A stretch of 62,948 nucleotides of DNA from an uncultured Bacteroidales bacterium (lineage in GTDB: Bacteria; Bacteroidota; Bacteroidia; Bacteroidales; Paludibacteraceae): the NCBI GenBank assembly GCA_902780235.1, contig CACZEL010000023.1:1-62948 (forward strand). Direction: 5' to 3'. The notes below the pieces were generated by a model. The model worked only from the letters and a program-made list of their open reading frames with translations. It made no database searches and was not told where the DNA came from. The translations under genes were made by a program, and so were the position numbers. Numbering within the stretch: position 1 is the stretch's first letter; each line of letters begins with the position of its first letter. Shown here in pieces: positions 1-62,948 of this stretch.

Positions 1-6
1 TTCATG

Positions 7-1591
7 TTATTTAAGTGTATAATATTTATGGTTCCATGCTGAATGATGAATCTCCGGCAAAGTGATAATACCCTCTTTCGGCTTCTTGCCTGCGAGATAA
101 AGGGCGTACGCCACTGCAGCCAACTCATCCTCCGATTTAGCAGCGGGTTTAGCGATCGGAGCTACAGGAGCAGCGGCATGTCCTGCTTTCGCGCGACGCT
201 CTTCGAGATCCTTCAGGAACTGCTCTTTCGCCAGACCCGACTTGTACTCGCGGTACTGCTTGTCGTGCATTGCGAACTCGAACAACTCCTCGTCGTCCTG
301 TCCGCGATCCCAACCCAGTTCTTCCATCTCTTTGATATACTGCGGCAGTACGTTCGGATAGAGTTTCTGCGGGTCGTCGGTGTAGAACTCAAAGCCTTTC
401 TCCTTCGCCAACTCAATGATCTCCGGTGCCAGTTCTCCCGGTAACTTACCGGACTTACCGAGGATCATACCCCACATAGCGGGATCCATACGGGTGAAGT
501 CTTTCTCGCCCATCGAACGGCTGAAGAGGTTCATCAGGGCGGCGTTCTTCACATACTGGGTCGAAGAGCTGCACGAGCAGTTCGTCTTCTGACAACTCTT
601 TCTCGCCTTTCTTCTTGAGGTTCGCATTGATAGCGGCATGCATACCTTTGAGGTCGGCCATGAGCGAACCCATCATACCGCCCGGCAGACCGCAGCCTAC
701 GAGCAAGGACGTCATGAGGGCGTTCTTCGGATCGATCCAATAACCGAGGAAATCATCGATGAACTCCTGCGTCAGGCTACGCGCCTCCATGTAGGCTTTC
801 ATATTGATGTCCTTCACACGGAAACCGGCATCCTTGAGCATAGCTTGGATGGTGATCACGTCCGGATGAACCTTACCCCAACTCAGCGGCTCCATCGCAA
901 CGTCCAGCACGTCACCGCCGGCTTTGGCTACCTCGAGCATCGAAGCAACGCTGAAGCCCGGCCCCGTATGACCGTGGTACTGAATGATGATATCGGGATG
1001 TTTCTCTTTGATAGCGGCTACGATCACGCCTAACATGTGCGGACGACCGATACCGGCCATATCCTTCAGACAGATCTCCTGCGCACCACCTTCGATCAGC
1101 TGCTCGGCGAGGTTGATATAATACTCCGCCGTGTGTACTTTCGAATAGGTGATACACATCGTCGCCTGCGCGGTCATACCTGCCTCTTTCGCCCATTTGA
1201 TGGACGGAATGATATTACGCGGGTCGTTCAGACCGCAGAAGATACGGGTGATATCCGTACCCTGCGCATGTTTCACTTTGTACATCAACTGACGCACGTC
1301 TGCCGGCACAGGGTTCATGCGCAATGCGTTCAGACCACGGTCCAACATGTGTGTCTTGATACCTGCCTCGTTGAACGGCTTGCAGAACGTACGAACGGCT
1401 TGGTTCGGGTTCTCACCGTACAGCAGGTTCACTTGCTCACTCGCACCGCCGTTGGTCTCCACACGGTCAAAACAACCCATGTCGATGATCACCGGCGCGA
1501 TACGCGCTAACTGGTCCTTACGCGGCACGTACTTACCGCTACTCTGCCACATGTCACGATAGACAAGGGAGAATTGAATTTCTTTTTTCAT
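7..1591 (-). pseudogene. oadA: Oxaloacetate decarboxylase alpha / pyruvate carboxylase subunit B, frameshifted
   Basis: The carboxyltransferase subunit moves CO2 between oxaloacetate/pyruvate and biotin. The first 360 or so residues show the DRE-TIM-like barrel (YRDMWQSSGK near the start, EICLKDMAGIGRP, IIQYHGHTGPG) and the rest is the conserved PYC_OADA C-terminal domain (KYVKNAALMNLFSRSMGEKDF). The two parts lie in different frames. One extra C in the CCC run at 558-560 (minus strand) explains the shift: removing it gives LFDQYVKNAAL and a 527-residue protein. The tail is an Ala/Pro linker ending in NHKYYTLK with no biotinyl MKM motif, so biotin would be on a separate carrier. The break may be a sequencing error, since two more single-base indels lie within 2.6 kb. 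Family call is firm; the status of the frameshift is not. Confidence 0.85.
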
Positions 1592-1629
1592 TATATTAGA
1601 ATTCTTAATTTTTAATTCTTAATTTTTAA
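1592..1629. repeat. Heptanucleotide tandem repeat spacer (AATTCTT/AATTTTT)
   Basis: Alternating 7-base units AATTCTT and AATTTTT fill the gap between the carboxylase and barrel genes. It is one of many period-7 spacers in the core parts of this window. Confidence 0.75.
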
Positions 1630-3300
1630 TTAAAATCCGAACGATAGTCCGCAACTAAACGTCAGGTTCTTGCCTTGCTGATAAACCGGACTATATTGGT
1701 CGAGGTCCGCCTGCTCGCCGGCTCGTGCATGGTTGTAACATGCATCGACATGCGCATAGCAGTTGTTGAACACCTCATAAACGGCGCGGAACTTGATCTC
1801 ATCGTTCCGCCAGATGACGTTCTTGAACGGTTCTTGCGCGATGATCTTACCGATATCGCCGCGGATATAGTCGTACGCCGTATATTTGGTGTCATTGGTA
1901 TAATTGAGCATCAGCCTTAGACTCCGCGTCGGACGGTAACTCAACTGCAGCCAGATACTCTGGGCGTTCGACCCCATGTAATGGCCCATCTGATAGCTGT
2001 TCGAGGTATAGTCCAGCACCGCGATCGAGTGTTCGTACGTCGCGATATAACTGCGCATGAACTCGCCTCGCAGCGCCAAGCCTTTTACCGGCCAGCCGCT
2101 CCAGTTGAAACCCACCAGATAGGACACGGGGTTCTTCTGCGGGTTCGATTTCTTGAGACGATCGAACTTAAACTCATCGAGGAAGAACGAACCGTACAGC
2201 CTCAGATGATCGGTCGGACGAACGGTGATCGTTGCAAAAGCCTGTGATCCAGCGATTTATAGAACGCGATCGGAATGAAATACGCAGCTTGCACGTTACG
2301 CTCGGCATAGACGATCGAGTTACCGATCCCGAACTGGATATACTTGCAGGGCATAAACGTGAACATGTTCGCCGCCATGAACTTATTCGCCGGCCGATAT
2401 TCCCGTTGCGTGCTTGTCTCCGTCTGTTGCTCGATGTACCAATAGGTCGAATCGATCACGTTCGAGACCAGCCACGCATGGAAATAGTCGAACTGGAACC
2501 ACTTACACGGCGTTAACTGCAAAGTCACCATCGGTACAGCGGGGTTATGCGCCGACAGGATATTCGAGCAATGTTGCGCATCGCCCCATGCGACCCGTTC
2601 GCGTTGCACGCCGATACTACCCCACCAGGCATAAAGCGATATACCGCCTCGTGAATCCGAGAAATCACCGCCGTAGTTCGCCTCTTTATATTGCACGCCC
2701 GCAAGGTCATTCAAGTATCCCGGCTGCGTGATACGCGCACCCATCGTTTTGCTGCGCGGGTCGTAATAAGCGGCGCTGTTGTAATAGGTCTCATTCAACC
2801 CGTTGCCGCTCCAGCTGTTATCGCGAATCGATCCCCAGATCGACACATGATGCGCGATGTCCATCTGGATCTCCGCGCCATAGACACGATGCATCAGCAG
2901 ACCCTTCTTCGTGTTGTAATCAAGGTCCATGCCAAGGATCGGTCGCAGACGCATTTTGAAGATCTTGTCTTTCGTCAGAATATGCAGACTCGGGTCCGCC
3001 AGATTGAGGTTCGACACCGCCGTCTTCCATTGTGTCACATGCCGATGGCCGTAACTGTAGTACGTCGGCAGCGTGTCGCAGCAGCGAGTCCCTACCCTGT
3101 GCCTCGCGCAACCTTGCCGCGATATAATCCCGCGTGTACGGCTTCACGGCGGCATTGGTCTCAATCACCCCGTCCGTCGTCAACTCCTCGATGAAGTCAT
3201 ACACCTCCGTGTACTCAATCATCTCCGGAATCCGCTGAGCACTTAGACTTAACGAAAGACTCGCCGCAAAAATAAATCCTATCTGTCGTAATGTCGTCAT
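1630..3300 (-). pseudogene. Wzi-like outer-membrane beta-barrel protein, two frameshifts
   Basis: Three reading frames follow one another and restore one 556-residue protein. The N-terminus (MTTLRQIGFIFAASLSLSLS) is a signal peptide, followed by the helical region NAAVKPYTRDYIAARL seen in Bacteroidetes capsule-assembly Wzi-like proteins. The rest is rich in aromatic residues and ends in SFGF, as outer-membrane barrels do. Shifts: one extra base near 3078-3083 (GRDSLL joins DTLPTYYSYGHRH) and one missing base near 2244 (KSLDH joins AFATITVRPTDH). One insertion and one deletion cancel, so the total length stays divisible by three. Probable role is in surface polysaccharide attachment or export; this rests on family resemblance only. 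Confidence 0.65.
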
Positions 3301-3335
3301 AACGTCATAACGAGATATTCATTATTAATTATTCA

Positions 3336-3962
3336 TTATTTCGCATAGCGCGCATTTAGTCCTTCAATCACTTCGTCTGTGATATCGTAGCCGGCTACTT
3401 TATTCATCAGCACGGCGCCGTTGAGGATCAGATGATAACGACCGTCTGCGTTCATCTCCTTCAGATAACTCTGAACCGAATCCGACAACTGTTGGGTCAA
3501 CGCAGCCTGCTGATTCATGAAGTCATTGCTCAACTCCTGACGCAGGTTCTCCAGATCCTGCTGCTTGGCCATCAACTGCTGCTCTTTCTTCTGCAAACGA
3601 GCCTGCTCACTCTCTGCGCGCTCACGGCTCAGGAAAGCACCGGCCTCTACCTTACGCTGAAAATCGATCACATCTTTCTGGAAGGTCTCGTACTCTTTCT
3701 GGAAAGCTTTTGCCTTGCCGTCCAACTTCACCATCGACTCCTCGTACTGGGATTGCAGTTTGTCCGAAGCCTCTACCGCCAAGGTGTAGTGCGCCAAAAT
3801 GGAATCGGTGCTCACTACGGCGATCGGCAGCAACTCACCTTGCGCTTCCACCTCTCCGTTCGCGGACTTCTTTGCCCACGGGTTCACCGTAAAAAACAAC
3901 ACAAACAAGGCAACAACACCCGCTGCCAAAATCGACTCTACAATAATACTAATCTTGTTCAT
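3336..3962 (-). CDS. OmpH/Skp-like periplasmic chaperone
   Basis: About 208 residues. Skp/OmpH proteins hold unfolded outer-membrane proteins in the periplasm. The N-terminus (MNKISIIVESILAAG, then VALFVLFFTV) is a signal anchor or signal peptide; residues 60-160 form a long charged coiled coil (KLDGKAKAFQKEYETFQKDV, ERAESEQARLQKKEQQL), and the C-terminus ends in a small strand region. I start at the ATG at 3962, because the 13 codons upstream are encoded by low-complexity heptanucleotide repeat. It lies directly downstream of the small membrane protein gene on the same strand. Confidence 0.8.
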   Translation of the reverse strand: MNKISIIVESILAAGVVALFVLFFTVNPWAKKSANGEVEAQGELLPIAVVSTDSILAHYTLAVEASDKLQSQYEESMVKLDGKAKAFQKEYETFQKDVIDFQRKVEAGAFLSRERAESEQARLQKKEQQLMAKQQDLENLRQELSNDFMNQQAALTQQLSDSVQSYLKEMNADGRYHLILNGAVLMNKVAGYDITDEVIEGLNARYAK

Positions 3963-3964
3963 TT

Positions 3965-4020
3965 TGATATTTAATTTTAATTTTAAATCTTCAATCTTCA
4001 ATTTTCAATCTTCAATTTGT
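3965..4020. repeat. Heptanucleotide tandem repeat (TTCAATC/TTCAATT)
   Basis: Units TTCAATC and TTCAATT alternate through this spacer and run into the last codons of the gene on its right, supplying that protein's C-terminal KLKIEN. Confidence 0.7.
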
Positions 4021-4198
4021 GCTCCTTTCGGGCAAGTTTGTCTTCCGAAAGAGCACAATGTATACCATCTTGCTTCATTCGCTTATTCTGATGAATATGT
4101 TGCGACCGGAAACTATGATCCTTCCTCAGAATCACACCCACACTCAGCAGCAAAACCGCCGCTCCGATAAGTCCCAACACGATCAATAATTCCTTCAT
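3998..4198 (-). CDS. Small conserved membrane protein
   Basis: A 66-residue protein: one N-terminal membrane helix (KELLIVLGLIGAAVLLLSVGV), then a short soluble tail with HIHQNKRMKQDGIHCALSEDKLARK. The pattern of a membrane helix followed by a basic stretch and a GIxCAxSxD motif matches a widespread unnamed small-protein family of Bacteroidales. Function is unknown. The last six residues are encoded by heptanucleotide repeat, so the original stop has probably moved. It shares a strand and likely a transcript with the OmpH-like gene. Confidence 0.6.
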   Translation of the reverse strand: MKELLIVLGLIGAAVLLLSVGVILRKDHSFRSQHIHQNKRMKQDGIHCALSEDKLARKEHKLKIEN

Positions 4199-4226
4199 AA
4201 TATATACGCGCGCATAAAAATCGCCG

Positions 4227-4258
4227 CAAAATTACTACTTTTTTTTGAAATACGCAAG
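4227..4258 (-). promoter_or_regulatory. Promoter for the small membrane protein/OmpH pair
   Basis: Read on the minus strand: CTTG, 20 bases, then TAATTTTG, matching the Bacteroidetes housekeeping pattern, about 30 bases upstream of the start codon. Confidence 0.5.
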
Positions 4259-4456
4259 CGCGCACGCGTTTTTCTGTTATTTTTTTTGCAAGTACATCAT
4301 CTTCGATGACATAAAGAAACGTTCTTATGTTTTTAGGGAATTCTTGCATCTTTGGTTCCACCTCTTTGCGCTTCTGATTTTTGCAAATGTGATTTTGTGA
4401 ATAATGGGCACAAAAGATCCCGTCGGAGAAGAAAAATCGCAAAAAAATTAGAGGTA
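4259..4456. other. Spacer at the left edge of island 1
   Basis: AT-rich spacer between divergent genes. I see no convincing reading frame, RNA gene or heptanucleotide repeat here. It marks the change from repeat-containing core DNA to the accessory island. Confidence 0.4.
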
Positions 4457-4471
4457 TGCCACAATTTGGCA
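4457..4471 (+). promoter_or_regulatory. Operator palindrome, site 1 (AAA+ ATPase promoter)
   Basis: TGCCACAATTTGGCA is an inverted repeat (TGCCA / TGGCA around CAATT). It sits exactly 11 bases upstream of TATCTTTG (4483-4490), the -7 element of the AAA+ ATPase gene. Two more sites with the same spacing occur at 8245 and 12664. Confidence 0.75.
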
Positions 4472-4482
4472 ACCTAGCGTTG

Positions 4483-4490
4483 TATCTTTG
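4483..4490 (+). promoter_or_regulatory. -7 promoter element of the AAA+ ATPase
   Basis: TATCTTTG followed by GCAGCGC, identical to the start of the other two operator promoters. A canonical -33 TTTG at the right distance is missing; the palindrome occupies that position. Confidence 0.65.
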
Positions 4491-4514
4491 CAGCGCAATT
4501 AAAAATTTACGAGT

Positions 4515-6173
4515 ATGAAAAAGGATTTAAAAGCAACAGAAGTAACGAAGTTAACGCAAGTTCAGTTAGTGGATGAAATCATCGTTCGAATGGAAGACAA
4601 GAAGTTGTCTGAAGAGAGTGTCAAGAAGGCAAAACCTTTTATGGCAGAGTTTGCAAAACGGAATAACATATCCGAAAATGCTGCGATGTTGTTTGCTGCG
4701 TTCTTCAATAGTTTCGCGGACAATCACATCTGGATTAGGGATGTTGCAGGATTCTTTGAGTGCAATAAAGTAAAGATATTGACCATGTGGTCAGCCGTTG
4801 AAGAATTGGTAAACCGTAGATTTATCCTTCAATATAAGAAGGACAATGGGGACCTGTATTTCACGGTTCCCAATGACGTAGTTGCGGCTATGCGCGAAGA
4901 TAGAATTTATTCTCCGAACGCCAAGGCGGATTTAACGATTGATCAATGGATGACTGCGTTGAGTAGGCTGTTGAATGACAAAGATCATGATAATATTCCA
5001 TTTGTCAATTTTGTCGCAGACCTTCAAGTCTTAATCAATGCCAACAAACACTTGGTGATTGCACGTGAATTGGCAACGATTAAGGATGAAGAACACTTGG
5101 TTATCTTTGCAGGCATCATGGATCTGTTCGTCAGAAATAACGACAATCACGTTATCCGCGAAGATATCGAAGATATCATGGAGACACGTTGGCAGATGCG
5201 TATGCATGCGCGGTTGTTAGAGAAAGGTGTTCATCCTTTGCAGATTGCAGGACTTATAGAGCATAGTGACAGTAACGGGCAAGTGGAAGCGGATGCATGG
5301 AAGTTGACAGACGCGGCCAAAGAGCGATTCTTGGTGGAAGTGGATTGCTCCACGCCGATTGAAAGTGATAAAAATATCCAGAAAGCGGATAGTATCACGG
5401 AGAAACCGCTGTTCTTCAATGCGGCTGTAAGCAAACAGATGGCACAGCTGGAGACACTGCTTCAAGAAGATCGTTTTGCAGCTGTTCAGGAGAACTTGGT
5501 GAAACACGGAATGCGTCGCGGTTTTGCATGTATCTTCTACGGAGCGCCAGGAACAGGTAAGACGGAGTCGGTGTTGCAGTTGGCTCGCAAAACAGGGCGT
5601 GGAATTATGATGGTAGATGTGCCCAGTTTGCGCGATAAGTTTGTAGGCGAGACAGAAAAAAACACCAAAGCTATCTTCGATAAATACCGTAAGGTCTGCA
5701 AGAACTCCAAATTGGCTCCAATTTTATTGTTTAACGAGGCAGACGCGGTGCTATGCAAGCGAAATGAAGGAGCAACAGGAAGTGTGGACAAAATGGAGAA
5801 TGCGATGCAGAATATCATCTTGCAAGAGATGGAGAATTTGGAAGGCATTATCATTGCCACAATGAACCTGACGGGAAATCTCGATACGGCTTTCGAACGT
5901 CGATTCCTGTATAAAGTTGAGTTCCCGAAGCCGACCCCGAACGAGAGTCAACACATCTGGCACGCTATGTTGCCGGAGATCAGTGAAGCGGAGGCATTTG
6001 AATTGGCGAAGCAGTATGCGTTCAGCGGTGGTCAGATTGAGAATATCGCGCGCAAGCAGCTTGTCAATGCCGTGCTGACAGGTGAGGATAAGGTAAGTAT
6101 GGAAGCGATTCAGGAAGCGTGCAAGTCGGAGTTGTTCAAGAACTCCTCGATGAAGAGAATCGGATTCTGTTAA
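4515..6173 (+). CDS. AAA+ ATPase with N-terminal helical/winged-helix region
   Basis: 552 residues. The C-terminal half is a classical AAA module: Walker A GAPGTGKT (about 342-349), Walker B region APILLFNEADAVL, a sensor-1 IIIATMN and an arginine pair FERRF. The Walker B acidic pair appears as Asn-Glu rather than Asp-Glu; I have seen this form in related Bacteroidetes ATPases, so it may be normal for the subfamily. The N-terminal half is helical with a probable winged-helix (EDIEDIMETRW region) and no known catalytic motif. The gene is alone on the plus strand, convergent with the retron, and its promoter carries the island operator. Substrate unknown; a remodelling role in a defence or stress response is inference. 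Confidence 0.8.
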   Translation: MKKDLKATEVTKLTQVQLVDEIIVRMEDKKLSEESVKKAKPFMAEFAKRNNISENAAMLFAAFFNSFADNHIWIRDVAGFFECNKVKILTMWSAVEELVNRRFILQYKKDNGDLYFTVPNDVVAAMREDRIYSPNAKADLTIDQWMTALSRLLNDKDHDNIPFVNFVADLQVLINANKHLVIARELATIKDEEHLVIFAGIMDLFVRNNDNHVIREDIEDIMETRWQMRMHARLLEKGVHPLQIAGLIEHSDSNGQVEADAWKLTDAAKERFLVEVDCSTPIESDKNIQKADSITEKPLFFNAAVSKQMAQLETLLQEDRFAAVQENLVKHGMRRGFACIFYGAPGTGKTESVLQLARKTGRGIMMVDVPSLRDKFVGETEKNTKAIFDKYRKVCKNSKLAPILLFNEADAVLCKRNEGATGSVDKMENAMQNIILQEMENLEGIIIATMNLTGNLDTAFERRFLYKVEFPKPTPNESQHIWHAMLPEISEAEAFELAKQYAFSGGQIENIARKQLVNAVLTGEDKVSMEAIQEACKSELFKNSSMKRIGFC

Positions 6174-6179
6174 ACGAAA

Positions 6180-6213
6180 AAGCAGCGCAGTCTCGAAAGG
6201 GATTGCGCTGCTT
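6180..6213 (-). terminator. Intrinsic terminator of the retron operon
   Basis: A 10-bp perfect stem (AAGCAGCGCA / TGCGCTGCTT) with a 14-base loop, followed on the minus strand by TTTTTCGTTT. It lies 15 bases after the reverse transcriptase stop and between convergent genes. Confidence 0.7.
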
Positions 6214-6228
6214 GGGTGAAATCGGCAC

Positions 6229-7242
6229 TTATTTCTGAATATGTTTTCCGCGAAGGGCCAAATTCAATTTTATGCACAACGCACGATAAGTAGAATCAGA
6301 TTTCCCTTTAATCATTCTTAAATAGTTCAACTTGCCATAGGCCACATTTAGCTTATGATTATCTATCATGGGCGATATGGCTATGGAATGGATGAGGGCG
6401 CGAAGATTCTTGACGTATGTGCGCGAAACATTAACTTTCTCTCCGACGGTTAATCCTGTTACCTCTTGACGAGTTCCACGCTTTAATAAACGAGTTTTTG
6501 TAGGATTGAGCGATAGATTGTTGTCCATAATGATACGCTGCAGTTCTTGCATAAACTCTCCGTCCGATTGATAAACATTATGATTACTGCTGAATGTCAT
6601 ATCGTCTGCATAGCGCGTATAATCTACATGAAAACGCTTGGCTAAACCTATTAAACGTTGGTCGAGCATTTTGCAGAAGATATTAGACAAAACAGGCGAT
6701 GTGGGTGCTCCTTGTGGAAGATAACAACGATTACTTTTTTTATCTTCAGGTATAGTACAAACTTCAGCAATTAAACGAGCCACAAAGGGTTCTACATTAA
6801 TACGAGTTAGAGATTGCTCTACCATACGAGCACTAATAGATGGGAAAAAGTCTTGGAGATCTAAGTTTAAAACATAGTTCTTATTAAGATGACATAAAGC
6901 ATTGTCGCGCACAGATTTGCCGTAAACAAAACCCATTACCTCTTTTGGTGGTGTATAAATCGAGGACAATATAAAATTGAGACAGGTTTGAATTTGTTTC
7001 AATTCTTTTTTTGGAGCTCTAATCATTCTGTAACCACCTGATTTCTTGCGGATTTTAAATTGACGATATGCATGTCTACGATTCGAAGCTAGTTTGAAAA
7101 ACGTTAGACGATCTGAAAGGAAATCACTTTGAATAGCAAGGGTAGAGACATATGGACCAATAGCACTAATTGTGTGACAAAGTGCATCGATCGATGTAAC
7201 ATCAACCTCATTCCTTAACTGTGTAAATAATTTCCCGTCCAT
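6229..7242 (-). CDS. Retron reverse transcriptase
   Basis: 337 residues. It makes msDNA by priming reverse transcription from a 2'-OH of its own RNA. Visible motifs: retron motif X NAxxH as NALCH (114-118), RT motif A NLDLQDFFPSI, motif B LPQGAPTSPVLSN, catalytic YADD (211-214), and the retron-specific VTG (261-263). The N-terminal RKKSGGYRMIRAPK is the usual fingers segment. The start at 7242 lies 13 bases after the end of the retron RNA (7256), the normal arrangement. No effector is fused or clearly co-transcribed; the neighbours are the AAA+ ATPase (convergent) and the 192-residue orphan (upstream, same strand). Assignment as a retron rather than group II or Abi RT is firm because both the protein motifs and the RNA are present. 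Confidence 0.93.
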   Translation of the reverse strand: MDGKLFTQLRNEVDVTSIDALCHTISAIGPYVSTLAIQSDFLSDRLTFFKLASNRRHAYRQFKIRKKSGGYRMIRAPKKELKQIQTCLNFILSSIYTPPKEVMGFVYGKSVRDNALCHLNKNYVLNLDLQDFFPSISARMVEQSLTRINVEPFVARLIAEVCTIPEDKKSNRCYLPQGAPTSPVLSNIFCKMLDQRLIGLAKRFHVDYTRYADDMTFSSNHNVYQSDGEFMQELQRIIMDNNLSLNPTKTRLLKRGTRQEVTGLTVGEKVNVSRTYVKNLRALIHSIAISPMIDNHKLNVAYGKLNYLRMIKGKSDSTYRALCIKLNLALRGKHIQK

Positions 7243-7255
7243 AAAACAAAAAATA

Positions 7256-7479
7256 CTTGGAGAACATAGGTACTTCTAAAAGATGGATTCAAGCGATGCG
7301 GCAAGCGCGGCGTTCAAGCCTTTAGGATACTCCATGAAGTGGAGCGGACTAAAGGTAATGCCGAGCGATAGCAAAGCGCAGAAGCCGACAGAATAAACGT
7401 TGTTGTCAAGACCGTTACGGGACTTGATATCTGCCGATAACAGCAGACGGGGTTCAAGTGGATTCCTATGTTCTCCAAG
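7256..7479 (-). ncRNA. Retron msr-msd RNA
   Basis: Flanked by a perfect 15-bp inverted repeat CTTGGAGAACATAGG: a1 at 7465-7479 and a2 at 7256-7270. This a1/a2 pair is the defining feature of a retron RNA, with the branching G expected at the GG ending a1. Inside, read 5' to 3' on the minus strand, are two msr-type hairpins (TCTGC/GCAGA, 7430-7447; TCAAG/CTTGA with inner CCG/CGG, 7406-7427). An msd-type stem follows (CCTTTAG/CTAAAGG enclosing CTCCA/TGGAG, 7319-7355). About 224 nt in total. The exact branch base and the msDNA ends cannot be read by eye. Confidence 0.88.
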
Positions 7480-7490
7480 CAAATCATGCG

Positions 7491-7522
7491 CAAAGGTACA
7501 ACTTTTTTTTCAAACAAGCAAA
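7491..7522 (-). promoter_or_regulatory. Retron promoter
   Basis: TTTG (7519-7522), 20 bases, TACCTTTG (7491-7498). Transcription would begin around 7485, a few bases before a1. The island palindrome is absent, so the retron looks constitutive. Confidence 0.75.
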
Positions 7523-7565
7523 TTATTGCTAAAAAATTTTCAAATTAACGAACTTAAAAGTGCCA

Positions 7566-7598
7566 GCCAATCCGTCCGGGTGTCGTACGGATTGCGGC
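7566..7598 (-). terminator. Possible terminator after the 192-residue gene
   Basis: Stem GCC..AATCCGT / ACGGATT..GGC with an 11-base loop, followed on the minus strand by TGGCACTTTT. It lies about 30 bases past the stop of the upstream gene. Confidence 0.45.
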
Positions 7599-7625
7599 AA
7601 TCATTCAACCACAAGAGGGTTTTCA

Positions 7626-8204
7626 TTATTGGAGAACAGCGACTGAGAAATCAAGTGCTTCGATCTCTGCGAGGAGCTTCTTGCAATCTTCTTCGGACAT
7701 TCTCTCTACGTGGTTCTTGTAGTACTTGCGCGTGAGGTCGAAGTGGAGATTGTAGATCGCTTTGATATCCTCGATGTAACCGTCTGCTTCCCAGTTCTCC
7801 ATGATGTCGGTGACAACATCTCCGCGGATTCCGGGCCAAATCGTTACAGGCGTTTCCTTTGCGTCTTTCTCAAGGCGTGCGACGAGTTCGTTGTGGAGGA
7901 AGACGAGCGGAAGGATGAAATCAGCGCCTTTCATGAGGAGTAAACCCTTCCGAGTCTCTTCGTCATTTCGATCGCGGCAAACGATGCCATACGGTACAGC
8001 CTTTTTCGGGCTCTTGAGAAGCTTGAGCAGCTTGCCCGAATTATAGAGACGTTCGTAGTCGAACGAAAGGCGGTCATTGTGCTCACACAGAGCCTCGATA
8101 GTTTTGGGATCGAGAGAGTCGTCAATAGACGGATTGTGAGCTACGATGGTTTGGTTGAAGATTTCTGTTGCTTTCATTTGCTTAAGTTTTTGATGGTTAA
8201 ACAT
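7626..8204 (-). CDS. Orphan 192-residue protein under the island operator
   Basis: I do not recognise the family. The protein is soluble, mostly helical and acidic, with no signal peptide or membrane segment. Noticeable stretches are YGIVCRDRNDEETRKGLLLMKG and TIWPGIRGDVVTDIMENWEADGY. Start: ATG at 8204 gives a leader of about 15 bases from the predicted transcription start; an internal ATG at 8177 (MKATEIFNQ) is also possible. Its promoter is the second operator promoter, and the next gene downstream is the retron, so it could supply a partner function to the retron. That link rests on position and shared control only. Confidence 0.65.
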   Translation of the reverse strand: MFNHQKLKQMKATEIFNQTIVAHNPSIDDSLDPKTIEALCEHNDRLSFDYERLYNSGKLLKLLKSPKKAVPYGIVCRDRNDEETRKGLLLMKGADFILPLVFLHNELVARLEKDAKETPVTIWPGIRGDVVTDIMENWEADGYIEDIKAIYNLHFDLTRKYYKNHVERMSEEDCKKLLAEIEALDFSVAVLQ

Positions 8205-8225
8205 GTTGGTTTTTCAAAACCGCTG

Positions 8226-8233
8226 CAAAGATA
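8226..8233 (-). promoter_or_regulatory. -7 promoter element of the 192-residue gene
   Basis: TATCTTTG on the minus strand, followed by GCAGCG, 11 bases from the palindrome at 8245-8259. Confidence 0.65.
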
Positions 8234-8244
8234 GTATCTGAGAG

Positions 8245-8259
8245 TGCCGAATTGCGGCA
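8245..8259 (-). promoter_or_regulatory. Operator palindrome, site 2
   Basis: On the minus strand TGCCGCAATTCGGCA (TGCCG / CGGCA around CAATT), identical to site 3 and two substitutions from site 1. Flanking CTCTGCCGCAATTCGGCACT is also shared with site 3. Confidence 0.8.
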
Positions 8260-8297
8260 GAGAGGGGAAGAAAATGCAAAAAAGAGCAGAAAAAAGG

Positions 8298-8810
8298 TCA
8301 GATACGGTCGATACAAAAGTCTTTTCGACCACAAGATTTGCAATGCGTTCCTTCCCAAACGGAGTCGAAATGGCTCATCGCGGCATCAATAAAACCGGGT
8401 TCGTCAGTAAGGAATCCCGCCTCAAAATTGCGGTTAGCTGAGGATTTCATTCCCATACCGGCGCCGGTGAGATTGGCAGAACCAACATAGACCAGATTGC
8501 TATCCATTACTATTATTTTCATATGCACGCGCGGACACAAGCGATGCTCCATACCACCCCATAAAGCCGGATACTTATCAAAATCTTCGCGGAAAGCAGT
8601 GCCCGGCTCTTTGGCATGAATAAGACGTACCTCCACACCTTTCTTCACCAAGTCATTGAGAATCTGAAGCAGCGGAACTACTGCCCCGCCTTTCTTCTCA
8701 ACGTACAAATCCTTCAGGTCAGCGGTTGCAATCCATAGCAACCGCTTGACCTTTGGAATCTGCGCGATGACTTTAGAGTAATGGTCCGTATCGGCGATGT
8801 AAGTGGTCAT
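8298..8810 (-). CDS. Phospholipase D-like nuclease, single HKD motif
   Basis: 170 residues with one HxK(x)4D active-site motif (HMKIIVMD) followed by VYVGSANLTGAGM, as in PLD-family nucleases (Nuc, BfiI type) that act as dimers. The C-terminus carries a small cysteine cluster (HCKSCGRKDFC), possibly a metal-binding knuckle. Start ATG at 8810 lies 4 bases after the stop of the DUF262 gene, so it is the last gene of the five-gene operon. In defence systems such proteins cut DNA; here the target is unknown. Confidence 0.8.
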   Translation of the reverse strand: MTTYIADTDHYSKVIAQIPKVKRLLWIATADLKDLYVEKKGGAVVPLLQILNDLVKKGVEVRLIHAKEPGTAFREDFDKYPALWGGMEHRLCPRVHMKIIVMDSNLVYVGSANLTGAGMGMKSSANRNFEAGFLTDEPGFIDAAMSHFDSVWEGTHCKSCGRKDFCIDRI

Positions 8811-8813
8811 AAA

Positions 8814-10508
8814 TTATATATTATTCAAATCCCAGATATCCATTGCGGCTTCTATAATTTTCTTCTGCCGATTCTCTATTGCTCTACTATCCCAAACCGG
8901 ATTAGTTTTGTTGCTTACAAACTCTACAATCTCTTTCTGCTGATTGAGCAGATTGTCTTGTCCGTAAGAAGCAAGTTTTTGTGCAAATGATTTATTGCCA
9001 ATAGAACTATTATGGCTTTGAGAAATCAACATCAGGTTACCAACAGAATTTAACCATTCTCCGGAGGATATGCCATTTTCACCTTCGTACTCTCCGTATC
9101 CATTTGCTATAGGATCTCCGTTTGTAGGAGTTTGAGGAGCAATATGTTCTATGCTTTCATTTTTGATCAAATCATCAAAAGTTACTTTATGTGGCATAGG
9201 ATGATTCTCGTTGCATAAATATAATTCGTATTTCCATAAGAGATAGTTATCTACTCTATTTCGATAGAACCATCCTTTTAAAACTCTTTTCATTTCATGG
9301 TCTCCCCAATACCACCACCAGCCATTGTTCTTGATGAGCCAGATCATTTCGGTTATACCTTTATCTATATCATTTTCCTTTGTCAAATAATGATTAAGTC
9401 GGCTCTCAACATCTGCTCTTCCTCCACGGAGTAAAGTGCGGAATGTGATATTTTCCAAGAAATGAGCTAATCGAGTATAGGTTTTTTCAGAAACTCTTAA
9501 TCTATCAGCTTTCATAAAGAAGGGATAAGAAAGGGCCATATTATTCAAATAACGTAAATCCATAATATAGCCATCTTTACTATTCTCGATTTTCTCAACT
9601 GTTATAAAGGCAGAGGAAAGTCCAAACATAAAATCCTTTATCCATTGTATTTTATCCTCTACTTTCAAAAGGGTCTGTTTTATTTGGGAAACGCTATCTT
9701 CACTATTAAAACCTCTAGAATTATAGGAACGCCAGAAATAATTAAGTACCTCATCTTCTTTTATTGTAACACGAACAATCTTAGAATAAATATCCGAAAA
9801 ATATCTTTCAATATAACGAATATTTTGATTAGCTAGATCTTCTCCTTCAGAATGAAGGTATATCTGTAGCATAAAGAAAGACTTAATAATTTCTAAATTT
9901 GACAACGGTTTACCGCGATCATTCTGAAAAGCAAAAATTTGGGCAGCCTGAATCTTATTATCGACTTCAAAATATGTAATACGAGCTTCTTCGATCAAAT
10001 GATACCAGCGAAGCAACTCTTCTGTGTCAGTTTCAGCAAACTTTTTTAGAAAGCGCTCCTTTGCATCTCTTATTCTTTGCTGAGATCGTGTCGTAGGATT
10101 GCCCGCATTATGAGAATGCTCAATAATCTCATCTAAAAAGAAATTATTATCTTCGTCTACAGTTTCAAATTTTTGTATACCCTTTCGCAAGTCTTTTAGA
10201 TAATAGTCTATGATGTCATCTAAATCTATACAAACATCCTTCCTGTCTTTTAGCACCTCGCTTAAGCAGCTAAAAAAGATAACGCACGTCGTTAGACGTT
10301 GCTGACCATCTATAATTAATAGAATTGACTTATCCTCTGATTTTTCGAAAAGGAAATGACCAAGATAATATTGGGAAGAAGCATTCTCTAAGTCTTCAAT
10401 AAATTGATTTATTTGTGTTTCTCCCCAACTATATGAACGCTGATATGCCGGAATCTTAAAACGGATTCCTTTTACACAAAAAAGTGAAGAAATGTTAGTA
10501 ATTTCCAT
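8814..10508 (-). CDS. DUF262-DUF1524 nuclease (GmrSD/SspE-like)
   Basis: About 564 residues. The N-terminal DUF262 domain has the fold signature YQRSYSW and IIDGQQRLTT (about 67-76), an NTP-sensing ParB/Srx-like motif. The C-terminal DUF1524 domain has the His-Me nuclease signature SIEHIAPQ and NSVGNLMLISQSHNSSIGNKSF. This two-domain order is that of type IV modification-dependent enzymes (GmrSD) and SspE. I start at ATG 10508, 12 bases after the previous stop; an upstream TTG at 10529 overlaps that gene. Composition is clearly AT-richer than the core genes, consistent with transfer. It is the fourth gene of the operon starting at the exonuclease. Confidence 0.88.
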   Translation of the reverse strand: MEITNISSLFCVKGIRFKIPAYQRSYSWGETQINQFIEDLENASSQYYLGHFLFEKSEDKSILLIIDGQQRLTTCVIFFSCLSEVLKDRKDVCIDLDDIIDYYLKDLRKGIQKFETVDEDNNFFLDEIIEHSHNAGNPTTRSQQRIRDAKERFLKKFAETDTEELLRWYHLIEEARITYFEVDNKIQAAQIFAFQNDRGKPLSNLEIIKSFFMLQIYLHSEGEDLANQNIRYIERYFSDIYSKIVRVTIKEDEVLNYFWRSYNSRGFNSEDSVSQIKQTLLKVEDKIQWIKDFMFGLSSAFITVEKIENSKDGYIMDLRYLNNMALSYPFFMKADRLRVSEKTYTRLAHFLENITFRTLLRGGRADVESRLNHYLTKENDIDKGITEMIWLIKNNGWWWYWGDHEMKRVLKGWFYRNRVDNYLLWKYELYLCNENHPMPHKVTFDDLIKNESIEHIAPQTPTNGDPIANGYGEYEGENGISSGEWLNSVGNLMLISQSHNSSIGNKSFAQKLASYGQDNLLNQQKEIVEFVSNKTNPVWDSRAIENRQKKIIEAAMDIWDLNNI

Positions 10509-10519
10509 AATGCCTATAA

Positions 10520-10825
10520 TTATTCCCAACGATGAGAGATTTCTTTAAGTTTTTTATCATAAGTATAAATCATACCATTCTTACGGAAATTAATAGAGAT
10601 GCCTGCCGCATTCTTATAGTTCCCTAACGATGATTCCCAATTATGAGCAAGTTCTGAAAGCTTCTCATCATACACATATATTATTTGATTCTTACGACAG
10701 ATAATAAAAGTTCCTGTAAAACCAAGTAATTCTCCTATAGAAGAAACCCAATTATGGGAGATTTCTCTTCCTTGTTCGTTAAGGACATAGTACATTTGAT
10801 TTTTGCTTACAATATCTGATATCAT
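10520..10825 (-). CDS. Small three-repeat protein of the defence operon
   Basis: About 101 residues built from three similar units: KNQMYYVLNEQGREISHNW, KNQIIYVYDEKLSELAHNW and KNGMIYTYDKKLKEISHRW, joined by SSIGELLG/SSLGNYKN linkers. Each unit is two strands ending in (S/A)HxW, a small beta-repeat like a solenoid or propeller blade. I know no named family. No signal peptide is evident if the start is taken at ATG 10825. It sits between the EVE-like membrane protein and the DUF262 nuclease with very short gaps, so it probably acts with them, perhaps as a sensor or adaptor. Confidence 0.65.
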   Translation of the reverse strand: MISDIVSKNQMYYVLNEQGREISHNWVSSIGELLGFTGTFIICRKNQIIYVYDEKLSELAHNWESSLGNYKNAAGISINFRKNGMIYTYDKKLKEISHRWE

Positions 10826-10871
10826 AATTAAATACACTAACATGTGCCGTGCGCAACTTCAACTCAACAAT

Positions 10872-12083
10872 TTATAGATTCTTTAATGTTTCTATTTCAC
10901 ATTTTATTGCAATGTCACCAATTTTACCAAATTCCGGATTGTTGGCAGCTAATGCATCTTTGTATTTTGAAACAATTTTATCACCATATTCTTTCCAATA
11001 CCTGCAAATAGTAGGACGATAAGCCGCAACATCTTCATCTTTGGGAATCAACATACATGCTAATGGCCTTACTATAAGATTAGCACAAAAATCTGCTCCA
11101 TCTTCGACTCCTCTATAAATATCATATTTCTCAACATCAATTTTTAATTGAGTTTCATCTGTAATCGTGATTTTATTATTCGAGTGTGCCAAATCTACAA
11201 TAATATCTTCTCTTAAGGTCTCATCCTTATAGTAGAAAATTCTTCTTCCAATTGCCTCAAAAATGCCTAAAAACTTATTTCCTTTGTTGTAAAGGAAAAT
11301 GAGGTCCCCTTTATCTACTTGTTTCAAGATGTTTGTACGTTTGTCTTCACCATATTCGATCAGTGCCAACTCATAAACACCATTCTTTAATGCGTTTTGT
11401 TGCATTGAGCGATTAGCCATATTCATGTGCCAATACTGCCGCTTAGAACCAACAATTTCGGAAGTCGCTATATTATCTGCAGTTGGTTCTTCCTCATTGT
11501 CAATTTCATTCTTCTGATCTTGTGTCAAGAATGCTTTCCACAAAGGGATAGCCAAATTATCACCGTCCGGCTCTGCTTCATTTAATATATCAGTGCGCAA
11601 AATTCGAGTAATCATTCCTAATGTCTTAATTATTTCCTCAGGGTCCTCTTCATTTCTTTTTGCGTCTTCAACACACTTCGTTAGTATTTCTATATTTTTA
11701 GTGAGTTTTCCAAAATCTTCTTTACGTAGCATAAAGATCAATTTGTTAAAAACTTCACTCCTTAATACATTTAATTCCTGAGCATCAAGTTTCCCATCTG
11801 CATACAAATTCCACATTTTTGAGATGAATTCAGAATAAACATCCAACTTCATTCCGTAAATCTTAATGTTCTTTTCTTTCTCTTGCTCACTTTTTAATTG
11901 AGAACCAATAACCATACGCGTGATAATGGCTGTCAAAATCGCGCCTAATGCAGCACTTACGACTATAGCCATTCCTTGTGAATAGACTTCAGGAGATTTC
12001 CACACAAAGAAACAAAGTGCAATTAGAACAACTACTCCAACTGCAATGACAATTGATTGCCAAATAATTGATTTGTTTTTCAT
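10872..12083 (-). CDS. Membrane protein with possible PUA/EVE-like C-terminal domain
   Basis: About 403 residues. Two membrane helices near the N-terminus (IIWQSIVIAVGVVVLIALCFF; MAIVVSAALGAILTAIITRMV) are followed by a basic/acidic helical stalk of about 130 residues. A C-terminal domain beginning near QYWHMNMANRS follows, with ILKQVDKGDLIFLYNKGNKFLGIFEAIG. The pattern of an initial YW, a 'k.GD.i.lY' turn and a 'flGifea' strand resembles PUA/EVE domains that read modified bases or tRNA; this is a visual match only. Start ATG 12083 follows the exonuclease stop at 12101; an ATG at 12125 would overlap it. Its place between a nuclease and a modification-dependent nuclease fits a sensor role. Confidence 0.6.
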   Translation of the reverse strand: MKNKSIIWQSIVIAVGVVVLIALCFFVWKSPEVYSQGMAIVVSAALGAILTAIITRMVIGSQLKSEQEKEKNIKIYGMKLDVYSEFISKMWNLYADGKLDAQELNVLRSEVFNKLIFMLRKEDFGKLTKNIEILTKCVEDAKRNEEDPEEIIKTLGMITRILRTDILNEAEPDGDNLAIPLWKAFLTQDQKNEIDNEEEPTADNIATSEIVGSKRQYWHMNMANRSMQQNALKNGVYELALIEYGEDKRTNILKQVDKGDLIFLYNKGNKFLGIFEAIGRRIFYYKDETLREDIIVDLAHSNNKITITDETQLKIDVEKYDIYRGVEDGADFCANLIVRPLACMLIPKDEDVAAYRPTICRYWKEYGDKIVSKYKDALAANNPEFGKIGDIAIKCEIETLKNL

Positions 12084-12100
12084 AATAGTATTTGTATTTT

Positions 12101-12619
12101 TTACAATATTTCTCTTGCTATCCATGCACAGGCTTCGGCGTCAGCGAGGGCGTGATGGTGGTTCGCTAAGTCGTAGCCACAAGCAGCAGATACCGTTTGC
12201 AGTTGGTAATCCTGCAAACCGGGTAATGCGCGACGAGCTGCGGAGCATGTATCCATGAACGGGATGCACGGATAAGCTAAGTCATAAGTTGCATAAGCCG
12301 CACTCAAGCAACTTTTATCGAAGCCTGCATTATGCGCTACAAAAGGCACCTCGCCATCTTCGATGTAAGGAAAATAGGACTTCACAAATTTCATTGCCTG
12401 CTCCCATACTTCCGGAAACTCATCCGCATCATTCGTATCGTCATATCCCAAGCCATGAACTTGTTGACAAAACCATGAATAATAATTCGGCATTGGCTTG
12501 ATTAGCGCGTAAAAACTATCTACCATTTCACCGCCTTGCACAATGACAATACCCACCGAACAAACACTGGAGCGTTGTCCATTGGCTGTCTCAAAATCTA
12601 TTGCTACAAAGTCTTTCAT
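12101..12619 (-). CDS. DnaQ-like 3'-5' exonuclease (DEDDh)
   Basis: 172 residues. Exo I FVAIDFETAN with D8 and E10, Exo II FVAHNAGFDKSCL, Exo III HHHALADAEACAWI (H and D). This is the complete DEDDh set of the DnaQ/RNase T superfamily, here stand-alone without polymerase parts. It is the first gene of the five-gene operon and follows the third operator promoter with a leader of about 25 bases. It could trim DNA or small RNA; nothing in the sequence decides which. Confidence 0.88.
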   Translation of the reverse strand: MKDFVAIDFETANGQRSSVCSVGIVIVQGGEMVDSFYALIKPMPNYYSWFCQQVHGLGYDDTNDADEFPEVWEQAMKFVKSYFPYIEDGEVPFVAHNAGFDKSCLSAAYATYDLAYPCIPFMDTCSAARRALPGLQDYQLQTVSAACGYDLANHHHALADAEACAWIAREIL

Positions 12620-12644
12620 AAGTTGATATTTTTGTTTTGCGCTG

Positions 12645-12652
12645 CAAAGATA
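12645..12652 (-). promoter_or_regulatory. -7 promoter element of the five-gene operon
   Basis: TATCTTTG on the minus strand followed by GCAGCGC, 11 bases from the palindrome at 12664-12678. Confidence 0.68.
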
Positions 12653-12663
12653 CTGCTTTAGAG

Positions 12664-12678
12664 TGCCGAATTGCGGCA
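12664..12678 (-). promoter_or_regulatory. Operator palindrome, site 3
   Basis: TGCCGCAATTCGGCA on the minus strand, identical to site 2, with the same 11-base gap to TATCTTTG. It lies 9 bases past the stop of the UDG-like gene. Confidence 0.8.
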
Positions 12679-12687
12679 GAGGGCAAA

Positions 12688-13386
12688 TTATTCTTGATTA
12701 AAAAGACTTAAATATAAGGAATGTAAATTCATTATTGACATATTACTTCTTAAAATGCTCGGATGAGGGATACCCATAAATTGGATACCACTTCGTTTCC
12801 ATAAATAGCAAGTGAGTGTTTTCCCCTGAGCATTTCTTTGGAATTTGACAATTTTTGGATTAGATGCGATTTGTTTTTGGATACTATTACTATAAGAAAT
12901 AACCAAATCTGGTTTAAATTTCGCCAACATAGCATCTAATATGACTGTGTCTTTTTCAATTTCTTCTTTTTCGAAAGCAGAAGAGTCAGCAACCTTCTTT
13001 CTGAAACTATTTTGAATAAAAACCGTATAAGCAACACTATGCCACAAATTCCTTCTCTCTTCCAAGCTCACTCTACGACCGGTAATCCCTAATATTACAC
13101 GAGTCGCTTTGTCATGAGTAATAAACTCTTTAGTTTCAACCCTATGGTTTTGCTCTTCACCTAAATACTTTCGAATAGCTAAAGGACTTGCATCCTTAGT
13201 TATATCTAAATCCAAACGGCCTTCTGGATTCCATTCGTCTAAATAAAAACTCTCACCTAACAATAATATTTTAGGCTGACTATTACAATAACCTGATCCT
13301 ATCCATGGATAAAAATGAATTCCATTCTTTTCACAAAACTCTTGTATCTGTGGATCAAATTTCGCTTTGTCTTCTTGTGATTTCAT
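12688..13386 (-). CDS. Uracil-DNA-glycosylase-like protein
   Basis: 232 residues, soluble. Two segments fit the UDG superfamily fold: an early strand-loop PKILLLGESFY (compare the 'iliiGeaPG' motif) and a late GIPHPS (compare 'hPSP.S'). Between them lies a helical region and PDLVISYSNSIQKQI, where UDG proteins carry a core strand. The catalytic Asp/Asn of true UDGs is not recognisable, so it may bind rather than excise. It is 10 bases downstream of the WYL gene and probably shares its transcript. Confidence 0.5.
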   Translation of the reverse strand: MKSQEDKAKFDPQIQEFCEKNGIHFYPWIGSGYCNSQPKILLLGESFYLDEWNPEGRLDLDITKDASPLAIRKYLGEEQNHRVETKEFITHDKATRVILGITGRRVSLEERRNLWHSVAYTVFIQNSFRKKVADSSAFEKEEIEKDTVILDAMLAKFKPDLVISYSNSIQKQIASNPKIVKFQRNAQGKTLTCYLWKRSGIQFMGIPHPSILRSNMSIMNLHSLYLSLFNQE

Positions 13387-13396
13387 GTGTATTAAA

Positions 13397-14308
13397 TTAT
13401 TTGTACAATTTGTGCATTTCTGCTATTTCTTCCTTGATCTGGGCGCGGAGGGTCTTGGGTGAAAGAACCTCAACGTTCGCTCCGTGTGAGAGGATTTCTT
13501 GGCGCAGCTCGTACGTAGGAACAACAAAGTAAGAGAAAACAGAATAGTCCTCGGTCGTCTCTTCTTCTTTCTGCGAACGATGGAGCGGCAACGAACGGAA
13601 ATAAGGCACTTGGGAAGCGGACACTTTGAGGTTGATTAACTCGGGCGTACCGTTCAAACCTGTTACTCCGTATGAAAGTTGGAAATGACGTGCCACATCG
13701 AAGTCCTCTGGGATTTCGTACGATTCGTCCGTGCGCTCCACTGCCTCAAAACGGTCGAGCGCATAGATAAGAAGTCGGTGATCCGGATATTGTGATTCTG
13801 CCAAGACATACCAACGCTGCTTGAAGATCTTCAGTCCGTATGGCTTGATGGTAAAGGTAGATGGTTCGGGCTTATTGAAACCACGGTGAGTCACACGCAG
13901 GGCAACTTTATCACGGATCGCTTCCAAGATGGTCGTCAGGAAACGTTGACCGGAAGGCACTTCTTCAAAGCAGATATGCTGACGCAAGTGCTGACCTTCG
14001 TTAATGAGATTGTTGACGGCGAACGTGTTGATGAGCCATTTGCGCATAGCGTGTCGCTCAATGTCGCTGCGGTCTTCGATATAATAGCCCTTCCATTTGT
14101 CGTACTCAATAGAGATCTGGAAGAGTTCTTCGATAGCGATGCGCCAACGATGGAACGTGCGAGGTGGAATACTCATCTCGTCTTCGCTCAGTAACGAGCG
14201 ACACCAACGGCGATCGATCTCATCGCGGGATATGTGCCCCGCAGAATAGATAGTGTCTATAAGCCAAATGTACTTATTCAGCAATATGGCAGAGTTCTGT
14301 TTTGGCAT
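13397..14308 (-). CDS. WYL-domain transcriptional regulator
   Basis: 303 residues. The N-terminus is a winged helix (ISRDEIDRRW, PPRTFHRWRIAIEELF). The middle carries the WYL domain (SFTIKPYGL-like TFTIKPYGLKIFKQRWYVLAES, then RLLIYALDRFEAV) and the C-terminus the WCX extension. WYL regulators such as CapW and BrxR bind inverted repeats upstream of defence genes and release them on sensing a ligand, often nucleic acid. This gene has a plain promoter, while three neighbouring transcripts carry a shared palindrome, so it is the best local candidate for the regulator of those sites. Direct evidence is absent. Confidence 0.85.
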   Translation of the reverse strand: MPKQNSAILLNKYIWLIDTIYSAGHISRDEIDRRWCRSLLSEDEMSIPPRTFHRWRIAIEELFQISIEYDKWKGYYIEDRSDIERHAMRKWLINTFAVNNLINEGQHLRQHICFEEVPSGQRFLTTILEAIRDKVALRVTHRGFNKPEPSTFTIKPYGLKIFKQRWYVLAESQYPDHRLLIYALDRFEAVERTDESYEIPEDFDVARHFQLSYGVTGLNGTPELINLKVSASQVPYFRSLPLHRSQKEEETTEDYSVFSYFVVPTYELRQEILSHGANVEVLSPKTLRAQIKEEIAEMHKLYK

Positions 14309-14339
14309 AGCTTTAAAGTTTTGCTCACAATTTTGCGTG

Positions 14340-14371
14340 CAAAATTACAAAAAAGTTTTGATATGCGCAAA
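14340..14371 (-). promoter_or_regulatory. Promoter of the WYL gene
   Basis: TTTG (14368-14371), 20 bases, TAATTTTG (14340-14347). It is a near copy of the promoter at 14604-14635: about 40 bases are alike, including ATAAATGTGC on the plus strand. Confidence 0.75.
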
Positions 14372-14409
14372 TAAATGTGCTATTTTCTTCATCTGTACCT
14401 TGACGGATA

Positions 14410-14600
14410 AAATAAAAAGACCACTTTCACTTACCGGAAGGTAGGCTCTGGAAAGCCCTGTAACCAAATAAGCAAAAGCAGTCTACACCATACGGTGGAC
14501 TGTTCAACTTATCTCCCTTGGTTACAAGATAGATTTTCCAGATTTACCTTCCAAGTTGATACGTTGATACGTCTCAATTATGTCTGTCTTCGAAAAGACA
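14410..14600 (-). ncRNA. Structured noncoding RNA candidate (6S-like size)
   Basis: A promoter at 14604-14635 starts transcription at about 14600. The RNA begins with TGTCTT-TTCG-AAGACA (14585-14600), a UUCG-tetraloop hairpin. A long interrupted hairpin follows: GGAAGGTA/TACCTTCC (14436-14443 with 14545-14552), CTGGAAA/TTTCCAG, GTAACCAA/TTGGTTAC, ATAAG/CTTAT, CAGTC/GACTG and CACC/GGTG around a 4-base loop. It ends near GGTCTTTTTATTTT. Length, about 190 nt, and a long bulged rod are what 6S RNA looks like, but I cannot confirm that family. No good reading frame covers it. It lies upstream of the WYL gene on the same strand. Confidence 0.65.
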
Positions 14601-14603
14601 GCG

Positions 14604-14635
14604 CAAAATTACAAAAAAGATTTCACATACACAAA
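14604..14635 (-). promoter_or_regulatory. Promoter of the structured RNA
   Basis: TTTG (14632-14635), 20 bases, TAATTTTG (14604-14611): an exact match to the consensus spacing. Confidence 0.75.
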
Positions 14636-14666
14636 TAAATGTGCACTTTTTCATAATTTTTTCCGT

Positions 14667-14690
14667 TTGGTATAGACCACTCTTGCATTT
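14667..14690. repeat. 24-bp direct repeat, copy 1
   Basis: Begins TGGTATAGACCACTC and ends GCATTTT. An exact copy lies at 16120-16143; the pair flanks the BspA-like gene. Confidence 0.85.
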
Positions 14691-14711
14691 TAATGCCCCC
14701 AAATCAGAACA

Positions 14712-16061
14712 CTATTCTCTAACATACTGGAGATATTTCGAGAATACAGCCAATATGCTATCCGTCGTTTTGGCAGCTTTAAGTTCTTTGGCTAATGGTT
14801 TCTTGATCGCCTCAAGCGGGTTCCGATAAAAGAGTTTTTGTATTTGATAGATGGTCATGACATTATCAACAGAATTAGCATTCGGAGATAAAGCATTGTA
14901 TAGTTCTACATATTTCTGAACAATAAACATTTCATCATTCGGTCCATCGTAGGCTAACAATTTTTTGTGCATATTTTCCACCACTATGAGCATAAGCGTT
15001 ATATCCGGATCTTGATCCATTTCGACCACGTTGACTTTTTCTAGAAATGGTCGATAGGCGCCATCACCGGCTCCTTCTTGATATCTTTTGGCACAACCGC
15101 GAGGAACATAGACAGTACTTAACTTTGTAAAATCAAATGCAGAGAAACTAATCCGAGGAGGAAGTGCACCGGTAAACGTTATTGATTCAAAATTTTGACA
15201 TGCATTAAAAGCCTCCATGCCAATAAAACGAAGACCGCCAGGTAAACTAATCTGCGTCAGTTCGGGACATGCTCGAAAGGCGTACGCGCCAATAGACGTT
15301 ACTTCCGACGGGATCGTGATTTGTACTAATGAATTACATTGTTCAAACAAACCATCTCCTATGGATTGCAGATGGGGCGGCAGAACAATATCAGACAAGC
15401 GCTCACAACATTTAAACACATAATTCCCGATTTGCGTTACAGTAGAAGGAATGATAACTTTCTGCAGCCTTCTCATATTCTTAAAGGCGCCATCATCAAT
15501 CATGGTCATTCCTTCCGGCAATACTATCTCTTTGATCATGGTCTGGCTAAAAGCCTGATCATAGATATTTCTTACAGAGCTAGGAATGTTTATGGATTTT
15601 AACGCTTTGCAACCATAAAAAGCATTGCTCCCGATTTCTTTTACTCCTTCCGGAAGCGTAATGGTTTCCAGAGATTCGCATTGAGAAAAAGTACTGCTCG
15701 AAATCACCTCAAGTTGTGATTGCAAGTCAATCTCTTTTATGTTCATGAATTCTCTAAAAGCGGCTTCGCCTATTACCGTAATAGAAGAAGGAACAATGAT
15801 TTTTTTACAAGTAGTGTTTCTTCTTCCGTTTTTCAGCGCTTTACTCGCAATAGCCGTTACGACATACTCCTCTCCTTCGTATTTAATAGAGGAAGGAATA
15901 GTGTAAACCTCCTGCTTTACGCCAAGAAAGTCCATGAAGGTAATAGTAGCCGTGTGTTTTACAAAATTGGGAACATACTCCACAAAACCATCTTTGATAA
16001 GTTCTGCAGATGCCGTCATTGCGCATAGAAACGCAATACAAATAGAAATGATTTTTTTCAT
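14712..16061 (-). CDS. BspA-like leucine-rich repeat surface protein
   Basis: 449 residues with a signal peptide (MKKIISICIAFLCAMTASA). From about residue 85 to 320 there are ten or so LRR_5 units of about 23 residues with the pattern 'LP.gv..IG..AF..c..L..I.IPssV' (for example TLPEGVKEIGSNAFYGCKAL). The last 120 residues are helical with no recognised domain; no clear sorting tail is present. BspA-type proteins are surface adhesins in Bacteroidales. The gene is bracketed by a 24-bp direct repeat, one copy in its own leader and one just after its stop, which suggests insertion or duplication. Confidence 0.85.
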   Translation of the reverse strand: MKKIISICIAFLCAMTASAELIKDGFVEYVPNFVKHTATITFMDFLGVKQEVYTIPSSIKYEGEEYVVTAIASKALKNGRRNTTCKKIIVPSSITVIGEAAFREFMNIKEIDLQSQLEVISSSTFSQCESLETITLPEGVKEIGSNAFYGCKALKSINIPSSVRNIYDQAFSQTMIKEIVLPEGMTMIDDGAFKNMRRLQKVIIPSTVTQIGNYVFKCCERLSDIVLPPHLQSIGDGLFEQCNSLVQITIPSEVTSIGAYAFRACPELTQISLPGGLRFIGMEAFNACQNFESITFTGALPPRISFSAFDFTKLSTVYVPRGCAKRYQEGAGDGAYRPFLEKVNVVEMDQDPDITLMLIVVENMHKKLLAYDGPNDEMFIVQKYVELYNALSPNANSVDNVMTIYQIQKLFYRNPLEAIKKPLAKELKAAKTTDSILAVFSKYLQYVRE

Positions 16062-16119
16062 AATACATGATTTTAGTTTTGCCTACTCTTCTTCGGATTT
16101 TCGGCGATCTCCGTTATAA

Positions 16120-16143
16120 TGGTATAGACCACTCTTGCATTTT
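16120..16143. repeat. 24-bp direct repeat, copy 2
   Basis: Identical to 14667-14690. It lies in the predicted leader of the BspA-like gene, just downstream of a -7-like TACCTTTG (minus strand, 16150-16157). Confidence 0.85.
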
Positions 16144-16260
16144 GGCGTGCAAAGGTACTGCTTTTTTCTGAGCCAAATCGTGCCAAATCAAACCTTTTCG
16201 TACCAAGTGTCATTTTGTGCCAAATTTTACCAAATTTAGAAGATTTTTTTGCTGATTTTC

Positions 16261-16291
16261 TTGCATATATCAAAATTTCTTAGTACTTTTG
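16261..16291 (+). promoter_or_regulatory. Promoter of the HTH-kinase pair
   Basis: TTG at 16261-16263 and TACTTTTG at 16284-16291, about 20 bases apart, 22 bases before the start codon. Confidence 0.65.
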
Positions 16292-16312
16292 CAAACGATT
16301 TTGGTTAGCATT

Positions 16313-16861
16313 ATGGAAAACCTCAAACAAATAGTCACCCAACAGATCGGACGGACATTAGAATCTCCGGCTGACTTTGAGTATCTGAGCGAACAGATAC
16401 AAAAGAAAACCGGCGAATACCTGAGTCCGACCACATTGAAACGCGTATTCGGACATATTCCCTATGACGGACAACTACGCCCTACCACCTTATCTATACT
16501 CGCGCGCTACGTGGGATACAACGGCTGGCAGGATTATTTAGACAAGCAACATGTAGAGTCCGGATTTATAGCCGCTCAACGGGTTGTTTCCAACGAATTG
16601 ACCAAAGGCCAAAAACTATCTGTCGCCTGGAATCCGAATCGAGAATGCCTGATAGAGTATTTGGGCGAAGGCCGATTTGTGGTGTTGCACGCGCAAAATA
16701 GCAAACTACAAATTGGCGATCAGTTCAACACGACGCAATTCATTCTTGGTCAACCGCTTACGGCAACAGAGGTAGTGAGCGTTCGCGAGATGAGACAACA
16801 AGATACATACATTGCCGGCGCCAAAACCGGACTAACCAAAATAGAGCTATTGAATGTTTGA
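16313..16861 (+). CDS. HTH-like protein partnered with a kinase
   Basis: About 182 residues. The first 90 (MENLKQIVTQQIGRTLESP through PTTLKRVFGHI and STLSILARYVGY-like TTLSILARYVGYNGW) match a recurrent Bacteroidetes helix-turn-helix-like module. The second half is mostly beta, LSVAWNPNRECLIEYLGEGRFVV, ending in strands, and might bind a small ligand. I start at ATG 16313 rather than the upstream in-frame ATG, which lies at the promoter. The stop overlaps the kinase start by 8 bases, so the two are translationally coupled and probably form a sensing/response pair. Confidence 0.6.
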   Translation: MENLKQIVTQQIGRTLESPADFEYLSEQIQKKTGEYLSPTTLKRVFGHIPYDGQLRPTTLSILARYVGYNGWQDYLDKQHVESGFIAAQRVVSNELTKGQKLSVAWNPNRECLIEYLGEGRFVVLHAQNSKLQIGDQFNTTQFILGQPLTATEVVSVREMRQQDTYIAGAKTGLTKIELLNV

Positions 16862-17909
16862 CGCAGAGGTCAATTCGGGGTTTACTAACGGTGGAGATAT
16901 AAATATTTCCAACCAGTTTACAGAGATAACATTGCTGCATGAATCCGGCAATGGTTATTCCGAAGTATATAAAGCAAAACGATATGGTCAATGGCATGTA
17001 CTCAAATGTTTGACCAAAGCGGCATCCCAAGATGTTCAATATCAAACCTTATTAGAGAAAGAGTTCCGAATTGCCTATCCGCTCTCACATCCTAATATCG
17101 TGCGAACCTTAGGCATAGAGGACGTTCCCGAATTAGGCAGGTGCATTATTCAAGAGTATATAGATGGAGAGCCTGTCACACAAATCTCGCGAGAACAAGC
17201 CATTGAGTTATGTGATGCCATTGACTATCTTCATCGTGCCGGCATCATTCATCGAGACATCAAGCCTGAAAATATCCTCGTTCGCAAAGACAATGGTCAT
17301 ATCGTTCTGATCGATTTTGGCTTAGCAGATAAGGTTGATTTTAGCATTCTAAAAGGCGGCGCCGGCACTACCGGCTATGCAGCTCCGGAACAATGGACCG
17401 GAGAACTATCACCTGCCGTTGATATCTATGGAATCGGCGGTGTTTTGGCGCAGAACAAAAAGTTGACTCGCTTTGCCAATAAATGCCGCCAAGAGAATCC
17501 ACAAAAGCGCTATCATTCCGCATTGGAACTCAAAAAAGCTCTCCAACGTAGATTTCCGTGGATAGGAATACTGGCAACATTGGTCGTGTTATTGTTAGGC
17601 GCAGGTCTATGGGTGACATACATACAAAACAACGATGTATCAGGACACCAAACGCAGATAGAAGCACTCCAATTGGAGAATGTTCTACTTGGTGAAAAAT
17701 TGGACTCTATTGATGCTGAATATAATGCCTATAAAGAAAACACAGCTTTGGAGCAACAGAAACAAGCACAAGAGAGCGAAAGAAAGATAGGCGAATTATA
17801 CCAAGAACTAGAGCGGGAACGCAATGCAAATACTCGCTTGCGCCATGACGCAAATCCAATGTATAATTCCTATGGCAGAGACAAAGGCCCGGACTCCCAG
17901 CGCTACTAA
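16854..17909 (+). CDS. Membrane-anchored Ser/Thr protein kinase
   Basis: 351 residues. Hanks-type kinase: glycine loop (HESGNGYSEVYKAK), catalytic Lys in HVLKCL, catalytic loop IIHRDIKPENIL, metal-binding LIDFGLAD, and YAAPEQ for APE. The kinase lobe is compact, ending near residue 235, and is followed by one membrane helix (WIGILATLVVLLLGAGLWV) and a C-terminal coiled coil of about 100 residues (EALQLENVLLGEKLDS, QKQAQESERKIGELYQELERE). The kinase is therefore cytoplasmic and the coil lies on the far side of the membrane. The pair with the upstream HTH-like protein suggests direct regulation of that protein. Confidence 0.88.
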   Translation: MFDAEVNSGFTNGGDINISNQFTEITLLHESGNGYSEVYKAKRYGQWHVLKCLTKAASQDVQYQTLLEKEFRIAYPLSHPNIVRTLGIEDVPELGRCIIQEYIDGEPVTQISREQAIELCDAIDYLHRAGIIHRDIKPENILVRKDNGHIVLIDFGLADKVDFSILKGGAGTTGYAAPEQWTGELSPAVDIYGIGGVLAQNKKLTRFANKCRQENPQKRYHSALELKKALQRRFPWIGILATLVVLLLGAGLWVTYIQNNDVSGHQTQIEALQLENVLLGEKLDSIDAEYNAYKENTALEQQKQAQESERKIGELYQELERERNANTRLRHDANPMYNSYGRDKGPDSQRY

Positions 17910-17966
17910 TCAGCACACATTTGGGGGGCGAATTACTCATCTATCTTCATTTTTTCCTCCCAAAAA

Positions 17967-17998
17967 TTTGCATATCTCGATTATTTGTAGTACCTTTG
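17967..17998 (+). promoter_or_regulatory. Promoter of the GNAT-fusion gene
   Basis: TTTG (17967-17970), 20 bases, TACCTTTG (17991-17998). It lies about 150 bases upstream of the start codon, leaving a long leader. Confidence 0.75.
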
Positions 17999-18146
17999 CA
18001 GCGGATTTAGCTATCAACTTGCTATCCGCACCATAGGATGCCCATAACATTCCCATAGGATTCCCATAGGATAGAAAGCTAAAAATGCAAAAATTGTACA
18101 TATACTATATATATACTATGTATATATATACTTTTTGATTAAAATT
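17999..18146 (+). promoter_or_regulatory. Structured leader with 11-bp tandem repeats
   Basis: The leader starts with a hairpin (GCGGAT-tt-AGC / GCT-ATCCGC, 18001-18029). Four 11-base units follow (ACCATAGGATG, CCCATAACATT, CCCATAGGATT, CCCATAGGATA; 18030-18073). An AT-rich tract with TATATATACTATGTATATAT (18108-18127) completes it. The AT motif and an 11-bp repeat array recur together near 45.6-45.9 kb. Confidence 0.6.
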
Positions 18147-18968
18147 ATGGCAAAAACAAGTAATCAGGACTACTCGGTCAGACGCGGTAAACTCAACAAG
18201 AAGGACAAGGTCATTTACCGTATCAGTTATGGAAAACAGCAGGTCTACACCGCTGATCCAAGTGCTACTCCGCCCTCTCCGGCACAGAAGGCTCATCGGA
18301 AGTTTTTTGGCAGGATCACAACCCTTGTCAACGCGATCGTCAACGATCCTCAGCAGCACGAAATCTGGGAAGCTAAACGCGTCGCGTACAATCATAGCGT
18401 AGCGCTCGATCCAAAGGCTAAACGCTATAAGACCGTCCGTTCGTACGCTCACTTTGTCCTCGGTGAACAATTGGCGCAAAAAGAAGCCCAAAAGCGTCAT
18501 CGAAACCCTGTCCAAAAAGCCCTTCCAAAAGGCCTCAAAATGCACATCAAACCCTTCTCAAAACTCTCTACCACAGAGCTTTACGAGATTCTCAAAGCGC
18601 GCTTCAATGTCTTCTATCTGGAGCAACATATCCTATACCCGGACCTGGATGACATCGACTACTATGCCACCCATTTCGCTATCTTCAAAAAAGGTCATGT
18701 CATCGCCTATGCACGCCTCTTTCAGGACACCACTCAAGGGCAATGGATTATTGGCCGAATGTTGACCGTAGAACGCGGAAAAGGATTCGGAAAATACATC
18801 CTCTCGCAGATAGAGCAACTCGCTCTCTCTCAATCCGTTAACTCGCTCTTTATGCACGCTCAGACACATGCCGTTCCGTTCTACGAAGCGCTTGGTTATA
18901 CTACCGAAGGAGAGATCTTCCAAGAAGCCGGAATACCCCATATCCGGATGAGAAAATCGCTCGCTTGA
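18147..18968 (+). CDS. GNAT acetyltransferase (ElaA-like) with an extra N-terminal domain
   Basis: About 273 residues. The C-terminal 140 residues are an ElaA-like GNAT domain: ELYEILKARFNVFYLEQHILYPD at its start, the acetyl-CoA loop VERGKGFGKYIL, and PFYEALGYTTEGEIFQEAGIPHIRM at its end. The first 120 residues are basic and form a separate domain of unknown function (VRRGKLNKKDKVIYRISYGKQQVYTADP). I recall similar N-terminal segments in other Bacteroidales proteins but cannot name them. Start ATG 18147 is preferred to the upstream TTG at 18135. Confidence 0.75.
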   Translation: MAKTSNQDYSVRRGKLNKKDKVIYRISYGKQQVYTADPSATPPSPAQKAHRKFFGRITTLVNAIVNDPQQHEIWEAKRVAYNHSVALDPKAKRYKTVRSYAHFVLGEQLAQKEAQKRHRNPVQKALPKGLKMHIKPFSKLSTTELYEILKARFNVFYLEQHILYPDLDDIDYYATHFAIFKKGHVIAYARLFQDTTQGQWIIGRMLTVERGKGFGKYILSQIEQLALSQSVNSLFMHAQTHAVPFYEALGYTTEGEIFQEAGIPHIRMRKSLA

Positions 18969-19000
18969 CACTTTTTTTTGCATAAAATGATGGCATATGC

Positions 19001-19031
19001 TTGCATATGTCATTTTTTTTTTGTAATTTTG
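19001..19031 (+). promoter_or_regulatory. Promoter of the bactofilin gene
   Basis: TTGC (19001-19004), 19 bases, TAATTTTG (19024-19031). Confidence 0.65.
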
Positions 19032-19093
19032 CAGCCGATTTATGTGCATACACGCACGAGTGTGAGAAAATTATTAAAATATATATAGGAATT

Positions 19094-19371
19094 ATGGCAA
19101 ATGACAAGCAACAGAGCGGAATGATGTTCAACGCATTGACCGCAGGAAGTAAGATCGTGGGTAACATCACGGCAGACAGCGATTTCCGTATCGACGGATT
19201 GATTGAAGGTGATTGGAAGGCAAGATCACTTGCAGCCAGCAGTTGAGTCTGCGCGCTAACGGAAAAATCATCGGCGACGTACATACCAAGACGCTGATCG
19301 TGGAGCCGGGCGCACTGTTCAACGGAACTTGCAGTATGGGCACAGAGAAGGTTGCACCTTCTGTTAAATAG
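19094..19371 (+). pseudogene. Bactofilin with internal deletion and frameshift
   Basis: Bactofilins polymerise through a right-handed beta-helix built of short repeats. The first frame reads MANDKQQSGMMFNALTAGSK, IVGNITADSDFRIDGLIEGD, then goes out of frame at about 19211-19220. The second frame resumes as LEGKITCSQQLSLRANGKII, GDVHTKTLIVEPGALFNGTC, ending at TAG 19371. Joined, the product is about 92 residues, shorter than the usual 120-140, and roughly one to two helix turns are missing. The junction lies between similar sequences (ATTGAAGGTGA and TTGGAAGGCAA), as expected of deletion by recombination or assembly collapse. The remaining C-terminal signature is intact. Confidence 0.75.
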
Positions 19372-19389
19372 TTAAATCGTTAAACTGTT

Positions 19390-20691
19390 ATGAAGATAAA
19401 ACCATTTAAGGGGATTAGGCCACCGAAGGAGTTGGTGGAACAGGTGAGCAGTAGGCCGTACGACGTGCTGAACAGTGAAGAAGCGCGGCAGGAAGCGGCA
19501 GGGAATGCCATGAGTCTGTACCATATCATCAAGCCGGAGATCAATTTTGAACCGGGTACCGATGAGCATGAACCGAAAGTGTACGGGGAAGCCAAGCAGC
19601 AGTACCAGATGTTCAAACTCAAAGGTTGGTTGGTGCAAGACCAAGAGCCGAAGTATTATGTCTATGCGCAAACGATCTTGGCGAGCAACCCGTTGTCCGG
19701 CGGCAAGGATAAGACACAGTATGGTCTGGTGGTCGGCGCTTGGGTAGATGACTACTTGGAGGGCCGGATCAAGAAACATGAGTTGACGCGTCGGGACAAA
19801 GAGGAAGACCGCATGAAGCATGTGCGTACGTTGAACGCCAACATGGAGCCGGTTTTCTTTGCGTACCCGCACCGCGACGACCTTGATGCGATCGTAGCCG
19901 AGGTGGTCAAGGGTGAACCGGAGTATGATTTTGTGGCAGCACCGGAAGGTTTCCGTCACACGTTCTGGGTGATCGACGACAAAAAGACGATCGAGCGTAT
20001 CACGGAGATCTTCGCCGAGATCCCGGCGATGTATATCGCGGACGGACACCACCGCTCTGCCGCCGCCGCAGGCGTCGGACAGGAATTAAAAATTAAAAAT
20101 GAAAAATTAAAAATTAAGGTTCCTGAGTACGAGTATTTCTTAGCCGTTTGTTTCCCGGATAACCAGCTCAATATCATCGACTATAACCGCGTGGTGAAGG
20201 ACTTGAACGGGCTCAGCGAGGAAGAGTTCCTCGAAGCCCTCAAAGAGGACTTTGAGGTGGAAGCCTACCCCCAACCCCTCCCTGAAGGGAAGGGAGATTT
20301 CTCTGATGTTAAGCCCAAAGCGCTGCATAACTTCAGTATGTATCTGGGCGGGAAATGGTACTCGTTGACGGCGAAAGAAGGTCGGTACAACGATGCAGAC
20401 CCGATCGGCGTACTGGACGTAACGATCTCGAGTAACTTGATTCTGGATAAGATCCTCGGCATCAAGGACCTGCGGTCGGACAAGCGAATCGATTTCGTAG
20501 GCGGTATCCGTGGTTTGGGAGAATTGAAGCGGAGAGTGGATAGCGGAGAGATGAAGGTCGCGTTAGCACTCTACCCTGTTACCATGCAGCAGATCATCGA
20601 CATTGCCGATAGCGGAAACATCATGCCGCCGAAGACGACGTGGTTTGAACCGAAGTTGCGCTCGGGATTAGTAATCCACGAGTTGAATTAA
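19390..20691 (+). CDS. DUF1015 family protein
   Basis: 433 residues, matching the DUF1015 family, which in Bacteroidetes is usually near serine-biosynthesis genes; its activity is not established. Typical segments are MKIKPFKGIRPPKELVEQVS, SRPYDVLNSEEAR, IYIADGHHRSAAA-like MYIADGHHRSAAAAG and VDFVGGIRGLGELKRRVD-like DFVGGIRGLGELKR. Two in-frame insertions are visible: QELKIKNEKLKIKVPEYEY (20088-20120), a period-7 repeat, and YPQPLPEGKGDFSDV (20268-20308), encoding the palindromic CCCCTCCCTGAAGGGAAGG. Both are identical in type to intergenic repeats of this genome. Confidence 0.85.
   Translation: MKIKPFKGIRPPKELVEQVSSRPYDVLNSEEARQEAAGNAMSLYHIIKPEINFEPGTDEHEPKVYGEAKQQYQMFKLKGWLVQDQEPKYYVYAQTILASNPLSGGKDKTQYGLVVGAWVDDYLEGRIKKHELTRRDKEEDRMKHVRTLNANMEPVFFAYPHRDDLDAIVAEVVKGEPEYDFVAAPEGFRHTFWVIDDKKTIERITEIFAEIPAMYIADGHHRSAAAAGVGQELKIKNEKLKIKVPEYEYFLAVCFPDNQLNIIDYNRVVKDLNGLSEEEFLEALKEDFEVEAYPQPLPEGKGDFSDVKPKALHNFSMYLGGKWYSLTAKEGRYNDADPIGVLDVTISSNLILDKILGIKDLRSDKRIDFVGGIRGLGELKRRVDSGEMKVALALYPVTMQQIIDIADSGNIMPPKTTWFEPKLRSGLVIHELN
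20085..20120. repeat. In-frame heptanucleotide repeat inside DUF1015 gene
   Basis: Units close to ATTAAAA repeat five times and encode KIKNEKLKIK. The reading frame is preserved. Confidence 0.75.
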
Positions 20692-20720
20692 GAATTAAAA
20701 ATTAAGAATTAAGAATTATC
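20690..20720. repeat. Heptanucleotide spacer (ATTAAGA/ATTAAAA)
   Basis: Units of ATTAAGA and ATTAAAA between DUF1015 and the porE-like gene. Confidence 0.7.
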
Positions 20721-20741
20721 TTTGGTCAAAAAAGACCCAAA

Positions 20742-22799
20742 ATGATCCCAAAAAGATTATTTTACATACTATTAGCTATCCTGTGTCTGACGGGATGTAG
20801 CGTGCAGCGGAAGATCAAGCGGGCGGATAAGAAATTCGCGATCGGTGAGTATTACACCGCGGCGGATATCTACAAGTCCTGCTACAGCCGTTTGAGCACG
20901 AAGAAAGACCGTGAGTTGAAGGGCTACGTGGCCTATCGGCAGGGCGAGTGTTACCGTCTGATCAATAACCCTCGTGCGGCCAACTGCTACCAGAGTGCGT
21001 TGCGATGCAAATACCAGTTGCAGGACTCAACGATCTTCCTGCATGCCGGTCAGGTGCTGCAATATCAGGGTAAATACAAAGACGCGGCCAAGAGTTATGA
21101 ACTCTATTTAGAAGCCCACCCGGATAACTACGTAGCGCAGGCAGGTAAGTACGCGTGCTCGAAGATTGACGAGTGGAAGAAAGAAGGATCGCGGTACAAG
21201 ATCTCCGAAGCGAAAGAGTTCAATCAGCGCCGTACAAGCAATTTTGCGCCTATGTTCATTGGCGACAACACGGACGCGTTGGTGTTCGCTTCGAACCGGC
21301 AGGAGAAAGCCAAAGGCGGATCGAAGAACATGAAGCGGCCGAGTAACGTAACGGGTCAGCAGCTGTTCCAGATCTACCAGACGCGCAAAAACGCCGCCGG
21401 TGAATGGGAAGATATCGAGTTGGCGGAAGGGTTGTACGACAGCGGTGAGTCGGAGCAAAGCAAAGACTCAGCCGATGCCAAAGGCGGTACGGCTGAGACC
21501 GGTGTCTGCACCTTCACCCGTGACGGCCGCACGATGCTGTTCACCTACTCGAAGCCGGTGAACGGCAAGGACCTCGGTGCTAAGATCTACCGTTCCGACC
21601 GCGCGAGTGGTGAATGGGGTGAACCGCAAGAGGTGCAGTTGTTCCTCGACAGTTCGATCACGGTGGGTCACCCGGCCTTGAACGCAACAGGAGACACGCT
21701 CTATTTCGTGAGTGACGCGCCCGGAGGTGAAGGCGGTAAGGATATCTGGATGGCGGAGTTGGACGGCGAGAACTGGTTGAACGCCCAGCCGCTCGGTAAG
21801 GGTATCAACACGGCTGCGGACGAGATGTACCCGTACGTGCATACCGACGGAACGCTCTATTTCGCAAGTAACGGTCATCCCGGATATGGCGGTTTGGACC
21901 TCTATAAGGCGGTTCGCGACACGACGGTAAAGGACTCGACCGTGTGGGTGCTGTATAACATGGGGCCGTCGTTCAACGGCATCGGCGATGATTTCGGCAT
22001 CACGTTCGAAGGAGCAACGCAGAACGGTTTCTTCTCGTCCAACAAAGGCGACAAGAAGGGCTACGACAAAATCTACCGCTTCTGGCTGCCGGAGATGGAG
22101 TTCCTTGCCGAAGGAAGCGTGACGGACGAGCAAGGTAACCCGCTGAGTGATGCCCAACTGCGTATCGTGGGTTCGGACGGCACGAACAGTAAGTTCAACG
22201 TGCGCCGAGACGGAACGTATAAGTTCAAGTTAAACCGCGAGGTGAAGTACGTCATGTTGGCGACCTGCCGAGGACACCTGAACGCCAAGGAACAATGGAA
22301 TACGCTTAACCTGAAGGACAGCAAGACCTACACGATGAATATCGCGCTGAGTCCGATCTCGCGACCGGTGAAGATGGAGAATATCTTCTATGAGTTCGGT
22401 AGATGGGAATTGACGCAAGCGTCCGAGACGGAGTTGATGAACCTCGTGAAGCTGCTCGAAGACAACCCCAATATCACGATCGAGCTCAGTGCGCACACGG
22501 ATATGAAGGGTACGGACGAGTTCAACAACGACTTGAGTCAGAAACGTGCGCAGAGTTGTTGCGATTTCCTGATCAAGCACGGCATCGAGCGCGAACGGTT
22601 GACGCCGGTGGGATACGGTAAGACGAAGCCGGTGGTCTGCGACAAGGCGTTGAACAAGAAATACCCGTGGATTCCGGTAGAGCAAGAGCTGAACGAAGCG
22701 TTCATCACCGCCCTACCCGACGACAAACAGGAGATCTGCAATCAGATTAACCGACGAACGGAGTTTAAAGTGGTGAAAACAACGTATAAGTTATATTAA
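20742..22799 (+). CDS. porE: PorE-like type IX secretion OmpA lipoprotein
   Basis: 685 residues, close to the 672 of Porphyromonas gingivalis PorE. Lipoprotein signal peptide ending LTGC (Cys 19). Residues 25-135 are TPR-like helices (IGEYYTAADIYKSC, YQGKYKDAAKSYELYLEAHPDN). Residues 165-450 are a PD40/WD40-like propeller (APMFIGDNTDALVFASNR, GHPALNATGDTLYFVSDAPGG, MYPYVHTDGTLYFASNGHPG). A carboxypeptidase-regulatory-like domain follows (GSVTDEQGNPLSDAQLRIVG), then an OmpA C-terminal peptidoglycan-binding domain (TIELSAHTDMKGTDEFNNDL). This four-part order is that of PorE, which links the type IX secretion machinery to peptidoglycan. Other OmpA proteins of the same design exist, so the symbol is tentative. 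Confidence 0.75.
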   Translation: MIPKRLFYILLAILCLTGCSVQRKIKRADKKFAIGEYYTAADIYKSCYSRLSTKKDRELKGYVAYRQGECYRLINNPRAANCYQSALRCKYQLQDSTIFLHAGQVLQYQGKYKDAAKSYELYLEAHPDNYVAQAGKYACSKIDEWKKEGSRYKISEAKEFNQRRTSNFAPMFIGDNTDALVFASNRQEKAKGGSKNMKRPSNVTGQQLFQIYQTRKNAAGEWEDIELAEGLYDSGESEQSKDSADAKGGTAETGVCTFTRDGRTMLFTYSKPVNGKDLGAKIYRSDRASGEWGEPQEVQLFLDSSITVGHPALNATGDTLYFVSDAPGGEGGKDIWMAELDGENWLNAQPLGKGINTAADEMYPYVHTDGTLYFASNGHPGYGGLDLYKAVRDTTVKDSTVWVLYNMGPSFNGIGDDFGITFEGATQNGFFSSNKGDKKGYDKIYRFWLPEMEFLAEGSVTDEQGNPLSDAQLRIVGSDGTNSKFNVRRDGTYKFKLNREVKYVMLATCRGHLNAKEQWNTLNLKDSKTYTMNIALSPISRPVKMENIFYEFGRWELTQASETELMNLVKLLEDNPNITIELSAHTDMKGTDEFNNDLSQKRAQSCCDFLIKHGIERERLTPVGYGKTKPVVCDKALNKKYPWIPVEQELNEAFITALPDDKQEICNQINRRTEFKVVKTTYKLY

Positions 22800-22802
22800 A
22801 CT

Positions 22803-22870
22803 TTGGCTATCAGCTATTGGCTATTGGCTTTTTAAGCTAACAGCTAACGGCTAACAGCTAACAACTATAA
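22803..22870. repeat. Heptanucleotide inverted pair (TTGGCTA ... TAACAGC)
   Basis: TTGGCTA-type units, then TTTTTAAG, then CTAACAG/CTAACGG units of the opposite polarity: a repeat pair that could fold into a hairpin. A near-identical copy is at 29433-29500. Confidence 0.75.
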
Positions 22871-22872
22871 AT

Positions 22873-23667
22873 ATGAAACAATATTTGGATTTATGCAAGC
22901 GGGTGCTGGAAGAAGGCACCGTCAAACATGACCGGACGGGCACGGGAACGATGTCGGTTTTCGGTCACCAGATGCGGTTTAAGATGGAGGACGGTTTTCC
23001 GCTCCTGACCACGAAGAAACTGCACCTCAAGTCCATCATCTATGAACTGCTGTGGTTCCTGCAGGGCGACACGAACGTGAAGTACCTGCAAGATCACGGC
23101 GTACGTATCTGGAACGAATGGGCAGACGAGAACGGTGAGTTGGGTCCCGTCTATGGGCATCAATGGCGTTCTTGGCCGGACTATAACGGCGGTCATATCG
23201 ACCAGATCAAGAATCTCGTTGAGCAGATCAAGAATAATCCCGACAGCCGACGCCTGATGGTGAGTGCATGGAATGTAGCCGAAGTGGAGAAGATGGCGTT
23301 GCCGCCGTGTCACTGCTTGTTCCAGTTCTATGTAGCGGACGGAAAGTTGAGTCTGCAACTCTATCAGCGTAGTGCCGATATCTTCTTGGGCGTACCGTTC
23401 AATATCGCGAGTTATGCGTTGTTGCTGCAGATGATGGCGCAGGTGACGGGTCTGAAATGCGGCGATTTCGTACACACGCTCGGCGACGCACATATCTACC
23501 TGAACCACTTGGAGCAGGTGAAGCTGCAGTTGACGCGTGAGCCAAGACCGCTGCCGAAGATGATTATTAACCCGGAGGTGAAGGATCTGTTTGGCTTCCA
23601 GTATGAAGATTTCACATTGGAAGGTTATGATCCCCATCCTCACATAGCCGGAGTAGTCTCCGTCTAA
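22873..23667 (+). CDS. thyA: Thymidylate synthase
   Basis: 264 residues, the same length as the E. coli enzyme. Converts dUMP to dTMP with methylene-THF. Visible are the N-terminal [19 protein letters not shown], catalytic Cys in [12 protein letters not shown], and the dUMP-binding [19 protein letters not shown]. It is followed by folA, which regenerates the folate it oxidises, after a 21-base heptanucleotide spacer. Confidence 0.97.
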
Positions 23668-23688
23668 ATTAAAAATTAAAAATTACGA

Positions 23689-24174
23689 ATGATCAGTATC
23701 ATTGTTGCGGTCGCAGAGAACTACGCGATCGGAAAGAAAGGTGACCTGTTGTGTCACATGCCGGCGGACTTGAAGCATTTCAAGACGATCACAAGCGGGC
23801 ACACGGTGATGATGGGTGAGCGGACATTCTTGTCGCTGCCCAAACACCCGCTGCCTAATCGGCGGAATATTGTGCTGACGGACGTCAAGGGTAAGACGTT
23901 CGATGGCGCGGAAACGGTGTACTCTATTGATGAAATGATGAAATGTTGTAATGATGAAGAGGCCTTCGTGATCGGCGGTGGAATGGTTTATAAACAGGCG
24001 ATGGAGTTTGCAGATAAACTTTATATCACGCATATCCATCATTCATGGCCCGATGCCGATACCTTCTTCCCGGAGATCGATCCGAAAGTGTGGAAACAAC
24101 TCAGCGCAGAGCGACACAGCGCAGACGAGAATAACCCCTACGATTATACCTTTGCAGAATATGGCAGACGATAA
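23689..24174 (+). CDS. folA: Dihydrofolate reductase
   Basis: 161 residues. Reduces dihydrofolate with NADPH. Motifs: IVAVAENYAIGKKGDLLCHM, PADLKHFKTITSG with the active-site Asp, VMMGERTFLSLPKHPLPNR, and the NADPH loop FVIGGGMVYKQAM. Paired with thyA. Its last 14 bases overlap the start of ettA. Confidence 0.96.
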   Translation: MISIIVAVAENYAIGKKGDLLCHMPADLKHFKTITSGHTVMMGERTFLSLPKHPLPNRRNIVLTDVKGKTFDGAETVYSIDEMMKCCNDEEAFVIGGGMVYKQAMEFADKLYITHIHHSWPDADTFFPEIDPKVWKQLSAERHSADENNPYDYTFAEYGRR

Positions 24175-25834
24175 GAAGATTATTTTTTCGATGGTGGGCT
24201 TGAACAAGAGTTTCGGTCCGCAGAAACAGGTATTGAAGAATATCTACCTGAGTTTTTTCTATGGCGCTAAGATCGGAATCATCGGTCTGAACGGTGCCGG
24301 TAAATCAACCCTCTTGAAGATCATCGCCGGTATCGAAAAAGAGTACCAAGGCGAGGTCGTTTGGTCACCCGGTTACAGCGTTGGCTACCTCGAGCAGGAC
24401 CCGAAACTGGATCCGAACAAGACCGTTCGGGAGGTCGTGCAGGAAGGTGTACAGCCGATCATGGACATGCTCAAGGAGTACGACGATATCAATATGGCGT
24501 TTGCTGAGCCGGACGCTGATTTCGATAAGCTCTTGGCTCGTCAGGCTGAATTGCAAGACAAACTCGATGCTGCTGACGCATGGAATATTGACCAGAAGCT
24601 TGACCGCGCGATGGACGCGTTGCGTTGTCCGCCCGACGACGCGAACGTCACTACCCTTTCCGGAGGTGAGCGTCGTCGTGTAGCACTCTGTCGTCTGTTG
24701 CTGCAACAACCCGATGTGCTGTTGCTCGACGAGCCGACCAACCACTTGGATGCGGAGAGTATCGATTGGTTGGAGCAGCACTTGCAGCAATATGCCGGAA
24801 CGGTGATCTGCATCACGCACGACCGTTATTTCCTCGATAATGTAGCCGGTTGGATTCTCGAACTCGACCGCGGTGAAGGTATTCCTTGGAAAGGAAACTA
24901 CTCGTCGTGGTTGGAGCAGAAGACCAACCGCATGGCGCAGGAAGAGAAACAGGCTTCCAAGCGTCGCAAGACTTTGGATCGTGAGTTGGAATGGATCCGT
25001 ATGGCCCCCAAAGCACGTCACGCGAAACAGAAAGCGCGTCTGGAGTCGTACGACCGCATGTTGAACGAGGAACAGAAGGAGCGCGAAGAGAAACTCGAGA
25101 TCTTCATTCCGAACGGTCCGCGTTTGGGTAATAAGGTCATCAACGCAGAGGGCGTTGCCAAGTCGTTTGGTGACCGACTCTTGTTCGAGGACCTCAATTT
25201 CATGTTACCGCCCAACGGTATCGTAGGTGTGATCGGTCCGAACGGTGCCGGTAAGACGACCTTGTTCCGCATGATCATCGGTAGCGAGAAAGCCGACAAG
25301 GGTACGTTCAGCGTGGGCGAGACGGTTAAGATCGGTTATGTGGATCAGCAACATACGGACATCGATCCGAACAAGTCCGTTTTTGAGACCATCAGCGGCG
25401 GCACGGAGTATATCCGTGTGGCAGGTCGTGAGATCAATGCGCGAGCGTACCTGAGTCGCTTCAATTTCACGGGCGCTGACCAAGAGAAAAAATGCGGTGT
25501 ACTGTCCGGTGGTGAACGAAACCGTCTGCACTTGGCGCTGACCTTGAAGAGTGAAGCCAACGTGCTGTTGCTGGACGAGCCGACCAACGATATCGACGTG
25601 AATACGCTCCGTGCGTTGGAGGAAGGTCTGGAGAACTTCGCCGGCTGCGCCGTAGTGATCTCGCACGACCGTTGGTTCCTCAACCGCATCTGCACGCATA
25701 TCCTCGCGTACGAAGGTGACGGCAAAGTGTTCTGGTTCGAAGGCAGTTACTCGGAGTACGAAGAGAACAAGAAGATGCGTCTTGGCGAAGAAGCTTGTCA
25801 ACCGAAACGCGTTAAGTATAGAGGACTTAATTGA
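24161..25834 (+). CDS. ettA: ABC-F translational throttle EttA
   Basis: 557 residues (E. coli EttA has 555). Two ATPase cassettes: Walker A GLNGAGKST and GPNGAGKTT, signatures LSGGERRRVALCR and LSGGERNRLHLAL, and two DEPTNHLD/DEPTNDID Walker B motifs. The arm/linker AQEEKQASKRRKTLDRELEWIR lies between them. No membrane domain; it acts at the ribosomal E site. Start taken at ATG 24161 (MADDKKIIF), which overlaps folA by 14 bases; the longer in-frame extension upstream is folA sequence in another frame. Confidence 0.95.
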   Translation: MADDKKIIFSMVGLNKSFGPQKQVLKNIYLSFFYGAKIGIIGLNGAGKSTLLKIIAGIEKEYQGEVVWSPGYSVGYLEQDPKLDPNKTVREVVQEGVQPIMDMLKEYDDINMAFAEPDADFDKLLARQAELQDKLDAADAWNIDQKLDRAMDALRCPPDDANVTTLSGGERRRVALCRLLLQQPDVLLLDEPTNHLDAESIDWLEQHLQQYAGTVICITHDRYFLDNVAGWILELDRGEGIPWKGNYSSWLEQKTNRMAQEEKQASKRRKTLDRELEWIRMAPKARHAKQKARLESYDRMLNEEQKEREEKLEIFIPNGPRLGNKVINAEGVAKSFGDRLLFEDLNFMLPPNGIVGVIGPNGAGKTTLFRMIIGSEKADKGTFSVGETVKIGYVDQQHTDIDPNKSVFETISGGTEYIRVAGREINARAYLSRFNFTGADQEKKCGVLSGGERNRLHLALTLKSEANVLLLDEPTNDIDVNTLRALEEGLENFAGCAVVISHDRWFLNRICTHILAYEGDGKVFWFEGSYSEYEENKKMRLGEEACQPKRVKYRGLN

Positions 25835-25865
25835 GAATTAAAAATTAAAAAATTAAAATTAAGAA
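25835..25865. repeat. Heptanucleotide spacer before tilS
   Basis: ATTAAAA/ATTAAGA-type units run up to the TTG start of tilS. Confidence 0.65.
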
Positions 25866-26747
25866 TTGCTGCGCAGGGTTACAACATATATTCGTAAACA
25901 CGGGTTGTTGGATAAAGGCAAGCCGGTGCTGGTGGCCGTGAGCGGCGGTGCAGACAGCGTAAGTCTGTTGGATGTACTGCTGCAGGCGGGTTATACGTGC
26001 ATAGCGGCGCATTGCAATTTTCATCTGCGGGGCGCAGAGAGTGACCGCGACGAAGCGTTTGTGCGGGAACTTTGTTGTACCTTGAACGTGCCGCTGGAGG
26101 TAGCGTCTTTTGACACCTTATCCTACGCGCGCACAAATAACGTGAGCATAGAAGTAGCGGCACGGGAGTTACGCTACACATGGTTCGAACAGATGGCGCA
26201 GCAACATAGCTGCCAAGCGGTTGCAGTAGCCCATCATCAGAACGACCAAGCGGAGACGGTGCTGCTCAATCTCAAACGCGGAACAGGTATCCGGGGTTTG
26301 GCGGGAATGCGACCCAAGAGCACGAACCCGATGGCGCCGGAAGGAGTACCGATCGTTCGTCCCCTACTCTGCACGACCCGCGATTATATCGAACATTACC
26401 TGCGGGACAAACGGCATCTGAACTGGGTGACGGACAGCACGAACAGCGACGTGACGATCACCCGCAATGCCATCCGTGAACAGCTGCGGAGTTATACCAA
26501 AGCGGAGATCGAACATATCGCCCAGACGGCAGAATATATGCAGGGCTATATCGATATATTGGAAGGCAAAAACACACGCGAAGCAGGTATTGTCAAACTA
26601 TACGAAGAACTTCGCGCGTACGGATTTACGGAAATAGAGAAGATTTACGATGCCTTGGAGAAGGGAGAAGGAGGTAAAACATTCACCTCGAAGACCCATC
26701 AGGCAACGATAAAGAAAGGAAAATTATGCGTCATTTCGGTATCATAG
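25866..26747 (+). CDS. tilS: tRNA(Ile)-lysidine synthase, short form
   Basis: 293 residues. Modifies the CAU anticodon wobble C of tRNA-Ile with lysine. PP-loop VAVSGGADSVSLLD, then AAHCNFHLRGAESDRDEAFV, VAVAHHQNDQAETVLLNL and RGTGIRGLAGM. It ends at KTFTSKTHQATIKKGKLCVI, the end of the middle domain, so the C-terminal TilS domain (about 130 residues in many relatives) is missing. There is no room for it: aroE starts 22 bases before the stop. The start is TTG at the edge of a repeat spacer; an ATG may have been lost. Confidence 0.9.
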   Translation: MLRRVTTYIRKHGLLDKGKPVLVAVSGGADSVSLLDVLLQAGYTCIAAHCNFHLRGAESDRDEAFVRELCCTLNVPLEVASFDTLSYARTNNVSIEVAARELRYTWFEQMAQQHSCQAVAVAHHQNDQAETVLLNLKRGTGIRGLAGMRPKSTNPMAPEGVPIVRPLLCTTRDYIEHYLRDKRHLNWVTDSTNSDVTITRNAIREQLRSYTKAEIEHIAQTAEYMQGYIDILEGKNTREAGIVKLYEELRAYGFTEIEKIYDALEKGEGGKTFTSKTHQATIKKGKLCVISVS

Positions 26748-27454
26748 GGTATCCATTACACCACTCGTTCTCCGCGAAATATTTCTCGGAGAAGTTTGAG
26801 CGGGAAGGCATTGAGGCGGAGTACTCGCTCTATCCGATCGAAGTCGAAAGTCTAAAGTCGAAAGTCGAAAGCCTTTTGGGTTTTCTCGACGGCATGAATG
26901 TGACGATGCCGTATAAGCAGACGATTATTCCGTATCTGGAGCGTTTGGATGAGACTGCTGAAGCGGTAGGTGCGGTGAACGTGGTGCATCAACGGGTCGG
27001 TTATAACACAGACTGTATCGGTTTTATGGAGTCGATCAAGCCTTTGTTGCGAGCCACCGACCGCAAGGCCTTGGTGCTCGGTACCGGCGGAGCATCGAAA
27101 GCCGTTTGTTACGGACTTAAGCAGTTAGGCGTCACTCCTACCCTTGTCAGCCGTACGCCCAAAGACGGAATGATCGGATATAAGGACATGACGGAGGCGG
27201 TGATGACCGAGCACACGATCATCGTCAACTGCACGCCTCTCGGCATGGTGCCGGACACAGAGAGTTATCCGCCGATACCCTACGAACTGATTTCGGCACG
27301 ACATTTGTTGTTTGATTGTATCTACAATCCCGAAGAGACGGTTTTTCTGCGCCAAGGACGCGCACAAGGAGCCAAAACGCAGAACGGAATAGAAATGCTC
27401 TACGGTCAGGCGAAAGCAGCGTGGGCAATTTGGAATGAAGGAGTGAAAGAGTGA
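26726..27454 (+). CDS. aroE: Shikimate dehydrogenase
   Basis: 242 residues, the short Bacteroidetes type. Reduces 3-dehydroshikimate with NADPH. Motifs: GYPLHHSFSAKYFSEKF, NVTMPYKQTIIPYL with the catalytic Lys, NTDCIGF, Rossmann loop GTGGASKAVCYGL, and CIYNPEETVFL. An in-frame insertion ESLKSKVESLL is encoded by period-7 units (GAAAGTC/TAAAGTC, 26845-26873). Overlaps tilS by 22 bases. Confidence 0.95.
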   Translation: MRHFGIIGYPLHHSFSAKYFSEKFEREGIEAEYSLYPIEVESLKSKVESLLGFLDGMNVTMPYKQTIIPYLERLDETAEAVGAVNVVHQRVGYNTDCIGFMESIKPLLRATDRKALVLGTGGASKAVCYGLKQLGVTPTLVSRTPKDGMIGYKDMTEAVMTEHTIIVNCTPLGMVPDTESYPPIPYELISARHLLFDCIYNPEETVFLRQGRAQGAKTQNGIEMLYGQAKAAWAIWNEGVKE

Positions 27455-27477
27455 AAGAATTAAAGAATGAAAGATAT
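27434..27477. repeat. Heptanucleotide spacer (GTGAAAG/ATGAAAG type)
   Basis: Units GTGAAAG, GTGAAAG, ATTAAAG, ATGAAAG lie across the aroE stop and the next start. Confidence 0.65.
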
Positions 27478-28530
27478 ATGAAACGAATTTTTGTTATTCT
27501 CGCAGCCATCATGACGCTGGGCGCGATGCAGGCGCAGGTGTTGGAAGAGAACGAATCGGCACAGGTGTATTACAGTCCGAAGACGAGTGTGACCTTGGAT
27601 TTTACCTATACGGTTGAGACGCAGGTTCGCGGACAGTTCGCGGACTTCGCCGAATCGATGTTGGATATCAAGGACGCGGTGACGGAGACGAGCACGAGTT
27701 ACGAGATCAAGGATGTACGGATCGGTACATGCACTTCTACCGACTACAGCCGTCCGCATAAAGTGAAGACCGAAGCCGGTTTTCCGGTGCTGCTGAACAT
27801 CAACGACCGTGGTCTGTTGACGGGTTATAACGTTCCGCTGCCGGAGAAGAAAACCGCTCCGAAGCACGAGGAACAGACTCGTTCGAACAAACCCAAAGCC
27901 CCGAAGATGCAGGCGCCTCCTTATCCGGAAGATGTGCTCAAAGCCGCTACTCCCGAGGCACAGGCGTTTGAGGTAGCGAAGCAGATCTTCCATCTGCGTG
28001 AGACACGTATGTACCTTATCAACGGTGAGGTAGAACATGCGCCGGCAGACGGTAAGGCGATGGAGCTGGTGCTGGACGAACTGAACCGCCAAGAGCAGGA
28101 GTTGACCCGACTGTTCGTGGGCGAGAAGAAGACCCGTCGTGAGCATAAGACCATTCGCGTGGAACCAACCAACGACGGCCAACTGCTGTTCTTCTCCGAC
28201 GAGAACGGATTCACCGACGGCGACAATATTGACGCCGACACGATCGAGGTGCGTATGGTTTGTCAACAGCAGACCCGCAAAGCCCCTGAGGTGGTGGAGA
28301 AGAAGAACAACAAAAAGAGCGTTCCCGAGATGACGCAGATCGTGTATAACATCCCGGGAAACTGCCTCGTGAACGTGCTGTACAAAGGTCGCAGTTTGGC
28401 TGACCGCGAGGTGCCGGTAGCGCAATTAGGTATCGACGTAGCCCTACCGAAGAGCATGTTCACCGGTAGCGAACTGCCGAAGATTATTTTCAGCGAAAAG
28501 ACAGGTAATATTGTTTCCATATCGAAATGA
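27478..28530 (+). CDS. DUF4831 family secreted protein
   Basis: 350 residues with a signal peptide (MKRIFVILAAIMTLGAMQAQ). The sequence from VYYSPKTSVTLDFTYTVE to LLNINDRGLLTGYNVPLP matches the Bacteroidetes DUF4831 family, and the end (FSEKTGNIVSISK) is the family's usual tail. Function unknown; probably periplasmic. The stop overlaps the next gene by 4 bases, so the two are co-translated. Confidence 0.75.
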   Translation: MKRIFVILAAIMTLGAMQAQVLEENESAQVYYSPKTSVTLDFTYTVETQVRGQFADFAESMLDIKDAVTETSTSYEIKDVRIGTCTSTDYSRPHKVKTEAGFPVLLNINDRGLLTGYNVPLPEKKTAPKHEEQTRSNKPKAPKMQAPPYPEDVLKAATPEAQAFEVAKQIFHLRETRMYLINGEVEHAPADGKAMELVLDELNRQEQELTRLFVGEKKTRREHKTIRVEPTNDGQLLFFSDENGFTDGDNIDADTIEVRMVCQQQTRKAPEVVEKKNNKKSVPEMTQIVYNIPGNCLVNVLYKGRSLADREVPVAQLGIDVALPKSMFTGSELPKIIFSEKTGNIVSISK

Positions 28531-29432
28531 AAAAGTTCCTATTCATACTATTAGCCATTAGCTATTGGCCGTTAGCCTTAGCTCAAGAGATCAACTGTAC
28601 GGTGACGATCAATTCGGATCAGATTGAGGGTTCGAACAAGCAGGTTTATGAGACGCTCAAAGCCGGCATTCAGGACTATATCAATCAGAACCGATGGACG
28701 AACATGACCTACGCCGAGCACGAGAAGATCGAATGCAGCATGCTCATTGTGGTGAATGAAGTGACGGACAACGCGTATAAATGCGAGATGACGCTGCAGA
28801 GTCGTCGTCCGGTTTATGGCACTACCTACTCTACGCCGCTTCTCAATTTCGTGGACAAGAGTTTTAACTTCACCTACCAGGAGTTCGACCGTATCGAATG
28901 GCAGCAGAACACGTTCACCACGAACCTGACGGCGATGTTGGCGTACTACTGCTACCTCATCATCGGGCACGACCAAGACAGTTTTCAGCGCTTAGGCGGT
29001 ACGCCTTATTTCCAAGCCTGCGAAGAGATCGTGAATGTCTGTCAGAGTGCGTCTATGGAGCAGTCGGAACAAAAAGGATGGCTGGCTTTTGACAGTAACA
29101 GAAACCGTTATGCGTTGATTAACAACCTCTTGGACGAAGCCTTTAAGAAATATCGCAATTATTACTACGAGTATCATCGTTTGGGTCTGGACGAGATGAG
29201 CGCTAACGTGACAAACGGTCGCGCAAGAATCGCAGAAGGCATGCCCGTACTCAAAGAAGCCTACCGTGCCCGCCCTGCAACTTACGTCATCAACACCTTC
29301 CTCGACGCCAAATCGCAAGAACTGGTGGATATTTTCAGCAAAGGTACGGACAAAGAGAAGAAAACCGTGTATGACATCCTGACTGACATCGATCCGACAC
29401 GTCAATCGACATACGACAAAATAAATAATTAA
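28527..29432 (+). CDS. porD: DUF4835 family protein (PorD-like, type IX secretion)
   Basis: 301 residues. DUF4835 proteins are usually found next to recN in Bacteroidetes, as here, and are named PorD in some annotations. Hallmarks are ELNCTVTINSDQIEGSNKQV-like EINCTVTINSDQIEGSNKQV, RWTNMTYAEHEKI, and STPLLNFVDKSFNFTYQEFD. The signal peptide is unusual: its hydrophobic core (LLAISYWPLALAQ) is encoded by period-7 units TTAGCCA, TTAGCTA, TTGGCCG, TTAGCCT (28550-28580), the same units seen in spacers. Evidence for a role in type IX secretion is family naming plus the presence of other such genes here. Confidence 0.75.
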   Translation: MKKFLFILLAISYWPLALAQEINCTVTINSDQIEGSNKQVYETLKAGIQDYINQNRWTNMTYAEHEKIECSMLIVVNEVTDNAYKCEMTLQSRRPVYGTTYSTPLLNFVDKSFNFTYQEFDRIEWQQNTFTTNLTAMLAYYCYLIIGHDQDSFQRLGGTPYFQACEEIVNVCQSASMEQSEQKGWLAFDSNRNRYALINNLLDEAFKKYRNYYYEYHRLGLDEMSANVTNGRARIAEGMPVLKEAYRARPATYVINTFLDAKSQELVDIFSKGTDKEKKTVYDILTDIDPTRQSTYDKINN

Positions 29433-29502
29433 CTTTGGCTATTAGCTATTGGCTATTGGCTTTTTAAGGCTAACAGCTAACAACTAACGGCTAACAGCTT
29501 AT
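29433..29502. repeat. Heptanucleotide inverted pair, second copy
   Basis: TTGGCTA/TTAGCTA units, TTTTTAAGG, then CTAACAG/CTAACAA/CTAACGG units. Nearly identical to 22803-22870. Confidence 0.75.
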
Positions 29503-31077
29503 ATGCTAAAGCATTTACACATACAGAATTACGCGCTGATCAGCCATTTGGATATGGATTTCGCGGACGGTTTCTCGGTCATGACCGGTGAGACGGGTTC
29601 GGGTAAGACCATCATCTTAGGTGCCCTTGCCTTGGTGCTGGGTGCACGAGCAGACAGCAAAGCGATCACGGACGGCGAGGACAAATGTATCATCGAGGCA
29701 GAGTTCTCCGATTATATCATTCGTCGTGAGATATACGCCAACGGGAAGAGTCGTTCGTTCGTGGATGACAGCGTGGTGACGCTGCAAGAACTGAAGGTGC
29801 TGGCGAACCAACTCATTGACATCCATTCGCAACACGCGAACCTGCTGATTGAGAACGCCGATTTTCAGTTGGAGGTCATCGATGCCGTTGCGCAGAACGA
29901 AGCCGTCAAAGCACAATACAGCACCCATTACGAAGCGTATATCGCAGCCTGCGAGGCCTTGCATAAGTTGCAGGTTTTGGCCAAGAAAAGTCAGCAGGAC
30001 GCCGATTATATCCAGTACCGCTACCAATTGCTGAACGAAGCGAACCTGCAGGAAGGTGAGTTGGAAGAGTTAGAGCAAGAGCAGTACCGTCTGAGTCATG
30101 CGGAAGAGATCCGAACGGCATTGGAAACCGCGGTTGCGGCCCTCAACGGCGAGCAAGGTAGCGCGATCGAAGCCCTGCGGGCATGTCGTCTGGACGATGC
30201 TGCACCGGACTTGCAAGAACGTCTGGAGAGTGCGCGGATCGAGTTGCAGGACATTGCCGAAGAAGCCGAACGCATGGCGAACCGCGTGGAGATGGATCCG
30301 CAGCGCTTGGAGTGGGTGGAAGAGCGCATCGGTGCGTTGGAAGAACTGAAGCGTAAGTTCAGCGCCGAGACGATCGAAGAACTGATCGCAACGCGAGATG
30401 AGTTGGCGGAACAGGTGAATCGTCTGGACTCGTTTGATTTCGATATCGCACAGGCGCAGAAAGAGGTCGATGCCCAAAAGGCGACCCTGACCAAGACCGC
30501 CAAAGCCCTTACGGAGAGTAGAAAGAAGGTCATCCCGCATGTATGTAAGCAACTCATTGACGGCCTCACCCGTTTGGGCGTAGCGCACGCCAAAGTGGAG
30601 ATTCCGATCGCACCTACCGAGGACTTTACACCGACCGGCTGTGACGAGGTGCAGCTGCTGTTTGCGGCGAACCTCAACCAGAGTCTGCGCAACGTGAGCG
30701 AAGTAGCCTCGGGGGGTGAGATCAGTCGATTGATGCTCTGCGTCAAGGCTCTGATCGCCAGCACCAAAGGGCTACCGACCATCATCTTCGATGAGATAGA
30801 CACCGGCGTCAGCGGTGATATTGCCACGCAGATGGCCGCTATCATGAACGAGATGGCGAGCCACAGGCAGATCATCGCCATCACCCACCTGCCGCAGATC
30901 GCAGCCAAGGGTACGCACCATTACAAAGTCTATAAAGCCGATACGGACAAACGTACCGAGACCCATATCCGTCGTCTTACGGACGAGGAACGAATCACAG
31001 AGATCGCTTCGATGTTAAGCGGAAAGGATGTGACAGAGGCCGCAATGAAGACGGCCAAAGAATTACTGAGAAAATGA
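29503..31077 (+). CDS. recN: DNA repair ATPase RecN
   Basis: 524 residues, an SMC-like protein acting in double-strand-break repair. Walker A TGETGSGKTIIL near residue 33, long coiled coil from about 150 to 360, then signature EVASGGEISRLMLCVKAL and Walker B TIIFDEIDTGVSGDIA. Directly downstream of the DUF4835 gene, as is usual in the phylum. Confidence 0.95.
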   Translation: MLKHLHIQNYALISHLDMDFADGFSVMTGETGSGKTIILGALALVLGARADSKAITDGEDKCIIEAEFSDYIIRREIYANGKSRSFVDDSVVTLQELKVLANQLIDIHSQHANLLIENADFQLEVIDAVAQNEAVKAQYSTHYEAYIAACEALHKLQVLAKKSQQDADYIQYRYQLLNEANLQEGELEELEQEQYRLSHAEEIRTALETAVAALNGEQGSAIEALRACRLDDAAPDLQERLESARIELQDIAEEAERMANRVEMDPQRLEWVEERIGALEELKRKFSAETIEELIATRDELAEQVNRLDSFDFDIAQAQKEVDAQKATLTKTAKALTESRKKVIPHVCKQLIDGLTRLGVAHAKVEIPIAPTEDFTPTGCDEVQLLFAANLNQSLRNVSEVASGGEISRLMLCVKALIASTKGLPTIIFDEIDTGVSGDIATQMAAIMNEMASHRQIIAITHLPQIAAKGTHHYKVYKADTDKRTETHIRRLTDEERITEIASMLSGKDVTEAAMKTAKELLRK

Positions 31078-31089
31078 GTAAATGAGAAA

Positions 31090-32313
31090 ATGAGTTTGCC
31101 ATTAGCGGAACGAATGCGTCCAAAGACCTTGGACGAATACATAGGACAGAAGCATCTGGTGGGTGAAGGAGCGATCCTGCGCCAGATGATCGAAAGCGGC
31201 AATATCGCCAGTTTTATCTTGTGGGGTCCTCCGGGAGTCGGTAAGACCACCCTCGCCCGTATCATTGCCCACGAGTTACAACGCCCGTTCTACACCTTAA
31301 GTGCCGTAACGAGCGGCGTCAAAGAGGTGCGGGACGTGATTGACAAAGCCAAACGCAATGCGAGTCTCAACAGCGGTCTGTTTGCGCCTGCAGACAGTAG
31401 AAGTCCGATCCTTTTCATCGATGAGATCCACCGGTTCAGCAAGAGTCAGCAGGACAGTTTGCTTGGTGCCGTAGAAGAAGGCACGATCACGCTGGTTGGT
31501 GCCACGACCGAGAACCCGTCGTTCGAAGTCATTACGCCGCTGCTGAGCCGCTGTCAGGTGTATGTGCTCAAGTCCTTGGACAAGGACGACCTGCTCGAAT
31601 TGCTCCACCGCGTACTGACCCAAGACGCGTATATCCATTCTCTCGGACTGCAAGTCAAAGACACCGAAGCCCTACTCCGTTACAGCGGAGGCGATGCGCG
31701 TAAGTTACTCAATATCATCGAACTGGTAAGTAACAGCGGCGTCAAGGTCATTGACAACGAGACCGTCACCAAGCAACTGCAGCAGAACCCTGTTGCCTAC
31801 GACAAAGACGGCGAGATGCACTACGACATCATCTCGGCCTTCATCAAGTCGGTGCGCGGCAGTGATCCGCAGGCGGCGATCTATTGGCTGGCACGGATGA
31901 TCGAAGGAGGTGAAGATCCGAAGTTCATTGCGCGCCGGTTGGTGATCCTCGCAAGCGAAGATATCGGACTTGCGAACCCGAATGCGATGTTGCTCGCCAA
32001 CACTTGTTTCGATGTGGTGAATAAGATCGGATGGCCGGAAGGACGTATTCCTTTGGCAGAGACGACGATCTATTTGGCGACCTGTAAGAAAGATAACTCT
32101 GCCTATCTGGCGATCGACGAGGCCTTGGCGAAAGTGCGAGAGACGGGAAACCTACCCGTTCCGCTCCACTTACGCAACGCGCCTACCAGCCTGATGAAAG
32201 AGTTAGGCTACGCCGACGGCTACTTGTACCCGCATGACTTTCCGGGTCACTGGATCGCACAGCAGTACTTGCCCGACGAACTCGTCGGAACGGAGTTTTG
32301 GAAAAAATCGTAA
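31090..32313 (+). CDS. rarA: Replication-associated recombination protein RarA
   Basis: 407 residues, AAA+ clamp-loader-like ATPase (MgsA). Walker A GPPGVGKTTLARI, Walker B ILFIDEIHRFSKSQQD, sensor 1 GATTENPSFEV, and the tetramerisation/C-terminal domain GGEDPKFIARRLVILASEDIG. Preceded by a 20-base heptanucleotide repeat (ATGAGAA/ATGAGTA). Confidence 0.95.
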   Translation: MSLPLAERMRPKTLDEYIGQKHLVGEGAILRQMIESGNIASFILWGPPGVGKTTLARIIAHELQRPFYTLSAVTSGVKEVRDVIDKAKRNASLNSGLFAPADSRSPILFIDEIHRFSKSQQDSLLGAVEEGTITLVGATTENPSFEVITPLLSRCQVYVLKSLDKDDLLELLHRVLTQDAYIHSLGLQVKDTEALLRYSGGDARKLLNIIELVSNSGVKVIDNETVTKQLQQNPVAYDKDGEMHYDIISAFIKSVRGSDPQAAIYWLARMIEGGEDPKFIARRLVILASEDIGLANPNAMLLANTCFDVVNKIGWPEGRIPLAETTIYLATCKKDNSAYLAIDEALAKVRETGNLPVPLHLRNAPTSLMKELGYADGYLYPHDFPGHWIAQQYLPDELVGTEFWKKS

Positions 32314-32345
32314 ATATGAAAATGAATAAATGAGAAAATGAATAA
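32314..32345. repeat. Heptanucleotide spacer (ATGAATA/ATGAGAA)
   Basis: Units ATGAAAA, ATGAATA, ATGAGAA, ATGAATA separate rarA and hemW. Confidence 0.65.
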
Positions 32346-33419
32346 ATGGCCGGCCTTTACGTACATATTCCGTTTTGCAAGAAGAGATGTCGGTACTGCG
32401 ACTTCTTCTCGACCACCCGCTTGGAGCGGCAGGAAGTGTACGTAGCAGCCTTGGTCAAGGAGATAGCGGCACGCAAGGATGAGGCTGGTGAGCCTATCCG
32501 AACGATCTATTTCGGCGGCGGAACGCCGAGTACCTTAGCGCCGCAAGACATAACGCGTATCTTGGATGCTGTCGGGATCGATGAGGCTGAAGAGATCACG
32601 ATGGAACTCAACCCGGGAGATGCCTCGCCGGCGTACATGCAGGCGCTGCGCGACATAGGTATCAATCGTCTGTCGATCGGCATTCAGTCTTTTCAGGACG
32701 ACCTGCTGACGCTGATAGGGCGAAGACACAATGCACAACAAGCCATCAATGCCGTTCGCATGGCGCAGGAGGCAGGTTTTACGAACCTATCCATCGACCT
32801 CATGTACGCGCTGCCGACACAGACGATGGCGGCTTGGCAAGCAGATATAGAGACCGCTTTGAGCCTTGGCGTACAGCATATATCGAGTTACGGCTTGATC
32901 TACGAACAAGGTACCGCCTTGACCCAAGCGGTAGAGAGCGGTGAGTTAGAAGCGATTGATGAAGAGACGGAGAACGCGATGTACGACGAGCTCTGTTCGC
33001 GGCTCAAGCAAGCCGGCTTCGTACATTACGAGGTAAGCAATTTTGCCTTGCCGGGCTACGAAGCGAAGCATAACAGTCGGTACTGGGATCATACACCTTA
33101 TATAGGTGTAGGCGCAGGCGCGCACACGTATATACCGCCCGTTCGGAGTTGGAACAAGGACGACTTGGAGGCGTATATCCAAGGCGACGGGATACGGGAG
33201 AGTGAGACGCTGACCGAGACCGATCTATACAACGAGCGGATCATGTTGGGCTTAAGGACGAATCGAGGCATTGTCGGTCCAATATCGGTCCATTCTCGGA
33301 AGCAAATGGACGAATATATCCATAAAGGTCTCTTGCGCCGGACAGACGATGACCGGATCGTTGCGACACAAGAAGGGATACATATATTAAACAGAATAAT
33401 TGAAGATTTGATGATATGA
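32346..33419 (+). CDS. hemW: Radical SAM heme chaperone HemW
   Basis: 357 residues. The radical-SAM cluster motif is C11-x3-C15-x2-C18 (PFCKKRCRYCDF). Further motifs are TIYFGGGTPSTL, LNRLSIGIQSFQ-like INRLSIGIQSFQDD, and the HemN_C domain at the C-terminus (RIMLGLRTNRGI-like). HemW delivers heme to acceptor proteins; older annotations call it a coproporphyrinogen oxidase. It overlaps the next gene by 4 bases. Confidence 0.94.
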   Translation: MAGLYVHIPFCKKRCRYCDFFSTTRLERQEVYVAALVKEIAARKDEAGEPIRTIYFGGGTPSTLAPQDITRILDAVGIDEAEEITMELNPGDASPAYMQALRDIGINRLSIGIQSFQDDLLTLIGRRHNAQQAINAVRMAQEAGFTNLSIDLMYALPTQTMAAWQADIETALSLGVQHISSYGLIYEQGTALTQAVESGELEAIDEETENAMYDELCSRLKQAGFVHYEVSNFALPGYEAKHNSRYWDHTPYIGVGAGAHTYIPPVRSWNKDDLEAYIQGDGIRESETLTETDLYNERIMLGLRTNRGIVGPISVHSRKQMDEYIHKGLLRRTDDDRIVATQEGIHILNRIIEDLMI

Positions 33420-35686
33420 ACACAAAGAGTTGGTACAAACCGTTTTTAGCATGGTTCTGGGGGCTTTTCTTCGGAGGGCTCTTGGTGATTTGGTTCGTGA
33501 TGTGGTTGATCACCCGCGGTGTATTGGGTTACTTGCCGCCTTTGGAGGAGTTGCAGAACCCGAAGAACACCTTCGCGAGCGAGATCATCTCGTCCGACAT
33601 GCAGTCGCTGGGTCGTTATTACCGGTACGAGAACCGTATCGGGGTGCAATATACGGACTTGTCGCCGAACCTCATCAACGCGCTGATCGCTACCGAGGAC
33701 GCACGTTTTTACCAACATACGGGAGTCGATTTCAAGTCCCTCTTCCGCGCCGTACTCAAGCTCGGTCGCGCCGGTGGCGGTTCTACCCTCACCCAGCAGT
33801 TGGCGAAGCAGTTATGGTCGCCGCGGGCAAACAATATCATCGAGCGCGCTATGCAGAAACCCATCGAGTGGATCATTGCCACGAAGTTAGAGCGACTCTA
33901 CTCGAAGGACGAGATCATCTTGATGTATCTCAACCAGTTCGATTTTCTCTACAACGCCGTAGGTATTCAGTCGGCGTCGCAGGTCTATTTCTCCACCACA
34001 CCGGCGAACCTGAAGATCGAAGAGTCGGCCATGCTCGTCGGCATGTGTAAGAACCCGTCCCTGTACAACCCAGTTCGTCATCCCGTACGCGCCACGAACC
34101 GCCGTAACACGGTGCTTAGTCAGATGGAGAAATACGGTTATATTGATACTCAGACCCGCGATTCGATCATGGCGCTACCGCTGGAGTTACATTACCGTTC
34201 GGTGGATCACAAGCAAGGTACAGCACCTTATTTCCGCGAGTACCTGCGTGGGGTACTGACCGCCAAAGAACCGCATGAGAGCGAGTACGCAGAGTGGAAC
34301 AAACAGCAGTACGAGTTGGACAAATGGAGTTGGGACAATAACCCCTTGTACGGTTTTTGCGAGAAGAACAAGAAACCGGACGGCAGTCATTACGATATCT
34401 ATCAGGACGGTCTGAAGATCTACACGACCATCGATTCGCGCATGCAGCGCTACGCCGAAGAGGCGGTGAGCGAGCACATGCAGGCGCAGCAGAAAGCCTT
34501 CTTCCGCGAACTCAAACGCAAGAAGAACGCGCCCTTCTCCAAACAGTTGACGCAAGAGGAAGTAGATGGTATCATGAACCGCTCCATGCGTCAGACGGAT
34601 CGTTACCGCATCATGAAGCGTGCCGGATACAGTCATGACTCGATCATCGCTTCGTTCAAGGTGCCGCGTGAGATGCAGGTCTTCACCTACGACCGGGGTC
34701 TGATTGACACCATCATGACGCCCTACGACTCGATCAAATGGCAGAAGAGTTACCTGCGGTGCGGATTCATGTCCATGGATCCACATACGGGACACGTCAA
34801 AGCGTATGTCGGCGGACCGAATTTCAGTTATTTCCAGTACGACATGGCTACCAGAGGTCGTCGGCAAGTAGGTTCTACCGTCAAGCCTTACCTCTACACC
34901 TTGGCCATGGACGAAGGGATGTGGCCCTGCGAGACATGGGTCTATGACTCTGTCGTCTTCATCCTGCCGGACGGCACTCGTTACGTGCCGCGTGACACGC
35001 ACGACAAGTACCAAGGAGACACCGTCACCCTCACATGGGGACTCAAGGAGTCATCCAACTGGATGTCGGCTTACCTGATGTCGCTTTTCACGCCTGAACA
35101 ACTCGTGAAGATGATGCGGTCGTTCGGTATCCAAGGACAACTCGATCCGGTCGTTTCGCTCTGTCTTGGACCGTGCGAAGTGACGGTAGCTGAGATGGTA
35201 GATGCCTATACCGCCTTTGCTAACAAGGGTATCCGAACCGAACCGCTTTACGTCACCCGTATCGAGGACGCCAACGGAAACGTCATCGGCAGCTTCACGC
35301 CGCGTACCCACGAGATCATCAGCGAGACAACGGCGTATAAGATGATTTACATGCTGCGTCAAGTGCTCGATCACGGAACGGGTGTTCGCGTGCGGTATAA
35401 ATACGGTATCTCGGCGCCGATGGGCGGTAAGACCGGTACGACGAACAATAACTCCGACGGTTGGTTCATGTGCTTCACCCCATCTCTCGTCAGCGGAACA
35501 TGGGTCGGAGGTGAAGACCGTGCTATCCATTTTGATAACATGGCAGAAGGACAGGGAGCTTCGATGGCCCTGCCTATCTGCGCACTATACATGCAAAAAG
35601 TACTCGCGGATCCCGATCTGGGCTATAGTCCCGACGAGCAGTTCGATGTACCCGCTTGGTTTGACCCGAATGAAGGATGCAAATAA
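33416..35686 (+). CDS. Penicillin-binding protein 1A, bifunctional
   Basis: 756 residues. One N-terminal membrane helix (LFFGGLLVIWFVMWLITRGVLG) and the GT51 glycosyltransferase (ATEDARFYQHTGVDF with catalytic Glu, GGGSTLTQQLAKQLW). The transpeptidase domain has catalytic STVK (RRQVGSTVKPYLY), SSN in KESSNWMSAYL, and KTGTTNNNSDGWF. It polymerises and cross-links peptidoglycan in the periplasm. Coupled to hemW by a 4-base overlap. Confidence 0.95.
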   Translation: MNTKSWYKPFLAWFWGLFFGGLLVIWFVMWLITRGVLGYLPPLEELQNPKNTFASEIISSDMQSLGRYYRYENRIGVQYTDLSPNLINALIATEDARFYQHTGVDFKSLFRAVLKLGRAGGGSTLTQQLAKQLWSPRANNIIERAMQKPIEWIIATKLERLYSKDEIILMYLNQFDFLYNAVGIQSASQVYFSTTPANLKIEESAMLVGMCKNPSLYNPVRHPVRATNRRNTVLSQMEKYGYIDTQTRDSIMALPLELHYRSVDHKQGTAPYFREYLRGVLTAKEPHESEYAEWNKQQYELDKWSWDNNPLYGFCEKNKKPDGSHYDIYQDGLKIYTTIDSRMQRYAEEAVSEHMQAQQKAFFRELKRKKNAPFSKQLTQEEVDGIMNRSMRQTDRYRIMKRAGYSHDSIIASFKVPREMQVFTYDRGLIDTIMTPYDSIKWQKSYLRCGFMSMDPHTGHVKAYVGGPNFSYFQYDMATRGRRQVGSTVKPYLYTLAMDEGMWPCETWVYDSVVFILPDGTRYVPRDTHDKYQGDTVTLTWGLKESSNWMSAYLMSLFTPEQLVKMMRSFGIQGQLDPVVSLCLGPCEVTVAEMVDAYTAFANKGIRTEPLYVTRIEDANGNVIGSFTPRTHEIISETTAYKMIYMLRQVLDHGTGVRVRYKYGISAPMGGKTGTTNNNSDGWFMCFTPSLVSGTWVGGEDRAIHFDNMAEGQGASMALPICALYMQKVLADPDLGYSPDEQFDVPAWFDPNEGCK

Positions 35687-35800
35687 AGTTGAAAGGTGAA
35701 AGGACACATAGGATGAAAGGTGAAAGGTTAAAGGTGAAAGGAATTCTTATTCTTTTCTTCCTTTCAATTTTCAATTTTCAATTTTCAACTTGCTACGCGC
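35687..35800. repeat. Signal-peptide-encoding heptanucleotide inverted pair 1
   Basis: Units AAAGGTG/AAAGGTT, then GAATTCTTATTCTTTTCTTC, then TTTCAAT/TTTCAAC units of the opposite polarity. The same block recurs at 37720-37840 and 39292-39385, each time as the signal peptide of the following gene. Confidence 0.8.
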
Positions 35801-37719
35801 AGCTGAACACTGACCGCATAACTGCGATCGGGCGGAACGCGCTGTACTTCGAGGATTACGTCCTTTCCATTCAGTATTTCAATCAGGTTATCCGACTCAA
35901 GCCGTACTTGGCAGAACCCTATTTCTACCGCTCGATCGCGAAGATCCAGTTGGAGGACTATCAAGGTGCACTCAAGGACTGCAATGCCGCTATCGAACGC
36001 AATCCTTTCTCGCCCGGCTGTTATTACGCACAAGGCTATATCTACCGCCAACTCAATGACTTGGAAGCAGCGGAAGCGGACTATACGCAGGCCTTGCAGT
36101 TCTCGCCGGAGAACCGCACCTACATGCTTCTGCGAGCCGACACACGCGCCCAGCGGAAGAACTACGACGGGGCACTCGAGGACATCGAAGCGATGCTCAA
36201 ACGTGAACCGCAATCAGCCTCCGTTTGGAGCGAGAAAGGGCATATATGCTTGCAGAAAAAAGATACCCTGACTGCGCTTGAAGCCTTCGAACAAGCGGCG
36301 GCGTATGACAAGAACAATCCTGCCGTTTGGTCTGCTTTGGGCGTAACGAACCTGATGCTCGAGCGTGAGGACGAAGCGTATGTACAGTTAACGCAGGCGA
36401 TCAACTTAGGTTCGAAATGGGCAGGTGACTACCTCAACCGAGGCGTGCTCCATTACCGCCGGCATAACTATCGCGGTGCACTCTCTGACTACGACCAAGC
36501 GGTTAAGATTGCGCCGCGCGATGCGGAATGCTATTACAACCGAGGCATGATGCGGCAGGAAGTAGGTGACTACAACCGCGCGCTCGAAGACCTGAACACT
36601 GCCCTTTCGTTGGCACCCGAACGCACGGAGATGCGGTACCAACGGGCATTGGTAGAGATGCAACTCAAACAATGGAAAGCCGTGGTGAACGACATGGATT
36701 CGCTCATTGCCCGCTACCCGTATTTCCTGCCGGCTTATTACATGGCAGCGCAGGCCAAGACGCAGATGGGTGACACGAAGAGCGCCTTCCGGTATCGTCA
36801 GAAAGCGCAAGATCTCGAGTCCCGCAAGGAACAGATACAAGCCCAACAGGCGCAGCCCAATACGGACATGCTCATCGCCGAAGCACAGCCGCAGAAGAAA
36901 GATCATCGCAAAGAGTTCTCCGCTTCTACCGCCCAGAGTCAGAACGACCTGCCGGAGGAGGAACAGAAATACGATTCGCAGACCCGTGGATCGGTGCAGA
37001 AACGCTATCAGGATGTAGTGAACGAACCCAATATCGTGCTCAGTTATTACAGTCAGGATCTGAGTCTGAGGAGCACGAACTACTACCATGTGCTGGTCGA
37101 TCAACTCAACCGCAGCGAGGCTTTGCCGGCTACTTTACGGTTCACGAACCAAGAACTCGCCCTGACCGCAGAGATGGTGGACTACCATTTCGCGCAGATC
37201 AACCGCCTCTCCAAGGAGATTGATAATATGTTGGAAGACCCGTCCCTTTCAACTTTCACCTTTCACCTTTCAACTCTCTACGTTTCCCGCGCAATCGAGT
37301 TTGCCATCATCAAGGACTACGCGAGTGCGGTGGATGACTGCACAAAAGCGATCGTGTTGGCGGATAAAGACCTCGAACCCATCATCTGTTTCTGCCGCGC
37401 TACATGGCGATATCGCATGGCGGAAGCGGACTACGAACTGATGCTGCGGGACTACGACCAAGTGCTGCGCCTGCAACCCGATTTCAGTTTTGCGCTCTAT
37501 AACAAAGCGAACCTCCTCTGTTCCAAACATGAGTACCAGGAGGCGATCAACCATTATACCAAAGCGATCCGTATCGACGAGAATTTTGCGGAAGCGTATT
37601 TCAACAGGGGCCTGACCTATATCTATATCGGCGAGAACGAAAAAGGTTTATCCGACCTGAGCAAAGCCGGCGAACTCGGTATCTATCAGGCATACAATTT
37701 GATAACAAGATTCAAATAA
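35713..37719 (+). CDS. Secreted TPR-repeat protein
   Basis: 668 residues with ten or more TPR units (for example FYRSIAKIQLEDYQGALKDC, YLNRGVLHYRRHNYRGALSD, AYFNRGLTYIYIGENEKGLS). TPR units bind partner proteins; the partner is unknown. Start at ATG 35713. The signal peptide (KGERLKVKGILILFFLS..., cleaved after CYAQ) is encoded entirely by the repeat block 35700-35800. A second repeat inside the gene encodes PSLSTFTFHLSTLYVS (37236-37286). Not a type IX cargo by its end. Confidence 0.85.
   Translation: MKGERLKVKGILILFFLSIFNFQFSTCYAQLNTDRITAIGRNALYFEDYVLSIQYFNQVIRLKPYLAEPYFYRSIAKIQLEDYQGALKDCNAAIERNPFSPGCYYAQGYIYRQLNDLEAAEADYTQALQFSPENRTYMLLRADTRAQRKNYDGALEDIEAMLKREPQSASVWSEKGHICLQKKDTLTALEAFEQAAAYDKNNPAVWSALGVTNLMLEREDEAYVQLTQAINLGSKWAGDYLNRGVLHYRRHNYRGALSDYDQAVKIAPRDAECYYNRGMMRQEVGDYNRALEDLNTALSLAPERTEMRYQRALVEMQLKQWKAVVNDMDSLIARYPYFLPAYYMAAQAKTQMGDTKSAFRYRQKAQDLESRKEQIQAQQAQPNTDMLIAEAQPQKKDHRKEFSASTAQSQNDLPEEEQKYDSQTRGSVQKRYQDVVNEPNIVLSYYSQDLSLRSTNYYHVLVDQLNRSEALPATLRFTNQELALTAEMVDYHFAQINRLSKEIDNMLEDPSLSTFTFHLSTLYVSRAIEFAIIKDYASAVDDCTKAIVLADKDLEPIICFCRATWRYRMAEADYELMLRDYDQVLRLQPDFSFALYNKANLLCSKHEYQEAINHYTKAIRIDENFAEAYFNRGLTYIYIGENEKGLSDLSKAGELGIYQAYNLITRFK
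37236..37286. repeat. In-frame heptanucleotide repeat in the TPR gene
   Basis: TTTCAAC/TTTCACC units encode LSTFTFHLST without breaking the frame. Confidence 0.75.
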
Positions 37720-37840
37720 AGTGAAAGGTGAAAAATGAAAAGTGAAAGGACATATAGGATGAAAGGTGAAAGGTTAAAGGTGAAAGGAATTCTTATTCTT
37801 TTCTTCCTTTCAACTTTCAACTTTCAACTTTCAACTTGCC
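37720..37840. repeat. Signal-peptide-encoding heptanucleotide inverted pair 2
   Basis: Copy of 35687-35800 with few changes. It carries the start codon and signal peptide of the TraB/GumN gene. Confidence 0.8.
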
Positions 37841-38673
37841 AAGCCCAGGTGCTTTACGAGATCAGCGGCAAGGGAGCCAAAGCCAAGTCGTATATCTTGG
37901 CGACGAACAAGTTCATGGACTGCACGTTCCTGGACACCATCCCGAACGTGTTCAAATGCTTCGCGCAATGTGACAAGGTCATCACCGAGTTCGCCATGCA
38001 GGACTACGAAGCGATCTCGGCACTAAGGCAGGCTGCGCTCCTACCCGACTCCGTCAAACTGACGAATTTCTATTCCGAAAGCGAATATACGTTCATTGAC
38101 AACGCGCTCCGTGCGCAGATAGGCATGGGCTTAGACAAGTTATGCCGCATGAAACCCGCCTACCTCACGGAGATGGTGCGCGCCGAACTGATGAGAGAAT
38201 GGTTGAAATATGATGAACAGCGATCGATGGAAGGCTTCTTCGAAGCGGTAGCTGCCGAACGAGGCTTGCCGGTTTATGGACTGGACAATATCGGCGAAAC
38301 GATGTACATGCTCTTCGACCGCGAACCTTTTCATTGGCAATGCAAAGAGCTGCTCAAGGTGCTGGAGTATCCGGAGAATGAGGTCAAGCAGGAACGGACC
38401 CTGCGAGCCATGTACTGCGACGGACGACTCACCGACATCGCTTATCAAGTGGAAGGACCGGACAACACGACCAGCATCTCTTATTCCGACTACAAAGTGT
38501 ATTGCCAACGGAATATCGAATGGGTCAAACGCCTGCAGGATTATCTCCAGCAAGGCAAAGCCTTCATTCCCTTGGAGGCGGTCTATCTGGGCGGAGACAA
38601 AGGCCTGCTCCAGCAACTCCGTGCCGCCGGCTATCGAGTACGGCCGGTTAATAGAGGACGAAGAACTTCCTAG
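37759..38673 (+). CDS. TraB/GumN family protein, secreted
   Basis: 304 residues. TraB/GumN proteins are metallo-hydrolase-like (Tiki fold). Typical segments: LYEISGKGAKAKSYILATN, NKFMDCTFLDTIPNVFKCF, KVITEFAM, and AVYLGGDKGLLQQLRAAGYRV at the end. The signal peptide MKGERLKVKGILILFFLS is repeat-encoded and nearly identical to that of the preceding gene. I use ATG 37759 by analogy with that gene; 37735 is also in frame. Confidence 0.8.
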   Translation: MKGERLKVKGILILFFLSTFNFQLSTCQAQVLYEISGKGAKAKSYILATNKFMDCTFLDTIPNVFKCFAQCDKVITEFAMQDYEAISALRQAALLPDSVKLTNFYSESEYTFIDNALRAQIGMGLDKLCRMKPAYLTEMVRAELMREWLKYDEQRSMEGFFEAVAAERGLPVYGLDNIGETMYMLFDREPFHWQCKELLKVLEYPENEVKQERTLRAMYCDGRLTDIAYQVEGPDNTTSISYSDYKVYCQRNIEWVKRLQDYLQQGKAFIPLEAVYLGGDKGLLQQLRAAGYRVRPVNRGRRTS

Positions 38674-38712
38674 AACACTAGGAAACCAGGACACTAGAAC
38701 ACTAGAAAATAA
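38674..38712. repeat. Heptanucleotide-like spacer (ACACTAG type)
   Basis: Degenerate units around CACTAGA/ACACTAG between the TraB/GumN gene and the next secreted protein. Confidence 0.5.
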
Positions 38713-38735
38713 TTAAAAAACAACAAATAAAAAAA

Positions 38736-39293
38736 ATGAAAAAGGTATTTTCTGTAATGGTAGCGCTGGTATTGGCGCTGAGTATGAACGCTGCAGAACG
38801 CGGCAAGTTTATTCATGTAGATTGCACGACGTCCAAGAACCTCAAGCCGCAACTGGCTTTTGTACAGGACCGTATCAACGGTGAAGATGTCACGACATTG
38901 CTGGTAAAAACGGTGAATGTCAACAATTACAATGAGTTCACCGACGAATCGCGTGTGCTGATCCGTTTTGCAGACGACAAGGCTTTCCGTCTCAACCGCG
39001 TAGCCGGATCGGCAGTAGAGAAGAAAAAACACACGGAGAAAAGAGGTACGCAGACAATCTCGTTCTACGACACTTTCACTTCGTATGACGTAGATCCGGA
39101 GGTCATCCAAAAACTCGAAGCCGGCATCGCCATCATCAAAGTGCGTATCGTCTTCATGGCCAACGAGACCAAGGACTACGATATCGCGGAAGGCTACCAG
39201 GAGAAGATGTCGTCCGACTTGCTCAAGTCTTACCAAGAGGCTGCATTGAATAACAAGAAAGCAAACGGTGACCACGGTGACGACGACTTCTAA
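38736..39293 (+). CDS. Small secreted protein, unknown function
   Basis: 185 residues with a signal peptide (MKKVFSVMVALVLALSMNAA). The mature part is a beta-rich domain (KFIHVDCTTSKNLKPQLAFV, VLIRFADDKAFRLNRVAGS) and a polar tail ending in GDHGDDDF. I do not recognise the family. It is on the same strand as, and 4 bases before, the next gene's possible start. Confidence 0.65.
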   Translation: MKKVFSVMVALVLALSMNAAERGKFIHVDCTTSKNLKPQLAFVQDRINGEDVTTLLVKTVNVNNYNEFTDESRVLIRFADDKAFRLNRVAGSAVEKKKHTEKRGTQTISFYDTFTSYDVDPEVIQKLEAGIAIIKVRIVFMANETKDYDIAEGYQEKMSSDLLKSYQEAALNNKKANGDHGDDDF

Positions 39294-39385
39294 TAAATTG
39301 AAAATTGAAAGGTTAAAGGTGAAAGGGATTATCATTCTTTTCTTCCTTTCACTTTTCACTTTTCACCTTTCACCTCTCCAAGCCC
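39292..39385. repeat. Signal-peptide-encoding heptanucleotide inverted pair 3
   Basis: TTGAAAA, TTGAAAG, TTAAAGG units, then TTATCATTCTTTTCTTCC, then TTTCACT/TTTCACC units. Third version of the same block, with no ATG start. Confidence 0.75.
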
Positions 39386-41622
39386 AGATCAGCATGCCTG
39401 AACTGAGCGATTCGCTCTTTGCCTACACGGGTTTCTCCCGTGTTTGGAGTGCGCCGGTACGGGTGAAGAACATGCGTGTGAGCGGTAATAAAGTGGTGCT
39501 ATATACCAACGGCACCTTGCGTGACTATCGCTGGACGCCGGACAATATCGCGGACATCAAGCGCAAAGTCAGCCTTTGGACCTTGGGACATACCAACGGT
39601 CAGGTCACGATCTATAGTTCCAACACGGACATCGAGACCCTCATCACCGAATGTGCCAAGAGCCAAATAGCTAATGGCAAATGTCCCAAAGACAAATGCG
39701 ATTTGACCGACAATACGATAGCCCTCTATCCCTCCCACGGCCTCTATTTCAATCGGGACCGAAACGAGTGGATCTGGCAGCGGGCAACGCTGTGGACGAC
39801 GGTGGAAGACCTGTACAGCCACGAGTACGTACGGCTCATCAAACGTATGTTGGAGAACGCAGGCGCAACAGTGCTTATGCCGCGTGCCGGGCTCGACGAA
39901 CAAGAACCGGGAGCGTCCGGCATGCCTCGTTGGGTAGAAGGCGCACGGTACTGGATGATGAACCAAGGAGCGGACTCGACCCTTTGGGATCTGTACGGCG
40001 GCAATGAGTACAAGGATGACATGAAATGTCGGGCAATGTGGGTCAATGCCCAGCAAAGCCCCATCGACCTCTGTCTGGCTTTCCATACGGACGGCAACGA
40101 CAGCGGCAATGATAGCACCGTCATCGGTACCCTCGCTATCTACACAGCCAAGGACGATGAGGGACAATACGTGCTGCGGGACGGACGCAACCGAGAGAAG
40201 ACGAACCGTAACTTAGCCGATTGGATCCAGACGCAGATCACGGAAGACCTGCGGCACATAGCGCCCGAATGGACGCGACGCCAACTCAAAGAATCCAATT
40301 ACTGCGAGACGCGCGTGCCCGTTGTACCGAGTATGATCCTTGAATTGCTCAGTCATAAGAACATGGCGGATATGCGGTACGGACTTGATCCGAAGTTCCG
40401 TTTTGCTGCCGCTCGTGCGGTGTATAAAGGTATCTTGCGTTACCTCAACGGTGCCAACGCGACCGTGCAACCGCTCCCTGTACAGGAGTTGGGTATTCAA
40501 ATGACAAACGACAAACGACCAACGACAAATGCTTTGCTCAAATGGATCCCTTCCGTGGACTCCTTGGAGCAAAGTGCTACGCCGACCTATTTTATGGTCT
40601 ATATCCAAGCCAATGACGGCGAGTGGGATGTGCAGCAGGTTGAGAACGCGACCGAGTTACAACTCGAGTTACAACCCGGTGTACGATACAACTACTATGT
40701 CATTGCCGGTAATGAAGGCGGTCTCTCCTACCCCAGCCCCATCGTGAGTGCGTATATAAATGAGAAAATGGTAAATGACCAAATGGTACTTGTCGTCGAT
40801 GGCTTCAACGACGTCTATGGTCCCGAATGGTTTGCGGACAGCACCTACGCCGGTATCGTGCCGGGTTCGTACGCCTGCGAAGATCGGTTCTCTTGCGCCT
40901 ATATCGGCGAGGTTTGGAACTACACCCGCTCGGACGAATGGAAGAACGATGATAACTGCGGTTGGGGATCGTGCTATCGGGATCATGCCGGACAATTCAC
41001 CATCGGTAACACGCATGACTACACCGCCCTTCATGGCCGCGTCCTGCAGCAGATGGGTATCTCCTATGTCAGCTGCACAGCTGGCTTTCTTACAGGCGAA
41101 GCCGGTCTTACAGCCGAAGGCGGTCCTACAGCGCAGCGGTCATACAGCAAAGCGGTCATAATAGACTATATCTGTGGTCGTCAAAAGAATCCGCTAACAG
41201 CTAAAAGCCAAGAGCTAATAGCTAACGTCCTTGACGCCGGCGGCAAGATCCTGCTCAGTACCGACCATTTCAGTGCGATCGATCCTGTCTGGGCAAAGCG
41301 CTACCTGCATGCCTCCTATTATGCGGCGAAAGCGACTCACAGCGGACGAATTAGCGGTCAGGGTCATCGGCCTTATCACCTCTTCCTGACGCCGAACGAC
41401 ACCCAGCTGTTCACCGATCATCCTGAGGCTCTCAAGCCCGAAGCCGATGCCGTTCGTATTGCTTCCTACGAGGACATGCGCGTCCCGGCTGCCGTAGGTT
41501 ACAAATCACCAATGACCAATCACCAATCACCAATGACTCTCGTCTTCGGTTTCCCCTTGGAGACCGTGCAAGAGTTTGATAAGATTTACCAACATGCTAT
41601 AGAATGGTTGATGAAGGAATGA
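39298..41622 (+). CDS. N-acetylmuramoyl-L-alanine amidase-like / 'xanthan lyase' secreted protein
   Basis: About 774 residues. An amidase_3-like domain lies at residues 110-390: YPSHGLYFN, YVRLIKRMLENAGATVLMPR, LCLAFHTDGND (metal-site His) and MILELLSHKNM (catalytic Glu). A fibronectin-like part and a long unknown C-terminal domain follow (VVDGFNDVYGPEWFAD on). Relatives in Bacteroides are often called xanthan lyase without evidence. The start is uncertain: TTG 39298 or GTG 39319, since no ATG remains in the repeat-encoded signal peptide (LKVKGIIILFFLS). Five repeats lie in frame inside the gene (39662, 40497, 40755, 41190, 41505), the highest density in the window. Confidence 0.75.
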   Translation: MKIERLKVKGIIILFFLSLFTFHLSPLQAQISMPELSDSLFAYTGFSRVWSAPVRVKNMRVSGNKVVLYTNGTLRDYRWTPDNIADIKRKVSLWTLGHTNGQVTIYSSNTDIETLITECAKSQIANGKCPKDKCDLTDNTIALYPSHGLYFNRDRNEWIWQRATLWTTVEDLYSHEYVRLIKRMLENAGATVLMPRAGLDEQEPGASGMPRWVEGARYWMMNQGADSTLWDLYGGNEYKDDMKCRAMWVNAQQSPIDLCLAFHTDGNDSGNDSTVIGTLAIYTAKDDEGQYVLRDGRNREKTNRNLADWIQTQITEDLRHIAPEWTRRQLKESNYCETRVPVVPSMILELLSHKNMADMRYGLDPKFRFAAARAVYKGILRYLNGANATVQPLPVQELGIQMTNDKRPTTNALLKWIPSVDSLEQSATPTYFMVYIQANDGEWDVQQVENATELQLELQPGVRYNYYVIAGNEGGLSYPSPIVSAYINEKMVNDQMVLVVDGFNDVYGPEWFADSTYAGIVPGSYACEDRFSCAYIGEVWNYTRSDEWKNDDNCGWGSCYRDHAGQFTIGNTHDYTALHGRVLQQMGISYVSCTAGFLTGEAGLTAEGGPTAQRSYSKAVIIDYICGRQKNPLTAKSQELIANVLDAGGKILLSTDHFSAIDPVWAKRYLHASYYAAKATHSGRISGQGHRPYHLFLTPNDTQLFTDHPEALKPEADAVRIASYEDMRVPAAVGYKSPMTNHQSPMTLVFGFPLETVQEFDKIYQHAIEWLMKE
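40497..40530. repeat. In-frame heptanucleotide repeat (GACAAAC)
   Basis: Units GACAAAC, GACAAAC, GACCAAC, GACAAAT encode MTNDKRPTTNA within the amidase-like gene. Confidence 0.75.
41190..41225. repeat. In-frame heptanucleotide repeat (GCTAACA/GCTAATA)
   Basis: Encodes LTAKSQELIANV in the amidase-like gene. Confidence 0.7.
41500..41535. repeat. In-frame heptanucleotide repeat (CCAATCA/CCAATGA)
   Basis: Encodes SPMTNHQSPMT in the amidase-like gene. Confidence 0.75.
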
Positions 41623-41760
41623 CCTACTTACGGCAATAGGAGATACAAGAAAACCGTTAATTCAAGGGAACGTAAAGCTGCAAAAGAAGTAGCATCAATA
41701 AACAAAAAGTTGCAGAAAAATCCCAGAAATCGTGCTGCGTTGTTGTCAAATAATGAATAG
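41623..41760 (+). pseudogene. Remnant of a basic protein C-terminus
   Basis: In frame with, and right after, the amidase stop the sequence reads PTYGNRRYKKTVNSRERKAAKEV through NPRNRAALLSNNE to a stop at 41758-41760, with no start codon (the peptide is 45 residues). Its basic, charged composition looks like the tail of a larger protein, perhaps a secreted toxin. Its stop overlaps the start of the next small frame. I cannot name the parent gene. Confidence 0.35.
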
Positions 41761-41863
41761 AGAAGAGTATAAAGATTTACCTGCTGGCCCCCTCCCTGCT
41801 TTAATTGACGTACGTCCCCAAATCCTTATCTACAATCCAGATGATGAAAGGAAACCAAGATGA
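41753..41863 (+). CDS. Possible 36-residue small protein
   Basis: Starts ATG 41753 within the stop of the preceding remnant and ends TGA overlapping the next ATG (41860) by 4 bases, an arrangement typical of coupled genes. The peptide begins MNREEYKDLPAGPLPALIDV and ends YNPDDERKPR. It could be a fragment of a larger protein rather than an independent gene. Confidence 0.35.
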   Translation: MNREEYKDLPAGPLPALIDVRPQILIYNPDDERKPR

Positions 41864-42597
41864 AACGCTTTTTATTACTTATTTTACTTGTTGTCACAAG
41901 CTATCAATTGTGGGCTTCTACTCCTCAAATAGAAGGTCTATATGTATGGAACCCTGGCAAATATTGGTGGAAGGTAAAACCAGACAAGCGCAAGAATGCC
42001 GAACCAAGTCAAGTTGTCTGGGATAGTTTGCTTATTTCTCCAGATAGTACTTATATACTGAAGAGCAGCAGATTCTACGATGTGGGAGGTAAAACTATTA
42101 AGAGCATTTCTAAAGGGACATGGAGTAGCCGAGGAGAATATGTTTCTCTTGTTCCATTTGGAGTAAATTATTCGTGCGTTCCCAATATGACAACGGATTC
42201 GATAATAGAGATCAATCTCTTTGAAATTGTCCCGGTAACAAGGGATACTATTCCTGTAAAAAGAAGTTTATTATATGTATATTCTGAAGATGGTACTATA
42301 ATTAAATACCAAACGGATAGTATCGGACATGTGGTAATTAATTATTCATCGGATATACTTGTTGTTTTTATAGAAGGCGGTTTGCATGTGAATATTCCAT
42401 TCCCACAAATTGGTAGTAGTTATAATGTTGTTACATCAAAGTCTTATGTGAACGTGGAGGCCCAGTTCTATAAAAAACAAGGTGATGATTTGTGGCATTG
42501 CTCAATTGATAAAGACGGTATTCAATTAAATGCTCTCTATAAGCAGAATATTAAGATAGAAAAATCTTTATTTAATCCTATTGGTGGAATTAAATAA
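41860..42597 (+). CDS. Secreted protein of unknown function
   Basis: 245 residues, signal peptide MKRFLLLILLVVTSYQLWAS. The rest is beta-rich (GLYVWNPGKYWWKVKPDKRK, YVSLVPFGVNYSCVPNM) without a family I know and without a type IX tail. The coding sequence is much more AT-rich than the core genes around it. Its start overlaps the 36-residue frame by 4 bases. Confidence 0.65.
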   Translation: MKRFLLLILLVVTSYQLWASTPQIEGLYVWNPGKYWWKVKPDKRKNAEPSQVVWDSLLISPDSTYILKSSRFYDVGGKTIKSISKGTWSSRGEYVSLVPFGVNYSCVPNMTTDSIIEINLFEIVPVTRDTIPVKRSLLYVYSEDGTIIKYQTDSIGHVVINYSSDILVVFIEGGLHVNIPFPQIGSSYNVVTSKSYVNVEAQFYKKQGDDLWHCSIDKDGIQLNALYKQNIKIEKSLFNPIGGIK

Positions 42598-42620
42598 ATA
42601 TGCTCTAGTAGTTGATTATC

Positions 42621-42705
42621 AATTTACACTACTACTGGTCAAGAGGTAAAGTGATTTATAATGAATGTTAAACGAAATGTGTACGATTATATGAAAAATT
42701 ATTGG
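42621..42705 (+). pseudogene. Remnant of a duplicated T9SS-tail/lipoprotein junction
   Basis: ACTACTGGTCAAGAGGTAAA encodes TTGQEVK and stop, and about 40 bases later ATGAAAAATTATTGGG resembles a gene start. The whole segment aligns with 43606-43670, where FTVTGQEVR and stop is followed by a lipoprotein start. It is a decayed copy of that junction. Confidence 0.6.
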
Positions 42706-42745
42706 GTGGTTCGTAGAATCCCAACTTTTTTCCCAAGTGATAAAC

Positions 42746-42776
42746 TTGCATATAACAAATAAATTGTCTATCTTTG
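42746..42776 (+). promoter_or_regulatory. Promoter of the T9SS-tail protein
   Basis: TTGC (42746-42749), 19 bases, TATCTTTG (42769-42776). The segment TTGTCTATCTTTGCATAAAA also occurs, with one change, upstream of the gene at 44995. Confidence 0.7.
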
Positions 42777-42794
42777 CATAAAAATTCTATCTTT

Positions 42795-43628
42795 ATGAAA
42801 ACAAAATTACTTGCTTTGGCATTAAGCGTATTATTTGCTATGCCGTGTGTGCTTCGCGCAGAAGAAGCAGATCATCATGTAATGGAAAATAATTCGCAAG
42901 ATGATTATTTGTCTCTTATGGACAATACGTCTTGGACTACGATTTCATATGGATTCGAACCTCCGGTTATGGCTTATATTTATAAATCGATCGGAGATAC
43001 ATTGATTGACGAGAAAACGCATCGTGTTATAAAGCAGTATGTCATCAATGTGAACGATGCAACAATATACCCGGATGTCAACCCAAGCGTAACAACATTT
43101 TATATGTATGAAGATATCGCAAACAGGCAAGTGTATCAGTATAGCGACTACTATCAAAGAGATATTTTACTATATGATTTTAACGTTAGTATCGGCGATA
43201 AAATGCCTATAGATCCTGTCAGAAACATGACATCCGATACCCTATTTGTATTAAAGGATATTTCTGAGATTGAGAATTCCGGCTATACGCGAAAACGATA
43301 TACATTTGTGCACGGAACATCAGATAGTATTGTATGGGTGGAAGGAATAGGCAACTATACCAATTTCACCATCCCATATGCTGTAAAACGTTCGGATATT
43401 TTAAGAATACTATGCGTCCAAAAAGAAGACAATGTGGTGTATGATACCGGTATTTTTAAGGGAAAAACCTGTGACGAAATCAAAGAAATTTTCGAAGACA
43501 ATTACAATGCTATACCCGAAATAAAGTACGTTCAACCGTCTTCCGCTACCAAACTCCTCCGCGACGGACAATTGCTCATTATCCGTGACGAAAAGACCTT
43601 TACCGTCACCGGTCAAGAGGTGAGGTGA
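42795..43628 (+). CDS. Secreted protein with short T9SS-type C-terminal tail
   Basis: 277 residues. Signal peptide MKTKLLALALSVLFAMPCVLRA, then a beta-rich body I do not recognise, ending in ATKLLRDGQLLIIRDEKTFT, then VTGQEVR. That tail (KxLRxGQxxIIRxxKxFxVTGQE) is the short form of the type IX secretion sorting domain of Bacteroidales and resembles the ends of the subtilase and pectate lyase here. Its promoter and leader are shared with the lipoprotein at 44995, so one was probably copied from the other. Confidence 0.65.
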   Translation: MKTKLLALALSVLFAMPCVLRAEEADHHVMENNSQDDYLSLMDNTSWTTISYGFEPPVMAYIYKSIGDTLIDEKTHRVIKQYVINVNDATIYPDVNPSVTTFYMYEDIANRQVYQYSDYYQRDILLYDFNVSIGDKMPIDPVRNMTSDTLFVLKDISEIENSGYTRKRYTFVHGTSDSIVWVEGIGNYTNFTIPYAVKRSDILRILCVQKEDNVVYDTGIFKGKTCDEIKEIFEDNYNAIPEIKYVQPSSATKLLRDGQLLIIRDEKTFTVTGQEVR

Positions 43629-43661
43629 TTTAAAATATTGTTTTACGAAATTTGTACGATT

Positions 43662-44144
43662 ATGAAAAAATTCAAGTACTTATTTTTAGCCATAATGGCA
43701 AATGTAATAGTTGCTTGCAATACTAATGATCCGAAACAGAAGCCCACATCGGATACAGATTTGACAGTGCCTCCCGCTGCTCCACCTTATCTTACAATTG
43801 AAGGTACTATTACGAATGAGGAAAAACAGCCATTAATGAATATCCAAGTAATAGTAGACTCCTCCGTTTTCTTGTTCGAACCGGAAGGTGAACAATATAA
43901 GGGATATAGTGCCGAAGACGGAGCGTATATGATCCACATTCAAAATAGAAATGCATCTGCCGAAGATGAGAAATGGAATTGGCCGGAAGAAGTAACCATT
44001 ACGGTTCAAGACCCTTCCGGCATCTATGAACCACAGACGTGTACTATCCCCGTGACAGAAACAACACGCTATCCTGATGTCGTTAAACTGAAATGGATTA
44101 TAGATGGGACGGCAACGGCAGATTTTGTATTGAGGAAGCAATAA
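43662..44144 (+). CDS. Lipoprotein with carboxypeptidase-like beta domain
   Basis: 160 residues. Lipoprotein signal MKKFKYLFLAIMANVIVAC (Cys 19). A single Ig/carboxypeptidase-regulatory-like domain follows: YLTIEGTITNEEKQPLMNIQ, AEDGAYMIHIQ, VTITVQDPSGIY. This resembles lipoproteins that accompany radical SAM maturases in Bacteroidales, but no radical SAM gene is near. 33 bases downstream of the T9SS-tail gene, likely co-transcribed. Confidence 0.6.
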   Translation: MKKFKYLFLAIMANVIVACNTNDPKQKPTSDTDLTVPPAAPPYLTIEGTITNEEKQPLMNIQVIVDSSVFLFEPEGEQYKGYSAEDGAYMIHIQNRNASAEDEKWNWPEEVTITVQDPSGIYEPQTCTIPVTETTRYPDVVKLKWIIDGTATADFVLRKQ

Positions 44145-44223
44145 TGTAAAAAAAATGTATTAAGCGAGACATATCCAAATTATTCAACCTTAAAATTACG
44201 AAAATATGCGACTAAACAGTAGC
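44145..44223. other. AT-rich spacer
   Basis: No reading frame or structured element seen; it ends where the 11-bp repeats begin. Confidence 0.35.
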
Positions 44224-44278
44224 GTGTTACATAGCTGTTGCATAGCTATTGCATAGCTGCCGCTTAGTCATTGGATAC
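44224..44278. repeat. 11-bp tandem repeats, array 2
   Basis: Five units: GTGTTACATAG, CTGTTGCATAG, CTATTGCATAG, CTGCCGCTTAG, TCATTGGATAC. Same period as arrays near 18.0 and 45.7 kb but a different sequence. Confidence 0.7.
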
Positions 44279-44335
44279 GAGAAGTAGTTTGCAATTCGCC
44301 GAAAATCAGAAGATTACGTCAAGGATAGGACGGTA

Positions 44336-44473
44336 TTACATCTTGCTCAGCAATTCATCTGTAGTTTGCTCCAGTTTGACAAAACCGAACCACTTCTTGC
44401 CGAGGTCTTTGATGGATGCGCCTATAAGGTACACAGTGTCATCTATACACAAGAACCGATCGTGCGCACCTGA
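44336..44473 (-). pseudogene. C-terminal remnant of an ORF6N/PLD-type protein
   Basis: Minus strand reads GAHDRFLCIDDTVYLIGASI, KDLGKKWFGFVKLEQTTDEL, LSKM and stop. The HDRFLxxDxxVYxxGASxKDLGKKWF pattern is the usual end of ORF6N-domain and related DNA-binding or PLD-like proteins. No start or upstream part survives. Confidence 0.6.
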
Positions 44474-44529
44474 GTGAAAACGATGTTAAGTATATACAAT
44501 ATCTATACCATTAAATATTATTAATTGTT

Positions 44530-44952
44530 ATGAAGTGTGTAAAATATCTATCATTTTTCGTTATAGTTGGATGTCTTACCAACTGCACAAGTGGTCCCGA
44601 TCCAATTGAACCGAAGAATACATTTGAAATCGACAATCGGACTGTAGATGACATAAAAGTAGTATATACAATATCGGAAGAATATGTCTATTGGGAGCAA
44701 CGGAAAATAAGTTTCACAGATTCCTGTGTTGCTAATGCTTACAAATCCACCCAACTACCGATAGATAAATATGGTATTCAGGCATACTATCCAAGTCAAT
44801 TATTTAAGTCTGTTATGTTGCTTTCTCTTAAGGGTGATACTCTTCAAGTATTGTCTCCTGTAGATGATTCTCTTTGGAACTACTCGGAAAGTGTTTCGGA
44901 TTACGGTTATAAAGTAACAAATTCTCATTGGAAATATATCTATAACTATTAA
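44530..44952 (+). CDS. Small lipoprotein, unknown
   Basis: 140 residues, lipoprotein signal MKCVKYLSFFVIVGCLTNC (LTNC). The mature part (NTFEIDNRTVDDIKVVYTIS, PIDKYGIQAYYPSQLFKSV) is beta-rich with no family I know. AT-rich, same style as neighbouring lipoproteins. Confidence 0.6.
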   Translation: MKCVKYLSFFVIVGCLTNCTSGPDPIEPKNTFEIDNRTVDDIKVVYTISEEYVYWEQRKISFTDSCVANAYKSTQLPIDKYGIQAYYPSQLFKSVMLLSLKGDTLQVLSPVDDSLWNYSESVSDYGYKVTNSHWKYIYNY

Positions 44953-44968
44953 CGGAATATCAATTGTC

Positions 44969-44976
44969 TATTTTTG
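44969..44976 (+). promoter_or_regulatory. -7 element before the second paralogous leader
   Basis: TATTTTTG in TTGTCTATTTTTGCATAAAA, one change from the leader at 42765. Confidence 0.5.
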
Positions 44977-44994
44977 CATAAAAATTCTGTTATT

Positions 44995-45636
44995 ATGAAA
45001 GCAAAACTATTTATTATCAGCCTTATTATAATGGCATCCGGCTTATTGGTGTCTTGTGACCATGGGCTAAGTGAAGCGGATCTGAACAGTTATATTGCTG
45101 CTATTAAACACTACTTCCCTTATTCATTAGCCGAAACATTTCTTTTTGAGAACAAAAGCCTCGGACAGACATGGGAAGCCAATGCTTATGACTATAGCCA
45201 CGAAGGCATCTATCCTTTCACATCTATTCAAATCTGCAAAAGGGAGTCGGGATCTAAATGTAGTGGAGATAGAAGTGCAAGTATAATTGCATGCATGATA
45301 GAGAAAGATAGGGCTGAGAACCTGGGATATTCGGAAATCTCAACATATCTATCTCAAGAAGGGGGGCATAAAGAGGTCTATTGTTTATGGCGTGTTTCGC
45401 TTCTAATGAGTGATAGCATATTTTACACGGGAGAAATAAGAAGTTATTGCTCTCAGGAAGAAGTGCTTACGCAATTGACAGATGTTATTACCATTCCTAT
45501 TCAGTATTATCATAAATACGGAGAGTCTGTCAATGATGCACCAAAAGATGCTTATGCGCGCATCGTGAGAGAAAAAGGTCTCACCGAATTCTCAATCGAT
45601 GGTCAAACGGTCTGGAAAAGAGATCTTTTGCGATAA
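44995..45636 (+). CDS. Lipoprotein, unknown
   Basis: 213 residues. Lipoprotein signal MKAKLFIISLIIMASGLLVSC (LVSC). The body (YFPYSLAETFLFENKSLGQTW, SIQICKRESGSKCSGDRSAS) is not recognised. It ends TEFSIDGQTVWKRDLLR, which is not a T9SS tail. Promoter and first bases are shared with the gene at 42795. Confidence 0.6.
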   Translation: MKAKLFIISLIIMASGLLVSCDHGLSEADLNSYIAAIKHYFPYSLAETFLFENKSLGQTWEANAYDYSHEGIYPFTSIQICKRESGSKCSGDRSASIIACMIEKDRAENLGYSEISTYLSQEGGHKEVYCLWRVSLLMSDSIFYTGEIRSYCSQEEVLTQLTDVITIPIQYYHKYGESVNDAPKDAYARIVREKGLTEFSIDGQTVWKRDLLR

Positions 45637-45643
45637 CAAAGTA

Positions 45644-45709
45644 GTACTAATGTAGTATCATTATGCTTCCATTCTGCTTCCATTGTACTTCCGTTGTCGA
45701 GATAATGTC
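45644..45709. repeat. 11-bp tandem repeats, array 3a
   Basis: Six units: GTACTAATGTA, GTATCATTATG, CTTCCATTCTG, CTTCCATTGTA, CTTCCGTTGTC, GAGATAATGTC. Confidence 0.65.
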
Positions 45710-45753
45710 GGGTGTAAAGGAAAAAAGATGACAAGTTACTTTGGTGCATATTG

Positions 45754-45841
45754 GAATGACCTTTTTGCCTTTCATTCTCGCGAGCATTTGGTGACCATTT
45801 CGCGACCATTACGAACGTCATAGGCAGATGACCTTTGGCGT
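45754..45841. repeat. 11-bp tandem repeats, array 3b
   Basis: About eight looser units, clearest as TTTGGTGACCA, TTTCGCGACCA, TTACGAACGTC. Followed by TATATATACTATGTATATAT at 45898-45917, the motif that also follows the array at 18.03 kb. The 45637-45972 gap holds no gene that I can support. Confidence 0.55.
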
Positions 45842-45972
45842 CCGTATAGTATATATGTAGGGGACGTTTGCTATGAATCGCGTATCCCACCATACCCTAT
45901 ATATACTATGTATATATCCCGTGATTTTAGATTATTTGTTTTTACACTAAATATAACCTATGATGAGGTTTT

Positions 45973-47283
45973 TCATATTACCTTCTCGAGTAAAAATGGG
46001 ATAACTCCAATATATGTCACACCATCATCATCTGTCCAAGGACGAGCATTGCCATCCAAAACAACCACCTTGCGGAACGAATCGCGTGTATTGCGTAGAG
46101 AAAAAGTCTCCTGTTCCTTTTTCTCATCTGTATCAATATTGAGCGCAGACTGAATATAAATTCTCTCAGAGCCGTTATTAATTACAAAATCTATTTCGTA
46201 TTGCGCTTGCTGACGCTTTCCTTCCACCATCCGTTGCACTTCCACAACTCCCACATCCACATTATACCCTCGACGTATCAACTCGTTGTATATCATATTC
46301 TCCATCAGGTGAGAGCGCTCTTGCTGGCGGTAATTAAGTCGCGCGTTACGCAGTCCTAAATCCATAGCATAGTATTTCTTAATATTATCGAAATAGCGTT
46401 TCCCCTTTACATCATAGCGTTCCGCTACCCCGAATAAGTATGCATCTTCCAAATAACTCAAATATGTCTTAACGGTTGGATCAGTAGTCTTTAGCGACAT
46501 CATTGTACATATCGTATTTGCTAATTTGTGAGTACTGGTCAATGATCCAACGGAGGAGTAAAGTACATCGGTCAAGGCTTCTATGACCACATCGTCACTC
46601 AAATTATAGCGATCAACAATATCTTTCATAAATACCTTCTTATGTAATGCGGCAAGGTATTTACGTTTTTCTTGTTCGTCCGGTTCCAAAACAGCTAAAG
46701 GCATGCCTCCAAAGAGCAGATATTGCTCAAAAGCATCTGCTTTTTCTAAACCGGCAAAGGCATAGTATTCTGCGAAAGATAATGGAAAGACATTGATCTC
46801 ACTTCCCCGATCGCGGAAATTAGTTACAATATCTTTGGACAGCATTTTTGAGTTGCTACCTGTCACATAAACATCTATATTTGGTTCTCCACGCAAACTA
46901 TTCAAAATGTCATAGAATGTAGTATAGAGCAAATCTCTATCTTCTTCCGGTACTAATGACTCATCAATGTCAGTGTTCTTCACCTTATAACATAATTGGA
47001 TCTCGTCTATAAATACATAATATTTGCAGTTCTTGTCTGCGCATTGAGCCATTACAAATTCGAACAATGTCTTTGGGTTACGATAGGCACTATTTATGTC
47101 TTTTTCCAAATCTATCTCTACAAAGCACCTCTCCTGTACTCCTTGTCGTAGCAAGTATTGTTTGTACAAACACGATAACAAATATGACTTGCCACAACGA
47201 CGTATACCGGTGATAATCTTCACTTTGCCATTCCAACTTTTGGCGGCAATTTTAGCTACATACTCATCTCTTAATATATCCAT
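45973..47283 (-). CDS. AAA_14/DUF4143 ATPase
   Basis: 436 residues. Walker A ITGIRRCGKSYLL near residue 30, Walker B YYVFIDEIQL, sensor VYVTGSNSKML, then GSEINVFPLSFAEYYAF and a C-terminal DUF4143 region with the nuclease-like ENMIYNELIRRGYNVDV and QYEIDFVI. This large Bacteroidales family is often near mobile or defence loci; the activity is not known. It has its own promoter and sits alone between the 11-bp repeats and rlmD. Confidence 0.9.
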   Translation of the reverse strand: MDILRDEYVAKIAAKSWNGKVKIITGIRRCGKSYLLSCLYKQYLLRQGVQERCFVEIDLEKDINSAYRNPKTLFEFVMAQCADKNCKYYVFIDEIQLCYKVKNTDIDESLVPEEDRDLLYTTFYDILNSLRGEPNIDVYVTGSNSKMLSKDIVTNFRDRGSEINVFPLSFAEYYAFAGLEKADAFEQYLLFGGMPLAVLEPDEQEKRKYLAALHKKVFMKDIVDRYNLSDDVVIEALTDVLYSSVGSLTSTHKLANTICTMMSLKTTDPTVKTYLSYLEDAYLFGVAERYDVKGKRYFDNIKKYYAMDLGLRNARLNYRQQERSHLMENMIYNELIRRGYNVDVGVVEVQRMVEGKRQQAQYEIDFVINNGSERIYIQSALNIDTDEKKEQETFSLRNTRDSFRKVVVLDGNARPWTDDDGVTYIGVIPFLLEKVI

Positions 47284-47344
47284 AACAGGAATGTTTTTAT
47301 AAATTTAGTTGCAATTGCAACCATTTTTAAAATCAAATTCGCCG

Positions 47345-47376
47345 CAAAGGTACTACATTTTTCTGACATACACAAA
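47345..47376 (-). promoter_or_regulatory. Promoter of the DUF4143 ATPase
   Basis: TTTG (47373-47376), 20 bases, TACCTTTG (47345-47352), minus strand. Confidence 0.7.
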
Positions 47377-47425
47377 TTTATTTGCAAAAATATAGAAAAT
47401 CAAAACACATTTTTGTGTTCAACTC

Positions 47426-47456
47426 TTGCATATATCAATTTTTTGTTGTACCTTTG
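47426..47456 (+). promoter_or_regulatory. Promoter of rlmD
   Basis: TTGC (47426-47429), 19 bases, TACCTTTG (47449-47456), 22 bases before the ATG. Confidence 0.7.
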
Positions 47457-47478
47457 CAGCCGCAAAGGTTTATGAGAT

Positions 47479-48924
47479 ATGAAAAAGAAGAACTTACCTG
47501 TTTTTGAGAACATAGAGATCACGGGTGTGGCGGCAGAAGGCAAGGCGCTGGTACGGATCAATGATATCGTTTGCTTCGTGCCGAACTGCGTGCCGGGCGA
47601 CATCGTGGACTTGCAGATCACGAAGAAAAAACACTCCTTCATGGAAGCAAGAGTGCTGCGGATCGTGGAGCCGAGTAAGGTACGTTGTGAAGCGAGATGT
47701 AAGCATTTCGGCGTGTGCGGTGGTTGCAAATGGCAGATCCTACCCTACGCCGAGCAACTCAAATACAAGCAGCAACAGATCGTGGATAACCTGACCCGCA
47801 TCGGTAAGATCGAGTTGCCGGAGATCAGTCCGATCTTGGGCTCAAAGCACGTATATGAGTACCGCAATAAACTTGAGTTCACTTGTGCGGATCGGAAGTG
47901 GTTTCCATGGGAGGTCATCGAGGCAGCCGGCGGTTTGGATAAGATCGACAGTACGTACGGTCTCGGATTCCATATCCCGAACGCGTTTGATAAGGTGCTG
48001 GATATCGAGGAGTGTCATTTGATGCCGGACATCAATAATAGAATCCGCAACGGCGTACGCGAGTACGCACGGGCGCACGGACTCACGTTCTATAACGAAC
48101 ATACGCACGAGGGCCTGCTGCGCAACCTCATCTTGCGCAATAACCATAAAGGGGAGATGATGATGGTTGTCTCCTTCGGGGAGGAGATTTCAAATTTCAA
48201 ATTTCAAATTTCAAATTTTCTTGAATGGTTGCATAACGAGTTTCCGGAGATCATATCGTTGCTGTATGTGGAGAACACGAAGTTCAACGACACCATCGGC
48301 GATCTGGAGGTAAAGACTTATTTCGGACAGGACTATATTATCGAAGAGATGGAGGGCTTGCAGTTCAAGGTCGGTCCGAAGTCGTTCTACCAGACCAACA
48401 CGGAGCAGGCATATGAGCTGTACAAAGTAGCGCGGGAGTTTGCCTTCGAAGATAGCCAACAGCTAACTGCTAATAGCCAACAGCCTTTGGTTTATGACCT
48501 CTATACGGGCACGGGAACGATCGCCAATTTTGTAGCACGTCAGGCGCGTGAGGTCATCGGTATCGAGTACGTGCCGGAAGCAATTGAGGATGCAAAAGTC
48601 AATTCGAAGATAAACAAAATCGAGAACACGCATTTCTTCGCAGGCGACATGAAGGATATTTTGAATGATGATTTCGTGGCTCAATACGGTCGTCCGGACG
48701 TCATCATTACCGATCCGCCGCGTGCCGGCATGCATGAAGATGTGGTGAATGTGATCCTCAATGCCTCACCCAAACGCATCGTCTATGTGAGTTGTAACCC
48801 GGCGACGCAGGCACGTGATCTGGCGCTGTTGGATGCCAAATATAAAGTAACAAGAGTGCAACCGGTGGATATGTTTCCGCACACGCAGCACGTAGAAAAC
48901 GTCGTACAACTATGCTTACGCTAA
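47479..48924 (+). CDS. rlmD: 23S rRNA (uracil-5-)-methyltransferase RlmD
   Basis: 481 residues. TRAM domain at the start (ITGVAAEGKALVRINDIVCF), Fe-S cysteines in CEARCKHFGVCGGCKW, SAM motif YDLYTGTGTIANFVARQARE, and the catalytic VYVSCNPATQARDL. RlmCD and RumA relatives are close, so the exact uridine is not certain. Two in-frame repeat insertions are obvious: EISNFKFQISNF (48187-48222) and SQQLTANSQQP (48454-48486). The first peptide occurs again in the RecD-like helicase. Confidence 0.88.
   Translation: MKKKNLPVFENIEITGVAAEGKALVRINDIVCFVPNCVPGDIVDLQITKKKHSFMEARVLRIVEPSKVRCEARCKHFGVCGGCKWQILPYAEQLKYKQQQIVDNLTRIGKIELPEISPILGSKHVYEYRNKLEFTCADRKWFPWEVIEAAGGLDKIDSTYGLGFHIPNAFDKVLDIEECHLMPDINNRIRNGVREYARAHGLTFYNEHTHEGLLRNLILRNNHKGEMMMVVSFGEEISNFKFQISNFLEWLHNEFPEIISLLYVENTKFNDTIGDLEVKTYFGQDYIIEEMEGLQFKVGPKSFYQTNTEQAYELYKVAREFAFEDSQQLTANSQQPLVYDLYTGTGTIANFVARQAREVIGIEYVPEAIEDAKVNSKINKIENTHFFAGDMKDILNDDFVAQYGRPDVIITDPPRAGMHEDVVNVILNASPKRIVYVSCNPATQARDLALLDAKYKVTRVQPVDMFPHTQHVENVVQLCLR
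48185..48222. repeat. In-frame heptanucleotide repeat (TTTCAAA)
   Basis: Five ATTTCAA units encode ISNFKFQISNF inside rlmD. The same 28-odd bases occur at 51223-51258. Confidence 0.8.
48453..48486. repeat. In-frame heptanucleotide repeat (AGCTAAC/AGCCAAC)
   Basis: Encodes SQQLTANSQQP in rlmD, between the SAM-domain lead-in and the SAM motif. Confidence 0.7.
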
Positions 48925-50339
48925 TCTTCCTATTCGTCTATTTTGTGTCGTTCACGGACAAGGGGCAGACGGGTCAACCGGCTCTGTCGGAGCGGGCTGT
49001 TGCGCAGCGCGCCAAATGGCATATTGCGCTGGACGAGCTGGATGAGCCGGTGAATGCAACCTACCTCGACAGTCTCCATCGGATGGGCATCAAGGTGCAC
49101 CATACGAGCCGTTGGTTTAATGGCGCGACGGTAGAGATGAGCACGACCAAAGCCGCACAGGTGGAGGGACTCTCGTTCGTGTCCGAGGTCGAGATGACGC
49201 GCGATAACAGTGCGTCCGGTTACAGTCCGCGGAAGAGGATTCAGGAGTCAGAATTAAGGAGTCAGGTTTCAGAAGTCAGGATTCAGACGAACTGGACGGA
49301 TGATCAGTTGGCTCTTTATAACCTACCGGCGCTGCATGAGGTCGGTTTTGAGGGGCAAGGGATCCTGATGGCCGTTTGTGACGGCGGTTTCTACAAAGCC
49401 AACACCCTATCCTGCTTCCGTCAGAGCCAAGAGTTGGGTCATTTCGATTTCACGGACGACACGGATGATTTCTACGGTCGAACAGGTACGCACGGGACAG
49501 AGTGTCTGAGTACGATCTCCGGCATTCAGGACGGTTATTACGGTGCTGCCACCCGCGCGAACTATTATCTCATGCGCTCCGAAGAGAGCAATACGGAGTC
49601 ACCCAAAGAGATGGATAACTTGGTCGCTGCGTTGGAGAAAGCCGACTCGCTTGGCGTGAATATTTTCTCCGTGTCCTTGGGCTACGCCCTGTTCGATAAC
49701 GACGCGTGGTCGCTGAATAAACGTACCGACTTGGATGGCGTCACGACCCGTGTGAGCCGAGCTGCCACGATCGCTGCACGCAAAGGTATGTTGGTCTGCG
49801 TAGCTGCCGGCAACGATGGCAACGGCAGTTGGCGGACGATCAGTGCCCCCGCCGATGCGGACAGTGTCCTCACCGTAGGGGCAGTATCCACCGACAGCCT
49901 CATCGGTTCGTTCTCGAGTTATGGTCCATCCTCTGACGGGCGGGTCAAACCCGAAGTGTGCGCCGTAGGCGTTCAGACCACGCTGATCTATCCCAACGGC
50001 ACCATCGTCACAAGCAACGGCACCAGTTTTGCGACGCCGCTTTTGGCCGGTATGGCCGCCAGCCTCTGGTCGGCTCTGCCCGATGAGAACGCGATGCAGA
50101 TACGCGAACGTATCATCCGTTCGGCGCATCTATACCCGGGACAGGATGCAAAAAACCAGATGGGCTACGGCATCCCTGACGCATGGAAAGCCTATACCAT
50201 GCCGACCCCGATGGAGGGCATCGAGCATTCAGAAGTCAGCAATCAGAATTCAGAAACTCGTAAGGTTCTGCGCGGCGAACAGATACTCATCATCCGGCAC
50301 GGACATATCTATAACTTAGCGGGACAGAGGGTAGATTGA
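48912..50339 (+). CDS. Subtilisin-like (S8) secreted protease with T9SS-type tail
   Basis: 475 residues. Signal segment MLTLIFLFVYFVSFTDKGQT, propeptide-like region to about 130, then the S8 triad: Asp in LMAVCDGGFY, His in GTHGTECLS, Ser in NGTSFATPLLAGMAAS, with AAGNDG for the oxyanion Asn. C-terminus RKVLRGEQILIIRHGHIYNL, then AGQRVD, a short type IX sorting tail. Two repeat insertions: RIQESELRSQVSEVRIQTNW (49236-49290) and HSEVSNQNSET (50225-50260), both from period-7 units around ATTCAGA/AGTCAGG. Overlaps rlmD by 13 bases. Confidence 0.9.
   Translation: MLTLIFLFVYFVSFTDKGQTGQPALSERAVAQRAKWHIALDELDEPVNATYLDSLHRMGIKVHHTSRWFNGATVEMSTTKAAQVEGLSFVSEVEMTRDNSASGYSPRKRIQESELRSQVSEVRIQTNWTDDQLALYNLPALHEVGFEGQGILMAVCDGGFYKANTLSCFRQSQELGHFDFTDDTDDFYGRTGTHGTECLSTISGIQDGYYGAATRANYYLMRSEESNTESPKEMDNLVAALEKADSLGVNIFSVSLGYALFDNDAWSLNKRTDLDGVTTRVSRAATIAARKGMLVCVAAGNDGNGSWRTISAPADADSVLTVGAVSTDSLIGSFSSYGPSSDGRVKPEVCAVGVQTTLIYPNGTIVTSNGTSFATPLLAGMAASLWSALPDENAMQIRERIIRSAHLYPGQDAKNQMGYGIPDAWKAYTMPTPMEGIEHSEVSNQNSETRKVLRGEQILIIRHGHIYNLAGQRVD
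49236..49290. repeat. In-frame heptanucleotide repeat (AGTCAGG/ATTCAGA)
   Basis: Seven units encode QESELRSQVSEVRIQ at the boundary of propeptide and catalytic domain. Confidence 0.75.
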
Positions 50340-50398
50340 GAGCTAAGAGCTAAGAGCTAAGAGCTAAGAGCTAAAAGCTAAAAGCTAAGAGCTAAAGG
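50336..50398. repeat. Heptanucleotide spacer (AGAGCTA/AAAGCTA)
   Basis: About eight consecutive AGAGCTA/AAAGCTA units after the subtilase stop: the most regular array in the window. Confidence 0.85.
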
Positions 50399-50403
50399 GC
50401 ATA

Positions 50404-50502
50404 AAAAAAGGTAGGCTAACTACATCGCACCGCTACAACCTCCTACCCTTGCTTCGGTCAAGACCTGGGGGAGTTCAGAGGGAGCTGGTCGTATAGCACC
50501 TT
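50404..50502 (-). ncRNA. ffs: Bacterial small SRP RNA (4.5S)
   Basis: Minus strand: GGTGCTATACGACCAGC at the 5' end, CCCCCAGG, then AGCAAGGGTAGG and GGTGCGATGTAGTTAGCC at the 3' end, ending CTACC and seven T's. The AGG...AGCAAGGG pair is the Ffh-binding internal loop, and GCGATGTAGTTAGCC corresponds to the conserved 3' strand of 4.5S RNA. The apical part is TCTTGACCGA where a GGAA tetraloop on a GCC/GGC stem is usual. Ends are approximate. Confidence 0.85.
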
Positions 50503-50529
50503 TTTTGAAATACACAAGTTTTTTTCAAA

Positions 50530-50566
50530 AAAAATGAAATATTAATTATTAATTATTCATTATTCA
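50530..50566. repeat. Heptanucleotide spacer (TTAATTA/TTCATTA)
   Basis: TTAATTA, TTAATTA, TTCATTA, TTCATTG units lead directly into the next gene. Confidence 0.7.
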
Positions 50567-51973
50567 TTGCTAAATGACTTCATAATTGCACGAATTCGGG
50601 CGGAGATACCCTTCGAACCGAATGCAGAAAAGGACGGTTTGCTCACCGCCCTTGGTGCGTTTATTGTCAGTCGTGACCCGCGCAAAGCGTTCATCTTACG
50701 CGGTTATGCCGGAACGGGTAAGACGAGCGTCACCAGTGCACTCGTTCGGGCGCTCAAAAAACTGAACCAGCCTTGTATTCTGCTGGCTCCGACGGGTCGA
50801 GCCGCCAAGGTGCTAAGCCGTTATTCGGGTTTTCCCGCCTACACGATCCATAAGCAGATCTACCGCCAGAACCAGTTAGGCGTCGAAGCGTTCTCGCTTT
50901 CCGATAACTTGCATAAAAACACCCTTTTCATCGTCGATGAGGCATCCATGCTTTCCGGCAACCGGGACAACGCTACCTTTGGTAGCGGATGTCTGTTGGA
51001 CGACCTTGTGCGCTATGTCTATAACGAGCAAGGCTGCTCCCTACTCCTGCTTGGCGATGATGCCCAGTTGCCTCCCGTCGGCAGCATCAGCAGTCCGGCG
51101 CTGGATGCCGATTATATGAGCTCTACCTTTCAACTTTCAACTTTCAACTTTCAACTTTCACAGGTGGCACGACAGGCGCTGGACAGCGGGATACTCGCAG
51201 AAGCGACGAGGATCAGGGAACAAATTTCAAATTTCAAATTTCAAATTTCAAATTTTTCCATTCAGCCGAATAAAAGCGACATCATCCAACTGCCGGGCGA
51301 GGCGGTTATTGAGAGTTTGGAGAACAGTTGGCGGGAGGTAGGAGCGGAAGAGACGCTCATCATCGCGCGCAGTAACAAGATGACGAACCTGTACAACGGA
51401 GGCGTACGCGCACGGGTGTTATGGAAAGAGGACGACCTGTCGAACGGCGACCGGATCATGGTCACGAAAAACAACTATTTCTGGGCCAAAGAGTACGACG
51501 ACTTAGAGTTCATCGCCAACGGCGATATGTTTGAGATTCAGCGTCTTACCAACCGGCATGAGTTATACGGATTCCAGTTCGCGACGGCTTCGTTGCGATC
51601 GGTGGATTACAACTGGGAGATCGAAGCGCTCGTTTGGCTCGACACCCTGATGACCGACAGTCCGGAAGCCAACTATACCTTGCAACGGGAGCTCTTCAGC
51701 CGCATTGCGGAAGATTTTCCGGAGATACGCAACAAGAAAGAACTGATCAAAAAGATCTACGACTCGCCTTATTACAATGCCCTGCAGATCCGGTTTGCCT
51801 ATTGCGTGACCTGCCATAAAGCACAAGGCGGACAATGGCGGCATGTCTATATCGATTCGGGCTTTTCGGAGGAATGGATCAGCGGCTTAGAAGAGACAGA
51901 AAAACGCGAATATATGCGGTGGATCTATACCGCCGTGACGCGTGCAACAGAAAAAATATACCTCTTGCGCTAA
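50567..51973 (+). CDS. RecD-like DNA helicase
   Basis: 468 residues, superfamily 1B helicase. Walker A RGYAGTGKTSVTSAL, motif Ia LAPTGRAAKVL, Walker B LFIVDEASML, motif III LLLGDDAQLPPVG, and C-terminal UvrD-like motifs VTCHKAQGGQWRHVYID and YTAVTRATEKIYL. Start is TTG 50567 just past a repeat array, so the original start may have been replaced. Two repeat insertions: STFQLSTFNFQLSQVARQ (51121-51166) between motifs III and IV, and QISNFKFQISNFSIQ (51223-51260). Confidence 0.88.
   Translation: MLNDFIIARIRAEIPFEPNAEKDGLLTALGAFIVSRDPRKAFILRGYAGTGKTSVTSALVRALKKLNQPCILLAPTGRAAKVLSRYSGFPAYTIHKQIYRQNQLGVEAFSLSDNLHKNTLFIVDEASMLSGNRDNATFGSGCLLDDLVRYVYNEQGCSLLLLGDDAQLPPVGSISSPALDADYMSSTFQLSTFNFQLSQVARQALDSGILAEATRIREQISNFKFQISNFSIQPNKSDIIQLPGEAVIESLENSWREVGAEETLIIARSNKMTNLYNGGVRARVLWKEDDLSNGDRIMVTKNNYFWAKEYDDLEFIANGDMFEIQRLTNRHELYGFQFATASLRSVDYNWEIEALVWLDTLMTDSPEANYTLQRELFSRIAEDFPEIRNKKELIKKIYDSPYYNALQIRFAYCVTCHKAQGGQWRHVYIDSGFSEEWISGLEETEKREYMRWIYTAVTRATEKIYLLR
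51121..51166. repeat. In-frame heptanucleotide repeat (TTTCAAC)
   Basis: Five TTTCAAC units encode FQLSTFNFQLS in the helicase. Confidence 0.8.
51223..51260. repeat. In-frame heptanucleotide repeat (ATTTCAA), second copy
   Basis: Encodes ISNFKFQISNF, the same peptide as in rlmD. Confidence 0.8.
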
Positions 51974-51988
51974 AAAACTCCCTAAATA

Positions 51989-52020
51989 TTTGCATATATG
52001 CAAAAAAAAGTGTAATTTTG
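51989..52020 (+). promoter_or_regulatory. Promoter of the lipoprotein/OmpA pair
   Basis: TTTG (51989-51992), 20 bases, TAATTTTG (52013-52020). Confidence 0.75.
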
Positions 52021-52062
52021 CACGCAAAATTGAAATATAACAAACAAAATCATTTAATAATT

Positions 52063-53943
52063 ATGCGATTTAAGCACTTATTTGCCCTTACTGCGATTGT
52101 AGCTGTTGGTGCGCTGACAAGTTGCCATTCGAAGATGGACTTGGAGAACATCGACACGAAAGCGCAAGTTGAATTGGGCCTCGCTCTTCCGGTCGGCAGT
52201 CTGCATGTAACGATTGCTGATCTCATCGGAAATGTAAGCAACATTTACATCGATTCGATTGACCACGCAGGTGTGCTCACATGGCGCGACACATTCCCTG
52301 ACGGTCGTAGTTTCCACAAAGTCAATCTGGCGGACAAGATCTCTACCAAAGATTTTGCTTTGGATGTGTACCAACAATTATCCACGTACGCGACAGGCGG
52401 TACCGTTTACGGCGCCGACATCCCCATCGACCTCAATTTTGATATGCCGCTCAAGTTGACGGGTATCAACGATGCGTTGGGTAACGAGCGTATGGACAGT
52501 GCGCAGATTCTTGAGGCCAGTTTCCTCTCCACCCTCACGACCCAGAATTTCAACATCGATTGGAACTGGATCGAGAAAGTGACGCTGGATCTGGGTGCGC
52601 AGATCAGCCGTCCGGCAGGAAACGTGATGACCGTGTATGACAAGAGTCAAGGCGATACCGGCGATTTCGGCACCGCTATCAAAACGGGAATCGATAACTT
52701 CACCCTCTGCATGATGAAGAACCGCAATCTGAACCCGAAGACGGAATACGACAAATATTCCGGAAACGTGCTGGATACGACGACCTTCCATGTTTGTCTG
52801 ACGATCAAGATCCCGACAGGCGAGAGTGTAACCATCTCTTCCGGCTCGAAATTGAACTATAACCTGAGCGTCAACTTCATCAACTACCGAGCTATCTGGG
52901 GCTTCTTCAAACCGTCCAGCGACATGTTCGCTGAGGTGCTGACTCCGGTCGGCGAGAGTTGGAGCGGTAGCGGTTTCTTCAAAGACAGCTATCTGCCGTT
53001 CTCGGATCCGAAGATCAAGGTGGACATCAACACCCAGATCGCAGGAAACCTGCGTGTGGGTAATTGCTACGTCTTCGGTGAGGACAAGGCCGGCAACCGT
53101 ACCTACGCGTTGTTCAACGGTCAGAAGATTCTGAACGATGTACCGCTGAGCAGCGACCTGCCGGGTGTGTTCCTCGATCCGTACACCAGCGCGATCGGTG
53201 ACTCCGTGACCCTCTGGACCCTGTTCAACAAGGATAATGACAAAGGTCAGATCGACCGTCTCTTCGGTAACCTGCCGGAGAATATCGGTTATAAGTTCGA
53301 AGTCGATTTCGATATGCAGCGTACGCCGCAGGTTCGTCTGACGCCGGATGACTCGATCAATATCAACGCGATCTGCACCCTGCCGATGATCTTCCACGAC
53401 GGTGTTTGGTTCCGTTATGCCGACACGACCGAGAACGTGAACCTGAGCCAGTTCACTATCGACTCGCTCGTTAAGAGCGTCAATGTGATCGACACCGTTA
53501 ACTCCGGTGAGTTGAAAGTGATCATGCATGCGAACAACGACATGCCGGTCAGCATCGCCCTCTCCATGCGTTGCCTGGACGAGAACGGCAACGTGATCAT
53601 GGACCCGATCAACACGAGCGAACCGTTCTACCTCTTCCAGAACGACACCACGCGTCTGGAGGCAGGTCAATACACGATCACTCCGGAAGGCGGTTGGTTC
53701 TTGGACAAAGCTACCGAGACCGTCATGATCGCCAGTCTGAACCAAGCACGACTGAACATGCTGCCGAAGATAAAGACCTTGATTTACAGCGCCGTATTGG
53801 ATGACAAATCCATGAAAGAGGCATATTCCAAGGGCTACGACAACCTCAGTCTGCGCGAGGAGCGCGGTTTCACGATCAAGATCGGAATCTCTGCGCAGGT
53901 AGATGCCGTATTGGATTTTAAGAATAACAAAGAAAATAAATAA
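52063..53943 (+). CDS. Large lipoprotein, unknown function
   Basis: 626 residues. Lipoprotein signal MRFKHLFALTAIVAVGALTSC (LTSC). The mature protein is beta-rich throughout and starts with KAQVELGLALPVGSLHVTIADL, a pattern I associate with Bacteroidetes outer-membrane-associated lipoproteins but cannot name. Twelve bases separate it from the following DUF5723-OmpA gene, with which it likely forms a complex. Confidence 0.75.
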   Translation: MRFKHLFALTAIVAVGALTSCHSKMDLENIDTKAQVELGLALPVGSLHVTIADLIGNVSNIYIDSIDHAGVLTWRDTFPDGRSFHKVNLADKISTKDFALDVYQQLSTYATGGTVYGADIPIDLNFDMPLKLTGINDALGNERMDSAQILEASFLSTLTTQNFNIDWNWIEKVTLDLGAQISRPAGNVMTVYDKSQGDTGDFGTAIKTGIDNFTLCMMKNRNLNPKTEYDKYSGNVLDTTTFHVCLTIKIPTGESVTISSGSKLNYNLSVNFINYRAIWGFFKPSSDMFAEVLTPVGESWSGSGFFKDSYLPFSDPKIKVDINTQIAGNLRVGNCYVFGEDKAGNRTYALFNGQKILNDVPLSSDLPGVFLDPYTSAIGDSVTLWTLFNKDNDKGQIDRLFGNLPENIGYKFEVDFDMQRTPQVRLTPDDSININAICTLPMIFHDGVWFRYADTTENVNLSQFTIDSLVKSVNVIDTVNSGELKVIMHANNDMPVSIALSMRCLDENGNVIMDPINTSEPFYLFQNDTTRLEAGQYTITPEGGWFLDKATETVMIASLNQARLNMLPKIKTLIYSAVLDDKSMKEAYSKGYDNLSLREERGFTIKIGISAQVDAVLDFKNNKENK

Positions 53944-53956
53944 GGAGGGCTGAATC

Positions 53957-56587
53957 ATGAAAAAGTATATTTTGACAGCCCTTGTGGCAATAGCAACGCT
54001 CAGTGCAAGCGCACAGCAGGTGTCCACGCTCTATTTCCTGGAGAACAACACCATGCGTCATACGCTTAACCCGGCTTTCCAACCGGTAAGTAACGGATAT
54101 GTCAATTTCAGTCCGCTCGGTTGGATGAGTTACGGTGTAGGTAATAACTCGTTTACACTCAGCGATTTCATCTATTATGACAATAAAGTAGGTGCGACCA
54201 TCACGCCGCTGCATCCGCAGGCAGACCGCAACCAGCTGCTTCGTCAGATCCGTAGCATGACCTATTTCAATACGGACGCGACGCTCGGTTTGCTGAACGT
54301 GGGTGTACGTATCAAGGATGCGGGTTATCTGCATGTAGGAATCAACATGAAGATGGAGTCCGGTGTGACCCTGCCTAAGTCCATGTTCGATTTCTTCCTC
54401 AACGGAGGAATGAAGGACCTCAACGGCGGAAATAACCTGTTCAGCCTCTCCGGTTTGAGTAGCGGCGCTACCATCTACACGGAGATCAGCGGCGGTTACA
54501 GTCACCAGTTGAACGAGCACTGGACGATCGGTGGTAAACTCAAGTTCCTCTTGGGTACGGCTTATGTCGGCGTCAATGCCAAGCGACTGGATATCAATGC
54601 CAGCACCGAGTCTTGGCGTCTGCAAGGTGACCTCGGCGTGACGATGGCTGCGCTGCCGGTTATCAACGATGCGTACATGGCCGGATACATGAACAACAAA
54701 GACATGCGTCAGGTCGTTGACGGCTTTAAGGATGGCACGTTCGATGCTTCCCAACTGGTCAACTACACCGATCCGATGTCTCTGGTTGTTAGCGCGCTCA
54801 CGCCTGCCGGTTACGGTGCCGGATTGGACTTCGGTTTCACATGGAAGCCGATTGAGCAACTGCAAGTTACCGCTGCCATCACCGATCTCGGATTCATCTA
54901 TTGGACCAGCGGCTCGCAGTACAACTGCAAGGTGGACACGCTCTTTGAGGGTGCCGGTTTAGTGGATTACAACGACCCGAAATACCAAGGCCCGGACGGT
55001 CAGTTCTCCACCGACAGCCTTATGGGTCAGGTGACGAATAACCTGATGGGCATGCTCTCGGGCTTCAAGATGAGTTCGAACCAAGCGAAAGGTTTCGCAC
55101 GCATGACGTCTGCTCGTCTCAATGTCGGTCTGGATGCCAATTTCTGGGACAACCGCGTCGGTGTAGGCGTCCTCTCGGCAACGCGCCTGTATAACGCACG
55201 TTTATATGAAGAGGTGACCTTCGGCGTTGCTTTCCGCCCTGTGAACTGGTTCAATATCGCAGCTACCTACTCGCTGATCAACAACGGTAAGTACAGCAAT
55301 ATCGGTGCCGGTATCAGCTTCATGCCGTACGACGGACTCAACTTCCTGCTCGCAGCCGATTATCTGCCGACGCGATACGCCAAGATTCCGGGATCGAGCA
55401 CCTATGGTATCCCCGATCAGATGAAGATGTTCAACATCTCGATGGGTGTATCCATCTGCTGGGGTTCGAACCGCAAGGATAAAGATAAAGACGGTGTATG
55501 GGATAAGATCGACATGTGTCCCGACACGCCGCGTGGCATCGCTGTGGATAGCGTAGGTTGTCCGCTCGATGATGACCACGACGGTGTACCTGACTACCTC
55601 GATCATTGTCTGGGTACCCTGCCCGAAGCAGTCGCATATGTCGATACGCTCGGTTGCGACAAGGATACCGACGGAGACGGTGTAGAAGATTATCGTGACC
55701 TCTGTCCGAACACGCCGCGCGAAGCATGGGGTAAGGTTGATAACACGGGTTGCCCGATGGATACGGACGGCGACGGTGTGGCGGACTACCTCGACGAGTG
55801 TCCGGGTACGCCGGAGGCAGCATACGGACGTATCGATGCCAAGGGTTGCCCGCTGGATAGCGACGGAGACGGAGTGCCTGACTACCTCGACGAGTGTCCG
55901 GGTACGCCTGAAGCAGCTCATGGTAAAGTGAATGACAAGGGTTGCCCGACAGACGGCGACGGCGACGGTGTACCTGACTATCTGGATGAGTGTCCGGACA
56001 CGCCGGGTCAAGCCATCGGCTTCGTAGATGCCAAGGGTTGTGAGCTCGACAGCGACGGCGATGATGTACCGGATTACAAAGACGCATGTCCGAACGTAGC
56101 GGGTCTGAAAGAGAACAAGGGCTGTCCGGAACTCAAGCGTGAAGTGCGTCAACTGCTCCAGAAAGCGATGCAAGGTATTGAGTTCGAGTCCGGCAAGGCT
56201 ACTATCAAGTCCAAGTCCTACCCGCTCCTCGACCAGATCGCTGCGATCTTCATCGAGAACACCAACTACATCATCGAGGTACAAGGTCACACGGATAACA
56301 CCGGTAAGGAAGAGGCCAACAAAGCCCTCTCGCAGAAGCGCGCAGACGCCGTACGTGACTACATGATCGCCAAAGGTGTGGACTTCCAACGTCTGACCGC
56401 TGTCGGTTACGGTCAAGAGCAGCCGATCGCGGACAACGCTACCAAGGCCGGTCGTGCAAAGAACCGCCGCGTGGAGTTCAAGATCAATTTCGAGGAAGTA
56501 CACTATGAGACTGTCCTCGAGCACGCTGATCCGCAACCGGTTGAGGAGACTCCGGCTGAAACAAGTGAACAAACAAATATTAATTAA
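53957..56587 (+). CDS. DUF5723 barrel with TSP3 repeats and OmpA domain
   Basis: 876 residues. Signal peptide (MKKYILTALVAIATLSASAQ), then a DUF5723 barrel to about 510 (NNTMRHTLNPAFQPVSNGYV, VNFSPLGWMSYGV). Seven thrombospondin type 3 calcium repeats follow (for example DTDGDGVADYLDECPGT, DSDGDGVPDYLDECPGT; 515-720). The protein ends in an OmpA peptidoglycan-binding domain (IIEVQGHTDNTGKEEANKAL, GRAKNRRVEFKI). It links the outer membrane to the cell wall. Strictly follows the lipoprotein gene. Confidence 0.9.
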   Translation: MKKYILTALVAIATLSASAQQVSTLYFLENNTMRHTLNPAFQPVSNGYVNFSPLGWMSYGVGNNSFTLSDFIYYDNKVGATITPLHPQADRNQLLRQIRSMTYFNTDATLGLLNVGVRIKDAGYLHVGINMKMESGVTLPKSMFDFFLNGGMKDLNGGNNLFSLSGLSSGATIYTEISGGYSHQLNEHWTIGGKLKFLLGTAYVGVNAKRLDINASTESWRLQGDLGVTMAALPVINDAYMAGYMNNKDMRQVVDGFKDGTFDASQLVNYTDPMSLVVSALTPAGYGAGLDFGFTWKPIEQLQVTAAITDLGFIYWTSGSQYNCKVDTLFEGAGLVDYNDPKYQGPDGQFSTDSLMGQVTNNLMGMLSGFKMSSNQAKGFARMTSARLNVGLDANFWDNRVGVGVLSATRLYNARLYEEVTFGVAFRPVNWFNIAATYSLINNGKYSNIGAGISFMPYDGLNFLLAADYLPTRYAKIPGSSTYGIPDQMKMFNISMGVSICWGSNRKDKDKDGVWDKIDMCPDTPRGIAVDSVGCPLDDDHDGVPDYLDHCLGTLPEAVAYVDTLGCDKDTDGDGVEDYRDLCPNTPREAWGKVDNTGCPMDTDGDGVADYLDECPGTPEAAYGRIDAKGCPLDSDGDGVPDYLDECPGTPEAAHGKVNDKGCPTDGDGDGVPDYLDECPDTPGQAIGFVDAKGCELDSDGDDVPDYKDACPNVAGLKENKGCPELKREVRQLLQKAMQGIEFESGKATIKSKSYPLLDQIAAIFIENTNYIIEVQGHTDNTGKEEANKALSQKRADAVRDYMIAKGVDFQRLTAVGYGQEQPIADNATKAGRAKNRRVEFKINFEEVHYETVLEHADPQPVEETPAETSEQTNIN

Positions 56588-56612
56588 TCATTATTAATTA
56601 TTCATTGATATT
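56580..56612. repeat. Heptanucleotide spacer (TTAATTA/TTCATTA)
   Basis: Short array between the OmpA and YebC genes. Confidence 0.6.
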
Positions 56613-57332
56613 ATGGGAAGAGCTTTTGAATATCGTAAAGCAACAAAACTGAAAAGATGGGGACATATGTCCCGTACATTCACCAAGTTAGGTAAAGAAA
56701 TCACGATTGCTGCCCGTGAGGGTGGACCGGATCCGGACTCTAACCCGCGTCTGCGTGCACTCATCCAGCAGTGTAAGCGTGAGAACATGCCGAAGGACAA
56801 TATCGACCGCGCCATCAAGAAAGCGACCGATAAATCGTCTGAGGGTTATAAGGAGATCAACTACGAAGGATACGGACCGCACGGAATCGCTATCTTCGTG
56901 GAGACCGCTACCGACAACCACATGCGTACGGTAGCCAATATCCGCTCCTATTTCACCAAGTTCGGCGGCACGCTCGGTACACAAGGTTCGCTACAGTTCC
57001 TCTTTGACCGCAAGGCTTGCTTCACCGTGACGATGAAGGACGGTATCGATCTGGATGAACTCGAGCTCGAGCTGATCGACTTCGGCGTAGAGGAACTCGG
57101 TGTGGATGAAGAGGAGAACACCATCGTCATCTACTCGGATTTCGATGCGGCTGTCTCGATGCAGAAATACCTTGAGGACAACGGCTTTGAGATCCAGTCC
57201 ATGGAGTTTGTTCGTATCCCGAACGACACCAAGGAACTCACCGAGGAGCAACGCGAGTCCGTACAGAAACTCATCGACAAGATCGAAGAGGATGAAGATG
57301 TACAGAACGTATTCACCAATATGGCGGAATAA
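56613..57332 (+). CDS. yebC: YebC/PmpR family regulator (TACO1-like)
   Basis: 239 residues. Full-length family member: MGRAFEYRKATKLKRWGHMS, AREGGPDPDSNPRLRALIQQ, NMPKDNIDRAIKKA, YEGYGPHGIAIFVETATDN. YebC proteins act in translation of difficult proline stretches or as DNA-binding regulators, depending on the study. Confidence 0.93.
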   Translation: MGRAFEYRKATKLKRWGHMSRTFTKLGKEITIAAREGGPDPDSNPRLRALIQQCKRENMPKDNIDRAIKKATDKSSEGYKEINYEGYGPHGIAIFVETATDNHMRTVANIRSYFTKFGGTLGTQGSLQFLFDRKACFTVTMKDGIDLDELELELIDFGVEELGVDEEENTIVIYSDFDAAVSMQKYLEDNGFEIQSMEFVRIPNDTKELTEEQRESVQKLIDKIEEDEDVQNVFTNMAE

Positions 57333-57337
57333 ATCAG

Positions 57338-57398
57338 CTATTGGCTGTTGGCTATTGGCTTTTGGCTAACAGCTAACAGCTAAAGGCTAATAGCTAAA
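57338..57398. repeat. Heptanucleotide inverted pair (TTGGCTA ... CTAACAG), third copy
   Basis: ATTGGCT, GTTGGCT, ATTGGCT, then CTAACAG units. Third copy of the type seen at 22803 and 29433. Confidence 0.75.
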
Positions 57399-57401
57399 GT
57401 T

Positions 57402-58013
57402 ATGATCATCGAAGATTATTTCAAATTAACCGAACGTCAGGCGCAGCAATTCGCTGCGCTTGACGCGCTTTACCGCGACTGGAACAGTAAGATCAACGTC
57501 ATCTCGCGCAAGGACATCGATAATCTCTACGAGCATCATGTGCTCCATTCCTTGGCGATCGCCAAACTCCTACCCTTCCAACCCGGTACGACCATCATGG
57601 ATGTCGGTACGGGCGGTGGTTTTCCCGGTATCCCTTTGGCGATTCTGTTCCCCGAGTGCCAATTCCTGCTGATCGACTCGATCGGCAAGAAGATCAAGGT
57701 CGCTTCGGAGGTCGCGAATGCCCTCGGGTTGACCAATGTCGTATGCAAGCAGGAACGCGCAGAGGAAGAGAAACAGAAATTCGATTTCGTCGTTTCCCGT
57801 GCCGTGATGCCCCTACCCGATTTGGTCAAACTGGTGCGGAAAAATATCTCCAACAAGCATCGTAACGCGGTACCCAACGGACTCGTCGTGCTCAAAGGCG
57901 GCGACCTGAAGAACGAGATCGCACCATTTAAAGAAGCGGAAGTAACGCCTTGCAGCCATTACTTCCGCGGTGAGTGGTTTGTTGAGAAACAGGTCATTTA
58001 CCTGCCCCTCTAA
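57402..58013 (+). CDS. rsmG: 16S rRNA (guanine-527-N7)-methyltransferase
   Basis: 203 residues (GidB). YRDWNSKINVISRKDIDNLY, SAM motif MDVGTGGGFPGIPLAIL, and DSIGKKIKVASEVANALGL. Methylates G527 of 16S rRNA. Convergent with the pectate lyase gene. Confidence 0.94.
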   Translation: MIIEDYFKLTERQAQQFAALDALYRDWNSKINVISRKDIDNLYEHHVLHSLAIAKLLPFQPGTTIMDVGTGGGFPGIPLAILFPECQFLLIDSIGKKIKVASEVANALGLTNVVCKQERAEEEKQKFDFVVSRAVMPLPDLVKLVRKNISNKHRNAVPNGLVVLKGGDLKNEIAPFKEAEVTPCSHYFRGEWFVEKQVIYLPL

Positions 58014-58045
58014 ATCACTAATCGCTAATCACTAATCGTTAATCC
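58014..58045. repeat. Heptanucleotide spacer (AATCACT/AATCGCT)
   Basis: AATCACT, AATCGCT, AATCACT, AATCGTT between rsmG and the pectate lyase, reaching into the last codons of the latter. Confidence 0.7.
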
Positions 58046-59692
58046 GGTTATAGAATATAACCTACCTCCGCGTTGGATATAGATCTGTCCGTCGCGGAGT
58101 ATTTTTTTTGTCGTTTGTAGTTGGTCGTTGGTCGTTGGAAGACCTTCCGCCCATATGTCTCCGTCCATCATTTGGCCGGTCATGGCATAATGGAGATAGA
58201 CCTCAAGCACGGTATAGCCTTCGCCGAACTGCCGGTTATTATCCGATTCGTTCGGATCCAAGCCATGTGCTGACTCCCACTCGTCCGGCATGCCGTCGAG
58301 GTCGGTATCTGCCAAGGGCTCCACAACAGGGTATTCAAAGAATCCTTCGGCATCGGAAGGCGTATCGATGATACCTTTCTTTTGACTCTTGCTACCCGTG
58401 TGCGTATAGGTATTATCCCGAACCTCACGGATCAGACGTCTCTCAACCGTGTCGCGCGGAAAAGCACCGACGGTGTCCAACACGGTCTGACGCGCCTCTT
58501 CGGCGGTCTCGAACGAACCTGCGGCGTAGGCCAAAGCCTCAAAATCATACAGTCCGGAGAACTCCGTAGAGTCCGCGTTACAGTCCCAATACGGCGTCTT
58601 GGTGCGGATAAGCGTATCCACGCGCGCCTCTTCTTTGGTGTATTTCTTGATGGTCACCGCACTCCAGTTATCCGCTGTTGCTGCCGGTTCTCCTTCATAC
58701 ACATTGCCGCTGACATACCATTTACTGGGTCCTCGGCTGGTGTAGCCGCTTCGTTGATCATCAGCCACAAAGAACAGACGTGTGTTCGTGGTGTTCGGAC
58801 CCTTGATATAATAATTGTTCACGAAATTCACTTCGTGACCGGCGTTCTTTCCGTTGTAGAATTTATCGTCGCACGTGTTCTCTCCGCCGTGACATCCGCT
58901 ACTACCGCCGTAATAATTGAAGTTCACATTGTTGATATAGTCCAGATATACCACGCGGTCATTATTGCGGGCACCGTTAAAACGGCACGAACGACCGTTA
59001 TTATGCGCCAGCAAGTTATGGTGATACGATGCCGGCGAACCGCCAAACTGACACCCGTATCCACGTGCTCCCTTGGGGTGACCGGAGTTATACAAGCCTT
59101 CGTGTACGATACAATACTGCACCGTGAAGAAATGGCTGTCAAAAGTATTGATATTCTCTTCTGCAGACCAACCGAAATCACAATGATCCAGGATAAAGTT
59201 CGAGCAGTTCTCCGCGCCAAAAGCGTTCTCTTTACAGAATTGCCCATCGGCCGTTTCGTTACCTACGCGGAAACGGATGTTCCGGATGATGAAGTTCTCC
59301 GAACCGCCGCAATTGACCTTGTTATGCGTGATGACGATGCCCAAGCCCGGTGCGGTCTGTCCGGCGATGGTGTAGTTCTTGCGGTTGATACGCAGGTCCT
59401 TTACGAGCCGTATCTCGCCCGTCACGGCAAAGCAAACCGTGATGGGATCATCCGGATACTGCTTCATCGCCCAACGAAGCGATCCTTCGGTCTCTCCGTT
59501 CGCGTCGTCTGCTAAGGTCGTCACATAGACCACCTTACCGCCTCTACCGCCGGAGGTGTATTTGCCGAAGCCTTCTGCGCCGGGGAAGGCAAGTAAGCCG
59601 TTGGCTATTGGCTCTTGGCTATTAGCTACTATTGCACAGAGGCAGCAAACTGCTGCCATAAACCATCGTCGGGTACGGGAGCTTCGATACAT
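58025..59692 (-). CDS. Pectate lyase-like polysaccharide lyase (PL1) with T9SS-type tail
   Basis: 555 residues. A right-handed beta-helix lyase: LAFPGAEGFGKYTSGGRGGK, GSLRWAMKQYPD, TIAGQTAPGLGI, IIRNIRFRVGNETADG, LDHCDFGWSAEENI. It ends TKKILRDGQIYIQRGGRLYS, a type IX sorting tail. The signal peptide cleavage region (IVANSQEPIANG, 59602-59636) and the linker before the tail (TNDQLQTTKK, 58107-58140) are repeat-encoded. Start at 59692 or 59659; either way it overlaps the pseudouridine synthase gene (stop 59629) by at least 31 bases. Confidence 0.85.
   Translation of the reverse strand: MYRSSRTRRWFMAAVCCLCAIVANSQEPIANGLLAFPGAEGFGKYTSGGRGGKVVYVTTLADDANGETEGSLRWAMKQYPDDPITVCFAVTGEIRLVKDLRINRKNYTIAGQTAPGLGIVITHNKVNCGGSENFIIRNIRFRVGNETADGQFCKENAFGAENCSNFILDHCDFGWSAEENINTFDSHFFTVQYCIVHEGLYNSGHPKGARGYGCQFGGSPASYHHNLLAHNNGRSCRFNGARNNDRVVYLDYINNVNFNYYGGSSGCHGGENTCDDKFYNGKNAGHEVNFVNNYYIKGPNTTNTRLFFVADDQRSGYTSRGPSKWYVSGNVYEGEPAATADNWSAVTIKKYTKEEARVDTLIRTKTPYWDCNADSTEFSGLYDFEALAYAAGSFETAEEARQTVLDTVGAFPRDTVERRLIREVRDNTYTHTGSKSQKKGIIDTPSDAEGFFEYPVVEPLADTDLDGMPDEWESAHGLDPNESDNNRQFGEGYTVLEVYLHYAMTGQMMDGDIWAEGLPTTNDQLQTTKKILRDGQIYIQRGGRLYSITGLTISD
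59602..59636. repeat. In-frame heptanucleotide repeat in the lyase signal region
   Basis: TTGGCTA, TTGGCTC, TTGGCTA, TTAGCTA (plus strand) spans the signal peptidase site. Confidence 0.75.
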
Positions 59693-60309
59693 ATGGGTTC
59701 TTTTTTTACAGGATGAATAAATTCTATTTTGCGGGCATGAAGCGAGATGCCTCCGTCGGGATTCGAGCGCTTGGCGCCGTACTTCAGGTCGCCCTTCACG
59801 GGACAACCGATCGCCGCTAACTGACAACGGATCTGATGATGCCGTCCGGTCTCGAGGTTGATCTCCAACAGGCTGTAGTTGTCGCCGCGAACGAGCATCT
59901 TGTAAGTCAAGATAGCCAACTTCGCTTCTTTGGCGTTGGGTTTTGCAATATAACTCTTGTTCTGTGCCTCATTACGAACGAGCCAGTTCTCAAGCCTTGC
60001 TTCCGGCACTTTCGGACAACCTTGCACGATCGCCCAATAGGTCTTACGGATCTGTTCGTGGCTCTTGAACATTTCATTGAGGCGCGTCAGCGCTTTGCTC
60101 GTTCGGGCAAAGAGTACAACCCCGCTCGTCGGGCGATCCAGACGATGGGTCACGCCTAAGAACACCTCGCCGGGCTTATTGTACTTGACCTTGATATAGT
60201 CCTTGACGATCTCGCTCAAGGGCGTATCGCCGGTCTTATCGCCCTGCACGATCTCGTTGCAGGTCTTGTTAACGGCAATAATATGGTTGTCTTCGTAGAG
60301 TACAGTCAT
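59629..60309 (-). CDS. RluA-family pseudouridine synthase
   Basis: 226 residues, no S4 domain. Catalytic motif THRLDRPTSGVVLFART with the Asp, then LETGRHHQIRCQLAAIGCPV and GGISLHARKIEFIHP. Makes pseudouridine in rRNA or tRNA; the site cannot be told from sequence alone. Confidence 0.92.
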   Translation of the reverse strand: MTVLYEDNHIIAVNKTCNEIVQGDKTGDTPLSEIVKDYIKVKYNKPGEVFLGVTHRLDRPTSGVVLFARTSKALTRLNEMFKSHEQIRKTYWAIVQGCPKVPEARLENWLVRNEAQNKSYIAKPNAKEAKLAILTYKMLVRGDNYSLLEINLETGRHHQIRCQLAAIGCPVKGDLKYGAKRSNPDGGISLHARKIEFIHPVKKEPICIEAPVPDDGLWQQFAASVQ

Positions 60310-60310
60310 A

Positions 60311-60346
60311 CTTTAGCTGTTAGCTGTTGGCTATTAGCCGTTGACG
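60311..60346. repeat. Heptanucleotide array at the rlmB 3' end
   Basis: TAGCTGT, TAGCTGT, TGGCTAT, TAGCCGT; it supplies the last residues (LIANS) of the methyltransferase. Confidence 0.65.
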
Positions 60347-61102
60347 AATTGCCTCATAAATAAACACTCCAGCGGCGACGGAGACGTTGAGCGACTCAAT
60401 CACGCCGGTCATGGGAAGACGTACTTTGTCCGTACAGAGTTTGAGGTTCTCTTCGTAGATACCCTTCTCTTCCGAACCCATCACGATGCAGGTCGGTACG
60501 GTCATATCGACCTCGGTGTAGTTACGCTCCGTATGTTCGGTAGCCGCCACAAGACGCAAACCGCTGTCGCGCAGATAGGTCAATGCGTTCTGCAGGTTCT
60601 CCACCTTACAGATCGGCAGGCTGTGCAACGCACCGGCAGAAGCCTTGACGGCATCGCCGTTGATGGCCGCACTCCCGCGCGTACCTATTATCAGCGCGTG
60701 AACGCCTGCGCACACGCATGTACGGGCGATCGCACCGAAATTGCGTACGTCCGTCACGCCGTCTAACATCACCAACAGCGGCGTCTTGCCTTCGTCGTAC
60801 AGGCTCTGCACCAGACTGTCCAGCGGCGTGAACTCAATCGGACTCAGGAAAGCGATGACACCCTGATGATTCTTGTCCGTGAACTGGTTGAGTTTCTCCA
60901 GCGGTACCCGTTGGATCTGCGTACCCGTGCCTTCCAGTTTGAGCAATAACTCTCGACCGATCGCCGAACTCATGTCCCGACGAACAAGCACTTTATCGAG
61001 CACCTTACCGGCATCGATCGCTTCCATCACCGCGCGTACACCGAAGATCATCTCTTTCTCTTTCGGCCGCCGCGTCTCATATTGTTTCCTTTCAACTTTC
61101 AT
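60320..61102 (-). CDS. rlmB: 23S rRNA 2'-O-methyltransferase, TrmH/SpoU family
   Basis: 260 residues. N-terminal substrate-binding domain (IFGVRAVMEAIDAGKVLDKV) and SpoU motifs LDGVTDVRNFGAIARTC, CIVMGSEEKGI, and ESLNVSVAAGVFIYEAIRQR. Best match is RlmB (G2251). Start 61102 gives KVERKQYETRRPKEKE ahead of the domain; the first codons come from a TTTCAAC repeat, so ATG 61051 is an alternative. Confidence 0.9.
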   Translation of the reverse strand: MKVERKQYETRRPKEKEMIFGVRAVMEAIDAGKVLDKVLVRRDMSSAIGRELLLKLEGTGTQIQRVPLEKLNQFTDKNHQGVIAFLSPIEFTPLDSLVQSLYDEGKTPLLVMLDGVTDVRNFGAIARTCVCAGVHALIIGTRGSAAINGDAVKASAGALHSLPICKVENLQNALTYLRDSGLRLVAATEHTERNYTEVDMTVPTCIVMGSEEKGIYEENLKLCTDKVRLPMTGVIESLNVSVAAGVFIYEAIRQRLIANS

Positions 61103-61126
61103 CTTTCAACTTTCAACTTTTATTAA
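61085..61126. repeat. Heptanucleotide spacer (TTTCAAC/TTTCATC)
   Basis: TTTCAAC, TTTCATC, TTTCAAC, TTTCAAC between dsbD and rlmB. Confidence 0.7.
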
Positions 61127-62664
61127 TATTTTAGCCAATTGATAAATTCCATAGGATCGGTCGTAAAGGCCATCGGGTCTGCTACCTGTTGCCCGTATGG
61201 ATCTAGTTGCACGTAGAACGGTTGGGCATTGGAGCCGAACTGCTCGCGCTGGATGGCGCTGTTCTTATCGCCTATCCCGTCGCGCTTGTCATCGACAAAC
61301 AGTTCGATGAAGACATAGTTCTGCAGACGCGCCTTCACGCTATCGTCATCCAGCACGTACGCCTCCATCTTACGGCAGTTGACACAGCCGTATCCGGTAA
61401 AGTCGATGATAACCGGTTTGCCTTCCTGCCGAGCATACGCAAGGCCTTCCTCGTAGTTATTGAACACCTCACGACCCTCTATCTCCATAGGCGGTGCAAA
61501 AGCGGAGATCGCCTTCACCGGCGCACCCCATAGACCGGGCACGAGGTAGATTGCAAAAGCGAAAGACAGCACGGCAATGCTCTTCCCTACCCAACTCTTG
61601 CGGATCAGATAGATACCGATACCGGCGAAGCAGCCGATCCATATCGCGATGAAGAGCCAACGCGGCAGGATGCCCCAACCGTACGCCATGTCGGCAACAC
61701 TCAGGAACTTCAACGACAGAGCCAATTCCAAGAACGCTAAGGTCACCTTGAAACTGGTCATCCAGTCGCCGGACTTAGGCGCCTGTTTCATCCATTCGGG
61801 GAACATCGCAAACAGCGAGAAAGGCAAAGCCAAAGCGATGGCAAAACCCAACATACCTAATGACGGCGCCAAGAGCGATTTGCCTGCCGCTTCCACGAGC
61901 AGCGTACCAATGATAGGACCTGTGCACGAGAAAGAGACGATGACGAGCGTAAACGCCATCAGTAAGATACTTAAGAATCCCCCCGTACTGCGGGCTTTGT
62001 TATCCAAGGCCGTGGACCAGGAGTCCGGGAGCGTGATCTCGAAGAGTCCGAAGAAAGACAAGGCAAAAACGACTAACAGCAGGAAGAAGAAAATATTCAC
62101 CACCGCATTGGTACTCAGGTCATTCAGTGCCGAAGCGCCGAAGAGCAGCGTCACCAACAGACCCAGCCCCACATAGAGCACGATGATACTCAGTCCATAA
62201 AGGATCGCATCCCGCTTACCGCCGCCTTTCTTCAGGAAGAAACTCACCGTCATCGGTATAATCGGCCACACGCATGGCGTAAAGATGGCTAATAGACCAC
62301 CGAGCAATCCGAGAATAAAGATCCACAGCAGCGACCTATCCTTCGTACTTTGTACATTGTCACTTTGTACTTTACCCTCATACTTCCACACCTCCGGCGC
62401 CGTACACATCTTATCGTCACAGGCGTTGTACCGAATCGGCGTCACCTCCTCTTTGGCGAGCGTGATGACAAACGAGTCCGCAAACTCCTCGTCAAACTCC
62501 CGTTCGCCGAACTCAATAATATTCATGTGCCAGCCCGGCTCAATACTTGCCTTGATCCGCACACTGTCCCCTACCTGCTCTCCGCTCCACTTCACCGGCT
62601 CCACCATCTGCGCCAGCACCATCAGCGGCAATAGGGCTACTACTATAAAAAGGTATCGTTTCAT
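61123..62664 (-). CDS. dsbD: Thiol:disulfide interchange protein DsbD
   Basis: 513 residues. Signal peptide, then an N-terminal DsbD-alpha domain with ACDDKMC. Eight or so membrane helices follow, with Cys pairs in IFTPCVWPIIP and SFSCTGPIIG, and a thioredoxin domain with GYGCVNCRKME at the C-terminus. Moves electrons from cytoplasmic thioredoxin to periplasmic partners. A repeat (GTACTTT/GTACATT, 62345-62378) encodes KVQSDNVQSTKD between the first domain and the membrane part. Confidence 0.93.
   Translation of the reverse strand: MKRYLFIVVALLPLMVLAQMVEPVKWSGEQVGDSVRIKASIEPGWHMNIIEFGEREFDEEFADSFVITLAKEEVTPIRYNACDDKMCTAPEVWKYEGKVQSDNVQSTKDRSLLWIFILGLLGGLLAIFTPCVWPIIPMTVSFFLKKGGGKRDAILYGLSIIVLYVGLGLLVTLLFGASALNDLSTNAVVNIFFFLLLVVFALSFFGLFEITLPDSWSTALDNKARSTGGFLSILLMAFTLVIVSFSCTGPIIGTLLVEAAGKSLLAPSLGMLGFAIALALPFSLFAMFPEWMKQAPKSGDWMTSFKVTLAFLELALSLKFLSVADMAYGWGILPRWLFIAIWIGCFAGIGIYLIRKSWVGKSIAVLSFAFAIYLVPGLWGAPVKAISAFAPPMEIEGREVFNNYEEGLAYARQEGKPVIIDFTGYGCVNCRKMEAYVLDDDSVKARLQNYVFIELFVDDKRDGIGDKNSAIQREQFGSNAQPFYVQLDPYGQQVADPMAFTTDPMEFINWLKY
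62345..62378. repeat. In-frame heptanucleotide-like repeat in dsbD
   Basis: ACTTTGTAC units on the plus strand encode VQSDNVQST in a linker. Confidence 0.6.
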
Positions 62665-62679
62665 GATCATTGTCTTTTA

Positions 62680-62699
62680 ATCCGCCAATCTTGGCGGAT
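62680..62699. other. Hairpin between murA and dsbD
   Basis: ATCCGCCA / TGGCGGAT stem just past the murA stop; no U-run, so a weak terminator or processing site. Confidence 0.4.
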
Positions 62700-62702
62700 A
62701 TA

Positions 62703-62948
62703 TCATTCATCGCGTGTGATATGTGCGCCGATGGCGTTGAGGCGGTGCTCGATGTCTTCGTACCCGCGGTCGATCTGGTCGATGTGGTCGATACGGGATG
62801 TACCTTCGGCACTCATCGCGGCGATGAGCATGGCGATGCCGGCACGGATATCGGGGCTCGTCATATTGTTAGGCTTGAGCTGGCGCTGATGATCGTGCCC
62901 GACCACTACCGCACGGTGCGGGTCACAGAGGATGATCTGCGCACCCAT
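62703..62948 (-). CDS. murA: UDP-GlcNAc 1-carboxyvinyltransferase, C-terminal part
   Basis: 82 residues at the window edge; the rest lies beyond 62948. First committed step of peptidoglycan synthesis. [20 protein letters not shown] and [19 protein letters not shown] are the usual C-terminal motifs. Confidence 0.9.

Follow-up and report, generated by a model that had tools for sequence, protein, structure and literature searches.

A palindromic operator at a fixed distance from the −7 box marks a mosaic island regulon very probably read by a WYL-family regulator in a Bacteroidales bacterium

WYL-domain transcription factors are already known to control defence islands. In the portions of the literature available to us, the defence-associated WYL factors whose function has been tested, BrxR and CapW, are both repressors. 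DriD, a WYL activator of the SOS-independent DNA damage response in Caulobacter crescentus, is described in the accessible text of its report as acting on several targets through pseudo-palindromic sites that overlap a poor −35 element at a constant distance from the −10 element (PMC12340889). The mycobacterial WYL activator PafBC works by sigma adaptation; the corresponding excerpt has it recognise a −26 motif and sit between the promoter DNA and domain 4 of sigma, the domain that normally makes the −35 contact (PMC11804915). SiwR, from Mycobacterium smegmatis, is summarized as a WYL activator of adjacent genes under genotoxic stress (PMC10693628). The promoter scheme used here, a −33 TTTG and a −7 TAnnTTTG element, is that of PMC7366714.

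We analysed a 62,948-nucleotide stretch of the genome of an uncultured Bacteroidales bacterium (hereafter the window), for which a first-pass annotation had proposed a palindrome 11 bases ahead of the −7 box at each of three promoters. A re-scan reproduced this exactly. The palindrome TGCC(G/A)CAATT(C/T)GGCA has exact matches at 4457–4471 on the plus strand (operator 1, TGCCACAATTTGGCA) and at 8245–8259 and 12664–12678 on the minus strand (operators 2 and 3, both TGCCGCAATTCGGCA). Eleven nucleotides after each comes TATCTTTGCAGCG (4483–4495 on the plus strand; 8221–8233 and 12640–12652 on the minus strand), which contains the −7 box TATCTTTG of promoters 1, 2 and 3 at 4483–4490, 8226–8233 and 12645–12652, respectively. 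The outer operator arms covary, being TGCCA/TGGCA at site 1 and TGCCG/CGGCA at sites 2 and 3, a pattern as for a symmetrical dimer site.

Wide occurrence of the palindrome at unrelated promoters had been named as fatal to the proposal, and we checked the whole assembly for it (2,278,966 bases in 58 contigs, 78.63% complete). Exact palindromes number three, all inside the island; 14 further matches, every one with two mismatches, lie on other contigs, and the reversed pattern also gives 14. When the −7 box was included and up to three mismatches were tolerated, the genome yielded the same three sites only and none for the reversed control. Together with the excess at spacer 11 in a motif-free scan (below), these counts rule out a chance palindrome. 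An Rfam search of positions 3500–18500 returned nothing at the operators; its one match above the gathering score in that interval was a DUF805b RNA.

The genes that had been assigned to the three promoters also held up, in gene calls from a simple ORF caller that likewise underlie the cargo families used here. Promoter 1 leads into an inward-facing gene at the far island end (4515–6173, plus strand) encoding a 552-aa AAA ATPase with an IetA-like ATPase domain (Pfam AAA, 2.4e-20; PADLOC IetA, 9.8e-29), a family headed by the operator in the window and in stretches L104, L111 and L115. Behind promoter 2 is an ORF for a 192-aa orphan (7626–8204, minus strand); Pfam, PADLOC and further family searches gave no credible match for it, and in L108 and L116, too, the operator precedes a member of its family. 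Promoter 3 is followed by five close-packed minus-strand genes running from 12619 down to 8298. These encode a DEDDh exonuclease (12101–12619; Pfam RNase_T, 3.7e-14; PADLOC DEDDh, 9e-24), whose family is headed by this operator, here termed class A, in seven stretches including the window; a 417-aa protein (10872–12125) with a sub-threshold EVE match (E = 0.024); a 107-aa orphan (10520–10843) with sub-threshold Pfam matches only and none in other family searches; a GmrSD-type (type IV restriction) protein (8814–10529; GmrSD_N, 8.4e-35; GmrSD_C, 3.9e-16; PADLOC HEC-06, 3.6e-46); and a PLD-family nuclease-like protein (8298–8810; PLDc_2, 2e-14).

The WYL gene of the island (13397–14308, minus strand) encodes a WYL+WCX transcription factor (Pfam WYL, 2.2e-12; WCX, 3.6e-12). 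It has a canonical promoter (14340–14371, minus strand), with TTTG at 14371–14368 and TAATTTTG at 14347–14340, and the operator was looked for there and found absent. Ten nucleotides behind it, and probably co-transcribed with it, lies the gene of a 232-aa protein (12688–13386, minus strand) with homologues in L104 and L109. A retron-type reverse transcriptase (RT; 6229–7242, minus strand; RVT_1, 5e-25; PADLOC retron RT classes) is preceded by a canonical promoter, TTTG-N20-TACCTTTG, with its −7 box at 7498–7491 and no palindrome. An end-paired RNA accompanies this RT in the island. The retron and the WYL gene had been said to lack the palindrome, and both indeed have a TTTG-N20-TAnnTTTG promoter in the window. 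The idea of a regulon built around the retron did not survive: beyond its ordinary promoter, the 17 stretches compared from relatives contain no RT homologue. The retron was therefore rejected as the regulon centre and is a passenger inside the island, outside the regulon.

In relatives, the operator marks promoters of defence-type islands. We scanned 358 genomes of the family for operator-N9..13-TAnnTTTG and found the operator with a −7 box in 12 of them (the source genome included). All 24 sites have a spacer of 11 though 9–13 were allowed, and the reversed control gave none. WYL homologues (E up to 1e-30) are present in 209 of the 358 genomes. For 22 of the 24 sites such a homologue lies on the same contig less than 12 kb away, the largest distance being 11,577 nt, and for 7 of the 24 within 100 nt; the contigs of the remaining two sites (G104:C10 and G113:C51) hold no WYL homologue. 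Every one of 14 genomes searched encodes a WYL homologue, whether linked to the operator or not. The operator lies directly 5′ of a WYL gene in L021/L033, L049, L054, L064, L065, L073, L105, L106, L109 and others, and 22 of 105 operator cases head a WYL gene.

Among named GTDB genomes, 41 stretches contained this pattern, with 48 matches in all; several are the same sites as in the family scan, and 39 matches had a spacer of 11. Four records named outside Bacteroidota (L035, L037, L040 and L045) have spacers of 12, 9, 13 and 12, as chance hits should; a spacer of 12 also occurs in three rtcB loci (L039, L043 and L047) and in L060, and a spacer of 9 in L058. In other Bacteroidales the operator is upstream of rtcB in five loci, with a WYL gene linked in one (L039).

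We compared 17 stretches, 12 around operators and 5 around close WYL genes, and 80 further stretches around WYL homologues of mostly 40–53% identity; L104–L115 were selected for holding the operator, and L116–L200 for WYL homology regardless of operators. Across the window (1–18500) and the first 57 stretches, with up to two mismatches and spacers of 5–20, all 64 matches fall at 11 and the reversed consensus has none. Of 45 WYL-picked loci (L116–L160), 25 have the operator, at 31 sites that are all at spacer 11 of the 16 spacers scanned. Class A is rare in 40 further loci (L161–L200), with seven matches in five loci, six of them at spacer 11 and one at 14. Over 97 loci and the window (spacers 5–20), class A has a spacer of 11 in 70 of 71 matches; the relatives belong to one family, and many of these sites are homologous and non-independent. 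Where no −7 box was required, 41 of 46 class A sites (at most one mismatch) nonetheless have one at exactly 11. Twenty control regions, hand-picked on contigs of the same genomes, contain no class A site and one class B site (see below).

The geometry also emerged without any prescribed motif. Scanning the 97 stretches for any perfect 15-bp palindrome with 5-bp arms, at spacers of 3–25, gave 45 at spacer 11 against a mean of about 5 elsewhere (the largest being 20, at 25); control DNA gave none at spacer 11 (324 kb, with 331 −7 boxes versus 1728). With 4-bp arms, spacer 11 had 87 palindromes and the controls 0; spacer 9 had 45 and the controls 9, the same rate. The scan with 5-bp arms also revealed a second operator, class B (TTTCATCTTGTGAAA), a palindrome unrelated to class A that has the same promoter geometry and belongs to a sister WYL clade. 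Its perfect sites number 20, spread over 12 stretches; an island often has two of them, and some stand 5′ of WYL genes. This AT-rich class is less sharply defined than class A, with 35 of 45 matches at spacer 11 (97 loci and the window, spacers 5–20); 30 of 35 sites have a −7 box at exactly 11 when none is required. An order-wide search for class B found sites in 3 of 393 genomes, at spacers of 13, 13 and 9 and none at 11; six of the 393 genomes are from this family, and those six contain no class B site. A relaxed form of class B, class C, stands at spacer 11 ahead of a further 15 WYL genes. When 89 WYL proteins were placed on a tree, every class B row fell within a single 34-row clade (SH-aLRT 100, by a quick method), and the 17 rows of class B and the 36 of class A require one operator change; the other 36 of the 89 rows have neither operator assigned. 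The WYL clades also differ systematically in residues of their N-terminal domain.

Operator promoters have no −33 box, in line with the earlier claim that the palindrome replaces it. Of 136 control promoters, 35 have TTTG at offset 24 and 39 have it at offsets 23–25; of 90 operator promoters none has it at any of these offsets, because the operator sequence occupies the −33 position. CAGCG follows the −7 box at 67 of 122 operator promoters versus 4 of 302 control sites. A −7 box 27–60 nt further upstream is absent from 53 of 56 class A and 24 of 27 class B cargo promoters. Of 23 class B/C WYL promoters, 17 are preceded by a second TAnnTTTG at a distance of exactly 41 nt, in 16 cases with a −33 TTG, which puts the operator near that promoter's start site, a repressor geometry at the WYL gene. 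Our reading is that operator promoters would depend on the WYL protein, and that class B/C WYL genes may draw a basal supply from the canonical promoter, possibly blocked by bound WYL.

The WYL protein itself resembles known activators. A PDB profile search matched it to PafBC (6.7e-16), DriD (9e-13), CapW (1e-3) and BrxR (5e-3). Pfam gave no match for the N-terminal part; in the AF2 model (pLDDT 84.7), the first 78 residues form three helices and two strands and are winged HTH-like. The best Foldseek match of the model is DriD (7e-14). By VIA Z, DriD is highest (18.7) and stands out alone, with PafBC, BrxR and CapW tied. The fold match to DriD spans residues 6–303, with an rmsd of about 10 Å over the whole chain.

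On sequence evidence we take the operator regulon to be real and the WYL protein to be very probably its reader, as the first-pass annotation had supposed, because WYL genes are linked to the operators, operators stand before WYL genes and operator class follows WYL clade. We favour an activator because of the fixed spacing, the missing −33 box and the similarity to DriD and PafBC. The whole statement, that the local WYL factor binds the operators as a dimer and is a DriD/PafBC-like activator of the three promoters, has in our estimate a probability of about 0.62. Binding, dimerisation, activation, ligand and defence outcome are what we infer in the following scheme. A WYL dimer would sit on the 15-bp palindrome, covering −33 at a fixed 11 nt from the −7 box TAnnTTTG. 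When its WYL domain binds a nucleic-acid signal (ssDNA in DriD and PafBC), the protein would hold RNA polymerase and its primary sigma factor at promoters otherwise poorly usable. The AAA ATPase, the 192-aa protein and the exonuclease/GmrSD/PLD operon would be switched on together upon phage attack or DNA damage. Basal WYL protein would come from the ordinary promoter, and the operator at the WYL gene in many relatives may provide self-regulation. Several findings weigh against this reading: the two family sites with no WYL homologue on their contig, the 36 tree rows with neither operator class, the scarcity of class A in L161–L200, the looser spacing of class B, and the rtcB loci, most of which have no linked WYL gene.

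The WYL protein might instead read the operators as a CapW/BrxR-type repressor that covers −33, with ligand causing release and the island being de-repressed on infection. The defence-linked WYL factors of tested function, BrxR and CapW, do repress according to the accounts available, and the operator near an upstream start site at 17 of 23 class B/C WYL promoters fits repression. A repressor needs no exact spacing, yet 64 of 64 matches are at 11, and class A cargo promoters, without a −33 box and in 53 of 56 cases without an upstream −7 box, would leave it little to repress. As far as the published descriptions go, CapW sites overlap the −10 element and BrxR has its main site past that element, unlike the sites here. 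Sequence and Foldseek scores also favour DriD and PafBC, whereas VIA Z ties PafBC with BrxR and CapW. We consider repression unlikely, although it is the main rival of activation.

Doubts about the reader, as opposed to its mode of action, carry less weight with us. Some other regulator, such as the AAA protein or a trans-acting factor, might read the operator, the WYL gene being merely another target. The operator occurs without a linked WYL homologue at rtcB in four of five loci and at a MoxR-like ATPase in Bacteroides fragilis, and the window's WYL gene lacks it; a constant companion of the WYL gene could yield the same linkage, and none was seen. Operator class nevertheless tracks the WYL tree with one change, and all 14 genomes searched encode a WYL homologue. 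A clear AAA homologue is present in only 4 of 13 operator stretches (the window and L104–L115) versus WYL in 11 of 13, with a weak AAA homologue in L114 and a fragment in L112, which makes the AAA protein an unlikely regulator. We regard a reader other than WYL as improbable. That the shared promoters are recent recombination copies of one promoter, without regulatory meaning, is largely refuted and seems to us scarcely credible. Promoters within a genome do share extra letters (TATCTTTGCAGCG here; the spacer GTTTGAGGTGA three times in G162), but across genomes the spacer varies in sequence at fixed length, the arm letters covary, and a different WYL clade repeats the geometry with a second, unrelated palindrome.

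What the WYL protein would control differs from island to island. The first-pass annotation regarded neighbours that fail to move together in related genomes as evidence against it, and described one multi-operon system. Operator and WYL gene do stay linked, at 22 of 24 sites, and the shared operator does define a multi-operon regulon on both strands, but the cargo is mosaic, so 'one system' is too strong and a single conserved multi-gene system is ruled out. Among the 12 islands whose WYL proteins are nearest to that of the window, picked for WYL, 8 have DEDDh and 8 have GmrSD proteins; WG-repeat proteins are present in 6, PLD proteins in 4, and the AAA, 192-aa and 232-aa families in 3 each. 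WYL and AAA genes face inward from opposite ends in the window, L104 and L116, and the cargo between them differs. Elsewhere the cargo includes a McrBC-type pair (L108; an AAA_5 protein and a McrBC component, 2e-49), a MoxR ATPase (L105) and HIRAN and PARG proteins (L113). Much of it looks like nucleic-acid defence, and many genes have no known domain. The island is a regulon over mosaic cargo. Cargo family 26 (139–141 aa; the L104 member matches nothing in Pfam) provides a small but telling case of cargo carrying the operator that suits its island, one family with four promoters: it has operator A in the A-island L104 and operator B in the B-islands L171, L183 and L186, and its proteins are 67–68% identical between operator classes. 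A fifth member, in L157 of the class B clade, has no operator directly upstream.

A single local WYL protein appears to control several modules together, each with its own promoter, and probably switches them on, which bears on how defence islands stay quiet and then turn on. With even odds, we extend this to Bacteroidales at large: a large family of DriD-like WYL activators would serve as private switches of immunity islands, each clade with its own 15-bp palindrome replacing −33 at 11 nt from −7; genes would join by gaining the island operator, and regulator and operator would change together while the geometry stays fixed. Since the operator is short, invariant in position and tracks regulator clade in sequence, sequence data suffice to nominate regulon members, uncharacterised ones among them (the 192-aa orphan and cargo family 26, for example), which offers a simple route to candidate defence genes. 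The system also lends itself to testing WYL activation directly with the unusual primary sigma factor of Bacteroidota. Within the portions consulted of the open-licence literature on WYL regulators (Bacteroides/Bacteroidetes, defence, DriD), we found no description of this arrangement.

Set against the known systems, the WYL protein lies closest to DriD and PafBC. It has their HTH, WYL and WCX architecture (the HTH as modelled), its putative binding sites lie at the −35/−33 position at a fixed distance, and its targets have no good −35/−33 box, which follows from the operator sequence. DriD is likewise reported to be HTH-WYL-WCX, but its site is 20 bp versus 15 bp here, the promoter class here is TTTG/TAnnTTTG, the targets here form a mosaic island around the regulator, and identity in structural alignments is 17–20%. 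PafBC, the best PDB profile match, is portrayed in the available text as two HTH-WYL proteins or a fusion, with the PafB HTH alone on the −26 motif, whereas here there is one gene and a palindrome. With BrxR and CapW the island shares, by their published descriptions, a WYL factor encoded with phage-defence genes (here predicted GmrSD, DEDDh, PLD, AAA and retron genes adjacent to it) and inverted-repeat or palindromic sites, binding here being predicted; BrxR, with two sites in one island, also recalls the multi-site island. Sequence and Foldseek similarity to both is weaker than to DriD and PafBC, and where CapW sites are said to overlap −10 and BrxR R-BOX1 to follow it, none of the three operators overlaps or lies just past that element, all being at the −33 position 11 nt before −7. 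SiwR, compared by description only, is similar as a WYL activator acting on adjacent genes. Type IV restriction, represented by the GmrSD-type gene in the operon and the McrBC-type pair in L108, is here cargo, and the retron, present through its RT, is a passenger outside the regulon. New beside these systems are the fixed geometry that replaces the −33 box, the mosaic regulon of several promoters and an operator that switches in step with its regulator.

Beside the gene for WYL, the proposed operator-reading transcription factor, the window carries a strongly structured RNA (14430-14610, minus strand; z -6.9), placed between the leucine-rich-repeat gene and WYL and served by a canonical promoter of its own. 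Homologues of full or near-full length occur in at least 8 of the 358 family genomes, the window's genome counted, and the one in genome G104 likewise adjoins WYL; many short matches from the same homologue search were to the RNA's promoter. Two-sided changes were seen at 10 of the 54 predicted pairs, and Rfam, searched at E up to 1, returned no match.

Two further RNAs lie on the minus strand of the window. The retron non-coding RNA (7255-7487; z -5.3) is located upstream of the reverse transcriptase gene and is closed by a long end-pairing stem (CTTGGAGAACATAGG/CCTATGTTCTCCAAG); inspection of the reverse transcriptase for a fused effector domain revealed none. The other, at 16080-16114, matches the DUF805b RNA (Rfam RF02914; 39.4 bits).

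Operator transcripts elsewhere may begin with a hairpin of the mRNA 5' end. CAGCG 3' of the -7 box often pairs with CGCTG slightly downstream (GCAGCGTGATTC..GAGTCACGCTG), as in stretches L123, L127, L155, L171, L183, L109 and others, and this pairing was found in 29 of 62 non-redundant CAGCG promoters, compared with 0.8% in shuffles. It is absent from all three operator promoters of the window.

Among relatives, one class A operator precedes a cargo gene (L105:5863-6819) that appears to encode an odd pairing, with sigma-70 region 2 coming after a DnaB-type helicase C-domain. In stretch L173 (G160:C5:56000-75500), 20 kb holds three WYL genes that belong to the class B clade, possibly a tandem of islands.

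The class A operator is also found at genes that mostly have no linked WYL. RtcB RNA ligase genes lie behind it at five loci in other Bacteroidales (L039, L043, L047, L063 and L070; RtcB identity by Pfam for L039, L043 and L063), with a spacer of 11 or 12 to the -7 box and a linked WYL gene in L039 only. In Bacteroides fragilis, TGCCTCAATTTGGCA-N11-TATTTTTG precedes a MoxR-family ATPase gene (L056:4850-6421; bpMoxR 3.2e-50), and the sole WYL homologue found there is 1.5 Mb from this operator gene.
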